Source of the DNA: Betaproteobacteria bacterium
Lineage (GTDB): Bacteria; Pseudomonadota; Gammaproteobacteria; Burkholderiales; Casimicrobiaceae
Assembly: GCA_018971195.1 (NCBI GenBank)
Contig: JAGXBK010000007.1
Span: 1-43,674, forward strand
Direction: 5' to 3'
DNA length: 43,674 nucleotides
Numbering within the stretch: position 1 is the first letter of the stretch; every line of letters starts with the position of its first letter. Made by a program: the position numbers and the translations under genes. A model generated the notes under the pieces. That model ran no database searches. It was not told where the DNA came from and saw only the letters and a program-made list of their open reading frames with translations. Positions 1 through 43,674 of this stretch are shown here, piece by piece.

Positions 1-239
1 ATCAGTTGCGACAGCGCGTAATCGAGCGCCTTCGTGGTCAGCGTCCTGAAGTCGTCGCGCGGCGTCGACGGCGAGAGCATGATCGACTGCAGCCACGAGT
101 ATTCGAGCTGCTTCGTGCGCCAGATCTGCGACAGCACGCCTCCCTGCCGAGGCGCGATCGCTTCCGCGGTCGCGGTCACCGATTGCACGTCGAACAACGT
201 GCCGTACGCGTCGAAAACAAAGGCCGAAACGTTGCTCAT
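1..239 (-). CDS. Haloacid dehalogenase, type II (5' part only)
   Basis: The reading frame starts at ATG 239 and runs off the left edge, so only about the first 79 residues are present. The N-terminus MSNVSAFVFDAYGTLFDV carries the HAD motif I DxxGT, with the nucleophile Asp in FDAYGTLFD. That wording is typical of (S)-2-haloacid dehalogenases, which hydrolyse 2-haloalkanoic acids through an aspartyl-ester intermediate in the cytosol. The following segment (WRTKQLEYSWL) also fits the type II cap region. It lies downstream of the tRNA-Val terminator on the same strand, so it probably has its own promoter in the roughly 15-base gap or depends on read-through. The other HAD motifs cannot be checked, so substrate specificity is inferred from the N-terminus only. 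Confidence 0.85.
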   Translation of the reverse strand, partial: MSNVSAFVFDAYGTLFDVQSVTATAEAIAPRQGGVLSQIWRTKQLEYSWLQSIMLSPSTPRDDFRTLTTKALDYALSQL

Positions 240-253
240 CGGAAGGCCGCCGC

Positions 254-288
254 AAAAAAAGAGGGGTTACACTCGCGCGTAACCCCTT
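254..288 (-). terminator. Rho-independent terminator of tRNA-Val
   Basis: Read on the minus strand, a perfect hairpin (AGGGGTTAC pairing with GTAACCCCT, loop of 8) is followed at once by seven T residues. It lies 9 bases beyond the tRNA 3' end and 15 bases before the dehalogenase start, so it should end the tRNA transcript. Confidence 0.85.
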
Positions 289-296
289 GGTTCATT

Positions 297-371
297 TGGT
301 GGGCGATACTGGGTTCGAACCAGTGACCCCTGCCGTGTGAAGGCAGTGCTCTACCGCTGAGCTAACCGCCC
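297..371 (-). tRNA. tRNA-Val (anticodon CAC)
   Basis: The minus strand folds into a full cloverleaf. The acceptor stem GGGCGGT pairs with ATCGCCC (one G-U). The D arm has AGCTCAGCGGTAGAGC, the anticodon stem CTGCC/GGCAG encloses the loop TTCACAC (anticodon CAC, reads GUG), and the T loop is TTCGAAC. The 3' CCA is encoded. It is a single-gene transcription unit with promoter and terminator on either side. Confidence 0.96.
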
Positions 372-394
372 CGCGAACCCAGACAGGAGTCGGG

Positions 395-424
395 ATTTAA
401 CCACAGTCGGGGGGCCCTGTTCAA
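395..424 (-). promoter_or_regulatory. Sigma-70-type promoter for tRNA-Val
   Basis: On the minus strand TTGAAC (419-424) and TTAAAT (395-400) are separated by 18 bases. The -10 box ends 24 bases before the tRNA 5' end. Confidence 0.6.
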
Positions 425-648
425 ACCCGACGCATGCGATTCTGAGGCTTTTCCGGTTTCCGAACGCACCAAATGGGTGCGCATGCCCGGAAGTCGCCCG
501 GGCCCTGCGGGCGAACCGGCCAGGAGGGCAGGCGGTCGCCCATTGTTTTCAATGGCATAGGGTGAATGACTTGTCCGTGGCCCAGTTCCGGGAGACGCAT
601 TGCGTGATAATCCCTGGCGATGAGCTGCCTCCCGCGCGCCGTTCCCCT

Positions 649-2046
649 GTGAATCCCATCCGCACCCGTTTCGCCCCGAGCCCGACGGGTTTCCTGCACC
701 TCGGCAACATCCGCTCGGCGCTGTTCCCATGGGCATTCGCGCGCCATCACCACGGCGCATTCATTCTGCGCATCGAGGACACCGACCAGGAGCGTTCGAC
801 ACCCGAAGCCGTGCAGGCGATCATCGACGCGATGGCGTGGCTCGGGTTCGACTACGACGAAGGCCCGTATTTCCAGATGCAGCGGACGGACCGGTACCGG
901 GCCGTCCTGGCGGACATGCTTGCCCGCGGGCTCGCCTATCGCTGCTACACGTCGCCCGACGAGCTCGAGCTGCTGCGGGCCGAGCAAATGGCCCGCGGCG
1001 AAAAGCCGCGCTACGACGGACGCTGGCGTCCCGAAAACCTGGGGGCGCGCAGGCCGCCGGAGGGCGTCGCGCCGGTGATCCGCTTCCGCAATCCGGACGC
1101 CGGCATCGTCGCGTGGAACGACGCCGTGAAGGGTGCCATCGAGATCGCCAACGCCGAGCTCGACGACCTGGTCATCGCCCGCGCCGACGGATCGCCGACC
1201 TACAATTTCTGCGTCGTCGTCGACGACCTCGACATGCGGATCACCCACGTGATCCGCGGCGACGACCACGTCAACAACACGCCGCGCCAGATCAACATCA
1301 TGCGGGCGCTGGGCGCCGAGCCGCCGATTTACGCGCACCTGCCGACGGTGCTGACCCCGGAAGGCGACAAGTTGTCCAAGCGCCACGGTGCCCGTGGCGT
1401 GCTGCAATATCGTGACGACGGCTACGTATCCGAAGCAGTGGTGAATTACCTGGCGCGCCTGGGCTGGGCGCATGGCGATGCCGAAGTGTTCAGCGTCGAC
1501 GAGTTCGTCGGCTGGTTCGACCTCGCGGGCCTGTCGTCGTCCCCGGGACGCTTCGACCCGGACAAGCTGAAGTGGCTGAACCACGAGCACATGAAGCGCC
1601 TGCCGGACCCGGAGCTGGCCTCGCGCCTCGCGCCGTTCCTGGGGGCAGCCGGCATCGACGTCGGCCACGGGCCGCCGGTCGCACGCGTCGCGGCGTTGCT
1701 CAAGGACCGGGCGGCGACCCTCACCGAGATGGCGGAGGCCGCCCGCTACTTCTACCATTCCGTCGACGTCGACGCTGCGCTGCTCGCAGGGCAGGTGAGC
1801 GCGGTCAATCGCGGCGCGCTCACCGAGCTGCACGCCGAATTCGCCGATCTGCACTGGACGCGCGAGATGATCGGCACTGCGTTGAAGGCGGCCGCCGCGC
1901 GGCACGGTCTCAAGCCCGCACAGGTGATGATGCCGCTGCGGGTGCTGGTGGCCGGGACGCTCACGACGCCGGCGATCGACGCTGTGCTGGAGCTCGTCGG
2001 TCGCGACGCGACGCGCGCCCGAATGAAAGCGGGACTGCGGATCTGA
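649..2046 (+). CDS. gltX: Glutamate--tRNA ligase
   Basis: Class I aminoacyl-tRNA synthetase that charges tRNA-Glu with glutamate in the cytosol; 465 residues, close to the usual 465-475. The N-terminus [15 protein letters not shown] holds the HIGH-equivalent [14 protein letters not shown] is the family signature, and DKLSKRHGA is the KMSKS-equivalent loop. The C-terminal anticodon-binding domain begins near residue 330. I chose GTG 649 because it places the conserved motif 5-6 residues from the start, as in the family; an in-frame ATG at 562 would add 29 residues with no family counterpart. The zinc-site region keeps one cysteine (RCYTS) where E. coli has CxC...CxH, so this enzyme probably binds no zinc there. 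The gene appears monocistronic, divergent from tRNA-Val. Confidence 0.97.
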
Positions 2047-2051
2047 CGCAC

Positions 2052-3805
<1,754 letters not shown>

Positions 3806-3854
3806 TGCGCCGCCGGGTCGCAGCGCTGGGCGGCGTTCGCAGGACGGCTGCACC

Positions 3855-4715
3855 GTGAAGCTCTGCGGCTACGAGGTCGGTCTCGACCGGCCATTCTTCC
3901 TGATCGCGGGTCCTTGCGTGGTCGAGTCGCGGCAGCTCCAGGTCGACGTGGCGGGCGAGCTGAAGGCGATCTGCGCCGACCTCGACATCCCGTTCATCTT
4001 CAAGTCGTCCTACGACAAGGCGAACCGCAGTTCCGCCGCCTCCTATCGCGGGCCGGGAATCGATGCGGGGCTGCGCATCCTCTCCGACGTCCGGCGCCAC
4101 GTCGCGGTGCCGGTCCTGACCGACGTGCATGCCGAAGACGAGATCGCGGCGGCGGCAGCAGTCGTCGACGTCCTGCAGACACCGGCGTTCCTCTGTCGCC
4201 AGACCGATTTCATCCAGGCGGTGGCGCGCTCGGGCAAGCCGGTCAACATCAAGAAAGGCCAGTTCCTCGCCCCCGACGACATGCGCCAGGTCGTCGCCAA
4301 GGCGAAGGCCGCGAGCGGGACCGACAACATCCTCGTCTGCGAGCGCGGCGTGTCCTTCGGCTACCACAACCTGGTGTCGGACATGCGGGCGCTGGCAATC
4401 ATGCGCGCAACCGGCTGCCCGGTCGTCTTCGACGCGACGCATTCGGTGCAGCTGCCTGGCGGCAAGGGCACGTCCTCGGGCGGCCAGCGCGAGTTCGTGC
4501 CGGTGCTCGCGCGCGCGGCCGTGGCCGCAGGCGTGGCCGGGCTGTTCATGGAGACCCACCCGAATCCGGAGGTTGCGCTGTCCGATGGCCCCAACGCGTG
4601 GCCGCTGGGCAGGATGCGCGCGCTGCTGGAAACGTTGAAGGAGATCGATGTCGCAGTGAAGTCAGCACGGTTTCCCGAGCAGGAATTGATGGCCGATGCG
4701 GTCGAGGGCAGTTGA
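3855..4715 (+). CDS. kdsA: 3-deoxy-8-phosphooctulonate synthase (KDO-8-P synthase)
   Basis: Condenses phosphoenolpyruvate with arabinose-5-phosphate to KDO-8-phosphate, the committed step of the KDO sugar of lipopolysaccharide, so the organism has a Gram-negative outer membrane. The 286 residues match the family. Diagnostic segments are [12 protein letters not shown] near the start, [12 protein letters not shown] (PEP/phosphate binding) at about 51-62, [11 protein letters not shown] at about 131 and FMETHPNPE near the C-terminus. Cysteine 21 in AGPCV is also seen in metal-free KdsA enzymes, but metal dependence cannot be settled by eye. The GTG start is 49 bases after the pyrG stop, with an AGGA upstream. 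Its substrate PEP is the product of enolase, encoded next. Confidence 0.97.
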
Positions 4716-4768
4716 GCGCATCGCACTGCGCCGCTTGTCTTGCGCCGCCGCCTGCTCCTCGACTGATC

Positions 4769-6094
<1,326 letters not shown>

Positions 6095-6103
6095 GTCCCT
6101 ACG

Positions 6104-6436
6104 GTGCGCTGGCTCGCCCTCGTCTTCGCCGCACTGATCCTGGCGATCCAGTACCCGATGTGGCTGGGCAAGGGTGGATGGCTGCAGGTGCGCGAATACG
6201 ATCGCCAGGTGGCGCTGCAGCGCGATGCGAACGCCAGGCTCGAGGCCCGCAACCAGACGCTCGACGCCGACGTGCGCGACCTCAAGACCGGCTACGAGGC
6301 GATCGAGGAGCGCGCGCGTGCCGACCTGGGCATGATCCGGCAGGACGAGGTGTTCTTCCAGATCCAGACGCCCGGTGCGCCGGCGAAGCCCGCGGCCGGA
6401 GCCGCCACCGTCGCGCCGTCGCCGGCTCCTCGTTGA
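6104..6436 (+). CDS. ftsB: Cell division protein FtsB
   Basis: Small bitopic inner-membrane protein of the divisome that joins FtsL and FtsQ and helps activate septal peptidoglycan synthesis. It has 110 residues: a single transmembrane helix at about 3-19 (LALVFAALILAIQYP), then a periplasmic coiled coil at about 30-72 with heptad spacing (LQRDANARLEARNQTL). The conserved stretch ERARADLGMIRQDEVFF follows, then an Ala/Pro-rich tail. The GTG start, 9 bases after eno, gives the right membrane topology. Position behind eno is diagnostic for this family. Confidence 0.93.
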   Translation: MRWLALVFAALILAIQYPMWLGKGGWLQVREYDRQVALQRDANARLEARNQTLDADVRDLKTGYEAIEERARADLGMIRQDEVFFQIQTPGAPAKPAAGAATVAPSPAPR

Positions 6437-6469
6437 AGCCGCGACCCTTCCTCGCCCGCTTCGCTCGCA

Positions 6470-6517
6470 CCGGGCCCCCTCTCCCGCAGGGCGGGAAAGG
6501 GTTGGGGTGAGGCCCGG
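6470..6517 (+). repeat. REP-like inverted repeat between ftsB and the methyltransferase gene
   Basis: The outer arms CCGGGCC and GGCCCGG enclose CCCTCTCCC...GGGAAAGGG and GGGGTGAGG. This resembles the small intergenic palindromes scattered in many GC-rich beta- and gammaproteobacterial genomes. It ends five bases before the chosen start codon of the next gene. Confidence 0.6.
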
Positions 6518-6521
6518 GCAC

Positions 6522-7313
6522 GTGCAGCATGTCGAGAGCCGCCAGAACCCGCGACTGCGCGAAGTCGCACGCCTGATCGGGTCCTCGCGGGATCGCCGCA
6601 AAGCCCAGCGTTGCGTGCTCGAGGGCACGCACCTGATCGGCGTGTACTGCGACCGGCACGGCGCGCCGGAAACGCTGGTCGTCGTCGACGAAGCCGCAGG
6701 CCGCCCCGATATCGCGGCACTGATCGCGCGCGTCGTGCCCTCGCGCGTACTCTCGGTATCGCGGTCGATGTTCACCGAGGTCGCGACGATGCCTCCGGAC
6801 GTCGGGGCCCTCGCGGTCGTCGCGAGTCCCCACGTGACGGCGGCCGCCCCCGGGCACTTCTGCCTGCTGCTCGAGGATCTGCAGGATCCCGGCAATGTCG
6901 GCACCATCCTGCGCAGCGCGGCGGCCGCGGGTGTCGACCAGGTGGTCCTGTCGCAACACTGTGCGTTCGCGTGGTCGCCGAAGGCACTGCGCGCGGGGCA
7001 GGGCGCGCATTTCCTGACGACCCTCGTCGAGGACGCCGATCTTCCGGCCTGGTCGCGCGACTTTCGTGCCCTGGGGGGGCGCGTCGTCGCCACCGTGGTG
7101 CGGGACGGCCAGAGTCTCTATTCCGCTGATCTCGCCGGCCGCGTCGCGATCGCGATCGGAAACGAGGGCAGCGGCCTCTCGATGGCGCTGCTCGCCTGCG
7201 CCGACCTCCGGGTGACCATCCCGATGGCAGCCGGCAACGAATCCCTCAACGCCGCCGCGGTCGCCGCGATCGTCCTGTTCGAGAGCCTGCGCCAGCGCGG
7301 TCTTCCCCGCTGA
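6522..7313 (+). CDS. TrmH/SpoU-family RNA 2'-O-methyltransferase
   Basis: SAM-dependent ribose methyltransferase of the SPOUT superfamily, 263 residues, acting on rRNA or tRNA in the cytosol. The N-terminal substrate-binding part (SRQNPRLREVARLI, then RCVLEGTHLI) is of the RlmB/TsnR type. The three knot motifs are LLEDLQDPGNVGTILRSA (motif 1, with the catalytic Asn-x9-Arg region), AIAIGNEGSGLS (motif 2) and IPMAAGNESLNAAAVAAI (motif 3). The target nucleotide cannot be told from sequence. GTG 6522 was chosen because it gives a family-like N-terminus immediately after the inverted repeat; GTG 6507, inside the repeat, is also in frame. No clear Shine-Dalgarno sequence precedes either. Confidence 0.92.
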   Translation: MQHVESRQNPRLREVARLIGSSRDRRKAQRCVLEGTHLIGVYCDRHGAPETLVVVDEAAGRPDIAALIARVVPSRVLSVSRSMFTEVATMPPDVGALAVVASPHVTAAAPGHFCLLLEDLQDPGNVGTILRSAAAAGVDQVVLSQHCAFAWSPKALRAGQGAHFLTTLVEDADLPAWSRDFRALGGRVVATVVRDGQSLYSADLAGRVAIAIGNEGSGLSMALLACADLRVTIPMAAGNESLNAAAVAAIVLFESLRQRGLPR

Positions 7314-7368
7314 CCCGGGACGGCCCGCGGAATCCCGGCCACAGGCGACTTCGTCGGCGTGCTTGCAG

Positions 7369-8196
7369 TCAGTAGGCGTGCCGCGCGAGCTTCGCCCGAT
7401 GCAAGACCGTCGTTGCGATCTCCTCGATCGATTTCGACGTCGTGTCGAGCATCGGGATCGCGTACTGCTGCATCAGGTGCTCGGCTTCGCGGATTTCATG
7501 GCGGCAGTTCTCGATCGTCGCGTAGCGACTGCCGGGACGGCGCTCCTCGCGGATGTCGCGCAGACGCTCGGCCTGGATCGTGAGTCCGAACAGTCGCTCG
7601 CGGTGCGGCATCACGCTCGCGGGCAGGCGGCGGTCGGCGAAGTCGTCGGGCGTCAGCGGAAAATTGGCGGCACGCACGCCGAACTGCAGCGCGAGATAGA
7701 GCGACGTCGGGGTCTTGCCGCAACGCGAGACGCCGACCAGGATCACCTGCGCCTTGTCGAGATCGCGGGTGACCGCGCCGTCGTCGTGCGACTGGGTGAA
7801 ATTGATCGCTTCCATGCGCGCGAAATACTCGTGGCTGTTGGCGACGCCGTGCGAGCGCCCCGCCGCGTGCGAGCTCTTCGCGCCGAGCTCGGCTTCCAGA
7901 GGCTGGATGAAGATCTGGAACATGTCGAGCGTGAGTGCGTCCGCGTCGCGGCGGATCATCTCGCTCATCGCTTCGTCGACGACCGAGCTGACGACGATGG
8001 GCCGCTTGCCTTCGGCGGCGGCGGTCGCATTGACCTGGCGCACCGCATCGGCAACCTTCTCGACCGAGTCGACGAAAGGAATCGTGATCCGCCTGAAGCG
8101 GATGTCCTCGAACTGGGTCAGCAGGCTGCTGCCGAGCATCTCGGCGGTGATGCCGGTGCGATCGGAGATGAAGAAGACGGTGCGGTGATCCGGCAT
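7369..8196 (-). CDS. ppsR: PEP synthase regulatory protein (bifunctional kinase/pyrophosphorylase)
   Basis: Inactivates phosphoenolpyruvate synthase by ADP-dependent threonine phosphorylation and reactivates it by phosphate-dependent dephosphorylation. It is 275 residues, the usual size of the PpsR/PDRP (DUF299) family. The N-terminus TVFFISDRTGITAEMLG is characteristic, and GVSRCGKTPTSLYLA at about residue 152 is the P-loop-like nucleotide site of this family. The C-terminal region MLDTTSKSIEEIA is also conserved. Its target ppsA lies 1.7 kb away on the other strand. It starts 39 bases after the PHP gene on the same strand and may be cotranscribed with it. Confidence 0.95.
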   Translation of the reverse strand: MPDHRTVFFISDRTGITAEMLGSSLLTQFEDIRFRRITIPFVDSVEKVADAVRQVNATAAAEGKRPIVVSSVVDEAMSEMIRRDADALTLDMFQIFIQPLEAELGAKSSHAAGRSHGVANSHEYFARMEAINFTQSHDDGAVTRDLDKAQVILVGVSRCGKTPTSLYLALQFGVRAANFPLTPDDFADRRLPASVMPHRERLFGLTIQAERLRDIREERRPGSRYATIENCRHEIREAEHLMQQYAIPMLDTTSKSIEEIATTVLHRAKLARHAY

Positions 8197-8235
8197 GGGG
8201 GCTGCGGCTATCGCGGGGCCGGCGCAGATGTCGGA

Positions 8236-9066
8236 CTACCAGTCCGCCCATACCGGGTCGACGGTGTCGGGCATCGGCGGCAGCTGGCCGAGCTCCCACC
8301 GGCTCTCGCCGGGCCCGTGCCAGTCGGAGCCGGAGGAGGCCTTGAATCCGAACACCCGCGCCGACGCGACGAAATCAGCCGATTGCGCGGCGGTATGCGA
8401 CGGCGAGACGACCTCGATCGCATCGCCGCCCAGATCGCGGAACTCGGCGAGCAGCCTGCGCATGCCGGCGGTCGTGAGCTTGTAGCGTCCCGGATGCGCG
8501 ATGACCGCGCGGCCCCCCGCGCCATGGATCCAGCCGACGGCCTCGCCCAGCGTCGGCCACGCGTGCGCGACATAGCCGGGCTTGCCTTTCGTCAGGAAGC
8601 GGCGGAACGCGTCCTGCATGTCGCGCACCTGCCCCGAGTCCACCAGGTGTCGTGCGAAATGCGTCCGCGAGATCAACTGGTCGCTCATCGCATGTGCGCG
8701 GGCGCCCTCGAACGCATCGGGCACGCCCGCGGCCGCGAGCGATTCGCCGATCCTGCGCGCGCGTTGGTCGCGACTGCCGCGGACGGCGGCGAGGCCCTCG
8801 ATCAGCGCCTCGTTCGCAGGATCGATCGCGAGTGCGACCACGTGCACGGTCTCGTTTTCCCAGGTCACCGACAGCTCCGCGCCGTCGATGAAGGTGATCT
8901 CGGCGTCCAGCGCGGCCTCGCGTGCCTCGTCGAGCCCGGCGAGCTGGTCATGGTCGGTCAGCGCGATGACGTCGACGCCGTTGGCCGCCGCCCGCCGCAC
9001 CACGTCCGCCGGGGAGAGGAGGCCGTCGGAGCAGGTCGAGTGACAGTGCAGGTCGTAGCGCGTCAT
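8236..9066 (-). CDS. PHP-domain phosphoesterase (RNase AM / nucleoside bisphosphatase type)
   Basis: Metal-dependent phosphoesterase of the PHP family, 276 residues, similar in layout to E. coli YciV (RNase AM), which hydrolyses 3',5'-nucleotide diphosphates and trims 5' RNA ends. Metal ligands are visible in YDLHCHSTCSDG (HxH and Asp), LTDHD, GAELS, HPGRY and, near the C-terminus, SGSDWHGPG. No extra domain is present. The start at ATG 9066 puts the first HxH at residues 7-9, normal for the family. It is transcribed toward ppsR with a 39-base gap. The exact substrate is inferred from family resemblance only. Confidence 0.88.
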   Translation of the reverse strand: MTRYDLHCHSTCSDGLLSPADVVRRAAANGVDVIALTDHDQLAGLDEAREAALDAEITFIDGAELSVTWENETVHVVALAIDPANEALIEGLAAVRGSRDQRARRIGESLAAAGVPDAFEGARAHAMSDQLISRTHFARHLVDSGQVRDMQDAFRRFLTKGKPGYVAHAWPTLGEAVGWIHGAGGRAVIAHPGRYKLTTAGMRRLLAEFRDLGGDAIEVVSPSHTAAQSADFVASARVFGFKASSGSDWHGPGESRWELGQLPPMPDTVDPVWADW

Positions 9067-9277
9067 GTTTCCATTTTACCAAGTGGCCCCGGACGCCGCG
9101 GCGAAGCGATGCCGGCCGGGGTCGGCGGACTCGATGGTCGATTTTTCCCGGAAACGGGGAAATCCTCATTTGCGGCCCGCTTTACCCGCATTTCATGCTC
9201 CGCCCGGCGCCGCCTGTCGGCCTCTCTTGCATCGGAGCGCCGTTCGGGCAAGGATATGCCATTGGGATAGCATGGGC

Positions 9278-9303
9278 CTGCGCAGATCACCTGCGCAGAT
9301 CAC
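9278..9303 (+). repeat. Perfect 13-base tandem duplication upstream of the HTH gene
   Basis: CTGCGCAGATCAC occurs twice back to back, 32 bases before the start of the small HTH protein. It could be a regulator-binding site. I see no convincing -10/-35 pair next to it. Confidence 0.7.
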
Positions 9304-9335
9304 CCAGGCAGGCCGTCAAACCAGGAGCTTGCGAC

Positions 9336-9731
9336 GTGAAGTTCTTCGACCGTGTGCTGAATCCCCGCGAAATCCGGCGGCGGCTCGGCATGAACCAGGA
9401 ACAGTTCTGGACCCAGATCGGCGTCACCCAGAGCGGTGGCTCGCGCTACGAGAGCGGGCGTGAAATGCCCCGGCCGGTCAAGGAGTTGCTGCGGCTCGTT
9501 CACGTCGAGCAGATCGACCTTTCGCAGGTGAAGCGCGTCGATTTCGAGATCATCAGCTACCTGAAGGAATCGCACCCGGATCTGTACCGCAATCTGCGTC
9601 GCGCCGCGCGCGGCCGCGGCGCGATCGGATCGATTTCCGGCGTCCCGGACATCCCCGGTCCGGAAGCCACCGACGACATGCTCCCCGCGACGGCGTCGGG
9701 CGTTCCGTTCGGCGGCGGACGCGGCGGTTAG
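9336..9731 (+). CDS. Small helix-turn-helix protein
   Basis: A 131-residue cytosolic protein with an XRE-like helix-turn-helix at about residues 10-45. LNPREIRRRLGMNQEQFW is followed by IGVTQSGGSRYESGREMP, the recognition helix and the RxE-like turn. The second half (DLSQVKRVDFEIISYLKE, then HPDLYRNLRRAARGR) is helical and basic and ends in a low-complexity Gly/Pro tail. The GTG start is 8 bases after AGGAG. It lies between the divergent PHP-ppsR pair and ppsA, so a role in controlling ppsA or itself is possible but not shown. Such proteins are probably DNA-binding; no ligand domain is visible. Confidence 0.75.
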   Translation: MKFFDRVLNPREIRRRLGMNQEQFWTQIGVTQSGGSRYESGREMPRPVKELLRLVHVEQIDLSQVKRVDFEIISYLKESHPDLYRNLRRAARGRGAIGSISGVPDIPGPEATDDMLPATASGVPFGGGRGG

Positions 9732-9927
9732 CGGCATCCTCGCCCGCGCGCCCTAGCCTGGCGCGCCGATTCCCTCGTGTGCCCGCGGGACCGTTGCCAT
9801 GCGGTCGCACGCCCGCGTGCACGTCGATGCGGACAGACCCCTGCATCCGGCTTGGTAGAATCAACTGCTGCGCGCGTCCAGGTCGCGGCGCAGCACATCC
9901 ATCGACTCGATCCCCCAGAGGTCCCGC

Positions 9928-12411
9928 ATGACCGAAAGCCCCCGCGTCGTTCCCCTCGAGAGCCTGCGCATGCGCGATCTCGAACAGGTCGGCGGCAAGA
10001 ATGCATCGCTCGGCGAAATGATCGGCGAGCTCGCCGCGGCCGGCATCCGCGTGCCGGGAGGCTTCGCGACGACGGCTGCGGCATTTCGCGAGTTCCTCGC
10101 CCACGATGGTCTGGGCGACCGGATCCACGCAGCGCTTGTCGGCCTCGACATCGAGGACGTCAATGCGCTGGCACGGGTGGGTTCGAGGATCCGCGGGTGG
10201 ATCAGCGCGGCCCCGCTTCCTAAGGCACTCGTCGCCGACATCGAGCGCGCATGGGTGGCGTTGGGCAGCGGTGCCAACACCGCCTCGTTCGCCGTGCGCT
10301 CATCCGCCACCGCCGAGGACCTGCCCGACGCCTCATTCGCAGGTCAGCAGGAGACATTCCTTAATATCAATGGCTTGGATAACATTATTCAAGCAATACG
10401 GCATGTGTTCGCATCGCTCTACAACGACCGAGCCATCACCTACCGAATCCACCACGGGTTCGCTCACAAGGAAGTCGCCTTGTCCGCCGGGGTGCAGCGG
10501 ATGGTTCGCAGCGACAAGGGCTCGGCCGGGGTGATGTTCACGCTCGACACCGAGTCCGGCTTCGACCAGGTCGTGCTGATCACCTCGTCCTACGGTCTCG
10601 GCGAATCGGTCGTTCAAGGCGCGGTCAATCCCGACGAGTTCTACGTCTACAAGCCGAACCTCGCGGCCGGGCGTCCCGCGATCCTGCGCAAGACCACCGG
10701 CAGCAAGGCGACCAAGATGATCTTCGGCAGTCATGCGTCGGCGGGGAAATCGACCGAGGTGATCGACGTCGACGCGGAGGCGCGCGCACGTTTCTCGCTG
10801 ACCGACGCCCAGGCCGAGGAGCTGGGGCGCCACGCCGTGGCCATCGAGCGCCATTACGGGCGCCCGATGGACATCGAATGGGCGCTCGACGGCGAGGACG
10901 GCAAGCTCTACATCCTCCAGGCGCGGCCGGAAACGGTCAAATCGCGCGAAGACGCGAACTCGATGCGGCGTTACCGCCTGAAGTCGCACGGGCGGTCGCT
11001 GGCCTCGGGCCGCGCGATCGGCCAGAAGATCGGACAGGGACCGGTGCGCCTGGTCAAGTCCGTCCTGGAGATGGATCGCGTGAAGCCGGGTGACGTGCTG
11101 GTGACGGACATGACCGACCCCGACTGGGAGCCGGTGATGAAGCGCGCGAGCGCGATCGTCACCAATCGCGGGGGTCGCACCTGTCATGCGGCGATCATCG
11201 CGCGTGAGCTCGGCATTCCCGCCGTCGTCGGCTGCGGGAACGCGACCGAGTTGCTGAAGGATGGCGCGACGGTGACGGTCAGTTGCGCCGAGGGCGACAC
11301 CGGCCAGATCTATCCGGGCCTCCTCGACGTCGAGGTCGTCGACGTCGCGCTCGATCGGATGCCTGAATCACCGACCAAGATCATGATGAACGTCGGCAAT
11401 CCCGAGCTCGCGTTCGAGTTCCGCCAGCTTCCCAACGAAGGCGTGGGCCTGGCCCGCCTCGAATTCATCATCGCCAAGAACGTGGGTATCCATCCGAAGG
11501 CGCTGCTCGAGCTCGACCGTCAACCGCCCGAGCTCAGGCGCGAGATCGAGCGGAGGATCGCGGGATACGCGAGCCCGACCGAGTTCTACGTCGGCAAGAT
11601 CGTCGAAGGCATTTCCACGATCGCGGCGGCGTTCTTTCCGAAGCCGGTCATCGTCCGGCTGTCGGATTTCAAGTCGAACGAATACTCGAACCTGCTCGGC
11701 GGGGAGCACTACGAGCCGCACGAAGAGAACCCGATGCTCGGCTTTCGCGGGGCATCGCGCTACGTCTCGCCCGAGTTCTACGAGTGCTTCGCGATGGAAT
11801 GCGAGGCGATGCGCCGCGTGCGCGACACGATGGGGCTCACCAACGTCGAGCTGATGATTCCTTTCGTGCGCACGATCGCCGAAGCCGAAAAGGTGATTGC
11901 GCTGCTGGCGAAGAACGGCCTGCGCCGCGGCCAGAACGGCCTGCGCGTGATCATGATGTGCGAACTCCCGTCGAACGCGGTGCTGGCATCGCGCTTCCTC
12001 GCGCATTTCGACGGCTTCTCGATCGGGTCGAACGACATGACACAGCTGACGCTCGGCATCGACCGCGACGCCGGCGGCCCGATCGCCGCGACGTTCGACG
12101 AGCGCGACGACGCGGTCAAGGCGATGCTCAAGCTCGCCATCGACGCCTGCCGCGAGCGCGGCGCCTATTGCGGCATCTGCGGGCAGGGACCGTCGGACCA
12201 TCCCGACCTCGCCCAATGGCTGGTGGCGCAGGGAATCGAGAGCATGTCGCTCAACCCCGATACCGTGGTCTCGACCTGGCTGCTGCTCGCGAAGGGAAGC
12301 CCCGCCGCCAACGCGCCCGCGTCGGCAAGGCTCGCCGCGGACCCGGGTCCCGGCACTCAGGGGGTGGCCGCCTCGATCCTTCGGCCGATGGCGGCAGGAA
12401 CCGAGCGGTGA
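9928..12411 (+). CDS. ppsA: Phosphoenolpyruvate synthase
   Basis: Converts pyruvate and ATP to phosphoenolpyruvate, AMP and phosphate, the entry to gluconeogenesis from three-carbon acids; 827 residues, slightly longer than the usual 790-800 because of a Pro/Ala-rich tail. The N-terminal ATP-grasp domain has [11 protein letters not shown] and [21 protein letters not shown] cut across two motifs. The phosphohistidine domain carries the catalytic histidine in [14 protein letters not shown] at about residue 425. The C-terminal PEP-binding barrel has [15 protein letters not shown] and [13 protein letters not shown]. The regulatory threonine that PpsR modifies lies two residues before the catalytic histidine (RTCH), as expected. 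The ATG is 196 bases after the HTH gene. Confidence 0.97.
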
Positions 12412-12423
12412 TCTGATCGGGGG

Positions 12424-12894
12424 GTGCAGCAGGCACCTGTTCCCGTCCGCGTCGCGCCCGCAGCTTCGCGCAGCGCATACGCACTGATCTGCGCCCTCGC
12501 GGCATTCGCGGGTGCCGTCGTCGCGACGCTGCCGGTTCACGCGTTCCTGCGCGGCTTGGGGGCGATCGCTATCGTCGCCTGGGCCGCTGACCGGGTCCGT
12601 GTCGTCGCATTGCGGCGCAGTCCCCGGTCGGTTCGCCGGATCGAGCTCGACGGCCACCTGCAGATTGGGGTCACCACCGGCGGCTGCGCCTTCGATCACG
12701 GGCGCGTGCTGCCCGACAGCTACGTCGGCGCGAGGATCACGACCATCGTCTGGAAGCCCGATCGCGCGCGACTCGCGCGGGCGATCCTGCTCTTGCCCGA
12801 CATGCTCCCCCCCGACGATTTCCGGCGCCTGCGGATACTGCTGCGCTACGGACGCAGCGAATCCACGCAGGGCGACCCGGCGAGCCACGCATGA
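12424..12894 (+). CDS. YgfX/CptA-like membrane protein
   Basis: A 156-residue protein with two N-terminal hydrophobic segments (about 20-38 and 43-56), then a soluble part ending in LLLPDMLPPDDFRRLRILL. This hairpin-plus-cytosolic layout and the LPD...FRRLR ending match the YgfX (CptA, DUF1434) family. In E. coli YgfX is encoded next to sdhE and has been described as a toxin affecting the cytoskeleton, a role still debated. No sdhE-like gene is adjacent here. The GTG start lies 12 bases behind ppsA. The 3' end overlaps the convergent dehydrogenase gene by 49 bases. Family assignment is by pattern, moderately sure. Confidence 0.65.
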   Translation: MQQAPVPVRVAPAASRSAYALICALAAFAGAVVATLPVHAFLRGLGAIAIVAWAADRVRVVALRRSPRSVRRIELDGHLQIGVTTGGCAFDHGRVLPDSYVGARITTIVWKPDRARLARAILLLPDMLPPDDFRRLRILLRYGRSESTQGDPASHA

Positions 12895-13652
12895 GCATCG
12901 ACCAGAGCGTCGCTGTCGGCCTTGGCCTGGCCCGCGATCAGGTGCAGGTAGAGCGGCGTGAGCGCCTCGGGCGCGGGGAGAACGCTCGAGTCCTCGCCCG
13001 GATGGCTCTGCCGGCGCAGCGGCGAGCGGATCGGCCCCGGCACGACGGCGTTCACGCGCAGGTTGGGCCGGTTCTCCCATTCGTCGGCGAGCTCGCGCGC
13101 CAGTGCGGCAACCCCGGCCTTGGTGACCGCATACCCGCCCCAGTACGCGCGGGGCTCCTGACCGCGGCTGTCGAGCGTGAACACGATGCTGGCATCCGGG
13201 GCCTGCGCGAGCAGCGGCATCATGATTCGCGTGAGGCCCATCGGCGCCGCGACGTTGACGCGCAGCAGCGCGAGCCAGTTGTCGAACGACTGGTGCTCGA
13301 GCGGACCGAGCGATCCGAGCAGCGCCGCGGTGTGGACCAGCGCGTCGAGGCGGCCGAGCTGCGCCGTCAGCGCGCTCGCGACGTTCGCGAAATCCGACGC
13401 CTCGGCGCGGGCGAGATCGAGCGGCAGGATCACCGGCTCGGGTCCACCGGATGCGACGATCTCGTCGTAGAGTTCCTCGAGCTTGCGCACGACGCGCCCA
13501 TGCAGGACCACCGTCGCGCCGGCGTGCGCGCAGGCCAGTGCGAGCGGCCGACCGAGGCCTCCGGTCGCGCCGGTGATGAGAACGACGCGTCCGTCCTGTC
13601 GCGGGAGCGTCAGGTCGGACGCAGCGAAGAGCGTCTTCGCACTGGATGCCAT
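12846..13652 (-). CDS. Short-chain dehydrogenase/reductase (YciK-like)
   Basis: NAD(P)-dependent oxidoreductase, 268 residues, with a single Rossmann domain. The cofactor loop is VLITGATGGLGRPLA (TGxxxGxG) at about residue 21, the middle motif is NVAAPMGLTR, and the active-site pair is in YWGGYAVTKAG (YxxxK) with a serine in the preceding strand (ASIVFTLDSRG). The overall wording is closest to the YciK subgroup, whose substrate is not known. I chose ATG 13652 (MASSAKTLFA); an upstream extension would have no family counterpart. A 49-base tail overlap with the YgfX-like gene means the two transcripts collide. Confidence 0.85.
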   Translation of the reverse strand: MASSAKTLFAASDLTLPRQDGRVVLITGATGGLGRPLALACAHAGATVVLHGRVVRKLEELYDEIVASGGPEPVILPLDLARAEASDFANVASALTAQLGRLDALVHTAALLGSLGPLEHQSFDNWLALLRVNVAAPMGLTRIMMPLLAQAPDASIVFTLDSRGQEPRAYWGGYAVTKAGVAALARELADEWENRPNLRVNAVVPGPIRSPLRRQSHPGEDSSVLPAPEALTPLYLHLIAGQAKADSDALVDAHAWLAGSPCVDSLRP

Positions 13653-13799
13653 GCGCGGATTGTAGTGGGCTGCGTCCCGCGCGGAGATCGCGGTGTTTCC
13701 AACGCATCCGCCCGGCGGGCAGCGTCTGCGTCGTGCGTGCGGCGTTCCCGCGCGCATGGAAATCGTGCGGTCGCAATACGATTCAAGCGTTCGCGGCAA

Positions 13800-13828
13800 T
13801 TGATAAGGGGATGGCGCTCCGCTATAAT
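13800..13828 (+). promoter_or_regulatory. Strong promoter for the tRNA-Ala/tRNA-Glu pair
   Basis: TTGATA (13800-13805) and a perfect TATAAT (13823-13828) are spaced by 17 bases; the -10 box ends 14 bases before tRNA-Ala. Confidence 0.85.
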
Positions 13829-13842
13829 TTCGCGTTCGCCGT

Positions 13843-13918
<76 letters not shown>

Positions 13919-13962
13919 CCGACCTGGTCGCCGCCCATGGCAAGGGCGCGATTGCCGCACCG

Positions 13963-14038
13963 GTCCCCATCGTCTAGAGGCCTAGGACATCGCCCTTTCA
14001 CGGCGGTAACACGAGTTCGAATCTCGTTGGGGACGCCA
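13963..14038 (+). tRNA. tRNA-Glu (anticodon TTC)
   Basis: The acceptor stem GTCCCCA pairs with TGGGGAC. The D arm carries TCTAGAGGCCTAGGACA, the anticodon loop CTTTCAC gives TTC, and the T loop is TTCGAAT. CCA is encoded. The accessory region begins directly behind its 3' end. Confidence 0.97.
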
Positions 14039-14170
14039 GTAAAAGCAATAGGTTGCGACATAGAGTTAATGCATTTTGTCGCCACTTCCCGCTTTGCCCG
14101 CCAGGCGTTCCGACGCGATCCGCAGTTCGCATTCCGGTCGGCCGCTCGCCCGGAAGCTGCCGGGACGGTC

Positions 14171-14491
14171 CTACGCGACCTGCAGACGCCTCTTGTCAAT
14201 CGGGCGAACTGCAGCCAATCGCTCCGGATGCTGGTCAAGCTCCCACAGATCCAGTGCCGCTTGCATCCTGAGCCAGCTTTCCGGAGTCGTGTGTAACACC
14301 TTGGCGATCCGCGCTGCCATTTCCGGCGACAAGGCGCGCTTCTCGTGCAGCAATTCGGAAACCGTGAGGCGGGAGACGTCCAAGCGCAATGCCAATTCGG
14401 TCTGCGTCATGCCAAGGGCTGGCAGCACGTCCTCGCGTAGCACCAGGCCAGGATGGGTAGGACGACGTTGCGGGTTGCGTAGACTGCGCAT
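14171..14491 (-). CDS. higA: HigA/GraA-type antitoxin
   Basis: Antitoxin and autorepressor of a type II toxin-antitoxin module, 106 residues. HPGLVLREDVLPALGMTQ near the N-terminus is the family hallmark. The XRE helix-turn-helix follows at about residues 29-60 (TELALRLDVSRLTVSELL), then PEMAARIAKVLHTTPESW. The ATG overlaps the toxin stop codon by one base (TGATG), so translation is coupled and the toxin comes first, as is usual for hig loci. It should bind the palindrome upstream of higB and neutralise the HigB protein by direct contact. Confidence 0.92.
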   Translation of the reverse strand: MRSLRNPQRRPTHPGLVLREDVLPALGMTQTELALRLDVSRLTVSELLHEKRALSPEMAARIAKVLHTTPESWLRMQAALDLWELDQHPERLAAVRPIDKRRLQVA

Positions 14492-14769
14492 CAGTGATAG
14501 TCCTCTAAGTCAACTTCGATGGCGTCCTCGCCTTCGAATGCAATCGTGATTCGCAAATTGCCGGTAACGCTCACGGCGTAGGTGTCGGCGCGATCGCCCT
14601 TGAGTCGGTGGAATCGATAGCCGGGCAGGTTCATGTCATCGGGCCGGACAGAGGCTTCGAGGCGGTCTAACAGGCGTTCGATCCGGGCTGCGCTGCGTGC
14701 CGGGATTCCGCGATGGTCGCCGCGTCGAAAGAACCGCTCCAATCCCTTGTGCTTGAATCCCTGGATCAT
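14491..14769 (-). CDS. higB: HigB/GraT-type toxin (RelE superfamily)
   Basis: Ribosome-dependent mRNA interferase of a type II toxin-antitoxin pair, 92 residues, the normal length. MIQGFKHKGLERFFRRG at the start, PGYRFHRLKGDRADTYAVSV in the middle and LRITIAFEGEDAIEV at the end are typical of the HigB/GraT branch. The C-terminal EDYH contributes the conserved catalytic-site histidine. It lies first in the operon with higA and probably shares a promoter overlapped by the palindrome at 14789-14803. Its place just behind a tRNA gene fits a mobile or stabilising module. Confidence 0.92.
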   Translation of the reverse strand: MIQGFKHKGLERFFRRGDHRGIPARSAARIERLLDRLEASVRPDDMNLPGYRFHRLKGDRADTYAVSVTGNLRITIAFEGEDAIEVDLEDYH

Positions 14770-14788
14770 CGTCTGGAGTTGTCCGAAA

Positions 14789-14803
14789 GATTACACTGTA
14801 ATC
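14789..14803. promoter_or_regulatory. Perfect palindrome upstream of higB (putative HigA operator)
   Basis: GATTACA-C-TGTAATC is a perfect 7+7 inverted repeat with a one-base centre, 20 bases before the higB start. The right half contains TGTAAT on the coding strand, a possible -10 box. Binding by HigA here is inferred from the general autoregulation of hig operons. Confidence 0.65.
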
Positions 14804-14899
14804 CATTACCATACAATCGAAGCCGGCGAATTGCTGCGGCGTTACTCGGTAAGGGTGCGGCCGCACAGGAGGGCGGATTGGCGCGACGTGACCTGCGTA

Positions 14900-16252
14900 T
14901 CACTCATGACGCGAGGTTCGCGTAAGCGGCGCCGCGTAGGGGTCTTCCTCGATCGCGGTGCCCCGGTGCAGGGCTGCATGATAGATCGACTGCGGCCGGA
15001 TCGCGCGCGAGACGTGGTACGCCGCCAGGCACGACAGCATCAGTGCCGGGACGAGCTGGTACTCCAGTGTCATCTCGAACACGATCAGAAACGACATCAG
15101 CGGCGCATGCGTGGTCGCGGCCAGGAACGCACCCATGCCGATCACCGCGTAGACGGCCGGCAGCGACGAGCCCGGCCACAGCGCATGTGCGGCGCTGCCG
15201 GCCAGCAGGCCCAGCAGGGCGCCGACAAAGATCGTCGGTGTGAACACACCGCCCACCGCACCCGAGCCGGAGGTGGCCGCCGTGGCAACGATCTTGGCGA
15301 TCAGCACCGCAGCGACCAGTGCGAGCGGCCAAGGATGCTGCAGTACGTCGTTGACGACGCTGTAGCCGTTGCCCCATACCTCGGGCCACCCGATCGACAC
15401 TGCGCCGACCACCAGTCCCCCCAGCGCCAGCTTCATCGGCAGGCCCAGCGGCAGCCGCGCGACCAGACGGCGTGCGCCGTCCAGCGTGAACATGAACAAA
15501 GGTGCCAACCCACCCAGCGTCAGGCCCATCAGCAGGAACAGCGGCAGCTCCCACAGCGAGGCCACGTGCAGCGGCGGAATCGTGTACACCGGCGCGTAGC
15601 CCAGCGCCTGGTGTACGGTGACCTCGGCCACGACCGAAGCCACCATCAGCGGCCCGAGGCGACGGATCGCCAGCGTGCCGTAGATGACTTCGGCGATGAA
15701 GATCGCGCCCGACAGCGCCGCGTCGTAGGCCGAAGCGAAGCCCGCGGCGGCGCCGCAGGCCAGCAACAGGCGCAGATCGTCGCCGTCGAAGCGCCCGATC
15801 CGGCCGATCCACGAGCCGGTGGCCGCCGCGAGTTGCACCATCGCGCCTTCGCGACCGATCGAGCCGCCGGAACCGATGGTGCATAGCGAGGACAGGCTGC
15901 GCAGCAGGGTGCCGCGCACGTCCTGACGGCCGTCGCCGACGGCGATCGCCTCGAGATAGTCGGCCTGCTTGCTGCCGTTGGCGGCCCGTTGCGCCAGCCA
16001 CAGGAACACGCCCGCCACGATGCCGCCCAGTGCCGGCGTGATCGCGCGTCGCCACGGTGCAAGTGCCTTGGCAGCGCTGACCAGGCTGCCAGGATGCTGG
16101 GTGGCCACGCGCTCGGCGAAGGCCATGCCCTCGTGAAAGGCCACCGTCGCCAGCGCGCCGACCACACCGATCAGTGCCGCCCACAGCAGCAGCCAGCGGT
16201 CGTCGCCCTGATAGCCCGCGGCATGCGGCGCGGGTCGCGCATGTTTTTTCAG
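14900..16252 (-). CDS. ClC-family chloride channel or H+/Cl- antiporter
   Basis: Polytopic inner-membrane anion transporter, about 420-450 residues depending on the start. GSGGSIGREGAMVQLA holds the GREG selectivity motif with the gating glutamate, and SGSGAVGGVFTPTIFVGA is the GxFxP motif of helix N. The GSGIP motif of helix C is replaced by NGSKQADYLEA, as in some ClcB-like members. Helix B (RWLLLWAALIGVVGALATVA) straddles the first possible GTG (16165), so that start would cut the helix. Upstream the frame is open but has no ATG, GTG or TTG; the coordinates here use CTG 16252, followed by KKHARPAP. An ATT at 16267 or a sequence error are alternatives. It follows the kinase gene with little or no gap, so translation is probably coupled. 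It may export or exchange chloride during acid stress. Confidence 0.85.
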   Translation of the reverse strand: MKKHARPAPHAAGYQGDDRWLLLWAALIGVVGALATVAFHEGMAFAERVATQHPGSLVSAAKALAPWRRAITPALGGIVAGVFLWLAQRAANGSKQADYLEAIAVGDGRQDVRGTLLRSLSSLCTIGSGGSIGREGAMVQLAAATGSWIGRIGRFDGDDLRLLLACGAAAGFASAYDAALSGAIFIAEVIYGTLAIRRLGPLMVASVVAEVTVHQALGYAPVYTIPPLHVASLWELPLFLLMGLTLGGLAPLFMFTLDGARRLVARLPLGLPMKLALGGLVVGAVSIGWPEVWGNGYSVVNDVLQHPWPLALVAAVLIAKIVATAATSGSGAVGGVFTPTIFVGALLGLLAGSAAHALWPGSSLPAVYAVIGMGAFLAATTHAPLMSFLIVFEMTLEYQLVPALMLSCLAAYHVSRAIRPQSIYHAALHRGTAIEEDPYAAPLTRTSRHE

Positions 16253-16259
16253 GACGCGC

Positions 16260-18146
16260 TCACGAATCCAGTCCCGGCGCCACGGTCAGCGCGACGCTGA
16301 TCGTGGTACCCTGTTGCGGCGCGCTCTGGATGGCGAGGACCGCCCCGATCAGCTGTGCCTGCTCATGCAGGCCCGCGAGGCCATAGTGCCCCGAATGGGG
16401 GGCCTTCACGTCGAAACCAACGCCATTGTCCGCGATGGTCAGTGTCAAGCCGCGGCCGTCGGGCGGCTCGCGCAGCGAGATCGTAACGCGCGTCGCGCCG
16501 GCGTGGCGCTCGATGTTGCGCATCGCTTCTTCGGCGATCCGGAACAGCGTCTCCGCTCGTTCATCGGCAAACGCACCGGCCTGCGCGTCGCTGGTGTAAT
16601 CGACCGCGATGCCGGTGCGTTCGACGAACAACTTGACAAAATCGCCCAGCGCCGAGGCGAGCCCCACATCGCGTACCGGATTGAAGCGCATCTGGCTAAT
16701 CGCGGCGCGGGCTTCGATCAGGCCTTGATGGGCGGTTTCCTCGGCGCGCGCCAGTTCCTCCGCGAGCGCTTCGGGATTGGTGACCAACAGCCTCTTCAGA
16801 AGCCGAATCTCCGTTAGCATCGCCATCATGGAATGCGCCAGGGTGTCATGCAGGTCGCGCGCGATCTTCAGACGCTCGCGCACCACGGCGGCATAGCGCG
16901 CCAGCTCCCCCAGTCGTTCGATTTCACGGGTTCGCGCGGCCACGCGCTGATCCAGTTCGGCGTTCAAGGTCTGCAAGGCGCTGCGTTCGCGCTGCAGTGA
17001 GGCGAGCAGATCGTCCAGTGCCTGTCCCAGTCGCGCCGCCTCGTTCCGGCCGGGTGGAACGGCGATTCTCTGCGTAGCACCGGTTCGGACCGCATCGGCC
17101 GAGTGGGCGATGGCTTCGAGCGCGCGAGTCAGGTGGCGTGCCAGCAGGGTTCCGAGCAGAGCGGCGAACAGCCCCAGGCCGAGCAGTACGGCTGCGATCT
17201 GACCTTGCAGGGTCCTGGCGCGGCGAGCAGCGTCATGCAATGGCTGGCGCACCACGACACGCCAGCCCAGGGCATGCAAGGCGTCCGATGCTGCCGGCGC
17301 AGCGCGCGCGATGAGATAACCGCTGCCATCCTCCGGACCATCCACACGCGTGGGACGCTCGACCGTGCCCGTTGGCCTATTGACCGCAACGACCGGCATC
17401 GCGGCGTCGGTCGATTCAGCGGTAGGTTCCCACCGCTTGCCTGCGAGGCCCGGAGGTCCGATCAACACCGTGCCATCGCGGTCCAGCAGCAGCGCTTCGG
17501 TGTCGGTCGATCCCCGCAGCGCCTGCCCCAGACTACCGGCGAGATCCAGCAGCCAGCGCCGTCTCAGTCGCGTACCGATTACGCCAACCGTGGCTCCCTT
17601 GGCATCGGTGACCGACGCGATCAGGTCCACGAAATGCCCGGGGGCGCCGTCGATGGTCGTAGTCGGCATCTTTGCAGCACCAGGCGCCAGTTGCACATCG
17701 CCGGTACTTGAACGCTTCAGTCCCAGCACGAACCACGACCGATCGGCAACGCTTGCACCTTCCCGCAACCCCTGCGTGGCGGCCACGATGCGACCTTGCG
17801 CATTCGCCACGCCGATCCACGTGAATTCGGGGGAAGCCCGCTGCAGGTTCTCGAGGCTCATTCGCAGCGTCGCCGGGTTTTCGTCGCCAAGATCGGTGGC
17901 GAGCAGTGCGGCCAACGCGTGCATCGATTGCATCCGGAGCGCGAGATTGAGATTCAATTCGGCAACGACACGGTCGGCCGTCCGCTCCAATTGCCGCTCG
18001 CGCTGTTCAAGGAGGTCGTCGCGGACCATGTCGCCGAGCCATAGGCTGGCAACCAGCACCAGACCAATCGATAATGCGAACACCAGCCAGCCGATGGCGG
18101 CAGCCAGGCTGCGGCGCGGGTCGAGGTAGCGGGGCAGCGGGGGCAT
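16260..18146 (-). CDS. Membrane sensor histidine kinase (NarX/DesK-type transmitter)
   Basis: A 628-residue sensor kinase, from ATG 18146 (an in-frame TTG at 18176 is the alternative). It has a transmembrane helix at about 14-38, then a roughly 280-residue periplasmic double-Cache-like sensor (for example WIGVANAQGRIVAATQG and ADRSWFVLGL). A second helix follows at about 320-342, then HAMP, a coiled coil (QTLNAELDQRVAARTREI) and a HisKA_3 domain with the phospho-acceptor His433 in ARDLHDTLAHSM. The ATPase boxes are EEAMRNIERHAGA and ADNGVGFD. Such kinases pair with LuxR-type regulators, and one is encoded divergently 350 bases away. The Cache fold usually binds small ligands; the signal here is unknown. 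The ClC gene follows directly. Confidence 0.93.
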   Translation of the reverse strand: MPPLPRYLDPRRSLAAAIGWLVFALSIGLVLVASLWLGDMVRDDLLEQRERQLERTADRVVAELNLNLALRMQSMHALAALLATDLGDENPATLRMSLENLQRASPEFTWIGVANAQGRIVAATQGLREGASVADRSWFVLGLKRSSTGDVQLAPGAAKMPTTTIDGAPGHFVDLIASVTDAKGATVGVIGTRLRRRWLLDLAGSLGQALRGSTDTEALLLDRDGTVLIGPPGLAGKRWEPTAESTDAAMPVVAVNRPTGTVERPTRVDGPEDGSGYLIARAAPAASDALHALGWRVVVRQPLHDAARRARTLQGQIAAVLLGLGLFAALLGTLLARHLTRALEAIAHSADAVRTGATQRIAVPPGRNEAARLGQALDDLLASLQRERSALQTLNAELDQRVAARTREIERLGELARYAAVVRERLKIARDLHDTLAHSMMAMLTEIRLLKRLLVTNPEALAEELARAEETAHQGLIEARAAISQMRFNPVRDVGLASALGDFVKLFVERTGIAVDYTSDAQAGAFADERAETLFRIAEEAMRNIERHAGATRVTISLREPPDGRGLTLTIADNGVGFDVKAPHSGHYGLAGLHEQAQLIGAVLAIQSAPQQGTTISVALTVAPGLDS

Positions 18147-18162
18147 GAGGGTTCGACAGTCA

Positions 18163-18175
18163 TGCCAGTATGGCA
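18163..18175. promoter_or_regulatory. Small inverted repeat in the kinase/regulator intergenic region
   Basis: TGCCA-GTA-TGGCA lies 17 bases upstream of the kinase ATG, in the 157-base divergent intergenic region. It could be an operator. No convincing promoter hexamers were found beside it. Confidence 0.35.
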
Positions 18176-18303
18176 AGTGACGAAAGTAACATCAAACTGA
18201 TGACCGGTGGCTCTATCACGGCGGCGCTGCGTTACGTAGATTCGGCGCATGGAGGGGAATTCCGGTCGTTTCCGTTGATGCTCCGGCGCGAGGACACTTT
18301 GAA

Positions 18304-18495
18304 GTGGATGAGCTGATTCAACTGGTCGCGCAGAGGGCTGGAATCTCCTCCGCCCAATCGAGGCTCGCCGTCTCGACGATCCTGAACTATCTGACGGCGC
18401 GGCTGCCGTCTCCCGTGGTCGGGCGCATCCGCGAGCAATTGGGTGATGTCGGCAGCGCCGGCGGACCGGATGCCGCGCAAGGACGTGTCAAGTGA
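18304..18495 (+). CDS. Small helical protein (DUF2780/DUF2267-like)
   Basis: A 63-residue protein from a GTG start. MDELIQLVAQRAGISSAQ then AVSTILNYLTARLPSPVVG predicts three helices. It resembles the small DUF2780/DUF2267-type domains (LIQ..R.GIS...A..A....L..LP) of unknown function. The last four bases overlap the start of the response-regulator gene (GTGA), so the two are translationally coupled. No signal peptide or membrane segment is present. A modulator of the two-component system is possible from context alone. Confidence 0.65.
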   Translation: MDELIQLVAQRAGISSAQSRLAVSTILNYLTARLPSPVVGRIREQLGDVGSAGGPDAAQGRVK

Positions 18496-19241
18496 CTGTG
18501 ACGGCGTCGCGCGAGCCGCCTCGCATCCGGGTGCTCGTTGTCGACGATCAGGCCCTGATCCGCCGCGGCATGACGTTGATGCTTTCGGTCGAGCCGGACA
18601 TCGAGGTCGTGGGCCAGGCATGCGACGGCGTGGAAGCGGTCGAGATGGCGGGGCACCTGCGTCCCGATGTGGTGCTGATGGATCTGCATATGCCGCGCAA
18701 GGGCGGCGTGGCCGCCACGCGCGAAATCACGCTGTCGCTGCCGCACACGCGCGTGCTGGTGCTCACGACGCTGGACGCTGACGAGACGGTCTTCGAAGCC
18801 GTCCGCGCTGGCGCCCATGCCTACCTGCTGAAGGACGCCAGCGAAGAGGAGGTGCTCGAAACGGTGCGTGCGGTGCACCGCGGCGAGTCGAGGCTCACCC
18901 CGCAGATTGCGCGCAAGGTGATGGACCAGTTCTTGCGGCTTGCGTCTCCGATCGACGCTCCCCACGCGCGGACTGCGGCGAGCACCTGTGCGGTCCCGAG
19001 CAATGGCGCGGGGACTGCACCGATCAGAACGAACGATCCGACGGCCGAGGCGCTCAGCGACAAAGAGGAGCGGATCCTGAGCCTCATCGCCGAGGGCAAG
19101 AGCAACAAGCAGATTGCCGCCGCGGTGTTCCTCGCCGAGGGCACCGTCAAGAACTATGTAAGCCGCATCATGGACAAGCTCCACGCCAATACGCGCACCG
19201 AGCTTGCCGTGATGTCGCTGCGCCAGCGACGCGGCCACTGA
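18492..19241 (+). CDS. LuxR/NarL-type response regulator
   Basis: A 249-residue DNA-binding regulator. The receiver domain at about 11-127 has the acidic pair in VLVVDDQALIRRG, the phospho-acceptor aspartate in VVLMDLHMPRKGG, the switch threonine in VLVLTTLD and the lysine in AYLLKDASEEE. A variable linker precedes the C-terminal GerE helix-turn-helix at about 188-245 (LSDKEERILSLIAEGKSN, then GTVKNYVSRIMDKLHA). The linker of about 60 residues, with Ser/Thr and Ala, is long for the family. It starts at GTG 18492 inside the stop of the small upstream gene. Its likely kinase is the divergent one, and its likely target is the operon starting at 19507, preceded by a perfect inverted repeat. Confidence 0.94.
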   Translation: MTVTASREPPRIRVLVVDDQALIRRGMTLMLSVEPDIEVVGQACDGVEAVEMAGHLRPDVVLMDLHMPRKGGVAATREITLSLPHTRVLVLTTLDADETVFEAVRAGAHAYLLKDASEEEVLETVRAVHRGESRLTPQIARKVMDQFLRLASPIDAPHARTAASTCAVPSNGAGTAPIRTNDPTAEALSDKEERILSLIAEGKSNKQIAAAVFLAEGTVKNYVSRIMDKLHANTRTELAVMSLRQRRGH

Positions 19242-19350
19242 CGCAGTTGCCAGCGGTGCCGGCGTGGACGCGCCGCCGGCGCTGTCCTCGCCGACGCCTG
19301 ACGCGCATCGCCCGGCGCATGGAAGTCCCAGCGGCGCAGCGATGACCTTG

Positions 19351-19392
19351 GTCACGTTCACATCGTGACTTCCCGCAGTCCCAGATCGTGAC
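19351..19392 (+). promoter_or_regulatory. Inverted plus direct repeat upstream of the stress operon
   Basis: GTCACG-N7-CGTGAC (19351-19369) is a perfect inverted repeat, and its right arm ATCGTGAC recurs 23 bases later (19385-19392). It lies 115-156 bases before the first gene of the operon and upstream of a weak -35/-10 pair (TTACCT 19403, TAGAGT 19425, spacing 16). This fits an activator site for the neighbouring response regulator; binding is inferred. Confidence 0.5.
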
Positions 19393-19506
19393 CTTCAGCA
19401 GCTTACCTGCGGTCGAACGATGGCTAGAGTTCAAGCCATGGACGCGCAGACGAAGTCAGGACCGCGACGTCCGATCCAGGGAACTCAACCTACCAAGGAC
19501 CCCATC

Positions 19507-20064
19507 ATGACCACGACCAAGACCAAAACCGATATTGCCGTTGCAGTCTACGACCTCCATACCCAGGCCGAAACCGCCGTCAAGGCGCTGCAACGCGCCG
19601 GATTCGACATGAAGAAAATCTCGATCATCGGCAGGGACTACCACACCGAGCAACATGTAATCGGCTTCCTCAACGCGGGCGATCGGGCCAAGGTCTTCGG
19701 CAAGTTCGGCGCATTCTGGGGTGGGTTGATGGGCGTGCTGTTCGGTTCCGCGTTGATGTTCGTCCCGGTGGTGGGCCACGTGATCATTCTCGGCCCGCTC
19801 GCTGCTGCTATCTTCGGCGGTCTGGAGGGCGCCGTATTGGTCGGCGGCATCAGTGCCCTTGCAGGCGCCTTGATGGCCGTCGGAATCCCCAGGGACTCCG
19901 TGTTGCGCTACGAAACCGCGCTGAAAGCCGACAAGTTCATGCTGGTCGTCCACGGCGACGCGCAGGAAATCAAGCATGCACACGAACTGCTGGAGACGTC
20001 GGGTCTTTCCTCGTTCGACCATCACCACATCCACGACGAAGCCGCTTTGACGGCGCATCCGTAA
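19507..20064 (+). CDS. DUF1269/YflT-like stress membrane protein
   Basis: A 185-residue protein from ATG 19507, preceded by AAGGA. The N-terminal 50 residues (DIAVAVYDLHTQAETAVKAL, then ISIIGRD) form the small ferredoxin-like domain seen in YflT/general-stress-17M proteins. A long hydrophobic centre at about 75-130 has two or three glycine-rich helices (WGGLMGVLFGSALMFVPVVG and GGISALAGALMAVG). The tail holds VLRYETALKADKFMLVVHG and a histidine-rich end (FDHHHIHDE) that might bind metal. It is the first gene of a seven-gene operon, 34 bases before the next. An inner-membrane location is predicted; biochemical function is unknown. Confidence 0.75.
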   Translation: MTTTKTKTDIAVAVYDLHTQAETAVKALQRAGFDMKKISIIGRDYHTEQHVIGFLNAGDRAKVFGKFGAFWGGLMGVLFGSALMFVPVVGHVIILGPLAAAIFGGLEGAVLVGGISALAGALMAVGIPRDSVLRYETALKADKFMLVVHGDAQEIKHAHELLETSGLSSFDHHHIHDEAALTAHP

Positions 20065-20098
20065 TCGGCAACGTCCCCCGCGACGAAAGGAGTGCATC

Positions 20099-21217
20099 AT
20101 GAAACTTACCCTCAAGCCCATTGCCCTGGCAGTCCTGGCCGCGACGACCCCGCTCGCCGGCGTGGCGTACGGGCAGGCGCCGAAGGCGCCGGCGGCAGCG
20201 ATCGTCAAGCCCGCGCCGGCGCCGAGCAAGGCGTTGATCGCGACCAAGGCGCCGGAAGACTGGATCATCTACGAAGACACCACCTACATGCCCGTGGTCG
20301 ACCCAGTCAGTCGGCATCTGTATGCGGCGCGCAAGGCCTTCGACGCGAAAGACGACAAGACCGCCGCTGCCGACCTTCGCACGGTGGCGCAGGAGCTGAA
20401 TGCCCTGTCCCTCCAGGCAACCCGCATCAGCAGGAGCGGCACCAAGGCCGAGATCAGGCTCGCGCGGGACAGCGCCAAGCGCATCGAGCGGGCGAGCAGG
20501 AAGGTGAATGCCGCGGCGGCGGCACTGGAAGCGGGGAAGATCACGACCCGCGCGGAGTTGGACAAGGCGATCGACAAGGCCACGCGGGCCGATATGGAGC
20601 GTCGCTGGCTGGTGACCGACGTTGCCACCCGGTACCCGCTGAGTGACGAGCCGCAACGCCACTTCGCCGGCGCCGTTGCTGCGTTTGGCGGCAAGGACTA
20701 CAAGGCCGCGGCGATCGACATCCGCAAGGCCGCGGGCTACATGAGGCTCGAATCCGCTCGCGCCACCGGGGAAGCCAGGCAGGAGCTCGACCGCTCGGTC
20801 GCGCAACTCGACCGACTCGCGACGTCGGTGGAGAAAGGAGCGGTCAAGGACGAGAAGACGATGGACAAGGCATTCGCCAACGCCAATCACGCGCTCGCGC
20901 TGGAACATCGGGCCAATGCCGCCGAATCGTGGGCGCGCAAGGAGTACGACCAGGCCGGCGACGAGCTCAAGGCGGCTGCCAAGGGTCTGGCGAGCGGAGC
21001 TGGCTGGGTAAGCGCGCAAGCGAAGGCAGATGCCTCGGCCACAGTGGCGGAAACCGACGCCTTGGGTGACAAGCTCGCCTCCGGCGCCACCTGGACGCGC
21101 GACGAGGTCGCCAAGGACTTCGCATCACTGGGCAACAGCATCGATGCGCTGGGCCAGAAGGCCGGTAGCAGCGCGAAGGCACCGCCGGTCAAAGTCGGCG
21201 CTGCAGGCCGAGCGTAA
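20099..21217 (+). CDS. Periplasmic helical repeat protein, function unknown
   Basis: A 372-residue exported protein: a signal peptide at about 1-25 (LALAVLAATTPLAGVAYGQA) is followed by an Ala/Pro/Lys-rich linker and then an almost all-helical body. Two similar halves can be seen: HLYAARKAFDAKDDKTAAAD at about 75 and HFAGAVAAFGGKDYKAAAID at about 188. Each is followed by a charged amphipathic helix and a DKAIDKA / DKAFANAN turn, which suggests an internal duplication. The C-terminal 90 residues are a further Ala-rich, apolipoprotein-like helix. The composition recalls YfdX-type periplasmic stress proteins, but I do not see a firm match. A good ribosome-binding site (AAAGGAG) precedes the ATG. 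Only 23 bases separate it from the patatin gene. Confidence 0.7.
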   Translation: MKLTLKPIALAVLAATTPLAGVAYGQAPKAPAAAIVKPAPAPSKALIATKAPEDWIIYEDTTYMPVVDPVSRHLYAARKAFDAKDDKTAAADLRTVAQELNALSLQATRISRSGTKAEIRLARDSAKRIERASRKVNAAAAALEAGKITTRAELDKAIDKATRADMERRWLVTDVATRYPLSDEPQRHFAGAVAAFGGKDYKAAAIDIRKAAGYMRLESARATGEARQELDRSVAQLDRLATSVEKGAVKDEKTMDKAFANANHALALEHRANAAESWARKEYDQAGDELKAAAKGLASGAGWVSAQAKADASATVAETDALGDKLASGATWTRDEVAKDFASLGNSIDALGQKAGSSAKAPPVKVGAAGRA

Positions 21218-21240
21218 CCCAAGGCCCATATCGAGTACAC

Positions 21241-22404
21241 ATGAACAAGCGCACGCATTCAGCAATACCGCGACGCAAGGAAGAGCGCATTCTCGTGCTG
21301 CAAGGTGGTGGTGCACTGGGTGCCTACCAAGCCGGAGTCTACGAGACCTTGGCCGCAGCAGGCGAGATGCCACACTGGGTAGCGGGGATCTCGATTGGTG
21401 CGATCAATGCCGCGCTGATCGCCGGCAATCCACCCGATCGGCGTGTGCAGCGACTGCACGACTTCTGGGATGCGGTGACATCCTCGAGCGCCCTGTTTGT
21501 GCCTCCGGTCGCGCCGCCTGTCGAGTTGCGCAGCGCGTTCAACGATGCCAGCGCGGCAATGGGAGCCACGTTCGGACTGCCCGGCTTTTTCTCGCCGCGA
21601 GTGCCGGCAGCGCCGTTTCAGCTGCCCGGTACGGCAGGCGCATTGAGCTTCTACGACACGGCGCCGCTACGGACAACGCTGGAGCGGCTCGTGGATTTCG
21701 ATCTGCTCAACAGCGGGTCGACGCGCTTGTCGGTCGGCGCAGTCGACGTGCGAACCGGAAACTTCGCCTACTTCGATACCATCAACCAGCGCCTGGATGC
21801 GCGCCACATCATGGCCAGCGGCGCCCTGCCGCCGGGGTTTCCGCCGATCGAGATCGATGGCGAGCTGTATTGGGACGGTGGTCTCGTTTCGAACACGCCC
21901 TTGCAGTACGTGCTCGACCAACCCGAAGTGGCCAACAGGCTGGTGTTCCAGGTGGACCTGTTCGTTGCCGAGGGACCCGTGCCAACCAACCTGGTCCAGG
22001 TCGCCGAGCGCGAGAAAGACATTCGATTTTCCAGTCGCACGCGACTCAACACCACGAATGCGCTGGCCCGCCACGCCCTGACCCAGGCTGCGCGCAGATT
22101 GGTCGCGAAGCTGCCGCCCAACCTGGCGAGCGACCCCGATCTGCAAGCCCTCAAGGCGGCCAGTCGCGAAGCCGCCGTCACCGTCGTACATCTGATCTAC
22201 CGGCGCAAGCGCTATGAAAGCCAGTCGAAGGACTTCGAATTCTCAAGGCTATCAATGCAGGAGCACTGGCAGGCGGGGTGCGCCGACACGGCCCACACGC
22301 TCAGCCATCCCGATTGGCGCGCGAGAACCCCACCCCAGGACGGCGTCCACGTTTTCGACTTGACACGCAGTCGAATGCCCCACCCATCGAAGGCCCGCTC
22401 ATGA
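21241..22404 (+). CDS. Patatin-like phospholipase with C-terminal DUF3734-type region
   Basis: A serine lipid acyl hydrolase, 387 residues. The oxyanion loop [15 protein letters not shown] begins at about residue 21, the nucleophile Ser51 sits in GISIG, and the partner aspartate Asp212 in WDGGLVSN completes the Ser-Asp dyad. The C-terminal part ([17 protein letters not shown] at about 318) matches the extension of the bacterial patatins found beside 3-hydroxybutyrate/acetoacetate genes, suggesting a role in lipid or polyhydroxybutyrate metabolism. There is no signal peptide, so it acts in the cytosol or at the membrane. Its stop overlaps the acetoacetate decarboxylase start (ATGA), so the two are coupled. 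Confidence 0.92.
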
Positions 22405-23153
22405 AAATCGACGCTGTTCGCAAGACCGCATTCGCGATGCCGCTCACGAGTCCCTCGTTCCCGCCGGGGCCGTACCGATTCGTGAACCGCGAGTTCATCA
22501 TCGTTACCTATCGTACCGATCCAGACGCCCTTCGGGCAGTCGTTCCCGAGCCGCTGCAGATCGACGAACCGATCGTCAGGTACGAGTTCATCCGCATGCC
22601 CGACTCCACCGGGTTCGGCGACTACACGGAATCCGGCCAGGTGATCCCGGTGACATTCAAGGACCAGCGCGGTGGCTACGTGCATTCGATGTATCTGAAC
22701 GACGATGCGCCCATCGCCGGCGGCAGGGAGCTGTGGGGATTCCCGAAGAAGCTCGCTTCCCCGTCCGTCCGGGTCGAACGGGATACGTTGCTCGGCACGC
22801 TCGACTACGGACCGGTTCGAGTGGCCACTGCCACCATGGGCTACAAGCATCGGCAGCTCGACCTCGGCGCGGTACGCCAGGCCCTGGCGGCGCCCTCGTT
22901 CCTGCTCAAGATCATTCCGCATGTGGACGGCACGCCGCGCATCTGCGAACTGGTGCGCTATTTCCTCGAGGATGTCGTGGTCAAAGGCGCCTGGACCGGT
23001 CCTGCAGCACTGGAGCTCGCGCACCACGCGTTGGCGCCCGTGGCGCAGTTGCCGGTGCTGGAGGTCATCTCCGGCACTCACATCCTGAGCGATCTGACAC
23101 TCGGCCTCGGCACCGTGGTGTTCGACTACCTCGCGCATCCTCAAGGAGCGTAA
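22401..23153 (+). CDS. adc: Acetoacetate decarboxylase
   Basis: Decarboxylates acetoacetate to acetone and CO2 through a Schiff base, consuming one proton per turnover. The 250 residues are the normal length. [15 protein letters not shown] contains the active-site lysine (Lys116) and the neighbouring Lys117 that lowers its pKa, equivalent to Lys115/Lys116 of the clostridial enzyme. The acid residue of GDYTESGQ at about 77 is also conserved. The start at ATG 22401 overlaps the patatin stop by four bases. The usual partner, a 3-hydroxybutyrate dehydrogenase gene, is absent here; membrane cytochrome genes follow instead. Confidence 0.93.
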
Positions 23154-23213
23154 TCCTGAAACCCGGCGGCAGAGTCTTCCTGGATTCCGGCGCCTGGGTG
23201 GAGGAGCAATGCG

Positions 23214-23402
23214 ATGCAGAACCTGACCATTGAAACGCTGCCAGCGGTGCCACATATCGTGTTCGGCATTTTCGACCTGGCGATACCGAACCTGATCTTC
23301 TGGATTGCCGTGATCTTCGTTTTCTTCGCCGGCTGCTGGGCACGCATGCCGAGCCGCATGACGAAGGGCGCCGCGCCGAAGGACCGGAGGGACGCCGATT
23401 GA
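23214..23402 (+). CDS. Small single-pass membrane protein of the cytochrome b operon
   Basis: A 62-residue protein: a short N-terminus (MQNLTIETLPAVPHIVFGIF) precedes one transmembrane helix at about 20-41 (NLIFWIAVIFVFFAGCWARM) and a basic, probably cytosolic tail. A GGAGGAG sequence precedes the ATG. The stop overlaps the next start (TTGA), so it is coupled to the cytochrome b-like gene and is likely a small subunit of that complex. No known family recognised. Confidence 0.65.
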   Translation: MQNLTIETLPAVPHIVFGIFDLAIPNLIFWIAVIFVFFAGCWARMPSRMTKGAAPKDRRDAD

Positions 23403-24004
23403 ACATCGATGCGAAGCTTCAAGCGTGGCTGAGATCGCACCTGACGCTCGAGGACGCATTGCCGACGCAAATGCCGGTCTACGTCAACTCGATGGCCTAT
23501 TTCTTCGGCACGGCCACCCTCTCGGCGCTGGCGGTCGTCATCGGAAGCGGAATGGTCATCGCCATCTTCGGCCCCGGCTGGTGGCATGTATCGCCGGTGG
23601 GTCACTTTTTCAACTCCGTCCACTTCTGGGCCGTGGAGATCTTCTACTTCGGTCTGGTGCTCCACATGCTCGCGAAGTTCTTCAAGGCCGCGTGGCGTGA
23701 CGGCCGGTGGCGAACCTGGGTGATCGGCCTGGTGACGTTCGCCGTGACGATCTTTTCCGGGATCACCGGGACGCTTTTGCAGGAGAACTGGGACGCCCAA
23801 TGGAACGCCGTTCAGGGCAAGGATCCGATGAACGCCCTCGGCCTTGCCTGGATGAACACGATGGATCCCGGACAGCTTCTCACGCTGCACGTTGCCCTGT
23901 TTCCGTTGCTTATCGTCCTCTTCGCAGCGATCCATATCGCCTTCGTGCGCAGCGAAAGTCCGGTGCGCCCCATCGTGCTCGGCAGCAGGAGGGGCGCGCG
24001 ATGA
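23399..24004 (+). CDS. Cytochrome b6-like di-heme membrane protein
   Basis: A 201-residue protein with four transmembrane helices, matching only the N-terminal half (b6-type) of cytochrome b. Helix B carries two histidines 14 residues apart (SVHFWAVEIFYFGLVLH). Helix D carries two histidines 15 apart (LHVALFPLLIVLFAAIH), the spacing typical of b6f-type rather than mitochondrial bc1-type proteins. A GITGTLLQENWDAQW loop follows helix C, where the quinol-site loop lies. These are signs of a membrane protein that moves electrons to or from quinones across the membrane. The TTG start overlaps the upstream stop, and the end overlaps the next gene (ATGA). No Rieske or cytochrome c gene is nearby. 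Confidence 0.85.
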   Translation: MNIDAKLQAWLRSHLTLEDALPTQMPVYVNSMAYFFGTATLSALAVVIGSGMVIAIFGPGWWHVSPVGHFFNSVHFWAVEIFYFGLVLHMLAKFFKAAWRDGRWRTWVIGLVTFAVTIFSGITGTLLQENWDAQWNAVQGKDPMNALGLAWMNTMDPGQLLTLHVALFPLLIVLFAAIHIAFVRSESPVRPIVLGSRRGAR

Positions 24005-24951
24005 GCACGCGATCGGAGGCGTACCTTCGCGGCGTGCCGATGAAGCGCTATGACATGATCCGCGAGGGGTTGATCGTCCTGGGCGCCGTGACGGCCGTGG
24101 TCGTGCTTCTCGCGGTCAGTTTCGGAACGCCCGACTACCCGACGGTCACGGGAAAGGAGGTTGCGACCAAGCAGCCCATGCTCTTTCTCCAGCGATCGCT
24201 CGCCTACTTTTCGGGGCAAAGCGGCCTTCAAACCTATGGCCCTCCCTACACGAAGCACGACCAGAACGCGCAGGAGGTGTTCGGATTCATCTCGCCGGCT
24301 CGCTGGATCGGAGTCGTGAATCCAGTCGATGCCCGGCACGACCTGGCGATGGATCCGCTCGAACGCATTGCGGTGCTGGACCCGGAGGTGGCGAAGGCGC
24401 TGGCAATCTACACGCATGCTCCGCCCGACCAGCAGCAGCGCTGGATCAAGAGCTACTCCGCTGCCCTGAGGAGAGCCACCGACGACAACGGAAGGGTGGT
24501 GCTCCCGCAGGGCGATTACGGTCCCGTCGCAACCTTGATGAACGGGATGCTCAGCCTCGCGCGCGCCGGGCTGCTCGAAGGGACGCTCGACAGCAGCTCC
24601 CGCCTGCCCTACGACCTCAACAACACGAAGTCCCTCCTTTTTCTCGAGGGTCCGATCGAGAACAACGTCGCGCGCCACCTCAACGAGCTGGGCAATCAGT
24701 GGGGAATGACGAACGAGATGGGGCCCTACCCGGGGGCGTGGTGGCTGTGGTCCTATGCCTTCCTCTATCAGCTACCCGGGATTGCGAGCTCGCCAAACGC
24801 AGACCTCATCGCGGGGCTCATCATGGCCACTGCGTTCCTCGTCCTGATCTTCCTTCCCGTGATCCCCGGCCTCAACCGGATTCCCTACCGGATCCCGGTC
24901 TACCGGCTCATCTGGCGGGATTGGTACAGGCGGTTTGAGGGTCAACCGTAG
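24001..24951 (+). CDS. Cytochrome b operon third subunit, unknown family
   Basis: A 316-residue membrane protein. One helix at about 23-44 (GLIVLGAVTAVVVLLAVSFG) is followed by a large extracytoplasmic domain of about 210 residues and a C-terminal hydrophobic pair at about 240-260 and 270-292 (ADLIAGLIMATAFLVLIFLP). The closing PGLNRIPYRIPVYRLIWRDW resembles the end of subunit IV-like or actinobacterial cytochrome b C-terminal parts. There is no cysteine and no CxxCH, so it carries no c-type heme or iron-sulfur cluster. The start at ATG 24001 overlaps the cytochrome b6-like stop. It is the last gene of the operon and most likely the structural partner that replaces subunit IV. Confidence 0.7.
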   Translation: MSTRSEAYLRGVPMKRYDMIREGLIVLGAVTAVVVLLAVSFGTPDYPTVTGKEVATKQPMLFLQRSLAYFSGQSGLQTYGPPYTKHDQNAQEVFGFISPARWIGVVNPVDARHDLAMDPLERIAVLDPEVAKALAIYTHAPPDQQQRWIKSYSAALRRATDDNGRVVLPQGDYGPVATLMNGMLSLARAGLLEGTLDSSSRLPYDLNNTKSLLFLEGPIENNVARHLNELGNQWGMTNEMGPYPGAWWLWSYAFLYQLPGIASSPNADLIAGLIMATAFLVLIFLPVIPGLNRIPYRIPVYRLIWRDWYRRFEGQP

Positions 24952-24994
24952 CTCCTCCCGAGATTCGGCAATATTGTTCACTGGCCTTTGGGAG

Positions 24995-25010
24995 TGTGGG
25001 GCTCCCCACA
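24995..25010. repeat. Perfect inverted repeat after the cytochrome b operon
   Basis: TGTGGGG-CT-CCCCACA lies 43 bases behind the last operon gene. It could be part of a terminator, but no T-run follows, so a protein site is equally possible. The rest of the 250-base gap shows a ribosome-binding site (AGGAGG) before the next gene and little else. Confidence 0.45.
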
Positions 25011-25201
25011 GAGCAAGGCGCCAGTGGACGCGAAACGGCTGGCCGGGCAGGTGGCGACACGCGGCCTCGGCCGGCGAGACAGCCGAAAAGCTGCCGCGGC
25101 GGCACGCCGGGCGCACGAAAAGCTTCACGGATGGAATATGATCCGGCTGGCCGGGGCGATTGCTCCCGTTTCACTCACCAGGGTCAACATAGGAGGTCTG
25201 C

Positions 25202-26404
25202 ATGAAGCTCGATCGAATCGTCGCCACCTGCGCGGTGGTACTTGCCACCGCGCTCGGCGCTTCCGCCGCCCGCGCGGCTGCGAACGAAGTCGTCATCGGT
25301 GACATCGACGACATGTCCGGGGTCTACGCCGATGTCATCGGCGAAGGAGGGGTCCAGGCTGCGAAGATGGCGATCGCCGACTTCGGTGGCAGCGTACTCG
25401 GCAAGAAGATCGTGTTCATGGACGCCGATCACCAGAACAAGCCCGACGTCGGTGCCGCGAAATTCCGGCAGTGGGCCGACGAGGACGGCGTCAACATGAT
25501 CCTGGGCGGCTCGAACACAGGGGTCAATATCGCGATGTCCAAGGTGGCGGCGCTCAAGAAGGTGCCGTTCATCTCCATCGGAGCTGCCGGCGCCTCGCTG
25601 ACCAACGAGGACTGCACGCCGTACACCGTTCACTACGCCTACGACACCACGTCGCTGGCCAACGGTACCGCGACGACAATCGTCAAGAGCGGCGGCAAGA
25701 AGTGGTTCTTCCTGACCGCCGACTACGCTTTCGGTACCCAGTTACGCGACGCTGCGTCCAAGGTCGTCATCGCGAACGGCGGCACCGTGGTGGGCGAAGC
25801 GCGCGTGCCACTGGCGACGTCGGATTTCTCGTCGTTCCTGCTCACCGCGCAGGCTTCGGGCGCACAGGTGCTGGGGCTGGCGAACGCCGGTGGCGACTTC
25901 ACGAATTCGCTGAAAGCGGCACAGGAGTTCGGGATCGCCAAGACCATGAAGCCGGCGGCGCTGCTGGCCTTCATCAGCGACATCAACGGCCTCGGATTGC
26001 AGGCGGCACAGGGCCTGATCCTGACCACCGGCTGGTACTGGGACCTGAATCCCGAGACGCGGGCCTTCGCCAAGCGCTACTTCGCGGTGACCAAGAAGGA
26101 GCCGACGATGAACCAGGCGGCCTACTACTCGGCGGTCATGCATTACCTGCAGGCGGTCAAGGCCGTCGGTTCGACCGATCCGGACAAGGTGATGGCCGAG
26201 ATGAAGAAGACCAAGATCAACGACTTCTTCGCGAAAGGCGGCTACATTCGCCCCGACGGGCTGATGGTCCACGACATGTACGTCATGCAGGTGAAGACCC
26301 CGGCCGAATCCAAGTACCCGTGGGACTACTACAAGGTCCTGAAGGTCATGCCCGGCGAAGAGGCGTTCGGCCCGATGACCGGTCTGTGCAAATACGCGAA
26401 GTAG
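25202..26404 (+). CDS. ABC transporter substrate-binding protein, branched-chain amino acid type
   Basis: A periplasmic type I binding protein of 400 residues. It has a signal peptide at about 1-26 (VVLATALGASAARA), then VVIGDIDDMSGVYADVIGEG, the first strand of the Leu/Ile/Val-binding fold. GGSNTGVNIAMSK and FLTADYAFGTQL are the ligand-contact regions of the two lobes. Family members bind amino acids, amides, short organic acids or aromatic compounds; the ligand cannot be named. No permease or ATPase gene lies on either side, so it is an orphan that must borrow a transporter or serve as a sensor. AGGAGG precedes the ATG. Confidence 0.9.
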   Translation: MKLDRIVATCAVVLATALGASAARAAANEVVIGDIDDMSGVYADVIGEGGVQAAKMAIADFGGSVLGKKIVFMDADHQNKPDVGAAKFRQWADEDGVNMILGGSNTGVNIAMSKVAALKKVPFISIGAAGASLTNEDCTPYTVHYAYDTTSLANGTATTIVKSGGKKWFFLTADYAFGTQLRDAASKVVIANGGTVVGEARVPLATSDFSSFLLTAQASGAQVLGLANAGGDFTNSLKAAQEFGIAKTMKPAALLAFISDINGLGLQAAQGLILTTGWYWDLNPETRAFAKRYFAVTKKEPTMNQAAYYSAVMHYLQAVKAVGSTDPDKVMAEMKKTKINDFFAKGGYIRPDGLMVHDMYVMQVKTPAESKYPWDYYKVLKVMPGEEAFGPMTGLCKYAK

Positions 26405-26450
26405 CCTGACCCGCCGTCGCTTCCCGGTCGAGCGTCCACCGGCGGACTTC

Positions 26451-26476
26451 CCCCGCATCGCATGCGCGGTGCGGGG
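26451..26476. terminator. Putative bidirectional terminator hairpin
   Basis: CCCCGCA and TGCGGGG form a stem, with an inner CGC/GCG after a T/G mismatch and the loop ATGC. It sits between the convergent binding-protein and SafE-like genes. No T-run follows on either strand. Confidence 0.45.
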
Positions 26477-26484
26477 AGCAAGGC

Positions 26485-27195
26485 TCAACCGAGGCAGATC
26501 AGGCCGCCCTTGATCTGCTGGCCGAGCGTCGCTGCATGCGCGAGGCCATAGACCCCGAAACCCAGCACGACGCTGCCCGAGACGAGCCGCGCAGCGCGGC
26601 TCGACAGCCACGCGCGCGAGCGTCGCAGCAGCAGCGCGGCCGCCATCAGGTTGGGAAGGGTGCCCAGGCCGAAGGCGAGCATCAGCGCGGCACCGCTCAA
26701 CGCGTTGCCGGCGAGCAGTGCACCGAAGAGCGCGGTGTAGACGAGCCCGCAGGGCAGCCACCCCCACAGCATGCCCACGGCGAGTGCCTTTGCAGGGCGG
26801 TCGACCGGCAGGAAGCGTCGCGTATGCGGCTTGAAGAGAGACCACAGGTGGCCGCCCAGCCGCTCCAGCCTCGCGATGGGCCCGGGTATGCCGGCAAGGT
26901 ACAGGCCGAGACCGATCAGCAGCAGGTTGGCGAGCACGTAGAGGGCGATCTGCACCGGAACCAGTCCATCGAGCATCAGGCCGAGGCTGCCGAAAGCGCC
27001 CGCGATCGCACCTGCGATGCCATAGCTCGCAATCCGGCCGAGGTTGTAGAAGAGGGGGAGCGACCACGATCCGCCGCTCGCCTTGGTTCCGCCGGTCAGC
27101 GCCGAGACGATGCCGCCGCACATGCCCATGCAGTGGACGCCGCCCACCAGGCCGGTGAACAGCGCGACGCCCAGGACCGCCCACGCGATCGTCAT
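26485..27195 (-). CDS. DsbD_2/SafE-like membrane protein of the cbb3 cluster
   Basis: A 236-residue inner-membrane protein with about six helices. The first helix ends in GGVHCMGMCGG, a Cys/Met/His motif typical of this family and likely to bind copper or a thiol. WGWLPCGLVYTAL in the fourth helix holds a second conserved cysteine. The family (PF13386, often labelled sulfite exporter TauE/SafE or cytochrome c biogenesis) is common at the end of cco clusters and is thought to help copper or thiol supply for cbb3 oxidase assembly. It is the last gene on this strand, 52 bases behind the small membrane protein gene. Confidence 0.85.
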   Translation of the reverse strand: MTIAWAVLGVALFTGLVGGVHCMGMCGGIVSALTGGTKASGGSWSLPLFYNLGRIASYGIAGAIAGAFGSLGLMLDGLVPVQIALYVLANLLLIGLGLYLAGIPGPIARLERLGGHLWSLFKPHTRRFLPVDRPAKALAVGMLWGWLPCGLVYTALFGALLAGNALSGAALMLAFGLGTLPNLMAAALLLRRSRAWLSSRAARLVSGSVVLGFGVYGLAHAATLGQQIKGGLICLG

Positions 27196-27247
27196 CGCCG
27201 CGACGGCGCGAAACGTCGCCCGGGCGTGCGTCGGAGACCCAGTGTGC

Positions 27248-27592
27248 TCAGCGGCACGATGCGTTCTCGTCCGAGCGCTTGGGGCAGCCGAGCGGCCGCG
27301 CCGTCGGCGGCAGGGGGCAGCGGTTGAGCTCCGCCGAGCCGCGCTGGAAGAAACAGGTCAGGCTGCTCGAAAAGGCGGCGAACGCCCAGAACAGGAAGAA
27401 GCCGACCGAATAGGTGGTGATGCGGCTCGCGCCGACAATCGTGCCGAAGAACGGGAGCTCCTCGGGGTCGAAGATGGTGAAGAACAGCGCCTCCGCCACC
27501 CCGGCGGCGATGAATGACGGCCACAGCACCCAGATCAACCTTTGCAGTCTCACTCGCCATTCCTCCTCGTCTGCCCGGATCCCTCGGTCCAT
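27248..27592 (-). CDS. Small two-helix membrane protein of the cbb3 cluster
   Basis: A 114-residue protein from ATG 27592. Two membrane segments lie at about 17-40 (LIWVLWPSFIAAGVAEALFF) and 57-80 (TYSVGFFLFWAFAAFSS), joined by a short acidic loop (DPEELPFFG). A cysteine-containing C-terminal tail follows (LTCFFQRGSAELNRC, then LGCPKRS). It begins four bases after fixH on the same strand, so it belongs to the oxidase accessory operon. I do not recognise a named family. The tail cysteines could bind metal, but this is a guess. Confidence 0.7.
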   Translation of the reverse strand: MDRGIRADEEEWRVRLQRLIWVLWPSFIAAGVAEALFFTIFDPEELPFFGTIVGASRITTYSVGFFLFWAFAAFSSSLTCFFQRGSAELNRCPLPPTARPLGCPKRSDENASCR

Positions 27593-27596
27593 GGCG

Positions 27597-28106
27597 CTAT
27601 TTTGCCGAGGGCTCGAGCACGAAATGGTCATCCTGCGGATGCCAGTCGCCGGTCATGCGCCAGGTTCGGCCCGCGTCCTCAAGATCGATGCCCCAGCGAG
27701 CGGACTTCGCGAGCTGCATGCCGGCCTCGTAGCGTCCGGGCTGGACCTCGCGCACGCGCACGACGTCGTCGAGACCGGCCCGGGTCGGGTGGACGAAGCG
27801 CAATCGCAGGCCGGACGGGAGGGGACTGCCGGTCAACTGGACCCGAAGCATCGTGCGGTCGGGGCTCAGCGTCACGTCGGCGCGATAGTGGCGTTCGAAG
27901 GCCAGGTGGTCGCGCGCCAGCACGCGATTGATTGCCAGGCCCTGCCTGTAGTAGTCGCCGACGACCAGCGCGTCGGCGTGGGTGAGCGCGATGTACAGCG
28001 TCACGAAGCTCGCGACCACGGCGGCTCCCGGAAGTCCGAAGATTATCCAGGGCCAGGGCTCCCGGTACCAGGGGGCGACGGGGTGGCTGGGAACGGGGCG
28101 CGTCAT
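27597..28106 (-). CDS. fixH: FixH/CcoH family assembly protein
   Basis: A cbb3 oxidase assembly factor, 169 residues. An N-terminal transmembrane helix lies at about 20-42 (WIIFGLPGAAVVASFVTLYI). The periplasmic domain has DYYRQGLAINRVLARDHLA, the family hallmark (YYxxGxxIN), and ends GRTWRMTGDWHPQDD. FixH/CcoH acts with FixI in copper delivery and stays with the assembled oxidase in some species. It starts 15 bases behind ccoG and is followed four bases later by the small membrane protein gene. Confidence 0.9.
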   Translation of the reverse strand: MTRPVPSHPVAPWYREPWPWIIFGLPGAAVVASFVTLYIALTHADALVVGDYYRQGLAINRVLARDHLAFERHYRADVTLSPDRTMLRVQLTGSPLPSGLRLRFVHPTRAGLDDVVRVREVQPGRYEAGMQLAKSARWGIDLEDAGRTWRMTGDWHPQDDHFVLEPSAK

Positions 28107-28121
28107 GGCCTTCCTCCGGTA

Positions 28122-29567
28122 TCAGGGAATCACCAGCGTCGCCTTCTCGGCGACCTTGAGGGGCAGGGCGCCCGGGTGCGACGGGTCGGCGGCCTCGACG
28201 GTGAAGACGATCGGCGTCGATTTCTCGCGGATCGAGGCTCGCGGCGCCTCGACGCGCACCGCGACCACGCGCGACGATGCGGGACCGATGTGGATCGGTT
28301 GGTGCTCGGCTTCGAGACTGATGCCATCGACGCCAGAGACCGCGATGCTGACCTCGCGCGGAACCTCCTGCGTGTTCATGATCTGCAGCCGATAGACGTT
28401 CTGCACCTCGGGGTCGTCACCCCCGCGCATCACGTTGCCGCGGTCGCGGATGACGTCGACCTTGAGCGGGACACGGTGATAGAGAGTGATTCCGGCCGCA
28501 AGGATGATCAGCCACAGGATGGCGGTGTAGACGATCACGCGCGGCCGGAAGATCCGCTTCAGGATGCGATCGGCCGTGTAGTGACCGGCCATCGCCTTCT
28601 CGGTGGAGTAGCGGATGAGCCCCCTCGGGTAGCCCATCTTGTCCATCACCTGGTTGCAGCCGTCGATGCACGCGGCACAGCCGATGCACTCGTACTGCAG
28701 TCCGTCGCGGATGTCGATCCCGGTCGGGCAGACCTGCACGCAGATGCTGCAATCAACGCACTCGCCGAGCCCTTTCGCCTTGTAGTCGACGCTCCGGGCG
28801 CGCGATCCCCGCGGATCACCGCGCGCGGAATCGTAGGTGATGATCAGGGTATCGGGATCGAACATCACGCTCTGGAAGCGTGCGTACGGGCACATGTACT
28901 TGCACACCTGCTCGCGCATCCAGCCGGCGTTGCCGTAGGTGGCGAAGCCGTAGAACAGCACCCAGAACGTCTCCCAGGGCCCGAGCCCCAGGCTCAGCAC
29001 CTCGTGGCCGAGGGCCTTGATCGGTGTGAAATAACCGACGAAGGAGAAGCCGGTCCACAGGGCCAGCGCGATCCACAATCCATGCTTTGCCGCCTTCAGC
29101 CGGAGCTTGCGCGCCGACAGTGGCTGCGCGTCGAGCCTCATCCGCGCAAGGCGATCGCCTTCGACCTTGCGCTCGATCCACATGAACATCTCGGTGTAGA
29201 CCGTTTGCGGGCAAGCGAAACCGCACCACAGGCGACCGGCAACGGCAGTGAACAGGAACAGCGAGTAGGCCGAGATGATCAGCAGGACCGTCAGGTACAC
29301 GATGTCCTGCGGCCAGAACACCAGGCCGAAGATGTAGAACTTGCGCGAGACCAGGTCGAACAGCACCGCTTGGCGCCCGTTCCAGGTGAGCCACGGGCCG
29401 CCATAGAAGACGAGCTGCGTCAGCAGCACGAACGTCCAGCGCCACGCCGCGAACCGGCCCTGGACTGCCCGCGGATAGAGCTTCCTCCGGACCTCGTAGA
29501 GGGTCTGCTCGCCCGGATCGAGCGCACCGGCGCCGCCTGCCGCCCCGACCTTCACCGGCGTGTCCAT
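28122..29567 (-). CDS. ccoG: Cytochrome c oxidase accessory protein CcoG (FixG)
   Basis: A polytopic iron-sulfur protein of 481 residues needed for cbb3 maturation; in related bacteria it reduces Cu(II) for use by the oxidase. Five or so membrane helices occupy the N-terminal half, with the FACPQTVYTEMFMWIE motif near residue 115. Two 4Fe-4S clusters are shown by CVDCSICVQVCP and CIGCAACIDGCN at about residues 270-305. The C-terminal 150 residues form the periplasmic Ig-like FixG domain. It lies 57 bases behind ccoP on the same strand. Confidence 0.96.
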   Translation of the reverse strand: MDTPVKVGAAGGAGALDPGEQTLYEVRRKLYPRAVQGRFAAWRWTFVLLTQLVFYGGPWLTWNGRQAVLFDLVSRKFYIFGLVFWPQDIVYLTVLLIISAYSLFLFTAVAGRLWCGFACPQTVYTEMFMWIERKVEGDRLARMRLDAQPLSARKLRLKAAKHGLWIALALWTGFSFVGYFTPIKALGHEVLSLGLGPWETFWVLFYGFATYGNAGWMREQVCKYMCPYARFQSVMFDPDTLIITYDSARGDPRGSRARSVDYKAKGLGECVDCSICVQVCPTGIDIRDGLQYECIGCAACIDGCNQVMDKMGYPRGLIRYSTEKAMAGHYTADRILKRIFRPRVIVYTAILWLIILAAGITLYHRVPLKVDVIRDRGNVMRGGDDPEVQNVYRLQIMNTQEVPREVSIAVSGVDGISLEAEHQPIHIGPASSRVVAVRVEAPRASIREKSTPIVFTVEAADPSHPGALPLKVAEKATLVIP

Positions 29568-29624
29568 TGATTCAGGCGAGGTCCAATCGGCGATCGCTCG
29601 CGCGTGCTCGCGAGGCGGCCGGCC

Positions 29625-30536
29625 TCACTTGCCTTCGGCATGCGAAAGGCTGTAGACGTAGGCCGCCACCAGATGGATCTTCTGCGGTCCGAGGAAGCTC
29701 CCCCAGGACGGCATCACACCATTACGCCCCTTGGCGATCGTCTCCATGATCGTGGACTCGCCGCCGCCCCACAACCAGATCGCGTCGGTGAGGTTCGGTG
29801 CGCCGATCGTGTGGTTGCCCTTGCCGTCCGGCCCGTGGCAGGCGACGCAGTTGGTCTGGAACAGCACCTTGCCCTGCGCAGCGCGCACCGGATCGAACGC
29901 CGAGCCGCTCAGCGACTTGACGTAGTTGGCGAGGTTCTTGACCCCTTCGTCACCGACCACGCCGGCCCATGCCGGCATCACGCCGTTGCGGCCGTCGGTG
30001 ATCGTGGCGACCAGCGTGTCGGGATCGCCGCCGTAGAGCCAGTCGTTGTCGGTCAGGTCGGGGTAGCCACGCCCGCCGCGGGCGTCGGAGGCGTGGCACG
30101 GCGCGCAGTTGTTGAGAAAGATCCGCTGCCCGATGTCGCGCGCCTGTGGGTCGGCTGCCACGGCGGGTATCGGCATCGCGGCGTAGCGCGCGTAGATCGG
30201 GTCGTAGGTCGCCGTGGCATGGGCCTCCTCCGCGTCGTACTGCGAGTGCGAAGTCCAGTGCAGCAGCCCCGGCCACGTGCCGAGGCCGGGATAGAGCACG
30301 AGGTAGCCAAGCGCGAACGCGATCGTGAGGTAGAACAGCCACATCCACCAGCGCGGCAGCGGATTGTTGTACTCCTCCAGATTCTCGTCCCAGACGTGGC
30401 CCATCACGTCCGCCTTCTTGCCCGGCGGCAGGCGTTTGGTCGACAGGCGCCACAGGAAGACGCCGCAGCCGAGGATGCTGGCGAGCGAGACCAGGGTGAT
30501 GTAGGGGCTCCAGAAGCCGCTGACGAAATCGCTCAC
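29625..30536 (-). CDS. ccoP: cbb3-type cytochrome c oxidase subunit III (di-heme)
   Basis: Passes electrons from soluble cytochrome c to CcoO/CcoN; 303 residues. Two N-terminal transmembrane helices lie at about 11-30 and 63-83 (the two-helix type), followed by two periplasmic cytochrome c domains. Heme sites are C144-A-P-C147-H148 and C230-V-A-C233-H234, with axial methionines in NGVMPAW and NGVMPSW. The GTG start overlaps the ccoQ stop by four bases (GTGA), so translation is coupled. Confidence 0.97.
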   Translation of the reverse strand: MSDFVSGFWSPYITLVSLASILGCGVFLWRLSTKRLPPGKKADVMGHVWDENLEEYNNPLPRWWMWLFYLTIAFALGYLVLYPGLGTWPGLLHWTSHSQYDAEEAHATATYDPIYARYAAMPIPAVAADPQARDIGQRIFLNNCAPCHASDARGGRGYPDLTDNDWLYGGDPDTLVATITDGRNGVMPAWAGVVGDEGVKNLANYVKSLSGSAFDPVRAAQGKVLFQTNCVACHGPDGKGNHTIGAPNLTDAIWLWGGGESTIMETIAKGRNGVMPSWGSFLGPQKIHLVAAYVYSLSHAEGK

Positions 30537-30712
30537 GCCCGCCCCCCCGTCCGTTGTTCATCCGGCTTGTCGTCATCGTCCAGAAGGACGCTGCGTCCGG
30601 TCGCTTCGAAGCGGTCCTTGCGGCCCCTCCCGTAGGCCCACCACACGATGCCGAGAAAGATCAGAAAGGTCAGCACGGTCGAGCCGCTCCTGATCGCGAT
30701 CACGGTATCCAT
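30533..30712 (-). CDS. ccoQ: cbb3 oxidase small subunit CcoQ
   Basis: A 59-residue single-pass membrane protein from ATG 30712. The helix is at about 13-29 (VLTFLIFLGIVWWAYG), followed by the conserved basic start of the tail (RGRKDRFEA) and an acidic stretch (LLDDDDKPDEQ). CcoQ stabilises the interaction of CcoP with the CcoNO core. The position between ccoO (one base upstream) and ccoP (four-base overlap) is the standard place. Confidence 0.92.
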   Translation of the reverse strand: MDTVIAIRSGSTVLTFLIFLGIVWWAYGRGRKDRFEATGRSVLLDDDDKPDEQRTGGRA

Positions 30713-30713
30713 C

Positions 30714-31340
30714 TCACCTCACTCCCTTCAGATCGGTCCCGAGGTTCTGGAGGTAGGCGATCAGCGCATCGGCCTCGGTCTTGTCCTTGAGCTCCGCGGG
30801 GGCCCTGGCGATCTGGTCGTCGGTATACGGGACCCCCAGCTTGCGCAGCACGCGCATCTTGGCCTGGATCGAGTCGGCATCGGCGGCGTCGTGGAACAGC
30901 CATGGATAGCCGGGCATGATCGACTCGGGAACCACGTCGCGCGGCTCGTTCAGGTGCTCGCGGTGCCACTCGTCGCTGTACCGTCCGCCGACGCGGGCGA
31001 GGTCCGGCCCCGTCCGCTTGCTGCCCCACAGGAACGGATGGTCGTAGACGAATTCGCCCGCCACCGAGTAGTGGCCGTAGCGCTCGGTCTCGGCACGGAA
31101 CGGCCGGATCATCTGGCTGTGGCAGTTGCTGCAACCCTCGCGAATGTAGATGTCGCGGCCGGTGAGCTGCAAGGCCGTGTAGGGCTTGAGGCCGGTGACG
31201 GGCTGGGTGGTCGAGCGCTGGAAGAACAGTGGCACGATCTCGACCAGGCCGGCGACGCTGATGACGAGCACGATCAGGACGACAAGCAGCGTCATGTTCT
31301 TCTCGATGAACTCGTGCCCCGATGCGGATTGCGTGGCCAT
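30714..31340 (-). CDS. ccoO: cbb3-type cytochrome c oxidase subunit II (mono-heme)
   Basis: A membrane-anchored c-type cytochrome of 208 residues. The transmembrane helix is at about 16-40 ([20 protein letters not shown]). The heme site is C70-S-N-C73-H74 in [13 protein letters not shown], and the [11 protein letters not shown] motif supplies the axial methionine. Electrons from CcoP pass through it to the CcoN heme b. It lies 27 bases behind ccoN and directly before ccoQ. Confidence 0.97.
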
Positions 31341-31367
31341 GATGGCAATGACTCGGAAATTGGGGGA

Positions 31368-32837
31368 TCAGGCGCGGGCGAGGGCCGGTGCGAGAACCGG
31401 AGCGTCCACGGGCCGGGCGCCTCGCACCGTCCTCCAGACGTTCCAGGCCATGACCAGCATCCCCGACAGGAACATCAGCCCGCCCAGCAGGCGGATGGCG
31501 TAGAAGGGATAGGTCGCCTTCACGCTCTCGACGAACGTGTAGGTCAGCGTTCCGTCCGAATTGGTCGCGCGCCACATCAGGCCCTGCATGACCCCGGCGA
31601 TCCACATGGCGGCGATGTAGAGGACGACGCCGATCGTCGCGACCCAGAAGTGCAGCGTGATCGCCTTGACGCTGAACATCTCGGTGCGTCCGTACAGGCG
31701 CGGGATCAGGTAGTAGAGGCTGCCGATCGAGATCATCGCGACCCAGCCGAGTGCGCCGGAGTGGACGTGGCCGATGACCCAATCCGTGTAATGAGACAGC
31801 GAGTTGACGGTCTTGATCGACATCATCGGCCCCTCGAAGGTCGACATGCCGTAGAAGGACAGCGAGGTGATCAGGAACTTGAGGATCGGGTCGGTGCGCA
31901 GCTTGTGCCATGCGCCCGACAGCGTCATGATGCCGTTGATCATGCCGCCCCAGGACGGCGCGAGCAGGATCAGCGAGAACACCATGCCCAGCGACTGTGC
32001 CCAGTCGGGCAGCGCCGTGTACTCGAGGTGGTGGGGGCCGGCCCACATGTAGGTGAAGATCAGCGCCCAGAAGTGCACGACCGACAGCCGGTAGCTGTAG
32101 ATCGGGCGGCCGGCCTGCTTGGGCACGAAGTAGTACATCATCCCGAGGAAGCCCGCCGTCAGGAAGAACCCGACGGCGTTGTGGCCATACCACCACTGGA
32201 CCATTGCGTCCTGTGCGCCGGCGTAGACGTAGTACGACTTCCAGAGGGTCACCGGGATCTCGGCACTGTTGACGATGTGGAGCACCGCGACGGTCAGGAT
32301 GAAGGCACCGTAGAACCAGTTGGCGACATAGATGTGCTGCACCCTGCGCTTGGCGATGGTGCCGAAGAACACGATCGCGTAGGCGACCCAAACGACCGCA
32401 ATCAGGATGTCGATCGGCCACTCGAGCTCCGCGTACTCATGCGAGGTCGTGTAGCCCAGCGGGAGCGTGATCGCTGCTGCGACGATCACCGCCTGCCATC
32501 CCCAGAACGTGAACGCCGCGAGGCCGTCGGAGAACAGGCGAGTGTGGCAGGTGCGCTGGACGACGTAGTAGCTGGTGGCGAACAATGCCGAGCCGCCGAA
32601 CGCGAAGATCACCGCGTTGGTGTGCAGCGGGCGCAACCTGCCGTAGGACAGCCATGGGATGCCGTACGCGAGGTCGGGAAACATCAGCTGGCTGGCGATC
32701 AGCGCGCCCACCAGCATTCCGACGATGCCCCAGACCACGGTCATGAGGGCGAACTGGCGCACCACCTTGTAGTTGTACGTTCCCTGGTCGGCGGCATCCC
32801 ACATCGGGACCGAAGCGGTCCCGGCCGGTGCAGACAT
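31368..32837 (-). CDS. ccoN: cbb3-type cytochrome c oxidase subunit I
   Basis: Catalytic heme b / heme b3-CuB subunit that reduces oxygen to water with high affinity; 489 residues, 12 or more helices. [20 protein letters not shown] carries the first low-spin heme histidine. [20 protein letters not shown] carries the CuB histidine with the tyrosine of cbb3 type near it. [19 protein letters not shown] provides the heme histidines near the C-terminus. A GGGAGAG ribosome-binding site precedes the ATG. Expression is probably oxygen-controlled through the FNR-type box 94-107 bases upstream. Confidence 0.98.
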
Positions 32838-32930
32838 GGTCTCTCCCTCGTCGGTGCCGCGGTTTGGCCGCAGGCGTCGGCCTGCGTGCAGGCCCGGTCG
32901 GGAGCTTACGGATGAATCGCGACCCGTCGC

Positions 32931-32944
32931 TTGATCTTTGTCAA
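32931..32944 (-). promoter_or_regulatory. FNR/Anr-type box upstream of ccoN
   Basis: TTGAT-CTTT-GTCAA matches the consensus TTGATNNNNATCAA at 9 of 10 positions. If its centre (32937.5) is at -41.5, transcription toward ccoN would start near 32896, and a TAnnnT -10 box (TAAGCT, 32903-32908 on the minus strand) lies at the right place. This is the arrangement of a class II FNR-activated promoter. Confidence 0.75.
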
Positions 32945-33002
32945 TCGGGCACCGAGGAGCGCGTGCCGTCGCCGCGTTCGGGCGCGAGCCGACGCCGCCG
33001 CG

Positions 33003-33203
33003 TCAGGATCCTGCGCGCGTTGCATCGCCGCCCGGAGGCGGATTTGCGCCGTCCGCTGCGGGCGCATCGTCGTCCTGCAGGATCCGCCAGGCCGGACCTT
33101 CGAGGTCGTCGAACATGCCGCTCATGAGCGACCACCAGAACACGCCGCCGATCAGGAACACCAGCACCAGCGACAGTGGAACGAGCAGATAGAGGATGTC
33201 CAT
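33003..33203 (-). CDS. ccoS: cbb3 oxidase maturation protein CcoS
   Basis: A 66-residue single-pass membrane protein: MDILYLLVPLSLVLVFLIGG opens the helix, then FWWSLMSGMFDDLEGPAW, the family signature with DDLEGPA. CcoS is needed for cofactor insertion into cbb3 oxidase in some species. The ATG overlaps the ccoI stop by one base (TGATG). The FNR-type box lies 59-72 bases downstream of its stop. Confidence 0.93.
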   Translation of the reverse strand: MDILYLLVPLSLVLVFLIGGVFWWSLMSGMFDDLEGPAWRILQDDDAPAADGANPPPGGDATRAGS

Positions 33204-35725
33204 CAGGACCCTGCCGTGGGTGACGCGGGAAGGCTCAAGCCCGGATCTGTCGCCGCGACTGCGGTGCCGGCCCTCGCGGTCGGGCGCCGTTCGCTGCGCG
33301 ACCGGCCGAGCCTCAGCGCATTGAGCACCACCAGCAGCGAGCTCGCGCCCATGCCGATGCCCGCGAGCCAGGGCGTCACGAGGCCGGCTCCGGCGAGCGG
33401 CAGCGCGATCAGGTTGTAGACGGCTGCCCAGGCGAGATTCTGGCGCACGATGCGCCGCGCACGAGCGGCGATCCCGAACGCGTCGGAAAGCCCCTGCAGG
33501 CGCCCGGACAGCAGGACGACGTCGGCAGTGGCCTGCGACAGCAGCGCGCCGCCGCCCATCGCGACCGACAACTGGGCCTGCGCCAGCACCGGCGCGTCAT
33601 TGACGCCGTCGCCGACCATGGCGACGACGGCACCCTCGCGCTGCAGCGCGCCCATGCGCGCCTGCTTGTCCTGCGGAAGCAGGGCCGCCTCATGGTGATC
33701 GATGCCGAGGCTCGCGGCGACGGCACCGACGGCGCGCGACCCATCGCCGCTCCAGATCAGGACCTGCTTGCCCGCTGATCGCAGCTGCCGGACGACCGCC
33801 GCCGCCTCGGGCCGCAGCGAGTCGACGAGATCGAAGCTCGCGATCCACGCCCCGTCGCGGCCGAGCCATACGCGCGTGGCGCCGCTTGCGGGCGCCTCGG
33901 CGCCCCCTGTCGCTCCGGCGATCTCGGCGACGAACGACTGCGTGCCAAGGCGATGGCGGGCACCATCGATGCCGCCCTCCAGCCCGGCACCGGGCACATT
34001 GCGCACGTCGGTCGCGGCCGCGGGGCGGCCTGCCGGCGCCGCGTCGATCAGGGCCTTCGCGATCGGATGCTCGGACATGCGCTCCAGCGCAGCGGCGAGA
34101 CCAAGCGCTTGATCGCGACCGGCTCCCGACCGCGGCGACACCGACGCGACGCCGAGCCGCCCCTCCGTCAGCGTGCCGGTCTTGTCGAACACGACATGCG
34201 TGACGGCGGCCAGCGCCTCGACGGCGTGGCCACGGACGACGACCACGCCGCGCCTCGACAGCATGCCCACCGCGACGGTCATGACGGTCGGCGTCGCGAG
34301 CGACAGGGCGCAGGGACAGCTCACCACCAGCACCGCCACCGCGACCCACAGCGCACGCGACGCGTCGATGCGCATCCACAGGATCGCGCTGCTCGCGGCG
34401 GCGAGCAGAATGACCGCGACCAGGACACCCGCATAGCGGTCCGCCAGGCCGCCGATATCGGGCCGCCGCATGCTCGCGCTCTCGACCAGGCGCCGAATGC
34501 CGGACACGCAGGTATCGTCGCCCACGTGCTCGACTTCCACGACGACAGGGCTCAGCCGGTTGAACGCGCCGCCGATGACGCTGTCGCCGACGCGCTTGCG
34601 CACCGGGGCGCTTTCGCCGGTCAGCAGCGCTTCGTCGCATTCGGTATCGCCCGAGGCCAGCCTGCCGTCGGCGGGAAAGCTCTCGCCGGCCCGCACGAGC
34701 ACCCGGTCGCGCGGCTTCAGGCTTACCGCCGGGACCTCCTCGGTGTCCATGCCGCGATCGGGATCGCGCAGGCGATGGGCGCTCAGCGGCAGGGCCTTGT
34801 CCAGGTATTCGAGGCTTGCGGCGGCGCGCTGCCGGGCGCCCATCTCGAGGTAGCGTGCGGACAGCAGGAAGAAGACGAACATCGAGATCGAGTCGTAGTA
34901 GACGTCGGCGCCGCCGGTGAACGTCGCGTAGATGCTGGCGCCGAAGGCGGCGGCGACGCCGAGCGCGATCGGAACGTCCATCCCGAGCCGTCGGCGTCGG
35001 GCATCGCGCCACGCGCCGCGGAAGAACGGCGCGGCGGAATAGAACACCACGGGCACGGTCAGCGCCAGGCTCGCGAGGCGCATCAGCAGGCGCAGGTCGT
35101 CGCTCATCGTGCCGTCCTGCGCCAGGTAGGCGGGCACTGCGTACATCATCACCTGCATCATCCCGAAGCCGGCCACGAACAGGCGCCACAGGGCTGCGCG
35201 GCTCTCGCGCCTGCGCACGAGCTCGGCATTGGCCGATGTCGCGGGCCAGGCGCGATATCCGATCGCCGCGACCTGGGCGAGGATCTGCGACAGCTTGATC
35301 CGGGACGAGTCCCAGCGCACCCGTGCGCGCCGCGTCGCGTAGTTGATGTCGGCGCTCGATACGCCCGGGAGGGACGCGAGGTGCTGCTCGTTCAGCCAGA
35401 GGCACGCCGCGCAGGTGATCCCTTCGAGGATCAGCGTCGCCTCGCGCTCGGTCCCGCGTTGCGCCCGGACGAACGCCGCCTGGACCTCGGGCTGATCGTA
35501 GATCACGAGCTCACCGGCGCGCTCGGCTGCCTTCGATTCCGGACGGCGCCCGTAGGCGGTGCGCGTGCGATAGTAGGATGACAGGCCGCTGCCCGCGATC
35601 GCCTCGGCCACCGCCTGGCATCCGGGGCAGCACACCGGCTGCGGTCGCCCATCGACGATCGCGTCGAACGAGCGCCCGACCGGGTTGGGCAACCCGCAGT
35701 GATAGCAGACCGAATCTGCGGACAT
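33203..35725 (-). CDS. ccoI: Copper-exporting P-type ATPase for cbb3 assembly
   Basis: P1B-type ATPase (CcoI/FixI) that moves Cu(I) to the periplasm for CuB of the oxidase; 840 residues. It has an N-terminal cysteine cluster (CYHCG, CCPGC; residues 7-36), then an HMA domain with GITCAACLW (Cys105, Cys108) and membrane helices. The actuator loop has LLTGES, the transport motif is VVSCPCALSLATPT, and the phosphorylation site is FDKTGTLTEG. The hinge is MVGDGVNDAPVL. The cysteine-rich leader is the mark of the CcoI branch, as opposed to CopA exporters. Here the ccoI-ccoS pair stands upstream of ccoNOQP instead of behind ccoG-H. Confidence 0.95.
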   Translation of the reverse strand: MSADSVCYHCGLPNPVGRSFDAIVDGRPQPVCCPGCQAVAEAIAGSGLSSYYRTRTAYGRRPESKAAERAGELVIYDQPEVQAAFVRAQRGTEREATLILEGITCAACLWLNEQHLASLPGVSSADINYATRRARVRWDSSRIKLSQILAQVAAIGYRAWPATSANAELVRRRESRAALWRLFVAGFGMMQVMMYAVPAYLAQDGTMSDDLRLLMRLASLALTVPVVFYSAAPFFRGAWRDARRRRLGMDVPIALGVAAAFGASIYATFTGGADVYYDSISMFVFFLLSARYLEMGARQRAAASLEYLDKALPLSAHRLRDPDRGMDTEEVPAVSLKPRDRVLVRAGESFPADGRLASGDTECDEALLTGESAPVRKRVGDSVIGGAFNRLSPVVVEVEHVGDDTCVSGIRRLVESASMRRPDIGGLADRYAGVLVAVILLAAASSAILWMRIDASRALWVAVAVLVVSCPCALSLATPTVMTVAVGMLSRRGVVVVRGHAVEALAAVTHVVFDKTGTLTEGRLGVASVSPRSGAGRDQALGLAAALERMSEHPIAKALIDAAPAGRPAAATDVRNVPGAGLEGGIDGARHRLGTQSFVAEIAGATGGAEAPASGATRVWLGRDGAWIASFDLVDSLRPEAAAVVRQLRSAGKQVLIWSGDGSRAVGAVAASLGIDHHEAALLPQDKQARMGALQREGAVVAMVGDGVNDAPVLAQAQLSVAMGGGALLSQATADVVLLSGRLQGLSDAFGIAARARRIVRQNLAWAAVYNLIALPLAGAGLVTPWLAGIGMGASSLLVVLNALRLGRSRSERRPTARAGTAVAATDPGLSLPASPTAGS

Positions 35726-35734
35726 GTCGAATCC

Positions 35735-36721
35735 CTAGGCCGCGAGCGGCGGCTCGTCCATCAGCGCGATCTGCTCGCGCAATTCGAGGATCCGGTCCTG
35801 CCAGTATCGATGGGTGTTGAACCACGGAAACGCCGCGGGAAACGCGGGATCGTTCCAGCGCCTCGCGAGCCACGCCGAATAGTGGAGCAGGCGCAGCGTG
35901 CGCAGCGCCTCGATCAGGGCGAGCTCGCGATGGTCGAAGTCGCGAAACGACGCGTAGCCGCGCAGCAGCACCGCGAGCTGCTTCTCCATGTCGGCGCGAT
36001 CGCCCGAGAGCAGCATCCAGAGATCCTGCACGGCGGGACCCGTGCGCGCGTCGTCGAAATCCACGAAGTGGGGGCCGTCGTCGGTCCACAGCACGTTGCC
36101 TCCATGACAATCTCCGTGCAGTCGCAGCGTTGCGACCGTACCCACGGCCTCCGTGATCCGCCGCAGCTGCTGCAACGCAAGGTCGGCGGCGGCAGTCCAC
36201 GCGTCGCGCAGGTCCGCCGGGACGAACGCATGGGCGAGCAGGTAGTCGCGCGACGCGTCACCGAACGCGGCGACTGTCAGTGCCGGGCGATGCACGAATG
36301 GGTGCATGGCGCCGACCGTGTGCAGCCGCGCGATGAAGCGCCCGAGACGCTCGAGCGTCGCCGGGCGGTCGAGCTCGGGGGCGCGCCCTCCATGGCGCTC
36401 GAAGACGGCGTAGCGGAAACCGGCAAACTCGAACAGCGACCTGCCATCGATGGCGATCGGCGGCACCGCGGGCACCTCGTGCTCGGCGAGCTCGCTCACC
36501 AGCGCATGCTCCTCGAAAATCTGCTCGTCGCTCCAGCGCGCGGGCCGGTAGAACTTCGCGACCACCGGCGGCGCATCCTCTCGCCAGGCCTGATAGACGC
36601 GGTTCTCGTAGCTGTTGAGTGCGATCAGGCGCCCATCGCCGCGGATGCCGATGCTGTCGAGCGCATCGAGCACGCAGTCGGGGGTGAGTCCTGCGTACGG
36701 CGTCTGCCGGGCATCGTCCAT
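35735..36721 (-). CDS. srkA: Stress response Ser/Thr protein kinase SrkA (YihE)
   Basis: Bacterial protein kinase of the aminoglycoside-phosphotransferase fold that protects against stress-induced death; 328 residues, the same as the E. coli protein. ALNSYENRVYQAW forms the nucleotide loop and VVAKFYRP the ATP lysine. LHGDCHGGNVLW is the catalytic loop and VDFDDARTGPAVQD the metal-binding DFD. I chose ATG 36721 (MDDARQTP) because it matches the family length. It is upstream of ccoI on the same strand with a 9-base gap, so it could be cotranscribed with ccoI-ccoS. Confidence 0.92.
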   Translation of the reverse strand: MDDARQTPYAGLTPDCVLDALDSIGIRGDGRLIALNSYENRVYQAWREDAPPVVAKFYRPARWSDEQIFEEHALVSELAEHEVPAVPPIAIDGRSLFEFAGFRYAVFERHGGRAPELDRPATLERLGRFIARLHTVGAMHPFVHRPALTVAAFGDASRDYLLAHAFVPADLRDAWTAAADLALQQLRRITEAVGTVATLRLHGDCHGGNVLWTDDGPHFVDFDDARTGPAVQDLWMLLSGDRADMEKQLAVLLRGYASFRDFDHRELALIEALRTLRLLHYSAWLARRWNDPAFPAAFPWFNTHRYWQDRILELREQIALMDEPPLAA

Positions 36722-36863
36722 TGCGTCGATTCTACGTTGCCGTCGTCGTCGGCAGGTCGCGGACGTGGTCGCACCGGTGTCGCAGCTTGCCGTGGCTGTC
36801 ATGCCGTTCGCGCGGCGTTTGGTATCGTTGACCCCTTTTCCGCCCTTTCCAGGTCCGACGCCG

Positions 36864-38273
36864 ATGACGATGTCCCCCGCAGCACAGCGCATTTCCCGGC
36901 AATGGGACGACGAGATCGTTCCGCAGCTGATCGACTACATCCGCATCCCTGCCAAATCGCCACACTTCGATTCGGCGTGGGAGTCGAACGGGCACATCGA
37001 GCGCGTGATCCGGTTGGCCGAAGCCTGGGTGCGCGCACAACCGATCGCGGGGCTCACCGTCGAGATCCTGCGGCTGCCGCACCGCACGCCAGTGCTGCTG
37101 TTCCAGGTGCCGGGCGCAGGCGACAAAACGGTGCTGCTCTACGGGCACCTCGACAAGCAGCCCGAGATGACCGGGTGGCGCAGCGACGGCGGCCCCTGGA
37201 TGCCGATACTCGAGAACGGGAAGCTCTACGGTCGCGGCGGCGCCGACGATGGTTACGCGGTGTTCGCGGCACTGTCGGCGATCGGTGCCCTGGAGGCGCA
37301 GCGGTTGCCGCACGCGCCCTGCATCGGCCTGATCGAGGCCTGTGAGGAGAGCGGCAGCTACGATCTGCCTGCCTACCTGGCGTTGCTGAAGCCGCGGCTG
37401 GGCGATGTCGACCTGGTCGTCGGGCTCGATTCGGGCTGCGGGGATTACGAGCGTCTGTGGGCGACGACATCGCTGCGTGGCCTGGCCGCCGGGACGCTCG
37501 TCGTCGAGGTACTGACCGAGGGTGTGCATTCGGGCGACGCAAGCGGTGTGGTTCCGTCGTCGTTTCGGATTGCGCGCAAGCTGCTCGACCGCCTCGAGGA
37601 CTCCGCCAACGGGTGGATCCTGCCGTCCACCTTCCATGCACAGATACCGCTCGAACGGGTCGAACAGGCCGCCAAGGCCGCCGCGATCCTGGGCGACATC
37701 GTGTTTCGCAAGTACCCGTTCGCCGGCGGCACGCAACCGATGGTCGACGATGGCGGCGAAGCGCTGCTCAATCGCACCTGGCGGCCTGCGCTGTCGGTCG
37801 TCGGCGCCGATGGCCTGCCCGCGATCGCGAGCGCGGGCAACGTCCTGCGGCCGTCGACCGCCCTCAAGCTTTCGCTGCGCCTGCCGCCTACCGTCGATGG
37901 GCACGAGGCGACCGCGGCCCTGAAAGCGCTGCTGGAAACCGATCCGCCGCATGCTGCGAAGGTCACGTTCACGCCGGACCAGGGGGCGACCGGCTGGAAT
38001 GCCCCTCCCACCAAAGCCTGGCTCTCGCACGCCCTGCAGCGCGCGTCACAGGCGCATTACGGCAAGCCCGCGGCGGCCATGGGCGAAGGCGGGACGATCC
38101 CGTTCATGGGGATGCTGGGCGAGCATTTTCCGCAGGCGCAGTTCCTGATCACCGGCGTCCTCGGGCCGCATTCGAACGCGCACGGGCCCAACGAGTTCCT
38201 GCACGTCGAGTACGCGAAACGCCTGACCGCTTGCGTGGCCGACGTCATCGCCTCCCATGCTTCGGCCCGCTGA
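36864..38273 (+). CDS. M20-family metallopeptidase (dipeptidase type)
   Basis: A two-zinc peptidase of 469 residues from ATG 36864. Metal ligands are visible in order: His95 and Asp97 in LLYGHLDKQPE, the bridging Asp128 in YGRGGADDGYA, the general-base/ligand pair Glu161-Glu162 in EACEESGSYD, Asp in GLDSGCGDYE, and the C-terminal His in GPHSNAHGPNEF. The lid domain in the middle has GVHSGDASG. This arrangement fits the carnosinase-like/DapE-like branch that cleaves dipeptides or acylated amino acids. No signal peptide. Substrate unknown. It is divergent from srkA. Confidence 0.9.
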   Translation: MTMSPAAQRISRQWDDEIVPQLIDYIRIPAKSPHFDSAWESNGHIERVIRLAEAWVRAQPIAGLTVEILRLPHRTPVLLFQVPGAGDKTVLLYGHLDKQPEMTGWRSDGGPWMPILENGKLYGRGGADDGYAVFAALSAIGALEAQRLPHAPCIGLIEACEESGSYDLPAYLALLKPRLGDVDLVVGLDSGCGDYERLWATTSLRGLAAGTLVVEVLTEGVHSGDASGVVPSSFRIARKLLDRLEDSANGWILPSTFHAQIPLERVEQAAKAAAILGDIVFRKYPFAGGTQPMVDDGGEALLNRTWRPALSVVGADGLPAIASAGNVLRPSTALKLSLRLPPTVDGHEATAALKALLETDPPHAAKVTFTPDQGATGWNAPPTKAWLSHALQRASQAHYGKPAAAMGEGGTIPFMGMLGEHFPQAQFLITGVLGPHSNAHGPNEFLHVEYAKRLTACVADVIASHASAR

Positions 38274-38367
38274 TTCAGCACGGGGATTCGATTGCCTCGC
38301 GAGGCGATGCGGTCAGCGGCCGCGCGCCGTCGCTTCCCGGACCCGGGCCGGGCAGCACTGCGAGCGC

Positions 38368-38419
38368 TTGACGGACGAACGTTCGTTCCTTATGCTACGT
38401 CGATGTCGAACGATCGTTC
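38368..38419 (+). promoter_or_regulatory. lexA promoter with two palindromic operators
   Basis: TTGACG (38368-38373) and TATGCT (38391-38396) are spaced by 17 bases. The perfect palindrome ACGAACGTTCGT (38375-38386) fills the spacer. A second palindrome, GAACGATCGTTC (38408-38419), lies in codons 2-6 of the gene. Both share the half-site CGAAC/GTTC. Transcription should start at about 38403, the A of the ATG. Confidence 0.7.
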
Positions 38420-38978
38420 CTACCTGGGCAGCCTGCAGGATTACTACGCCCGCCATCGCGCGCTGCCTTCATACGCGTCGATCGGCCAGTTGCTGGGGTT
38501 GCGTTCCAAATCGTCGGTCGCCGCGCTGGTGGCCAGGATGAAGCTCGCCGGCTATCTCGAATCGACACCGGACCGCAGGCTTGCCCCCACCAAGCGCTTC
38601 TTCGCGAGGCCGCTCGCCGCCGGAACCGTGCGCGCCGGGCTGCCCGACCCGGTCGACGATGCGCAGCCCGACACGGTCACCCTCGACGACTACCTGATCG
38701 AGCGCCCTTCGCAGACGGTGCTGGTCCGCGTCAAGGGCGATTCGATGATCGATGCCGGCATCCTCGAGGGCGACCTGGTGGTCGTCGAGAAGCGCGCGGC
38801 CGCGCAGAAAGGCGACATCGTCGTCGCGATCGTCGACAACCAGTTCACGCTGAAGCGCCTGGAACTCGACGCCGGGCGCTTCGTCCTGAAGCCCGAGAAC
38901 CCTGCCTACCCGGTCATCCGGCCCGAAGGCACGCTGGAGATCTTCGGCGTGATGGTCGGGCTGGTCCGCAAGCTCTAA
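38403..38978 (+). CDS. lexA: LexA-family repressor with S24 autoprotease domain
   Basis: An SOS-type repressor of 191 residues. The N-terminal winged helix is at about 1-60 (ALPSYASIGQLLGLRSKSSV). The cleavage-site region GTVRAGLPDP contains the Ala-Gly bond at about 79-80. The Ser/Lys dyad is in VKGDSMIDAGILEGD and NQFTLKRLELD. It is 10-15 residues shorter than E. coli LexA, and its N-terminus differs from the usual MLTxRQ start, so it may be a second LexA paralogue rather than the main regulator. ATG 38403 coincides with the predicted transcription start, suggesting a leaderless mRNA. No imuB or dnaE2 genes follow. A palindrome within its own promoter implies autoregulation. Confidence 0.88.
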   Translation: MSNDRSYLGSLQDYYARHRALPSYASIGQLLGLRSKSSVAALVARMKLAGYLESTPDRRLAPTKRFFARPLAAGTVRAGLPDPVDDAQPDTVTLDDYLIERPSQTVLVRVKGDSMIDAGILEGDLVVVEKRAAAQKGDIVVAIVDNQFTLKRLELDAGRFVLKPENPAYPVIRPEGTLEIFGVMVGLVRKL

Positions 38979-38995
38979 GGGTCCGGTGCCGGCCC

Positions 38996-39024
38996 GCCGC
39001 TGCCTCGGCGCATCCCGCAGCGGC
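38996..39024. terminator. Hairpin between convergent lexA and oxidoreductase genes
   Basis: GCCGCTGC and GCAGCGGC form a perfect 8-bp stem around a 13-base loop, 18 bases behind lexA and ending 3 bases before the stop of the convergent gene. There is no T-run. Confidence 0.5.
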
Positions 39025-39026
39025 AA

Positions 39027-41132
39027 TCACGCCGGCGCGACCTCCACCAGGCAGTCGTAGAACGTCGGCGCGCGGCCCAGGTCGGTCAGCGCCTGGCTGG
39101 TCAGCGCATTCGCATTCTCGCCTCCCGGCGCAAGCTTGCGCCACCACACCGACGGCGCGACGACCACGCCCATGCGTGCGCGATCGGTGATGCGGGCCAT
39201 CGCGAGCATGCTGCCGCGATCGTTGAATACCCGCACCGAATCGCCGTCGCCGATGTCCCGTGCTGCCGCATCGTCGGGGTGAATCTCGACCCGCGGTGTC
39301 GTCTCCTCGGCAATGGACAGCGGCAGGTTCGCGAACGACGAGTTCAGGAAATTGCGTGCCGGCGGCGAAATGAAGGCGAGTGGATAGCGGCGCGCGAGAT
39401 CTGGATTGGACGCCGCCGACTCGTAAGGCGGCACATGGTCCGGGAGCGGATCCTCGCCGGCGGCCTGCATCCGCGCCGACCAGAATTCGCACTTGCCGGA
39501 GGGGGTCGGGAAACCGCCATTGGCGAAAGGCGCATAGGGCCGCGGCAGGTCGAGCCTGCGCCACCCGTCCGACTTCAGGCAATCCCAGTCGAGGCCCTCG
39601 ACCCTGGGGTCTCCAGCGCGGAAGGCCTGGCGCGCGAGGTCGTCGTCGCTGTCGCGAAAACACGGATCGGTGAAGCCCATGCGCGCGGCGAGGCGCCGGA
39701 ACACCTCGGTATTGGGCAGCGCCTCCGCCAGCGGTGCGATCGCCGCGTTGTTGGCGAGCGTGTACAGGTGGCCGTAGGAGGTGTGGATGTCGGTCTGCTC
39801 CAGTTGCGTGGTCGCGGGGAGCAGGATGTCGGCGAAATCGGCGGTGTCGGTCCTGAAGATCTCGTGGACGACGCAGAACAGGTCCTCGCGCGAGAATCCC
39901 TCGACCACGCGCGAGGATTGCGGCGCGACGGCGACGGGGTTGGAGTTGTAGACGTAGATCGCGCGCACCGGCGGATCGGCGAGCCGGGTGAGCGCGTCGC
40001 CGATGGTCGACATGTTGATCGTCCGCGGCGTCCCGCGAATCAGGTCGGGGCGCTCCAGCGCCGCCGTGTCAACCGGGAAGCTGCCCGACGACGACAGCAG
40101 CGCACCACCGGCGGGATGGCGCCATGCGCCGACCAGTGCCGGCAGGCAGGCGATGGCGCGCACCGCGTTGCCGCCACCGCGCGCGCGCTGCATGCCGTAA
40201 TTCAGGCGGATCGCCGCCGGCCGGATCGTCCCGTATTCGCGCGCGAGGCGGACCACCTGCTCAGGCGCGATGCCGCAGGTCTGCGCCGTGCGCTCGGGCG
40301 TCCACGCGGCGGCGCGCGCGGCGAGCGCGTCGAACCCGATCGTATGCCGATCGATGTAGTCGCGATCGAGCAGCCCGTCGGCGATCAGCACCTGCATGAT
40401 GCCGAAGGCGAGCGCGGCATCGGTGCCGGGCAGCAAGGCCACGTGCTCGTGGCACTTGTCCGCGGTCGCACTGCGATAGGGATCGATCGCAACCAGCCTG
40501 GCCCCGCGACGCTTGGCTTCCTGCGCCCGGGTCCAGAAATGCAGGTTGGACGTCACCGGGTTGCTGCCCCAGATCAGGATCAGGCCGCTGTTCGGATATT
40601 CCTCGACGTCCATGCCCATCGACGCACCGACGACGGCGCCCCAGCCGGCCTTGCCGGCGGATGCGCAGATGGTTCGATCGAGCAGCGACGCGCCGAGCCG
40701 ATGGAAAAAACGCCGATCCATCGACTGGCCCTGCAGCAGCCCCATCGTTCCCGCGTAGCTGTAGGGCAGGATCGCCTGCGGGCCGTCGGCGGATTCCGCG
40801 ATCTGCCGGAAGCGGAGCGCGATCTCGCCGAGCGCTTCGTCCCAGGAGATGCGCGCAAAACGCCCATCGCCCTTGCGTCCGATCCTGCGCATCGGATGGC
40901 GCAGGCGCTCGGGGGAGTAGGTCCGATCCAGGTAGCGAGCGACCTTGGTGCACAGCGTGCCGGCGGTCGTCGGATGATCGGGGGCCCCCCGGACCTCGAT
41001 CGCGCGGCCGTTCTCGACGGTGACCAGCATCGCGCAGGTGTCGGGGCAGTCGTGCGGGCATGCTGCGCGCACGATGCGCCGATTGCCGCGAATCGGAAGT
41101 TCGCCGGCGCCGGGAGGGAGGTCGAGCGGCAT
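39027..41132 (-). CDS. Molybdopterin-dependent oxidoreductase, substrate unknown
   Basis: A DMSO-reductase-superfamily enzyme of 701 residues. The N-terminal 4Fe-4S motif is Cys25-x3-Cys29-x3-Cys33-x27-Cys61 (ACPHDCPDTCAM and GTLCTK). Cys156 in RTICASAGKAGW is the likely molybdenum ligand. ILIWGSNPVTSNLHF and NSNPVAVAPQS are molybdopterin contacts, and the C-terminal molydop-binding domain includes PARNFLNSSFAN and HPDDAAARDIG. There is no Tat signal peptide, so it is cytosolic. No electron-transfer subunit is encoded beside it, suggesting a stand-alone enzyme like the widespread soluble members of this branch. Confidence 0.9.
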   Translation of the reverse strand: MPLDLPPGAGELPIRGNRRIVRAACPHDCPDTCAMLVTVENGRAIEVRGAPDHPTTAGTLCTKVARYLDRTYSPERLRHPMRRIGRKGDGRFARISWDEALGEIALRFRQIAESADGPQAILPYSYAGTMGLLQGQSMDRRFFHRLGASLLDRTICASAGKAGWGAVVGASMGMDVEEYPNSGLILIWGSNPVTSNLHFWTRAQEAKRRGARLVAIDPYRSATADKCHEHVALLPGTDAALAFGIMQVLIADGLLDRDYIDRHTIGFDALAARAAAWTPERTAQTCGIAPEQVVRLAREYGTIRPAAIRLNYGMQRARGGGNAVRAIACLPALVGAWRHPAGGALLSSSGSFPVDTAALERPDLIRGTPRTINMSTIGDALTRLADPPVRAIYVYNSNPVAVAPQSSRVVEGFSREDLFCVVHEIFRTDTADFADILLPATTQLEQTDIHTSYGHLYTLANNAAIAPLAEALPNTEVFRRLAARMGFTDPCFRDSDDDLARQAFRAGDPRVEGLDWDCLKSDGWRRLDLPRPYAPFANGGFPTPSGKCEFWSARMQAAGEDPLPDHVPPYESAASNPDLARRYPLAFISPPARNFLNSSFANLPLSIAEETTPRVEIHPDDAAARDIGDGDSVRVFNDRGSMLAMARITDRARMGVVVAPSVWWRKLAPGGENANALTSQALTDLGRAPTFYDCLVEVAPA

Positions 41133-41198
41133 GGTCCTTCGATTCTACGGGACGTGGGCGGCAAACGCGCTATGCTCGCCAGCTTCCCGCTGCGCGCG

Positions 41199-42041
41199 AT
41201 GACCCCCCCGATCCCCGCCGTTGCCCTGTCCGACGGCACCGAAGTCCCGGCGCTGGGTCTCGGCACCTGGCACATGGGCGAATCGGCGCGCCGGCGCCCG
41301 CGCGAAGTCGCGGCCCTGGTCGCGGGGATCGCGCTGGGCATGAGGCTGGTCGATACCGCGGAGATGTACGGCGACGGAGGCGCGGAGGAGACTGTCGGCG
41401 ACGCGATCGCCGGCCGGCGCGACGAGGTCTTCGTCGTCAGCAAGGTCTACCCGCACAACGCCGGCGCGACGAGTGCGATCGCCGCGTGCGAGCGCAGCCT
41501 GCGGCGGCTGCGCACGGATCGGCTTGACCTGTACCTGCTGCACTGGCGCGGCAGCATTCCGCTCGCCGAGACCGTCGGCGCCTTCGAACGCCTGCGGCAT
41601 CAAGGCAAGATCCTCCGCTGGGGCGTGTCGAACTTCGACGTCGACGACCTGGTCGAGTTGCTCGCACTCCCGGAAGGCCGGCATTGCGCCGCCAACCAGG
41701 TCCTCTGGCACCTCGGGGAACGCGGCGCTGAATGGGCCCTCGCGCCGCTATGCCGCAGCCACCGGATTCCGTTGATGGCCTATTGCCCGCTGGGCGAGGG
41801 CGCGCTGCTGCAGGATGGTCGCCTGCTGGCGATCGCCCGGGGAATCGATGCCGCCCCCGCCCAGCTCGCACTCGCCTGGCTGATCGGGCGCGGCGCGATT
41901 GCGATCCCCAAATCGGGCAACGTCGAGCATCTCCGCGAAAACCGTTCCGCAGCGTCGCTGCAGTTGTCCCCATCGACGCTCGCGACCATCGACGCAGCCT
42001 TTCCACCTCCGGCCGGCGCGACGTCGCTGTCGGTGATCTGA
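41199..42041 (+). CDS. Aldo/keto reductase
   Basis: An NADPH-dependent carbonyl reductase of 280 residues with a TIM-barrel fold. The catalytic tetrad is visible as Asp and Tyr in RLVDTAEMYGDGG, Lys in VVSKVYP and His in LYLLHWRG. The cofactor site includes GVSNFDVDDL and, near the end, AIPKSGNVEHL. I prefer ATG 41199 (MTPPIPAVAL), which matches the family N-terminus; an in-frame ATG at 41172 would add nine residues. The gene is divergent from the molybdopterin oxidoreductase, 66 bases away. Substrate unknown; many members detoxify methylglyoxal or other aldehydes. Confidence 0.9.
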   Translation: MTPPIPAVALSDGTEVPALGLGTWHMGESARRRPREVAALVAGIALGMRLVDTAEMYGDGGAEETVGDAIAGRRDEVFVVSKVYPHNAGATSAIAACERSLRRLRTDRLDLYLLHWRGSIPLAETVGAFERLRHQGKILRWGVSNFDVDDLVELLALPEGRHCAANQVLWHLGERGAEWALAPLCRSHRIPLMAYCPLGEGALLQDGRLLAIARGIDAAPAQLALAWLIGRGAIAIPKSGNVEHLRENRSAASLQLSPSTLATIDAAFPPPAGATSLSVI

Positions 42042-42175
42042 CCTGTTGCGCTCGTCGGCACCGGGCTCGCGAGGCGACACTCGTACACCACGAAGTGTGC
42101 TCGGCACGTTGCGCCGATGGCTGCGCATGCCTTGCGTCAATGACTTACGGCCGGCCGATGTACGGGCCCCGCGTA

Positions 42176-42191
42176 TGGCACGGATGCTGCT
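42176..42191 (+). promoter_or_regulatory. Putative sigma-54 promoter
   Basis: TGGCACG-GATG-CTGCT matches the -24/-12 consensus TGGCACGN4TTGCW except at the first T of the -12 box. GG and GC are 12 bases apart as required. It lies 51 bases before the J-like gene. Confidence 0.5.
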
Positions 42192-42241
42192 GGATAGTTG
42201 GCGACGGGCGGCGGCGCCCCCAATTCAGACAGGAGATGAAG

Positions 42242-42577
42242 GTGAACTACACGCACTACGATTACCTCGAGCTCGCGCCTTGCGCGACGCCCCAACGGAT
42301 CGAAGCGGCGTACGCGGCGTTGCTCGAACGGTTCCAGTACGGCATGACCGACGCCGGCCAGGATCTGTCGGGACTCGTGCGCATGATCCATGCGGCCTAT
42401 TCGGTGCTGTCGGATCCCGAGCAGCGGCGTGCCTACGACACGCAGTTGTCGGGGGAGGCGGCAGCCGCCGACGCGGAGCTCCAGTCGCAGCTCGACGCGA
42501 AGTCGCTTGAGGGCTTCACCCGCGTCCAGCAGGTTCCCGAGTCGCTGACGGCGACCCTTTCGGAACTCGCGGCGTAA
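42242..42577 (+). CDS. J-like domain protein without HPD motif
   Basis: A 111-residue protein. YDYLELAPCATPQRIEAAYA then LVRMIHAAYSVLSDPEQRR and AYDTQ match helices I, II and III-IV of a DnaJ J-domain. The HPD tripeptide between helices II and III, which activates DnaK, is replaced by RFQYGMTDAGQ. It therefore should not stimulate Hsp70 ATPase in the usual way; J-like proteins of this kind often act as inhibitors or scaffolds. A helical tail follows. I chose GTG 42242, which stands 6 bases behind AGGAG; ATG 42236, adjacent to that AGGAG, is the alternative. Confidence 0.75.
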   Translation: MNYTHYDYLELAPCATPQRIEAAYAALLERFQYGMTDAGQDLSGLVRMIHAAYSVLSDPEQRRAYDTQLSGEAAAADAELQSQLDAKSLEGFTRVQQVPESLTATLSELAA

Positions 42578-42695
42578 CGACATATTCGTTACCGGTTTGC
42601 GGTCGCCCGGAATATTTTTCCAACTGCAAACAGCGATGCGGTCGGCGACCGCTTCTTTATCGCTGCCTCGTGAGCCTTCCAAGAGGGAGTTTGCC

Positions 42696-43091
42696 GTGCG
42701 CAAGTGTGTGGCCTGCCAGTACTACGATCGCAACCAGTCGCAGTCGGCCAGCGACAGCACCCAGCGCTGGGGACAATGCCGGCGTTCGGTGCCGACGCTG
42801 AGCCCGGCATCGGTCAAGGGCTACATGATCGAGGGCGTGTGGCCGCATGTGCGTGACGACGATTGGTGCGGCGAGTGGATCGCCGCGGAGCGCAGCGACC
42901 CCCAGGTCAAGCACCCGGTGGATTCGCTGATGCAGGGCGGCGGCGCCGCGGTGCGCGCGCCGCTGATGACACCCTCGCCCGCGAACAGGCCGGCCTCGCC
43001 GTTCGCAGCTGCGGCCTCGGGCGCATCGTTGTCGCTGTCCCCCGTCGCCCTGGCCGCGGTCGGGTCCGGACCCGCGAATACGGCCGACTGA
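42696..43091 (+). CDS. Four-cysteine small protein, function unknown
   Basis: A 131-residue protein from GTG 42696, preceded by GAGGGAG. The first 55 residues hold four cysteines: CVACQYYD at 4-7, GQCRRSVP at about 30 and DDWCGEW at about 55. This spacing (CxxC-x22-C-x25-30-C) suggests a zinc or iron-sulfur site. The remaining 75 residues are low-complexity Ala/Ser/Pro. No signal peptide. It follows the J-like gene by 118 bases and may share its promoter. No family recognised. Confidence 0.65.
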   Translation: MRKCVACQYYDRNQSQSASDSTQRWGQCRRSVPTLSPASVKGYMIEGVWPHVRDDDWCGEWIAAERSDPQVKHPVDSLMQGGGAAVRAPLMTPSPANRPASPFAAAASGASLSLSPVALAAVGSGPANTAD

Positions 43092-43249
43092 CGACCGCAA
43101 CGTCATGCTTTTCCCGACCGGCATGGGTCGGTCGCCAGTCCCATTGCCGCACGAACGCGGGTCTCGGCGGTGGATTGCGCTAGAATGAACGGTTATCCAA
43201 CGTAGAGAGCCGCAGCGCGGAACTGGCGTTTCGCCGCGGTGGGCGAAGC

Positions 43250-43674
43250 GTGCGTGTACAGCGTGACCTGACGAGCGCGCCGGGCGTGCCGGTGGCGCTG
43301 ACCATTGGCAACTTCGACGGCGTGCACCGAGGGCATCAGGCGATGCTCGCGCGCCTGATCGAGGCGGCCGAGGACCTGCGACTGCGGCCCGCGGTGCTGA
43401 CCTTCGATCCGCATCCGCGCGAATACTTCGCCCACGCCGAGGCGCCGGCCCGTCTGTCGACGCTGCGCTCCAAGCTCGAACTTTTCCGCGCCTTCGGCGT
43501 CGCGATCGCCTACGTCGCCCGCTTCGATGTGCGCCTGGCGGCACTGTCCGCCGAGCAATTCATCGACGACGTGCTGGTCCGGGGCTTGAACGCCCGCTGG
43601 GTGCTGGTCGGCGACGACTTCCGCTTCGGCCGGGGCCGCGCCGGCGACCTCGCGCTGCTGCGCGCGCGGACCCG
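43250..43674 (+). CDS. ribF: Riboflavin kinase/FAD synthetase (5' part only)
   Basis: Bifunctional enzyme that phosphorylates riboflavin and adenylates FMN to FAD. The frame is open to the right edge, so only the N-terminal FMN adenylyltransferase domain (about 141 residues) is present. LTIGNFDGVHRGHQAML is the nucleotidyltransferase motif with the HxGH signature, and LTFDPHPREYF is the second family motif. VLVGDDFRFGRGRAGD is the flavin-contact region. GTG 43250 was chosen because it puts the first motif near residue 17, as usual. Upstream, the 158-base gap contains TAGAAT (43181) but no good -35 box. Confidence 0.95.
   Translation, partial: MRVQRDLTSAPGVPVALTIGNFDGVHRGHQAMLARLIEAAEDLRLRPAVLTFDPHPREYFAHAEAPARLSTLRSKLELFRAFGVAIAYVARFDVRLAALSAEQFIDDVLVRGLNARWVLVGDDFRFGRGRAGDLALLRART

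Follow-up and report, generated by a model that had tools for sequence, protein, structure and literature searches.

The question raised by this locus is why seven genes of such different families are packed together in a single operon-like array. The window (the whole stretch of DNA that was analysed, 43,674 nucleotides) carries seven plus-strand open reading frames, g1 to g7, with intergenic gaps of 34, 23, −4, 60, −4 and −4 bases, exactly the predicted gaps of at most 60 bases and three 4-base overlaps. In a scan of positions 18300-25300, 4 terminator-like sites were found (4.8 expected in shuffles), none of them within the gaps between the seven genes, which would presumably share a single transcript. 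A sigma-70 consensus scan of the same region returned no promoter-like site and did not flag the array at 19342-19430 described below. A Pfam scan of ten proteins from 16260-26404, covering g1 to g7, the kinase, the response regulator and the SBP gene downstream, bore out the family assignments YflT, Patatin, ADC and cytochrome b. The original prediction expected all seven families to co-occur in other genomes and took their absence elsewhere as refuting it. The complete set was not seen in any other genome searched, and this refuting outcome is thus largely borne out; the maximum elsewhere is four genes plus a g1 remnant, in Sulfuriferula. We read g1-g7 as three modules rather than as one known system. 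With slightly better than even confidence, we take them for a composite operon, located beside a tRNA-Glu gene in a block that is specific to the strain and was probably acquired horizontally; in it a mobile stress core is combined with a cytochrome b module and a patatin-ADC pair.

The core of this composite operon would be a mobile stress module in which a promoter of activator type, its GTGAC boxes set 23 bases apart, precedes g1 and g2. The product of g1 (19507-20064, plus strand; the open frame starts upstream, with an ATG at 19420) is a YflT-domain/ActD-like general stress protein with a hydrophobic middle, and would be a membrane stress protein. It matches YflT in Pfam with an E-value of 3e-8 and ActD with 8e-5, under the ActD cut-off. 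Its identity is 71% to the homologue in genome G603 and 45-51% to three plasmid 'general stress proteins'. Homologues were found in 17 plasmid records, and in the 3 whose neighbourhoods were inspected, genes for ClC, oleate hydratase, universal stress protein, ornithine decarboxylase or P-type ATPase lie within 6 kb, in line with the predicted stress association. The product of g2 (20099-21217, plus strand) is a helical protein with an N-terminal hydrophobic segment, which points to probable export, and an internal duplication (the halves score 89 against a maximum of 64 in 500 shuffles). It has no Pfam or NCBIfam family, its predicted fold (mean pLDDT 60) has no PDB match at E ≤ 0.001 and a plasmid search gave no match. 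Of 300 genomes of the order, 5 have a g2 homologue, counting the window's own genome; the other four show 41-64% identity.

The promoter candidate is a phased array at 19342-19430 on the plus strand. It begins with the dyad ATGACCTTGGTCAC (19342-19355), carries TGAC boxes at 19343, 19366 and 19389, and ends in a −10-like TAGAGT at 19425-19430, which lies at a fixed distance from the GTGAC boxes (TARAGT across sites). Three boxes phased in this way were found once in the window, with 0.01 expected. The dyad alone is not enriched there, with 6 matches at up to 3 mismatches against 3.0 expected. The geometry of two boxes plus −10 recurs at six sites in five genomes; in four sites, TGAC at 19, 42 and 65 and TARAGT at 101 are identical. 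The longer array pattern occurs once in the own genome and in none of 148 relatives, and the promoter pattern had no match in viral contigs. Four further genomes of the order have the array ahead of a g1 homologue, a g2 homologue or both. In G603 the order is array-g1-g2, with g3, g4, g6 and g7 not beside this pair; in G494 it is array-g2, a second, fragmentary g2 copy (contig 103) being without array; and in G676 it is array-g2 adjoining a ClC gene. The diverged G676 site lacks the dyad and the first box, its two dyad-like matches being located elsewhere, while the two start-proximal boxes and the −10 hold their distances. Conservation among the close copies may partly reflect shared descent. 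For the 5′ leader past the promoter, 9 pairs were predicted and none had both sides changed, so that no RNA claim is made; an Rfam search with the leader gave no match. We know of no description of a GTGAC operator array in 23-base steps.

The surroundings of the operon are variable. The tRNA-Glu gene (13963-14038, plus strand, ARAGORN) is one border of the interval that holds the block. It is followed on the minus strand by a HigB-like toxin/HTH antitoxin pair (14171-14769; ORFs 14171-14491 and 14491-14769; HigB-like_toxin 4e-14, HTH_3 1e-10), a ClC chloride channel/antiporter (14900-16165) and a sensor histidine kinase (16260-18176; HisKA_3 and HATPase in Pfam, dCache and HAMP sub-threshold). 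A NarL/LuxR-type response regulator (18492-19241; Response_reg 3e-24, GerE 3e-18) lies on the plus strand. The operon thus does sit behind a two-component system and a ClC gene, as had been proposed, but only the response regulator faces it, the kinase and ClC genes being encoded on the opposite strand. Most of the genomes in the genus sample have the region of tRNA-Ala and tRNA-Glu, and the genes beyond tRNA-Glu differ from those of the window in all seven relatives fetched. The closest relative at this locus (94%) has a contig that stops within about 300 bases. The SBP gene was abandoned as a right-hand anchor for an empty-site test, since outside the window its only matches reach about 65-67% across the bulk of the gene, and the own genome has a paralogue too. 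We read the block beside tRNA-Glu as strain-specific and probably acquired horizontally.

Such a setting also suits a loose collection, in which modules have come to adjoin one another in a variable region and are co-transcribed only by read-through, without joint function. Related loci are indeed modular and contain remnants of g1, g2 and ClC, the region varies among relatives, and patatin-ADC is an independent pair. We regard this explanation as unlikely, given that the same array accompanies g1 and/or g2 in five genomes and that two families share the order g2-g5-g6-g7 at 65-87% identity. The latter arrangement was found in Sulfuriferula multivorans TTN, where the four genes have identities of 65, 73, 87 and 82%, respectively, and g2 is preceded by a g1 remnant. 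The arrangement of the sub-blocks is not due to chance, because they recur with their order kept in other genomes. A ClC remnant of 37 residues (73% identity) is also present in Sulfuriferula. With 235 bases between its g2 and g5, Sulfuriferula may have a second promoter at this point. The stretch read contains neither patatin nor ADC, and none lies between g2 and g5. In our composite operon, patatin-ADC would be a lipid/PHB-ketone pair that separates the core from the cytochrome genes, presumably by insertion here, although loss in Sulfuriferula may be an alternative.

The pair itself is widespread, adjacent and joined by a 4-base overlap. Patatin-like phospholipases are recognised by the GxSxG and DGG motifs of their catalytic dyad, and g3 (21241-22404, plus strand; DUF3734 type) carries GISIG and DGG. 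It matches Patatin with 4e-36 and DUF3734 with 2e-36 in Pfam, and shows 54% identity to a Rhizobium ruizarguesonis patatin that precedes an ADC. The acetoacetate decarboxylase g4 (22401-23153, plus strand; Pfam ADC 2e-93, NCBIfam PRK02265 7e-132) contains ELWGFPKKL, whose Lys-Lys we take to be the active site, and its closest plasmid homologues reach 77.6% identity. The patatin would hydrolyse acyl esters and the ADC would convert acetoacetate to acetone and CO2, using a proton. An anti-phage role of the patatin was rejected, as the CBASS phospholipase match reaches just 41.7 bits against an NCBIfam cut-off of 200, with a similar outcome in PADLOC. In Rhizobium and in two relatives (G006 and G470), the pair is followed by 3-hydroxybutyrate dehydrogenase (HBDH) and stands apart from the other modules. 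A Burkholderia multivorans region without annotation was left out.

These observations bear on the original prediction of one integrated acid pathway, in which ADC takes up protons, patatin remodels lipids, the cytochrome b tunes quinone redox, ClC exchanges Cl−/H+ and the two-component system exerts control. The dense operon would fit such a pathway, as would ClC adjoining the module both here and in G676, where a Voltage_CLC protein (Pfam 6e-70) with 46% identity to that of the window is encoded directly upstream of the g2 homologue. A Caballeronia g1 homologue lies near genes for ClC, ornithine decarboxylase and a basic amino acid antiporter, and a cation P-type ATPase gene follows the Sulfuriferula copy. 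Nevertheless, we consider it improbable and the claim unsupported: patatin-ADC is missing from the stretch read in Sulfuriferula and is often met in other genomes on its own, g1-g2 stands without g3, g4, g6 and g7 beside it in G603, and g5-g7 is known to us from two genomes only. Inspection by eye of the stretches read showed no NarL-type regulator next to the other copies of the module; near the G494 copy there are an OmpR-type regulator and a kinase. Growth of S. multivorans TTN is listed at pH 5.3-8.6 in the accessible part of PMC6397845, which means that the module does not call for an acidophile setting.

The third module, g5-g7, is a very rare membrane cytochrome complex, whose role is predicted from sequence. 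It was found in just two genomes searched, the window's own and that of S. multivorans TTN (73-87% identity). It comprises g5 (23214-23402), a membrane protein of 62 residues, g6 (23399-24004, TTG start), a cytochrome b/b6 N-terminal-type subunit, and g7 (24001-24951), with hydrophobic segments at 23-41 and 270-288 flanking a large extramembrane part; all three are on the plus strand. For g6, the Pfam cytochrome b match has an E-value of 3e-10, and its four histidines form the pairs His75/89 (14 apart) and His164/179 (15 apart), all kept in Sulfuriferula. Neither g5 nor g7 has a Pfam family, and g7 has no NCBIfam family. The C-terminus of g7 is weakly subunit IV-like, below any threshold (Cytochrom_B_C E 0.39 at 247-307; PDB 2e74_B E 3.3 at 248-304), and its structure model was poor (pLDDT 37.6) and left out of the fold search. 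CxxCH is absent from g1, g2, g5, g6 and g7. Rieske and c-type cytochrome genes were not found in the set scanned, which comprises g1-g7, the kinase and response regulator genes and the SBP gene downstream. Searches of plasmids with g7 and of viral contigs with its profile gave no match. Two g7 matches, in G003 (27%, E 5.5e-6), where the locus reads as TRAP transporter genes, and on G533 contig 5 (E 0.094), were taken as chance. A g6 match in G030, whose neighbourhood by eye resembles a split cytochrome b with a CxxCH partner, was set aside; another g6 match is in G046.

In the composite operon, the split cytochrome b module would be under the same promoter as g1-g2, and would be induced by stress together with them. 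Our proposal for g6-g7 is a di-haem membrane complex that would react with quinone and trade electrons with a periplasmic cytochrome c. A candidate is found in Sulfuriferula, where a gene for a SoxA/TsdA-like cytochrome c (SoxA-TsdA domain 2e-12) has its own upstream array, exactly one 23-base unit shorter (19/42/78), which would be a second copy of the promoter. Stress-coupled electron transfer by g5-g7 is our best inference. More tentatively, and on the unlikely side, the array could be the switch of a mobile regulon of stress proteins and exchangeable electron-transfer cassettes in Sulfuriferula's order, including a new Rieske-less two-subunit cytochrome b complex, which under stress would carry electrons between quinone and the co-regulated cytochrome c. 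The SoxA/TsdA domain of the array-bearing cytochrome c could also mean that it oxidises thiosulfate or a similar donor together with g5-g7. Sulfuriferula is a sulfur oxidiser according to the accessible part of PMC6397845, and the best NCBIfam match of g6 is ExtP of selenite/tellurite reduction operons, at 41.8 bits against a cut-off of 290. Yet among 18 genomes of the Sulfuriferula family the module is present in one, TTN itself, and g7 has no recognised family, which makes a sulfur or metal electron transfer system doubtful. If our reading holds, the locus offers a testable handle on how stress islands are assembled in environmental bacteria, with a portable promoter and two stress proteins joined by varying redox or metabolic passengers. 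The array would provide a means to search for the activator and the remaining regulon members, and g5-g7 would represent a cytochrome b lineage, so far uncharacterised, that lacks its customary partners.

The literature searched yielded no report of a system with this gene set, in agreement with the original prediction; neither the seven-gene set nor g5-g7 appears in the accessible parts of PMC6127331, PMC3759415, PMC8290217, PMC4070704 and PMC6397845. The patatin-ADC-HBDH operon of Rhizobium and Bradyrhizobium shares the adjacent, overlapping patatin and ADC genes, whereas here g5 takes the place of the dehydrogenase directly after ADC and the pair lies inside a stress/cytochrome operon. The Bradyrhizobium genes blr7028-blr7029 are assigned to PHB metabolism in the part of PMC4070704 available. 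The tLST is likewise a mobile stress island with membrane and periplasmic stress proteins, but its dna-hsp20-clpG core is absent among the ten proteins scanned here (16260-26404); g2 has no YfdX match in Pfam up to E 10, where HMMER filters may hide weak ones. According to the accessible part of PMC6127331, the low-oxygen lxa locus of Burkholderia cenocepacia also combines stress proteins, a cytochrome c and the acetoacetyl-CoA reductase phbB, but has six universal stress proteins against none among the ten proteins scanned; 'patatin' and 'acetoacetate decarboxylase' do not occur in that paper. For Alternative complex III, the other Act subunits are absent among the ten proteins. In cytochrome bc1/b6f complexes the quinol-site motif is PEWY. 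The g6 product resembles these complexes in its two His pairs, spaced as in cytochrome b, and in its matches to b6 and to the 6kls cytochrome b, and g6-g7 are two adjacent genes like those of b6 and subunit IV. Unlike them, g6 and g7 lack PEW, CxxCH and any Cys, g7 has PGAWW at 244, close to where the weak subunit IV match begins, and a large extramembrane part, and no Rieske gene is among the neighbours scanned. The 'cytochrome b N-terminal domain' genes on actinobacterial plasmids (Streptomyces, Pseudarthrobacter) encode a single longer protein of about 370 residues that leaves g7, including its C-terminus, unaligned in the profile comparison. With g6 this protein aligns over 166 columns at an hhalign probability of 97%, and in Streptomyces sp. 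F2 its gene is located near genes for FtsH and a metal ATPase.

The seven plus-strand ORFs at 19507-24951 (g1 to g7) and their spacing were found as originally described. A terminator scan of 18300-25300 detected no terminator-like site in any gap between the genes, and a consensus scan of the same interval yielded no sigma-70-like promoter. The family names proposed for the products are supported by Pfam for g1 (YflT, plus a sub-threshold ActD match), g3 (patatin/DUF3734), g4 (acetoacetate decarboxylase, ADC) and g6 (cytochrome b), but the helical protein g2 and the membrane proteins g5 (62 residues) and g7 matched no family in Pfam or NCBIfam. The two-component system and ClC transporter described as adjoining the operon are present, although the histidine kinase and ClC are oriented away from it.

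The cytochrome module (g5-g7) is conserved, together with g2, in Sulfuriferula multivorans TTN. The locus there (L009) carries, in the same order as the window, homologues of g2 (8316-8978, 65% identity), g5 (9214-9402, 73%), g6 (9399-10004, 87%) and g7 (10001-10945, 82%). A g1 remnant precedes g2, with a ClC remnant farther upstream; a PLD-family gene also lies upstream, and a cation P-type ATPase follows the module. Patatin and ADC are missing from the 4-17 kb stretch read. Elsewhere, g7 was observed only in its own genome in the phylum sample (1/398) and only in TTN among 18 genomes of the Sulfuriferula family. Two of 61 genomes in the relatives sample gave a match, the own genome and one in a TRAP transporter locus, the latter taken as chance. 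No g7 was found in 72,556 plasmid records at E 1e-5. A g2 search of 300 genomes in the order gave five with a match: the own genome, G603, G494, G676 and G731, the last taken to be the same TTN strain. At E 0.1, no g7 was present in G603, G494 or G676. Six exact peptide patterns, a search that distant relatives escape, returned 21 stretches of the genome_contigs collection with TTN as the one confirmed relative. The seven-gene set is a patchwork. In G494, several g2 pieces spread across two contigs (L093, L092) resemble recombination debris. Near g2, G676 and G603 share a glucoamylase-like gene and an HlyD/EmrB-type efflux pair (ORFs by eye; L094:4041-12476, L090:1-9867).

DNA alignment revealed a block common to the g1 upstream region (19342-19430) and the Sulfuriferula locus. 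Four sites have TGAC boxes at 19, 42 and 65 and a -10-like TARAGT at 101: the one in the window, one preceding the Sulfuriferula g1 remnant and g2, one preceding g1-g2 of G603 and one preceding g2 of G494. A further g2 copy of G494, which is fragmentary, lacks the array; this counts against the association. The dyad RTGACCTTGGTCAC includes the first box. Sulfuriferula has one more array, which is shorter by a single 23-base unit (TGAC at 19 and 42, TARAGT at 78) and lies ahead of a small gene (L009:4835-5329) for a SoxA/TsdA-like cytochrome c with a single CxxCH. TGAC-N19-TGAC-N32-TARAGT was present in 16 of 95 loci compared; judged by coordinates, these 16 overlap one another and represent six sites. 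In the sixth, which lies in G676 with ClC on one side and the g2 homologue on the other, the first box and dyad are absent and most other bases are changed. Searches for the longer pattern TGACCTTGGTCAC-N(4-12)-TCGTGAC gave a single occurrence in the own genome, two in Sulfuriferula and none in 148 relatives. In control comparisons, three phased boxes were found once in the window versus 0.01 expected; for the dyad by itself, allowing 3 mismatches, the count was 6 versus 3.0 expected. A weak, TTACMT-like -35 precedes the -10 by 16 bases and has a box immediately upstream of it. In our reading of the sequence, this arrangement has the look of an activator-dependent promoter. GTGA-N6-TCAC also resembles a Crp/Fnr-type dyad, so a protein other than the adjacent NarL-type regulator may be the activator. 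By eye, the stretches read around other array copies showed no NarL-type regulator, and an OmpR-type pair lies near the G494 copy. The leader after the -10 (19431-19500 and counterparts) is kept among copies, including the cytochrome c copy; an RNA structure there had no covariation support. The operon would be induced by stress, a specific response to acid being one option among several.

DNA around the tRNA-Ala/tRNA-Glu pair has matches in most of the genus sample. Beyond it, all seven relatives fetched carry other genes (by eye from ORFs of at least 150-220 residues, so that small genes are missed; two contigs end within 4 kb). By eye, a lexA-like gene starts ~0.6 kb after tRNA-Glu in G007, and a similar gene lies at ~38.4 kb in the window. 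The block is therefore absent from the relatives inspected and situated in a variable interval. In another relative, G010, an ORF resembling a phage capsid protein (L055:10441-11502), ~2.3 kb from tRNA-Glu, hints at a possible integration hotspot. Between the seven-gene block and the lexA-like gene, ORF reading showed a minus-strand cluster resembling cbb3 oxidase and assembly genes (26485-35725).

Two new leads emerge, the operator array and the rare cytochrome module. Both His pairs are kept in g6, which has matches to cytochrome b6 and to 6kls cytochrome b. In g7, neither Cys nor PEWY occurs; the same C-terminal residues match both Cytochrom_B_C (E 0.39) and subunit IV of b6f (E 3.3), a likeness that is at most suggestive, and the Sulfuriferula g7 has no Cytochrom_B_C Pfam match. 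Together, g6 and g7 would link quinone and cytochrome c by electron exchange. Comparison with an actinobacterial plasmid cytochrome b gave an alignment for g6 and none for g7. On the Streptomyces sp. F2 plasmid (L008:1-12564), a cytochrome b gene without assigned role is flanked by FtsH and metal P-type ATPase genes, and similar genes occur on three other actinobacterial plasmids.

The g3-g4 pair, which may act on lipids or ketones, has a wider distribution. ADC was detected in 17 of 100 relatives, among them 9 of the 22 from the genus; these nine count the own genome and one partial match. Among four relatives opened, ORF reading showed a triple of patatin, ADC and 3-hydroxybutyrate dehydrogenase in G006 and G470, and ADC without adjacent patatin in G005 and G018. 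Plasmid ADC matches comprised 81 records; patatin is named under 19 of the 30 matches listed, and one listed Mesorhizobium record has ADC alone. PMC4070704 assigns Bradyrhizobium blr7028-blr7029 (ADC, dehydrogenase) to PHB metabolism. In Rhizobium ruizarguesonis, patatin (54% identical to g3), ADC and 3-hydroxybutyrate dehydrogenase are consecutive, and patatin and ADC overlap by 4 bases, as in the window.
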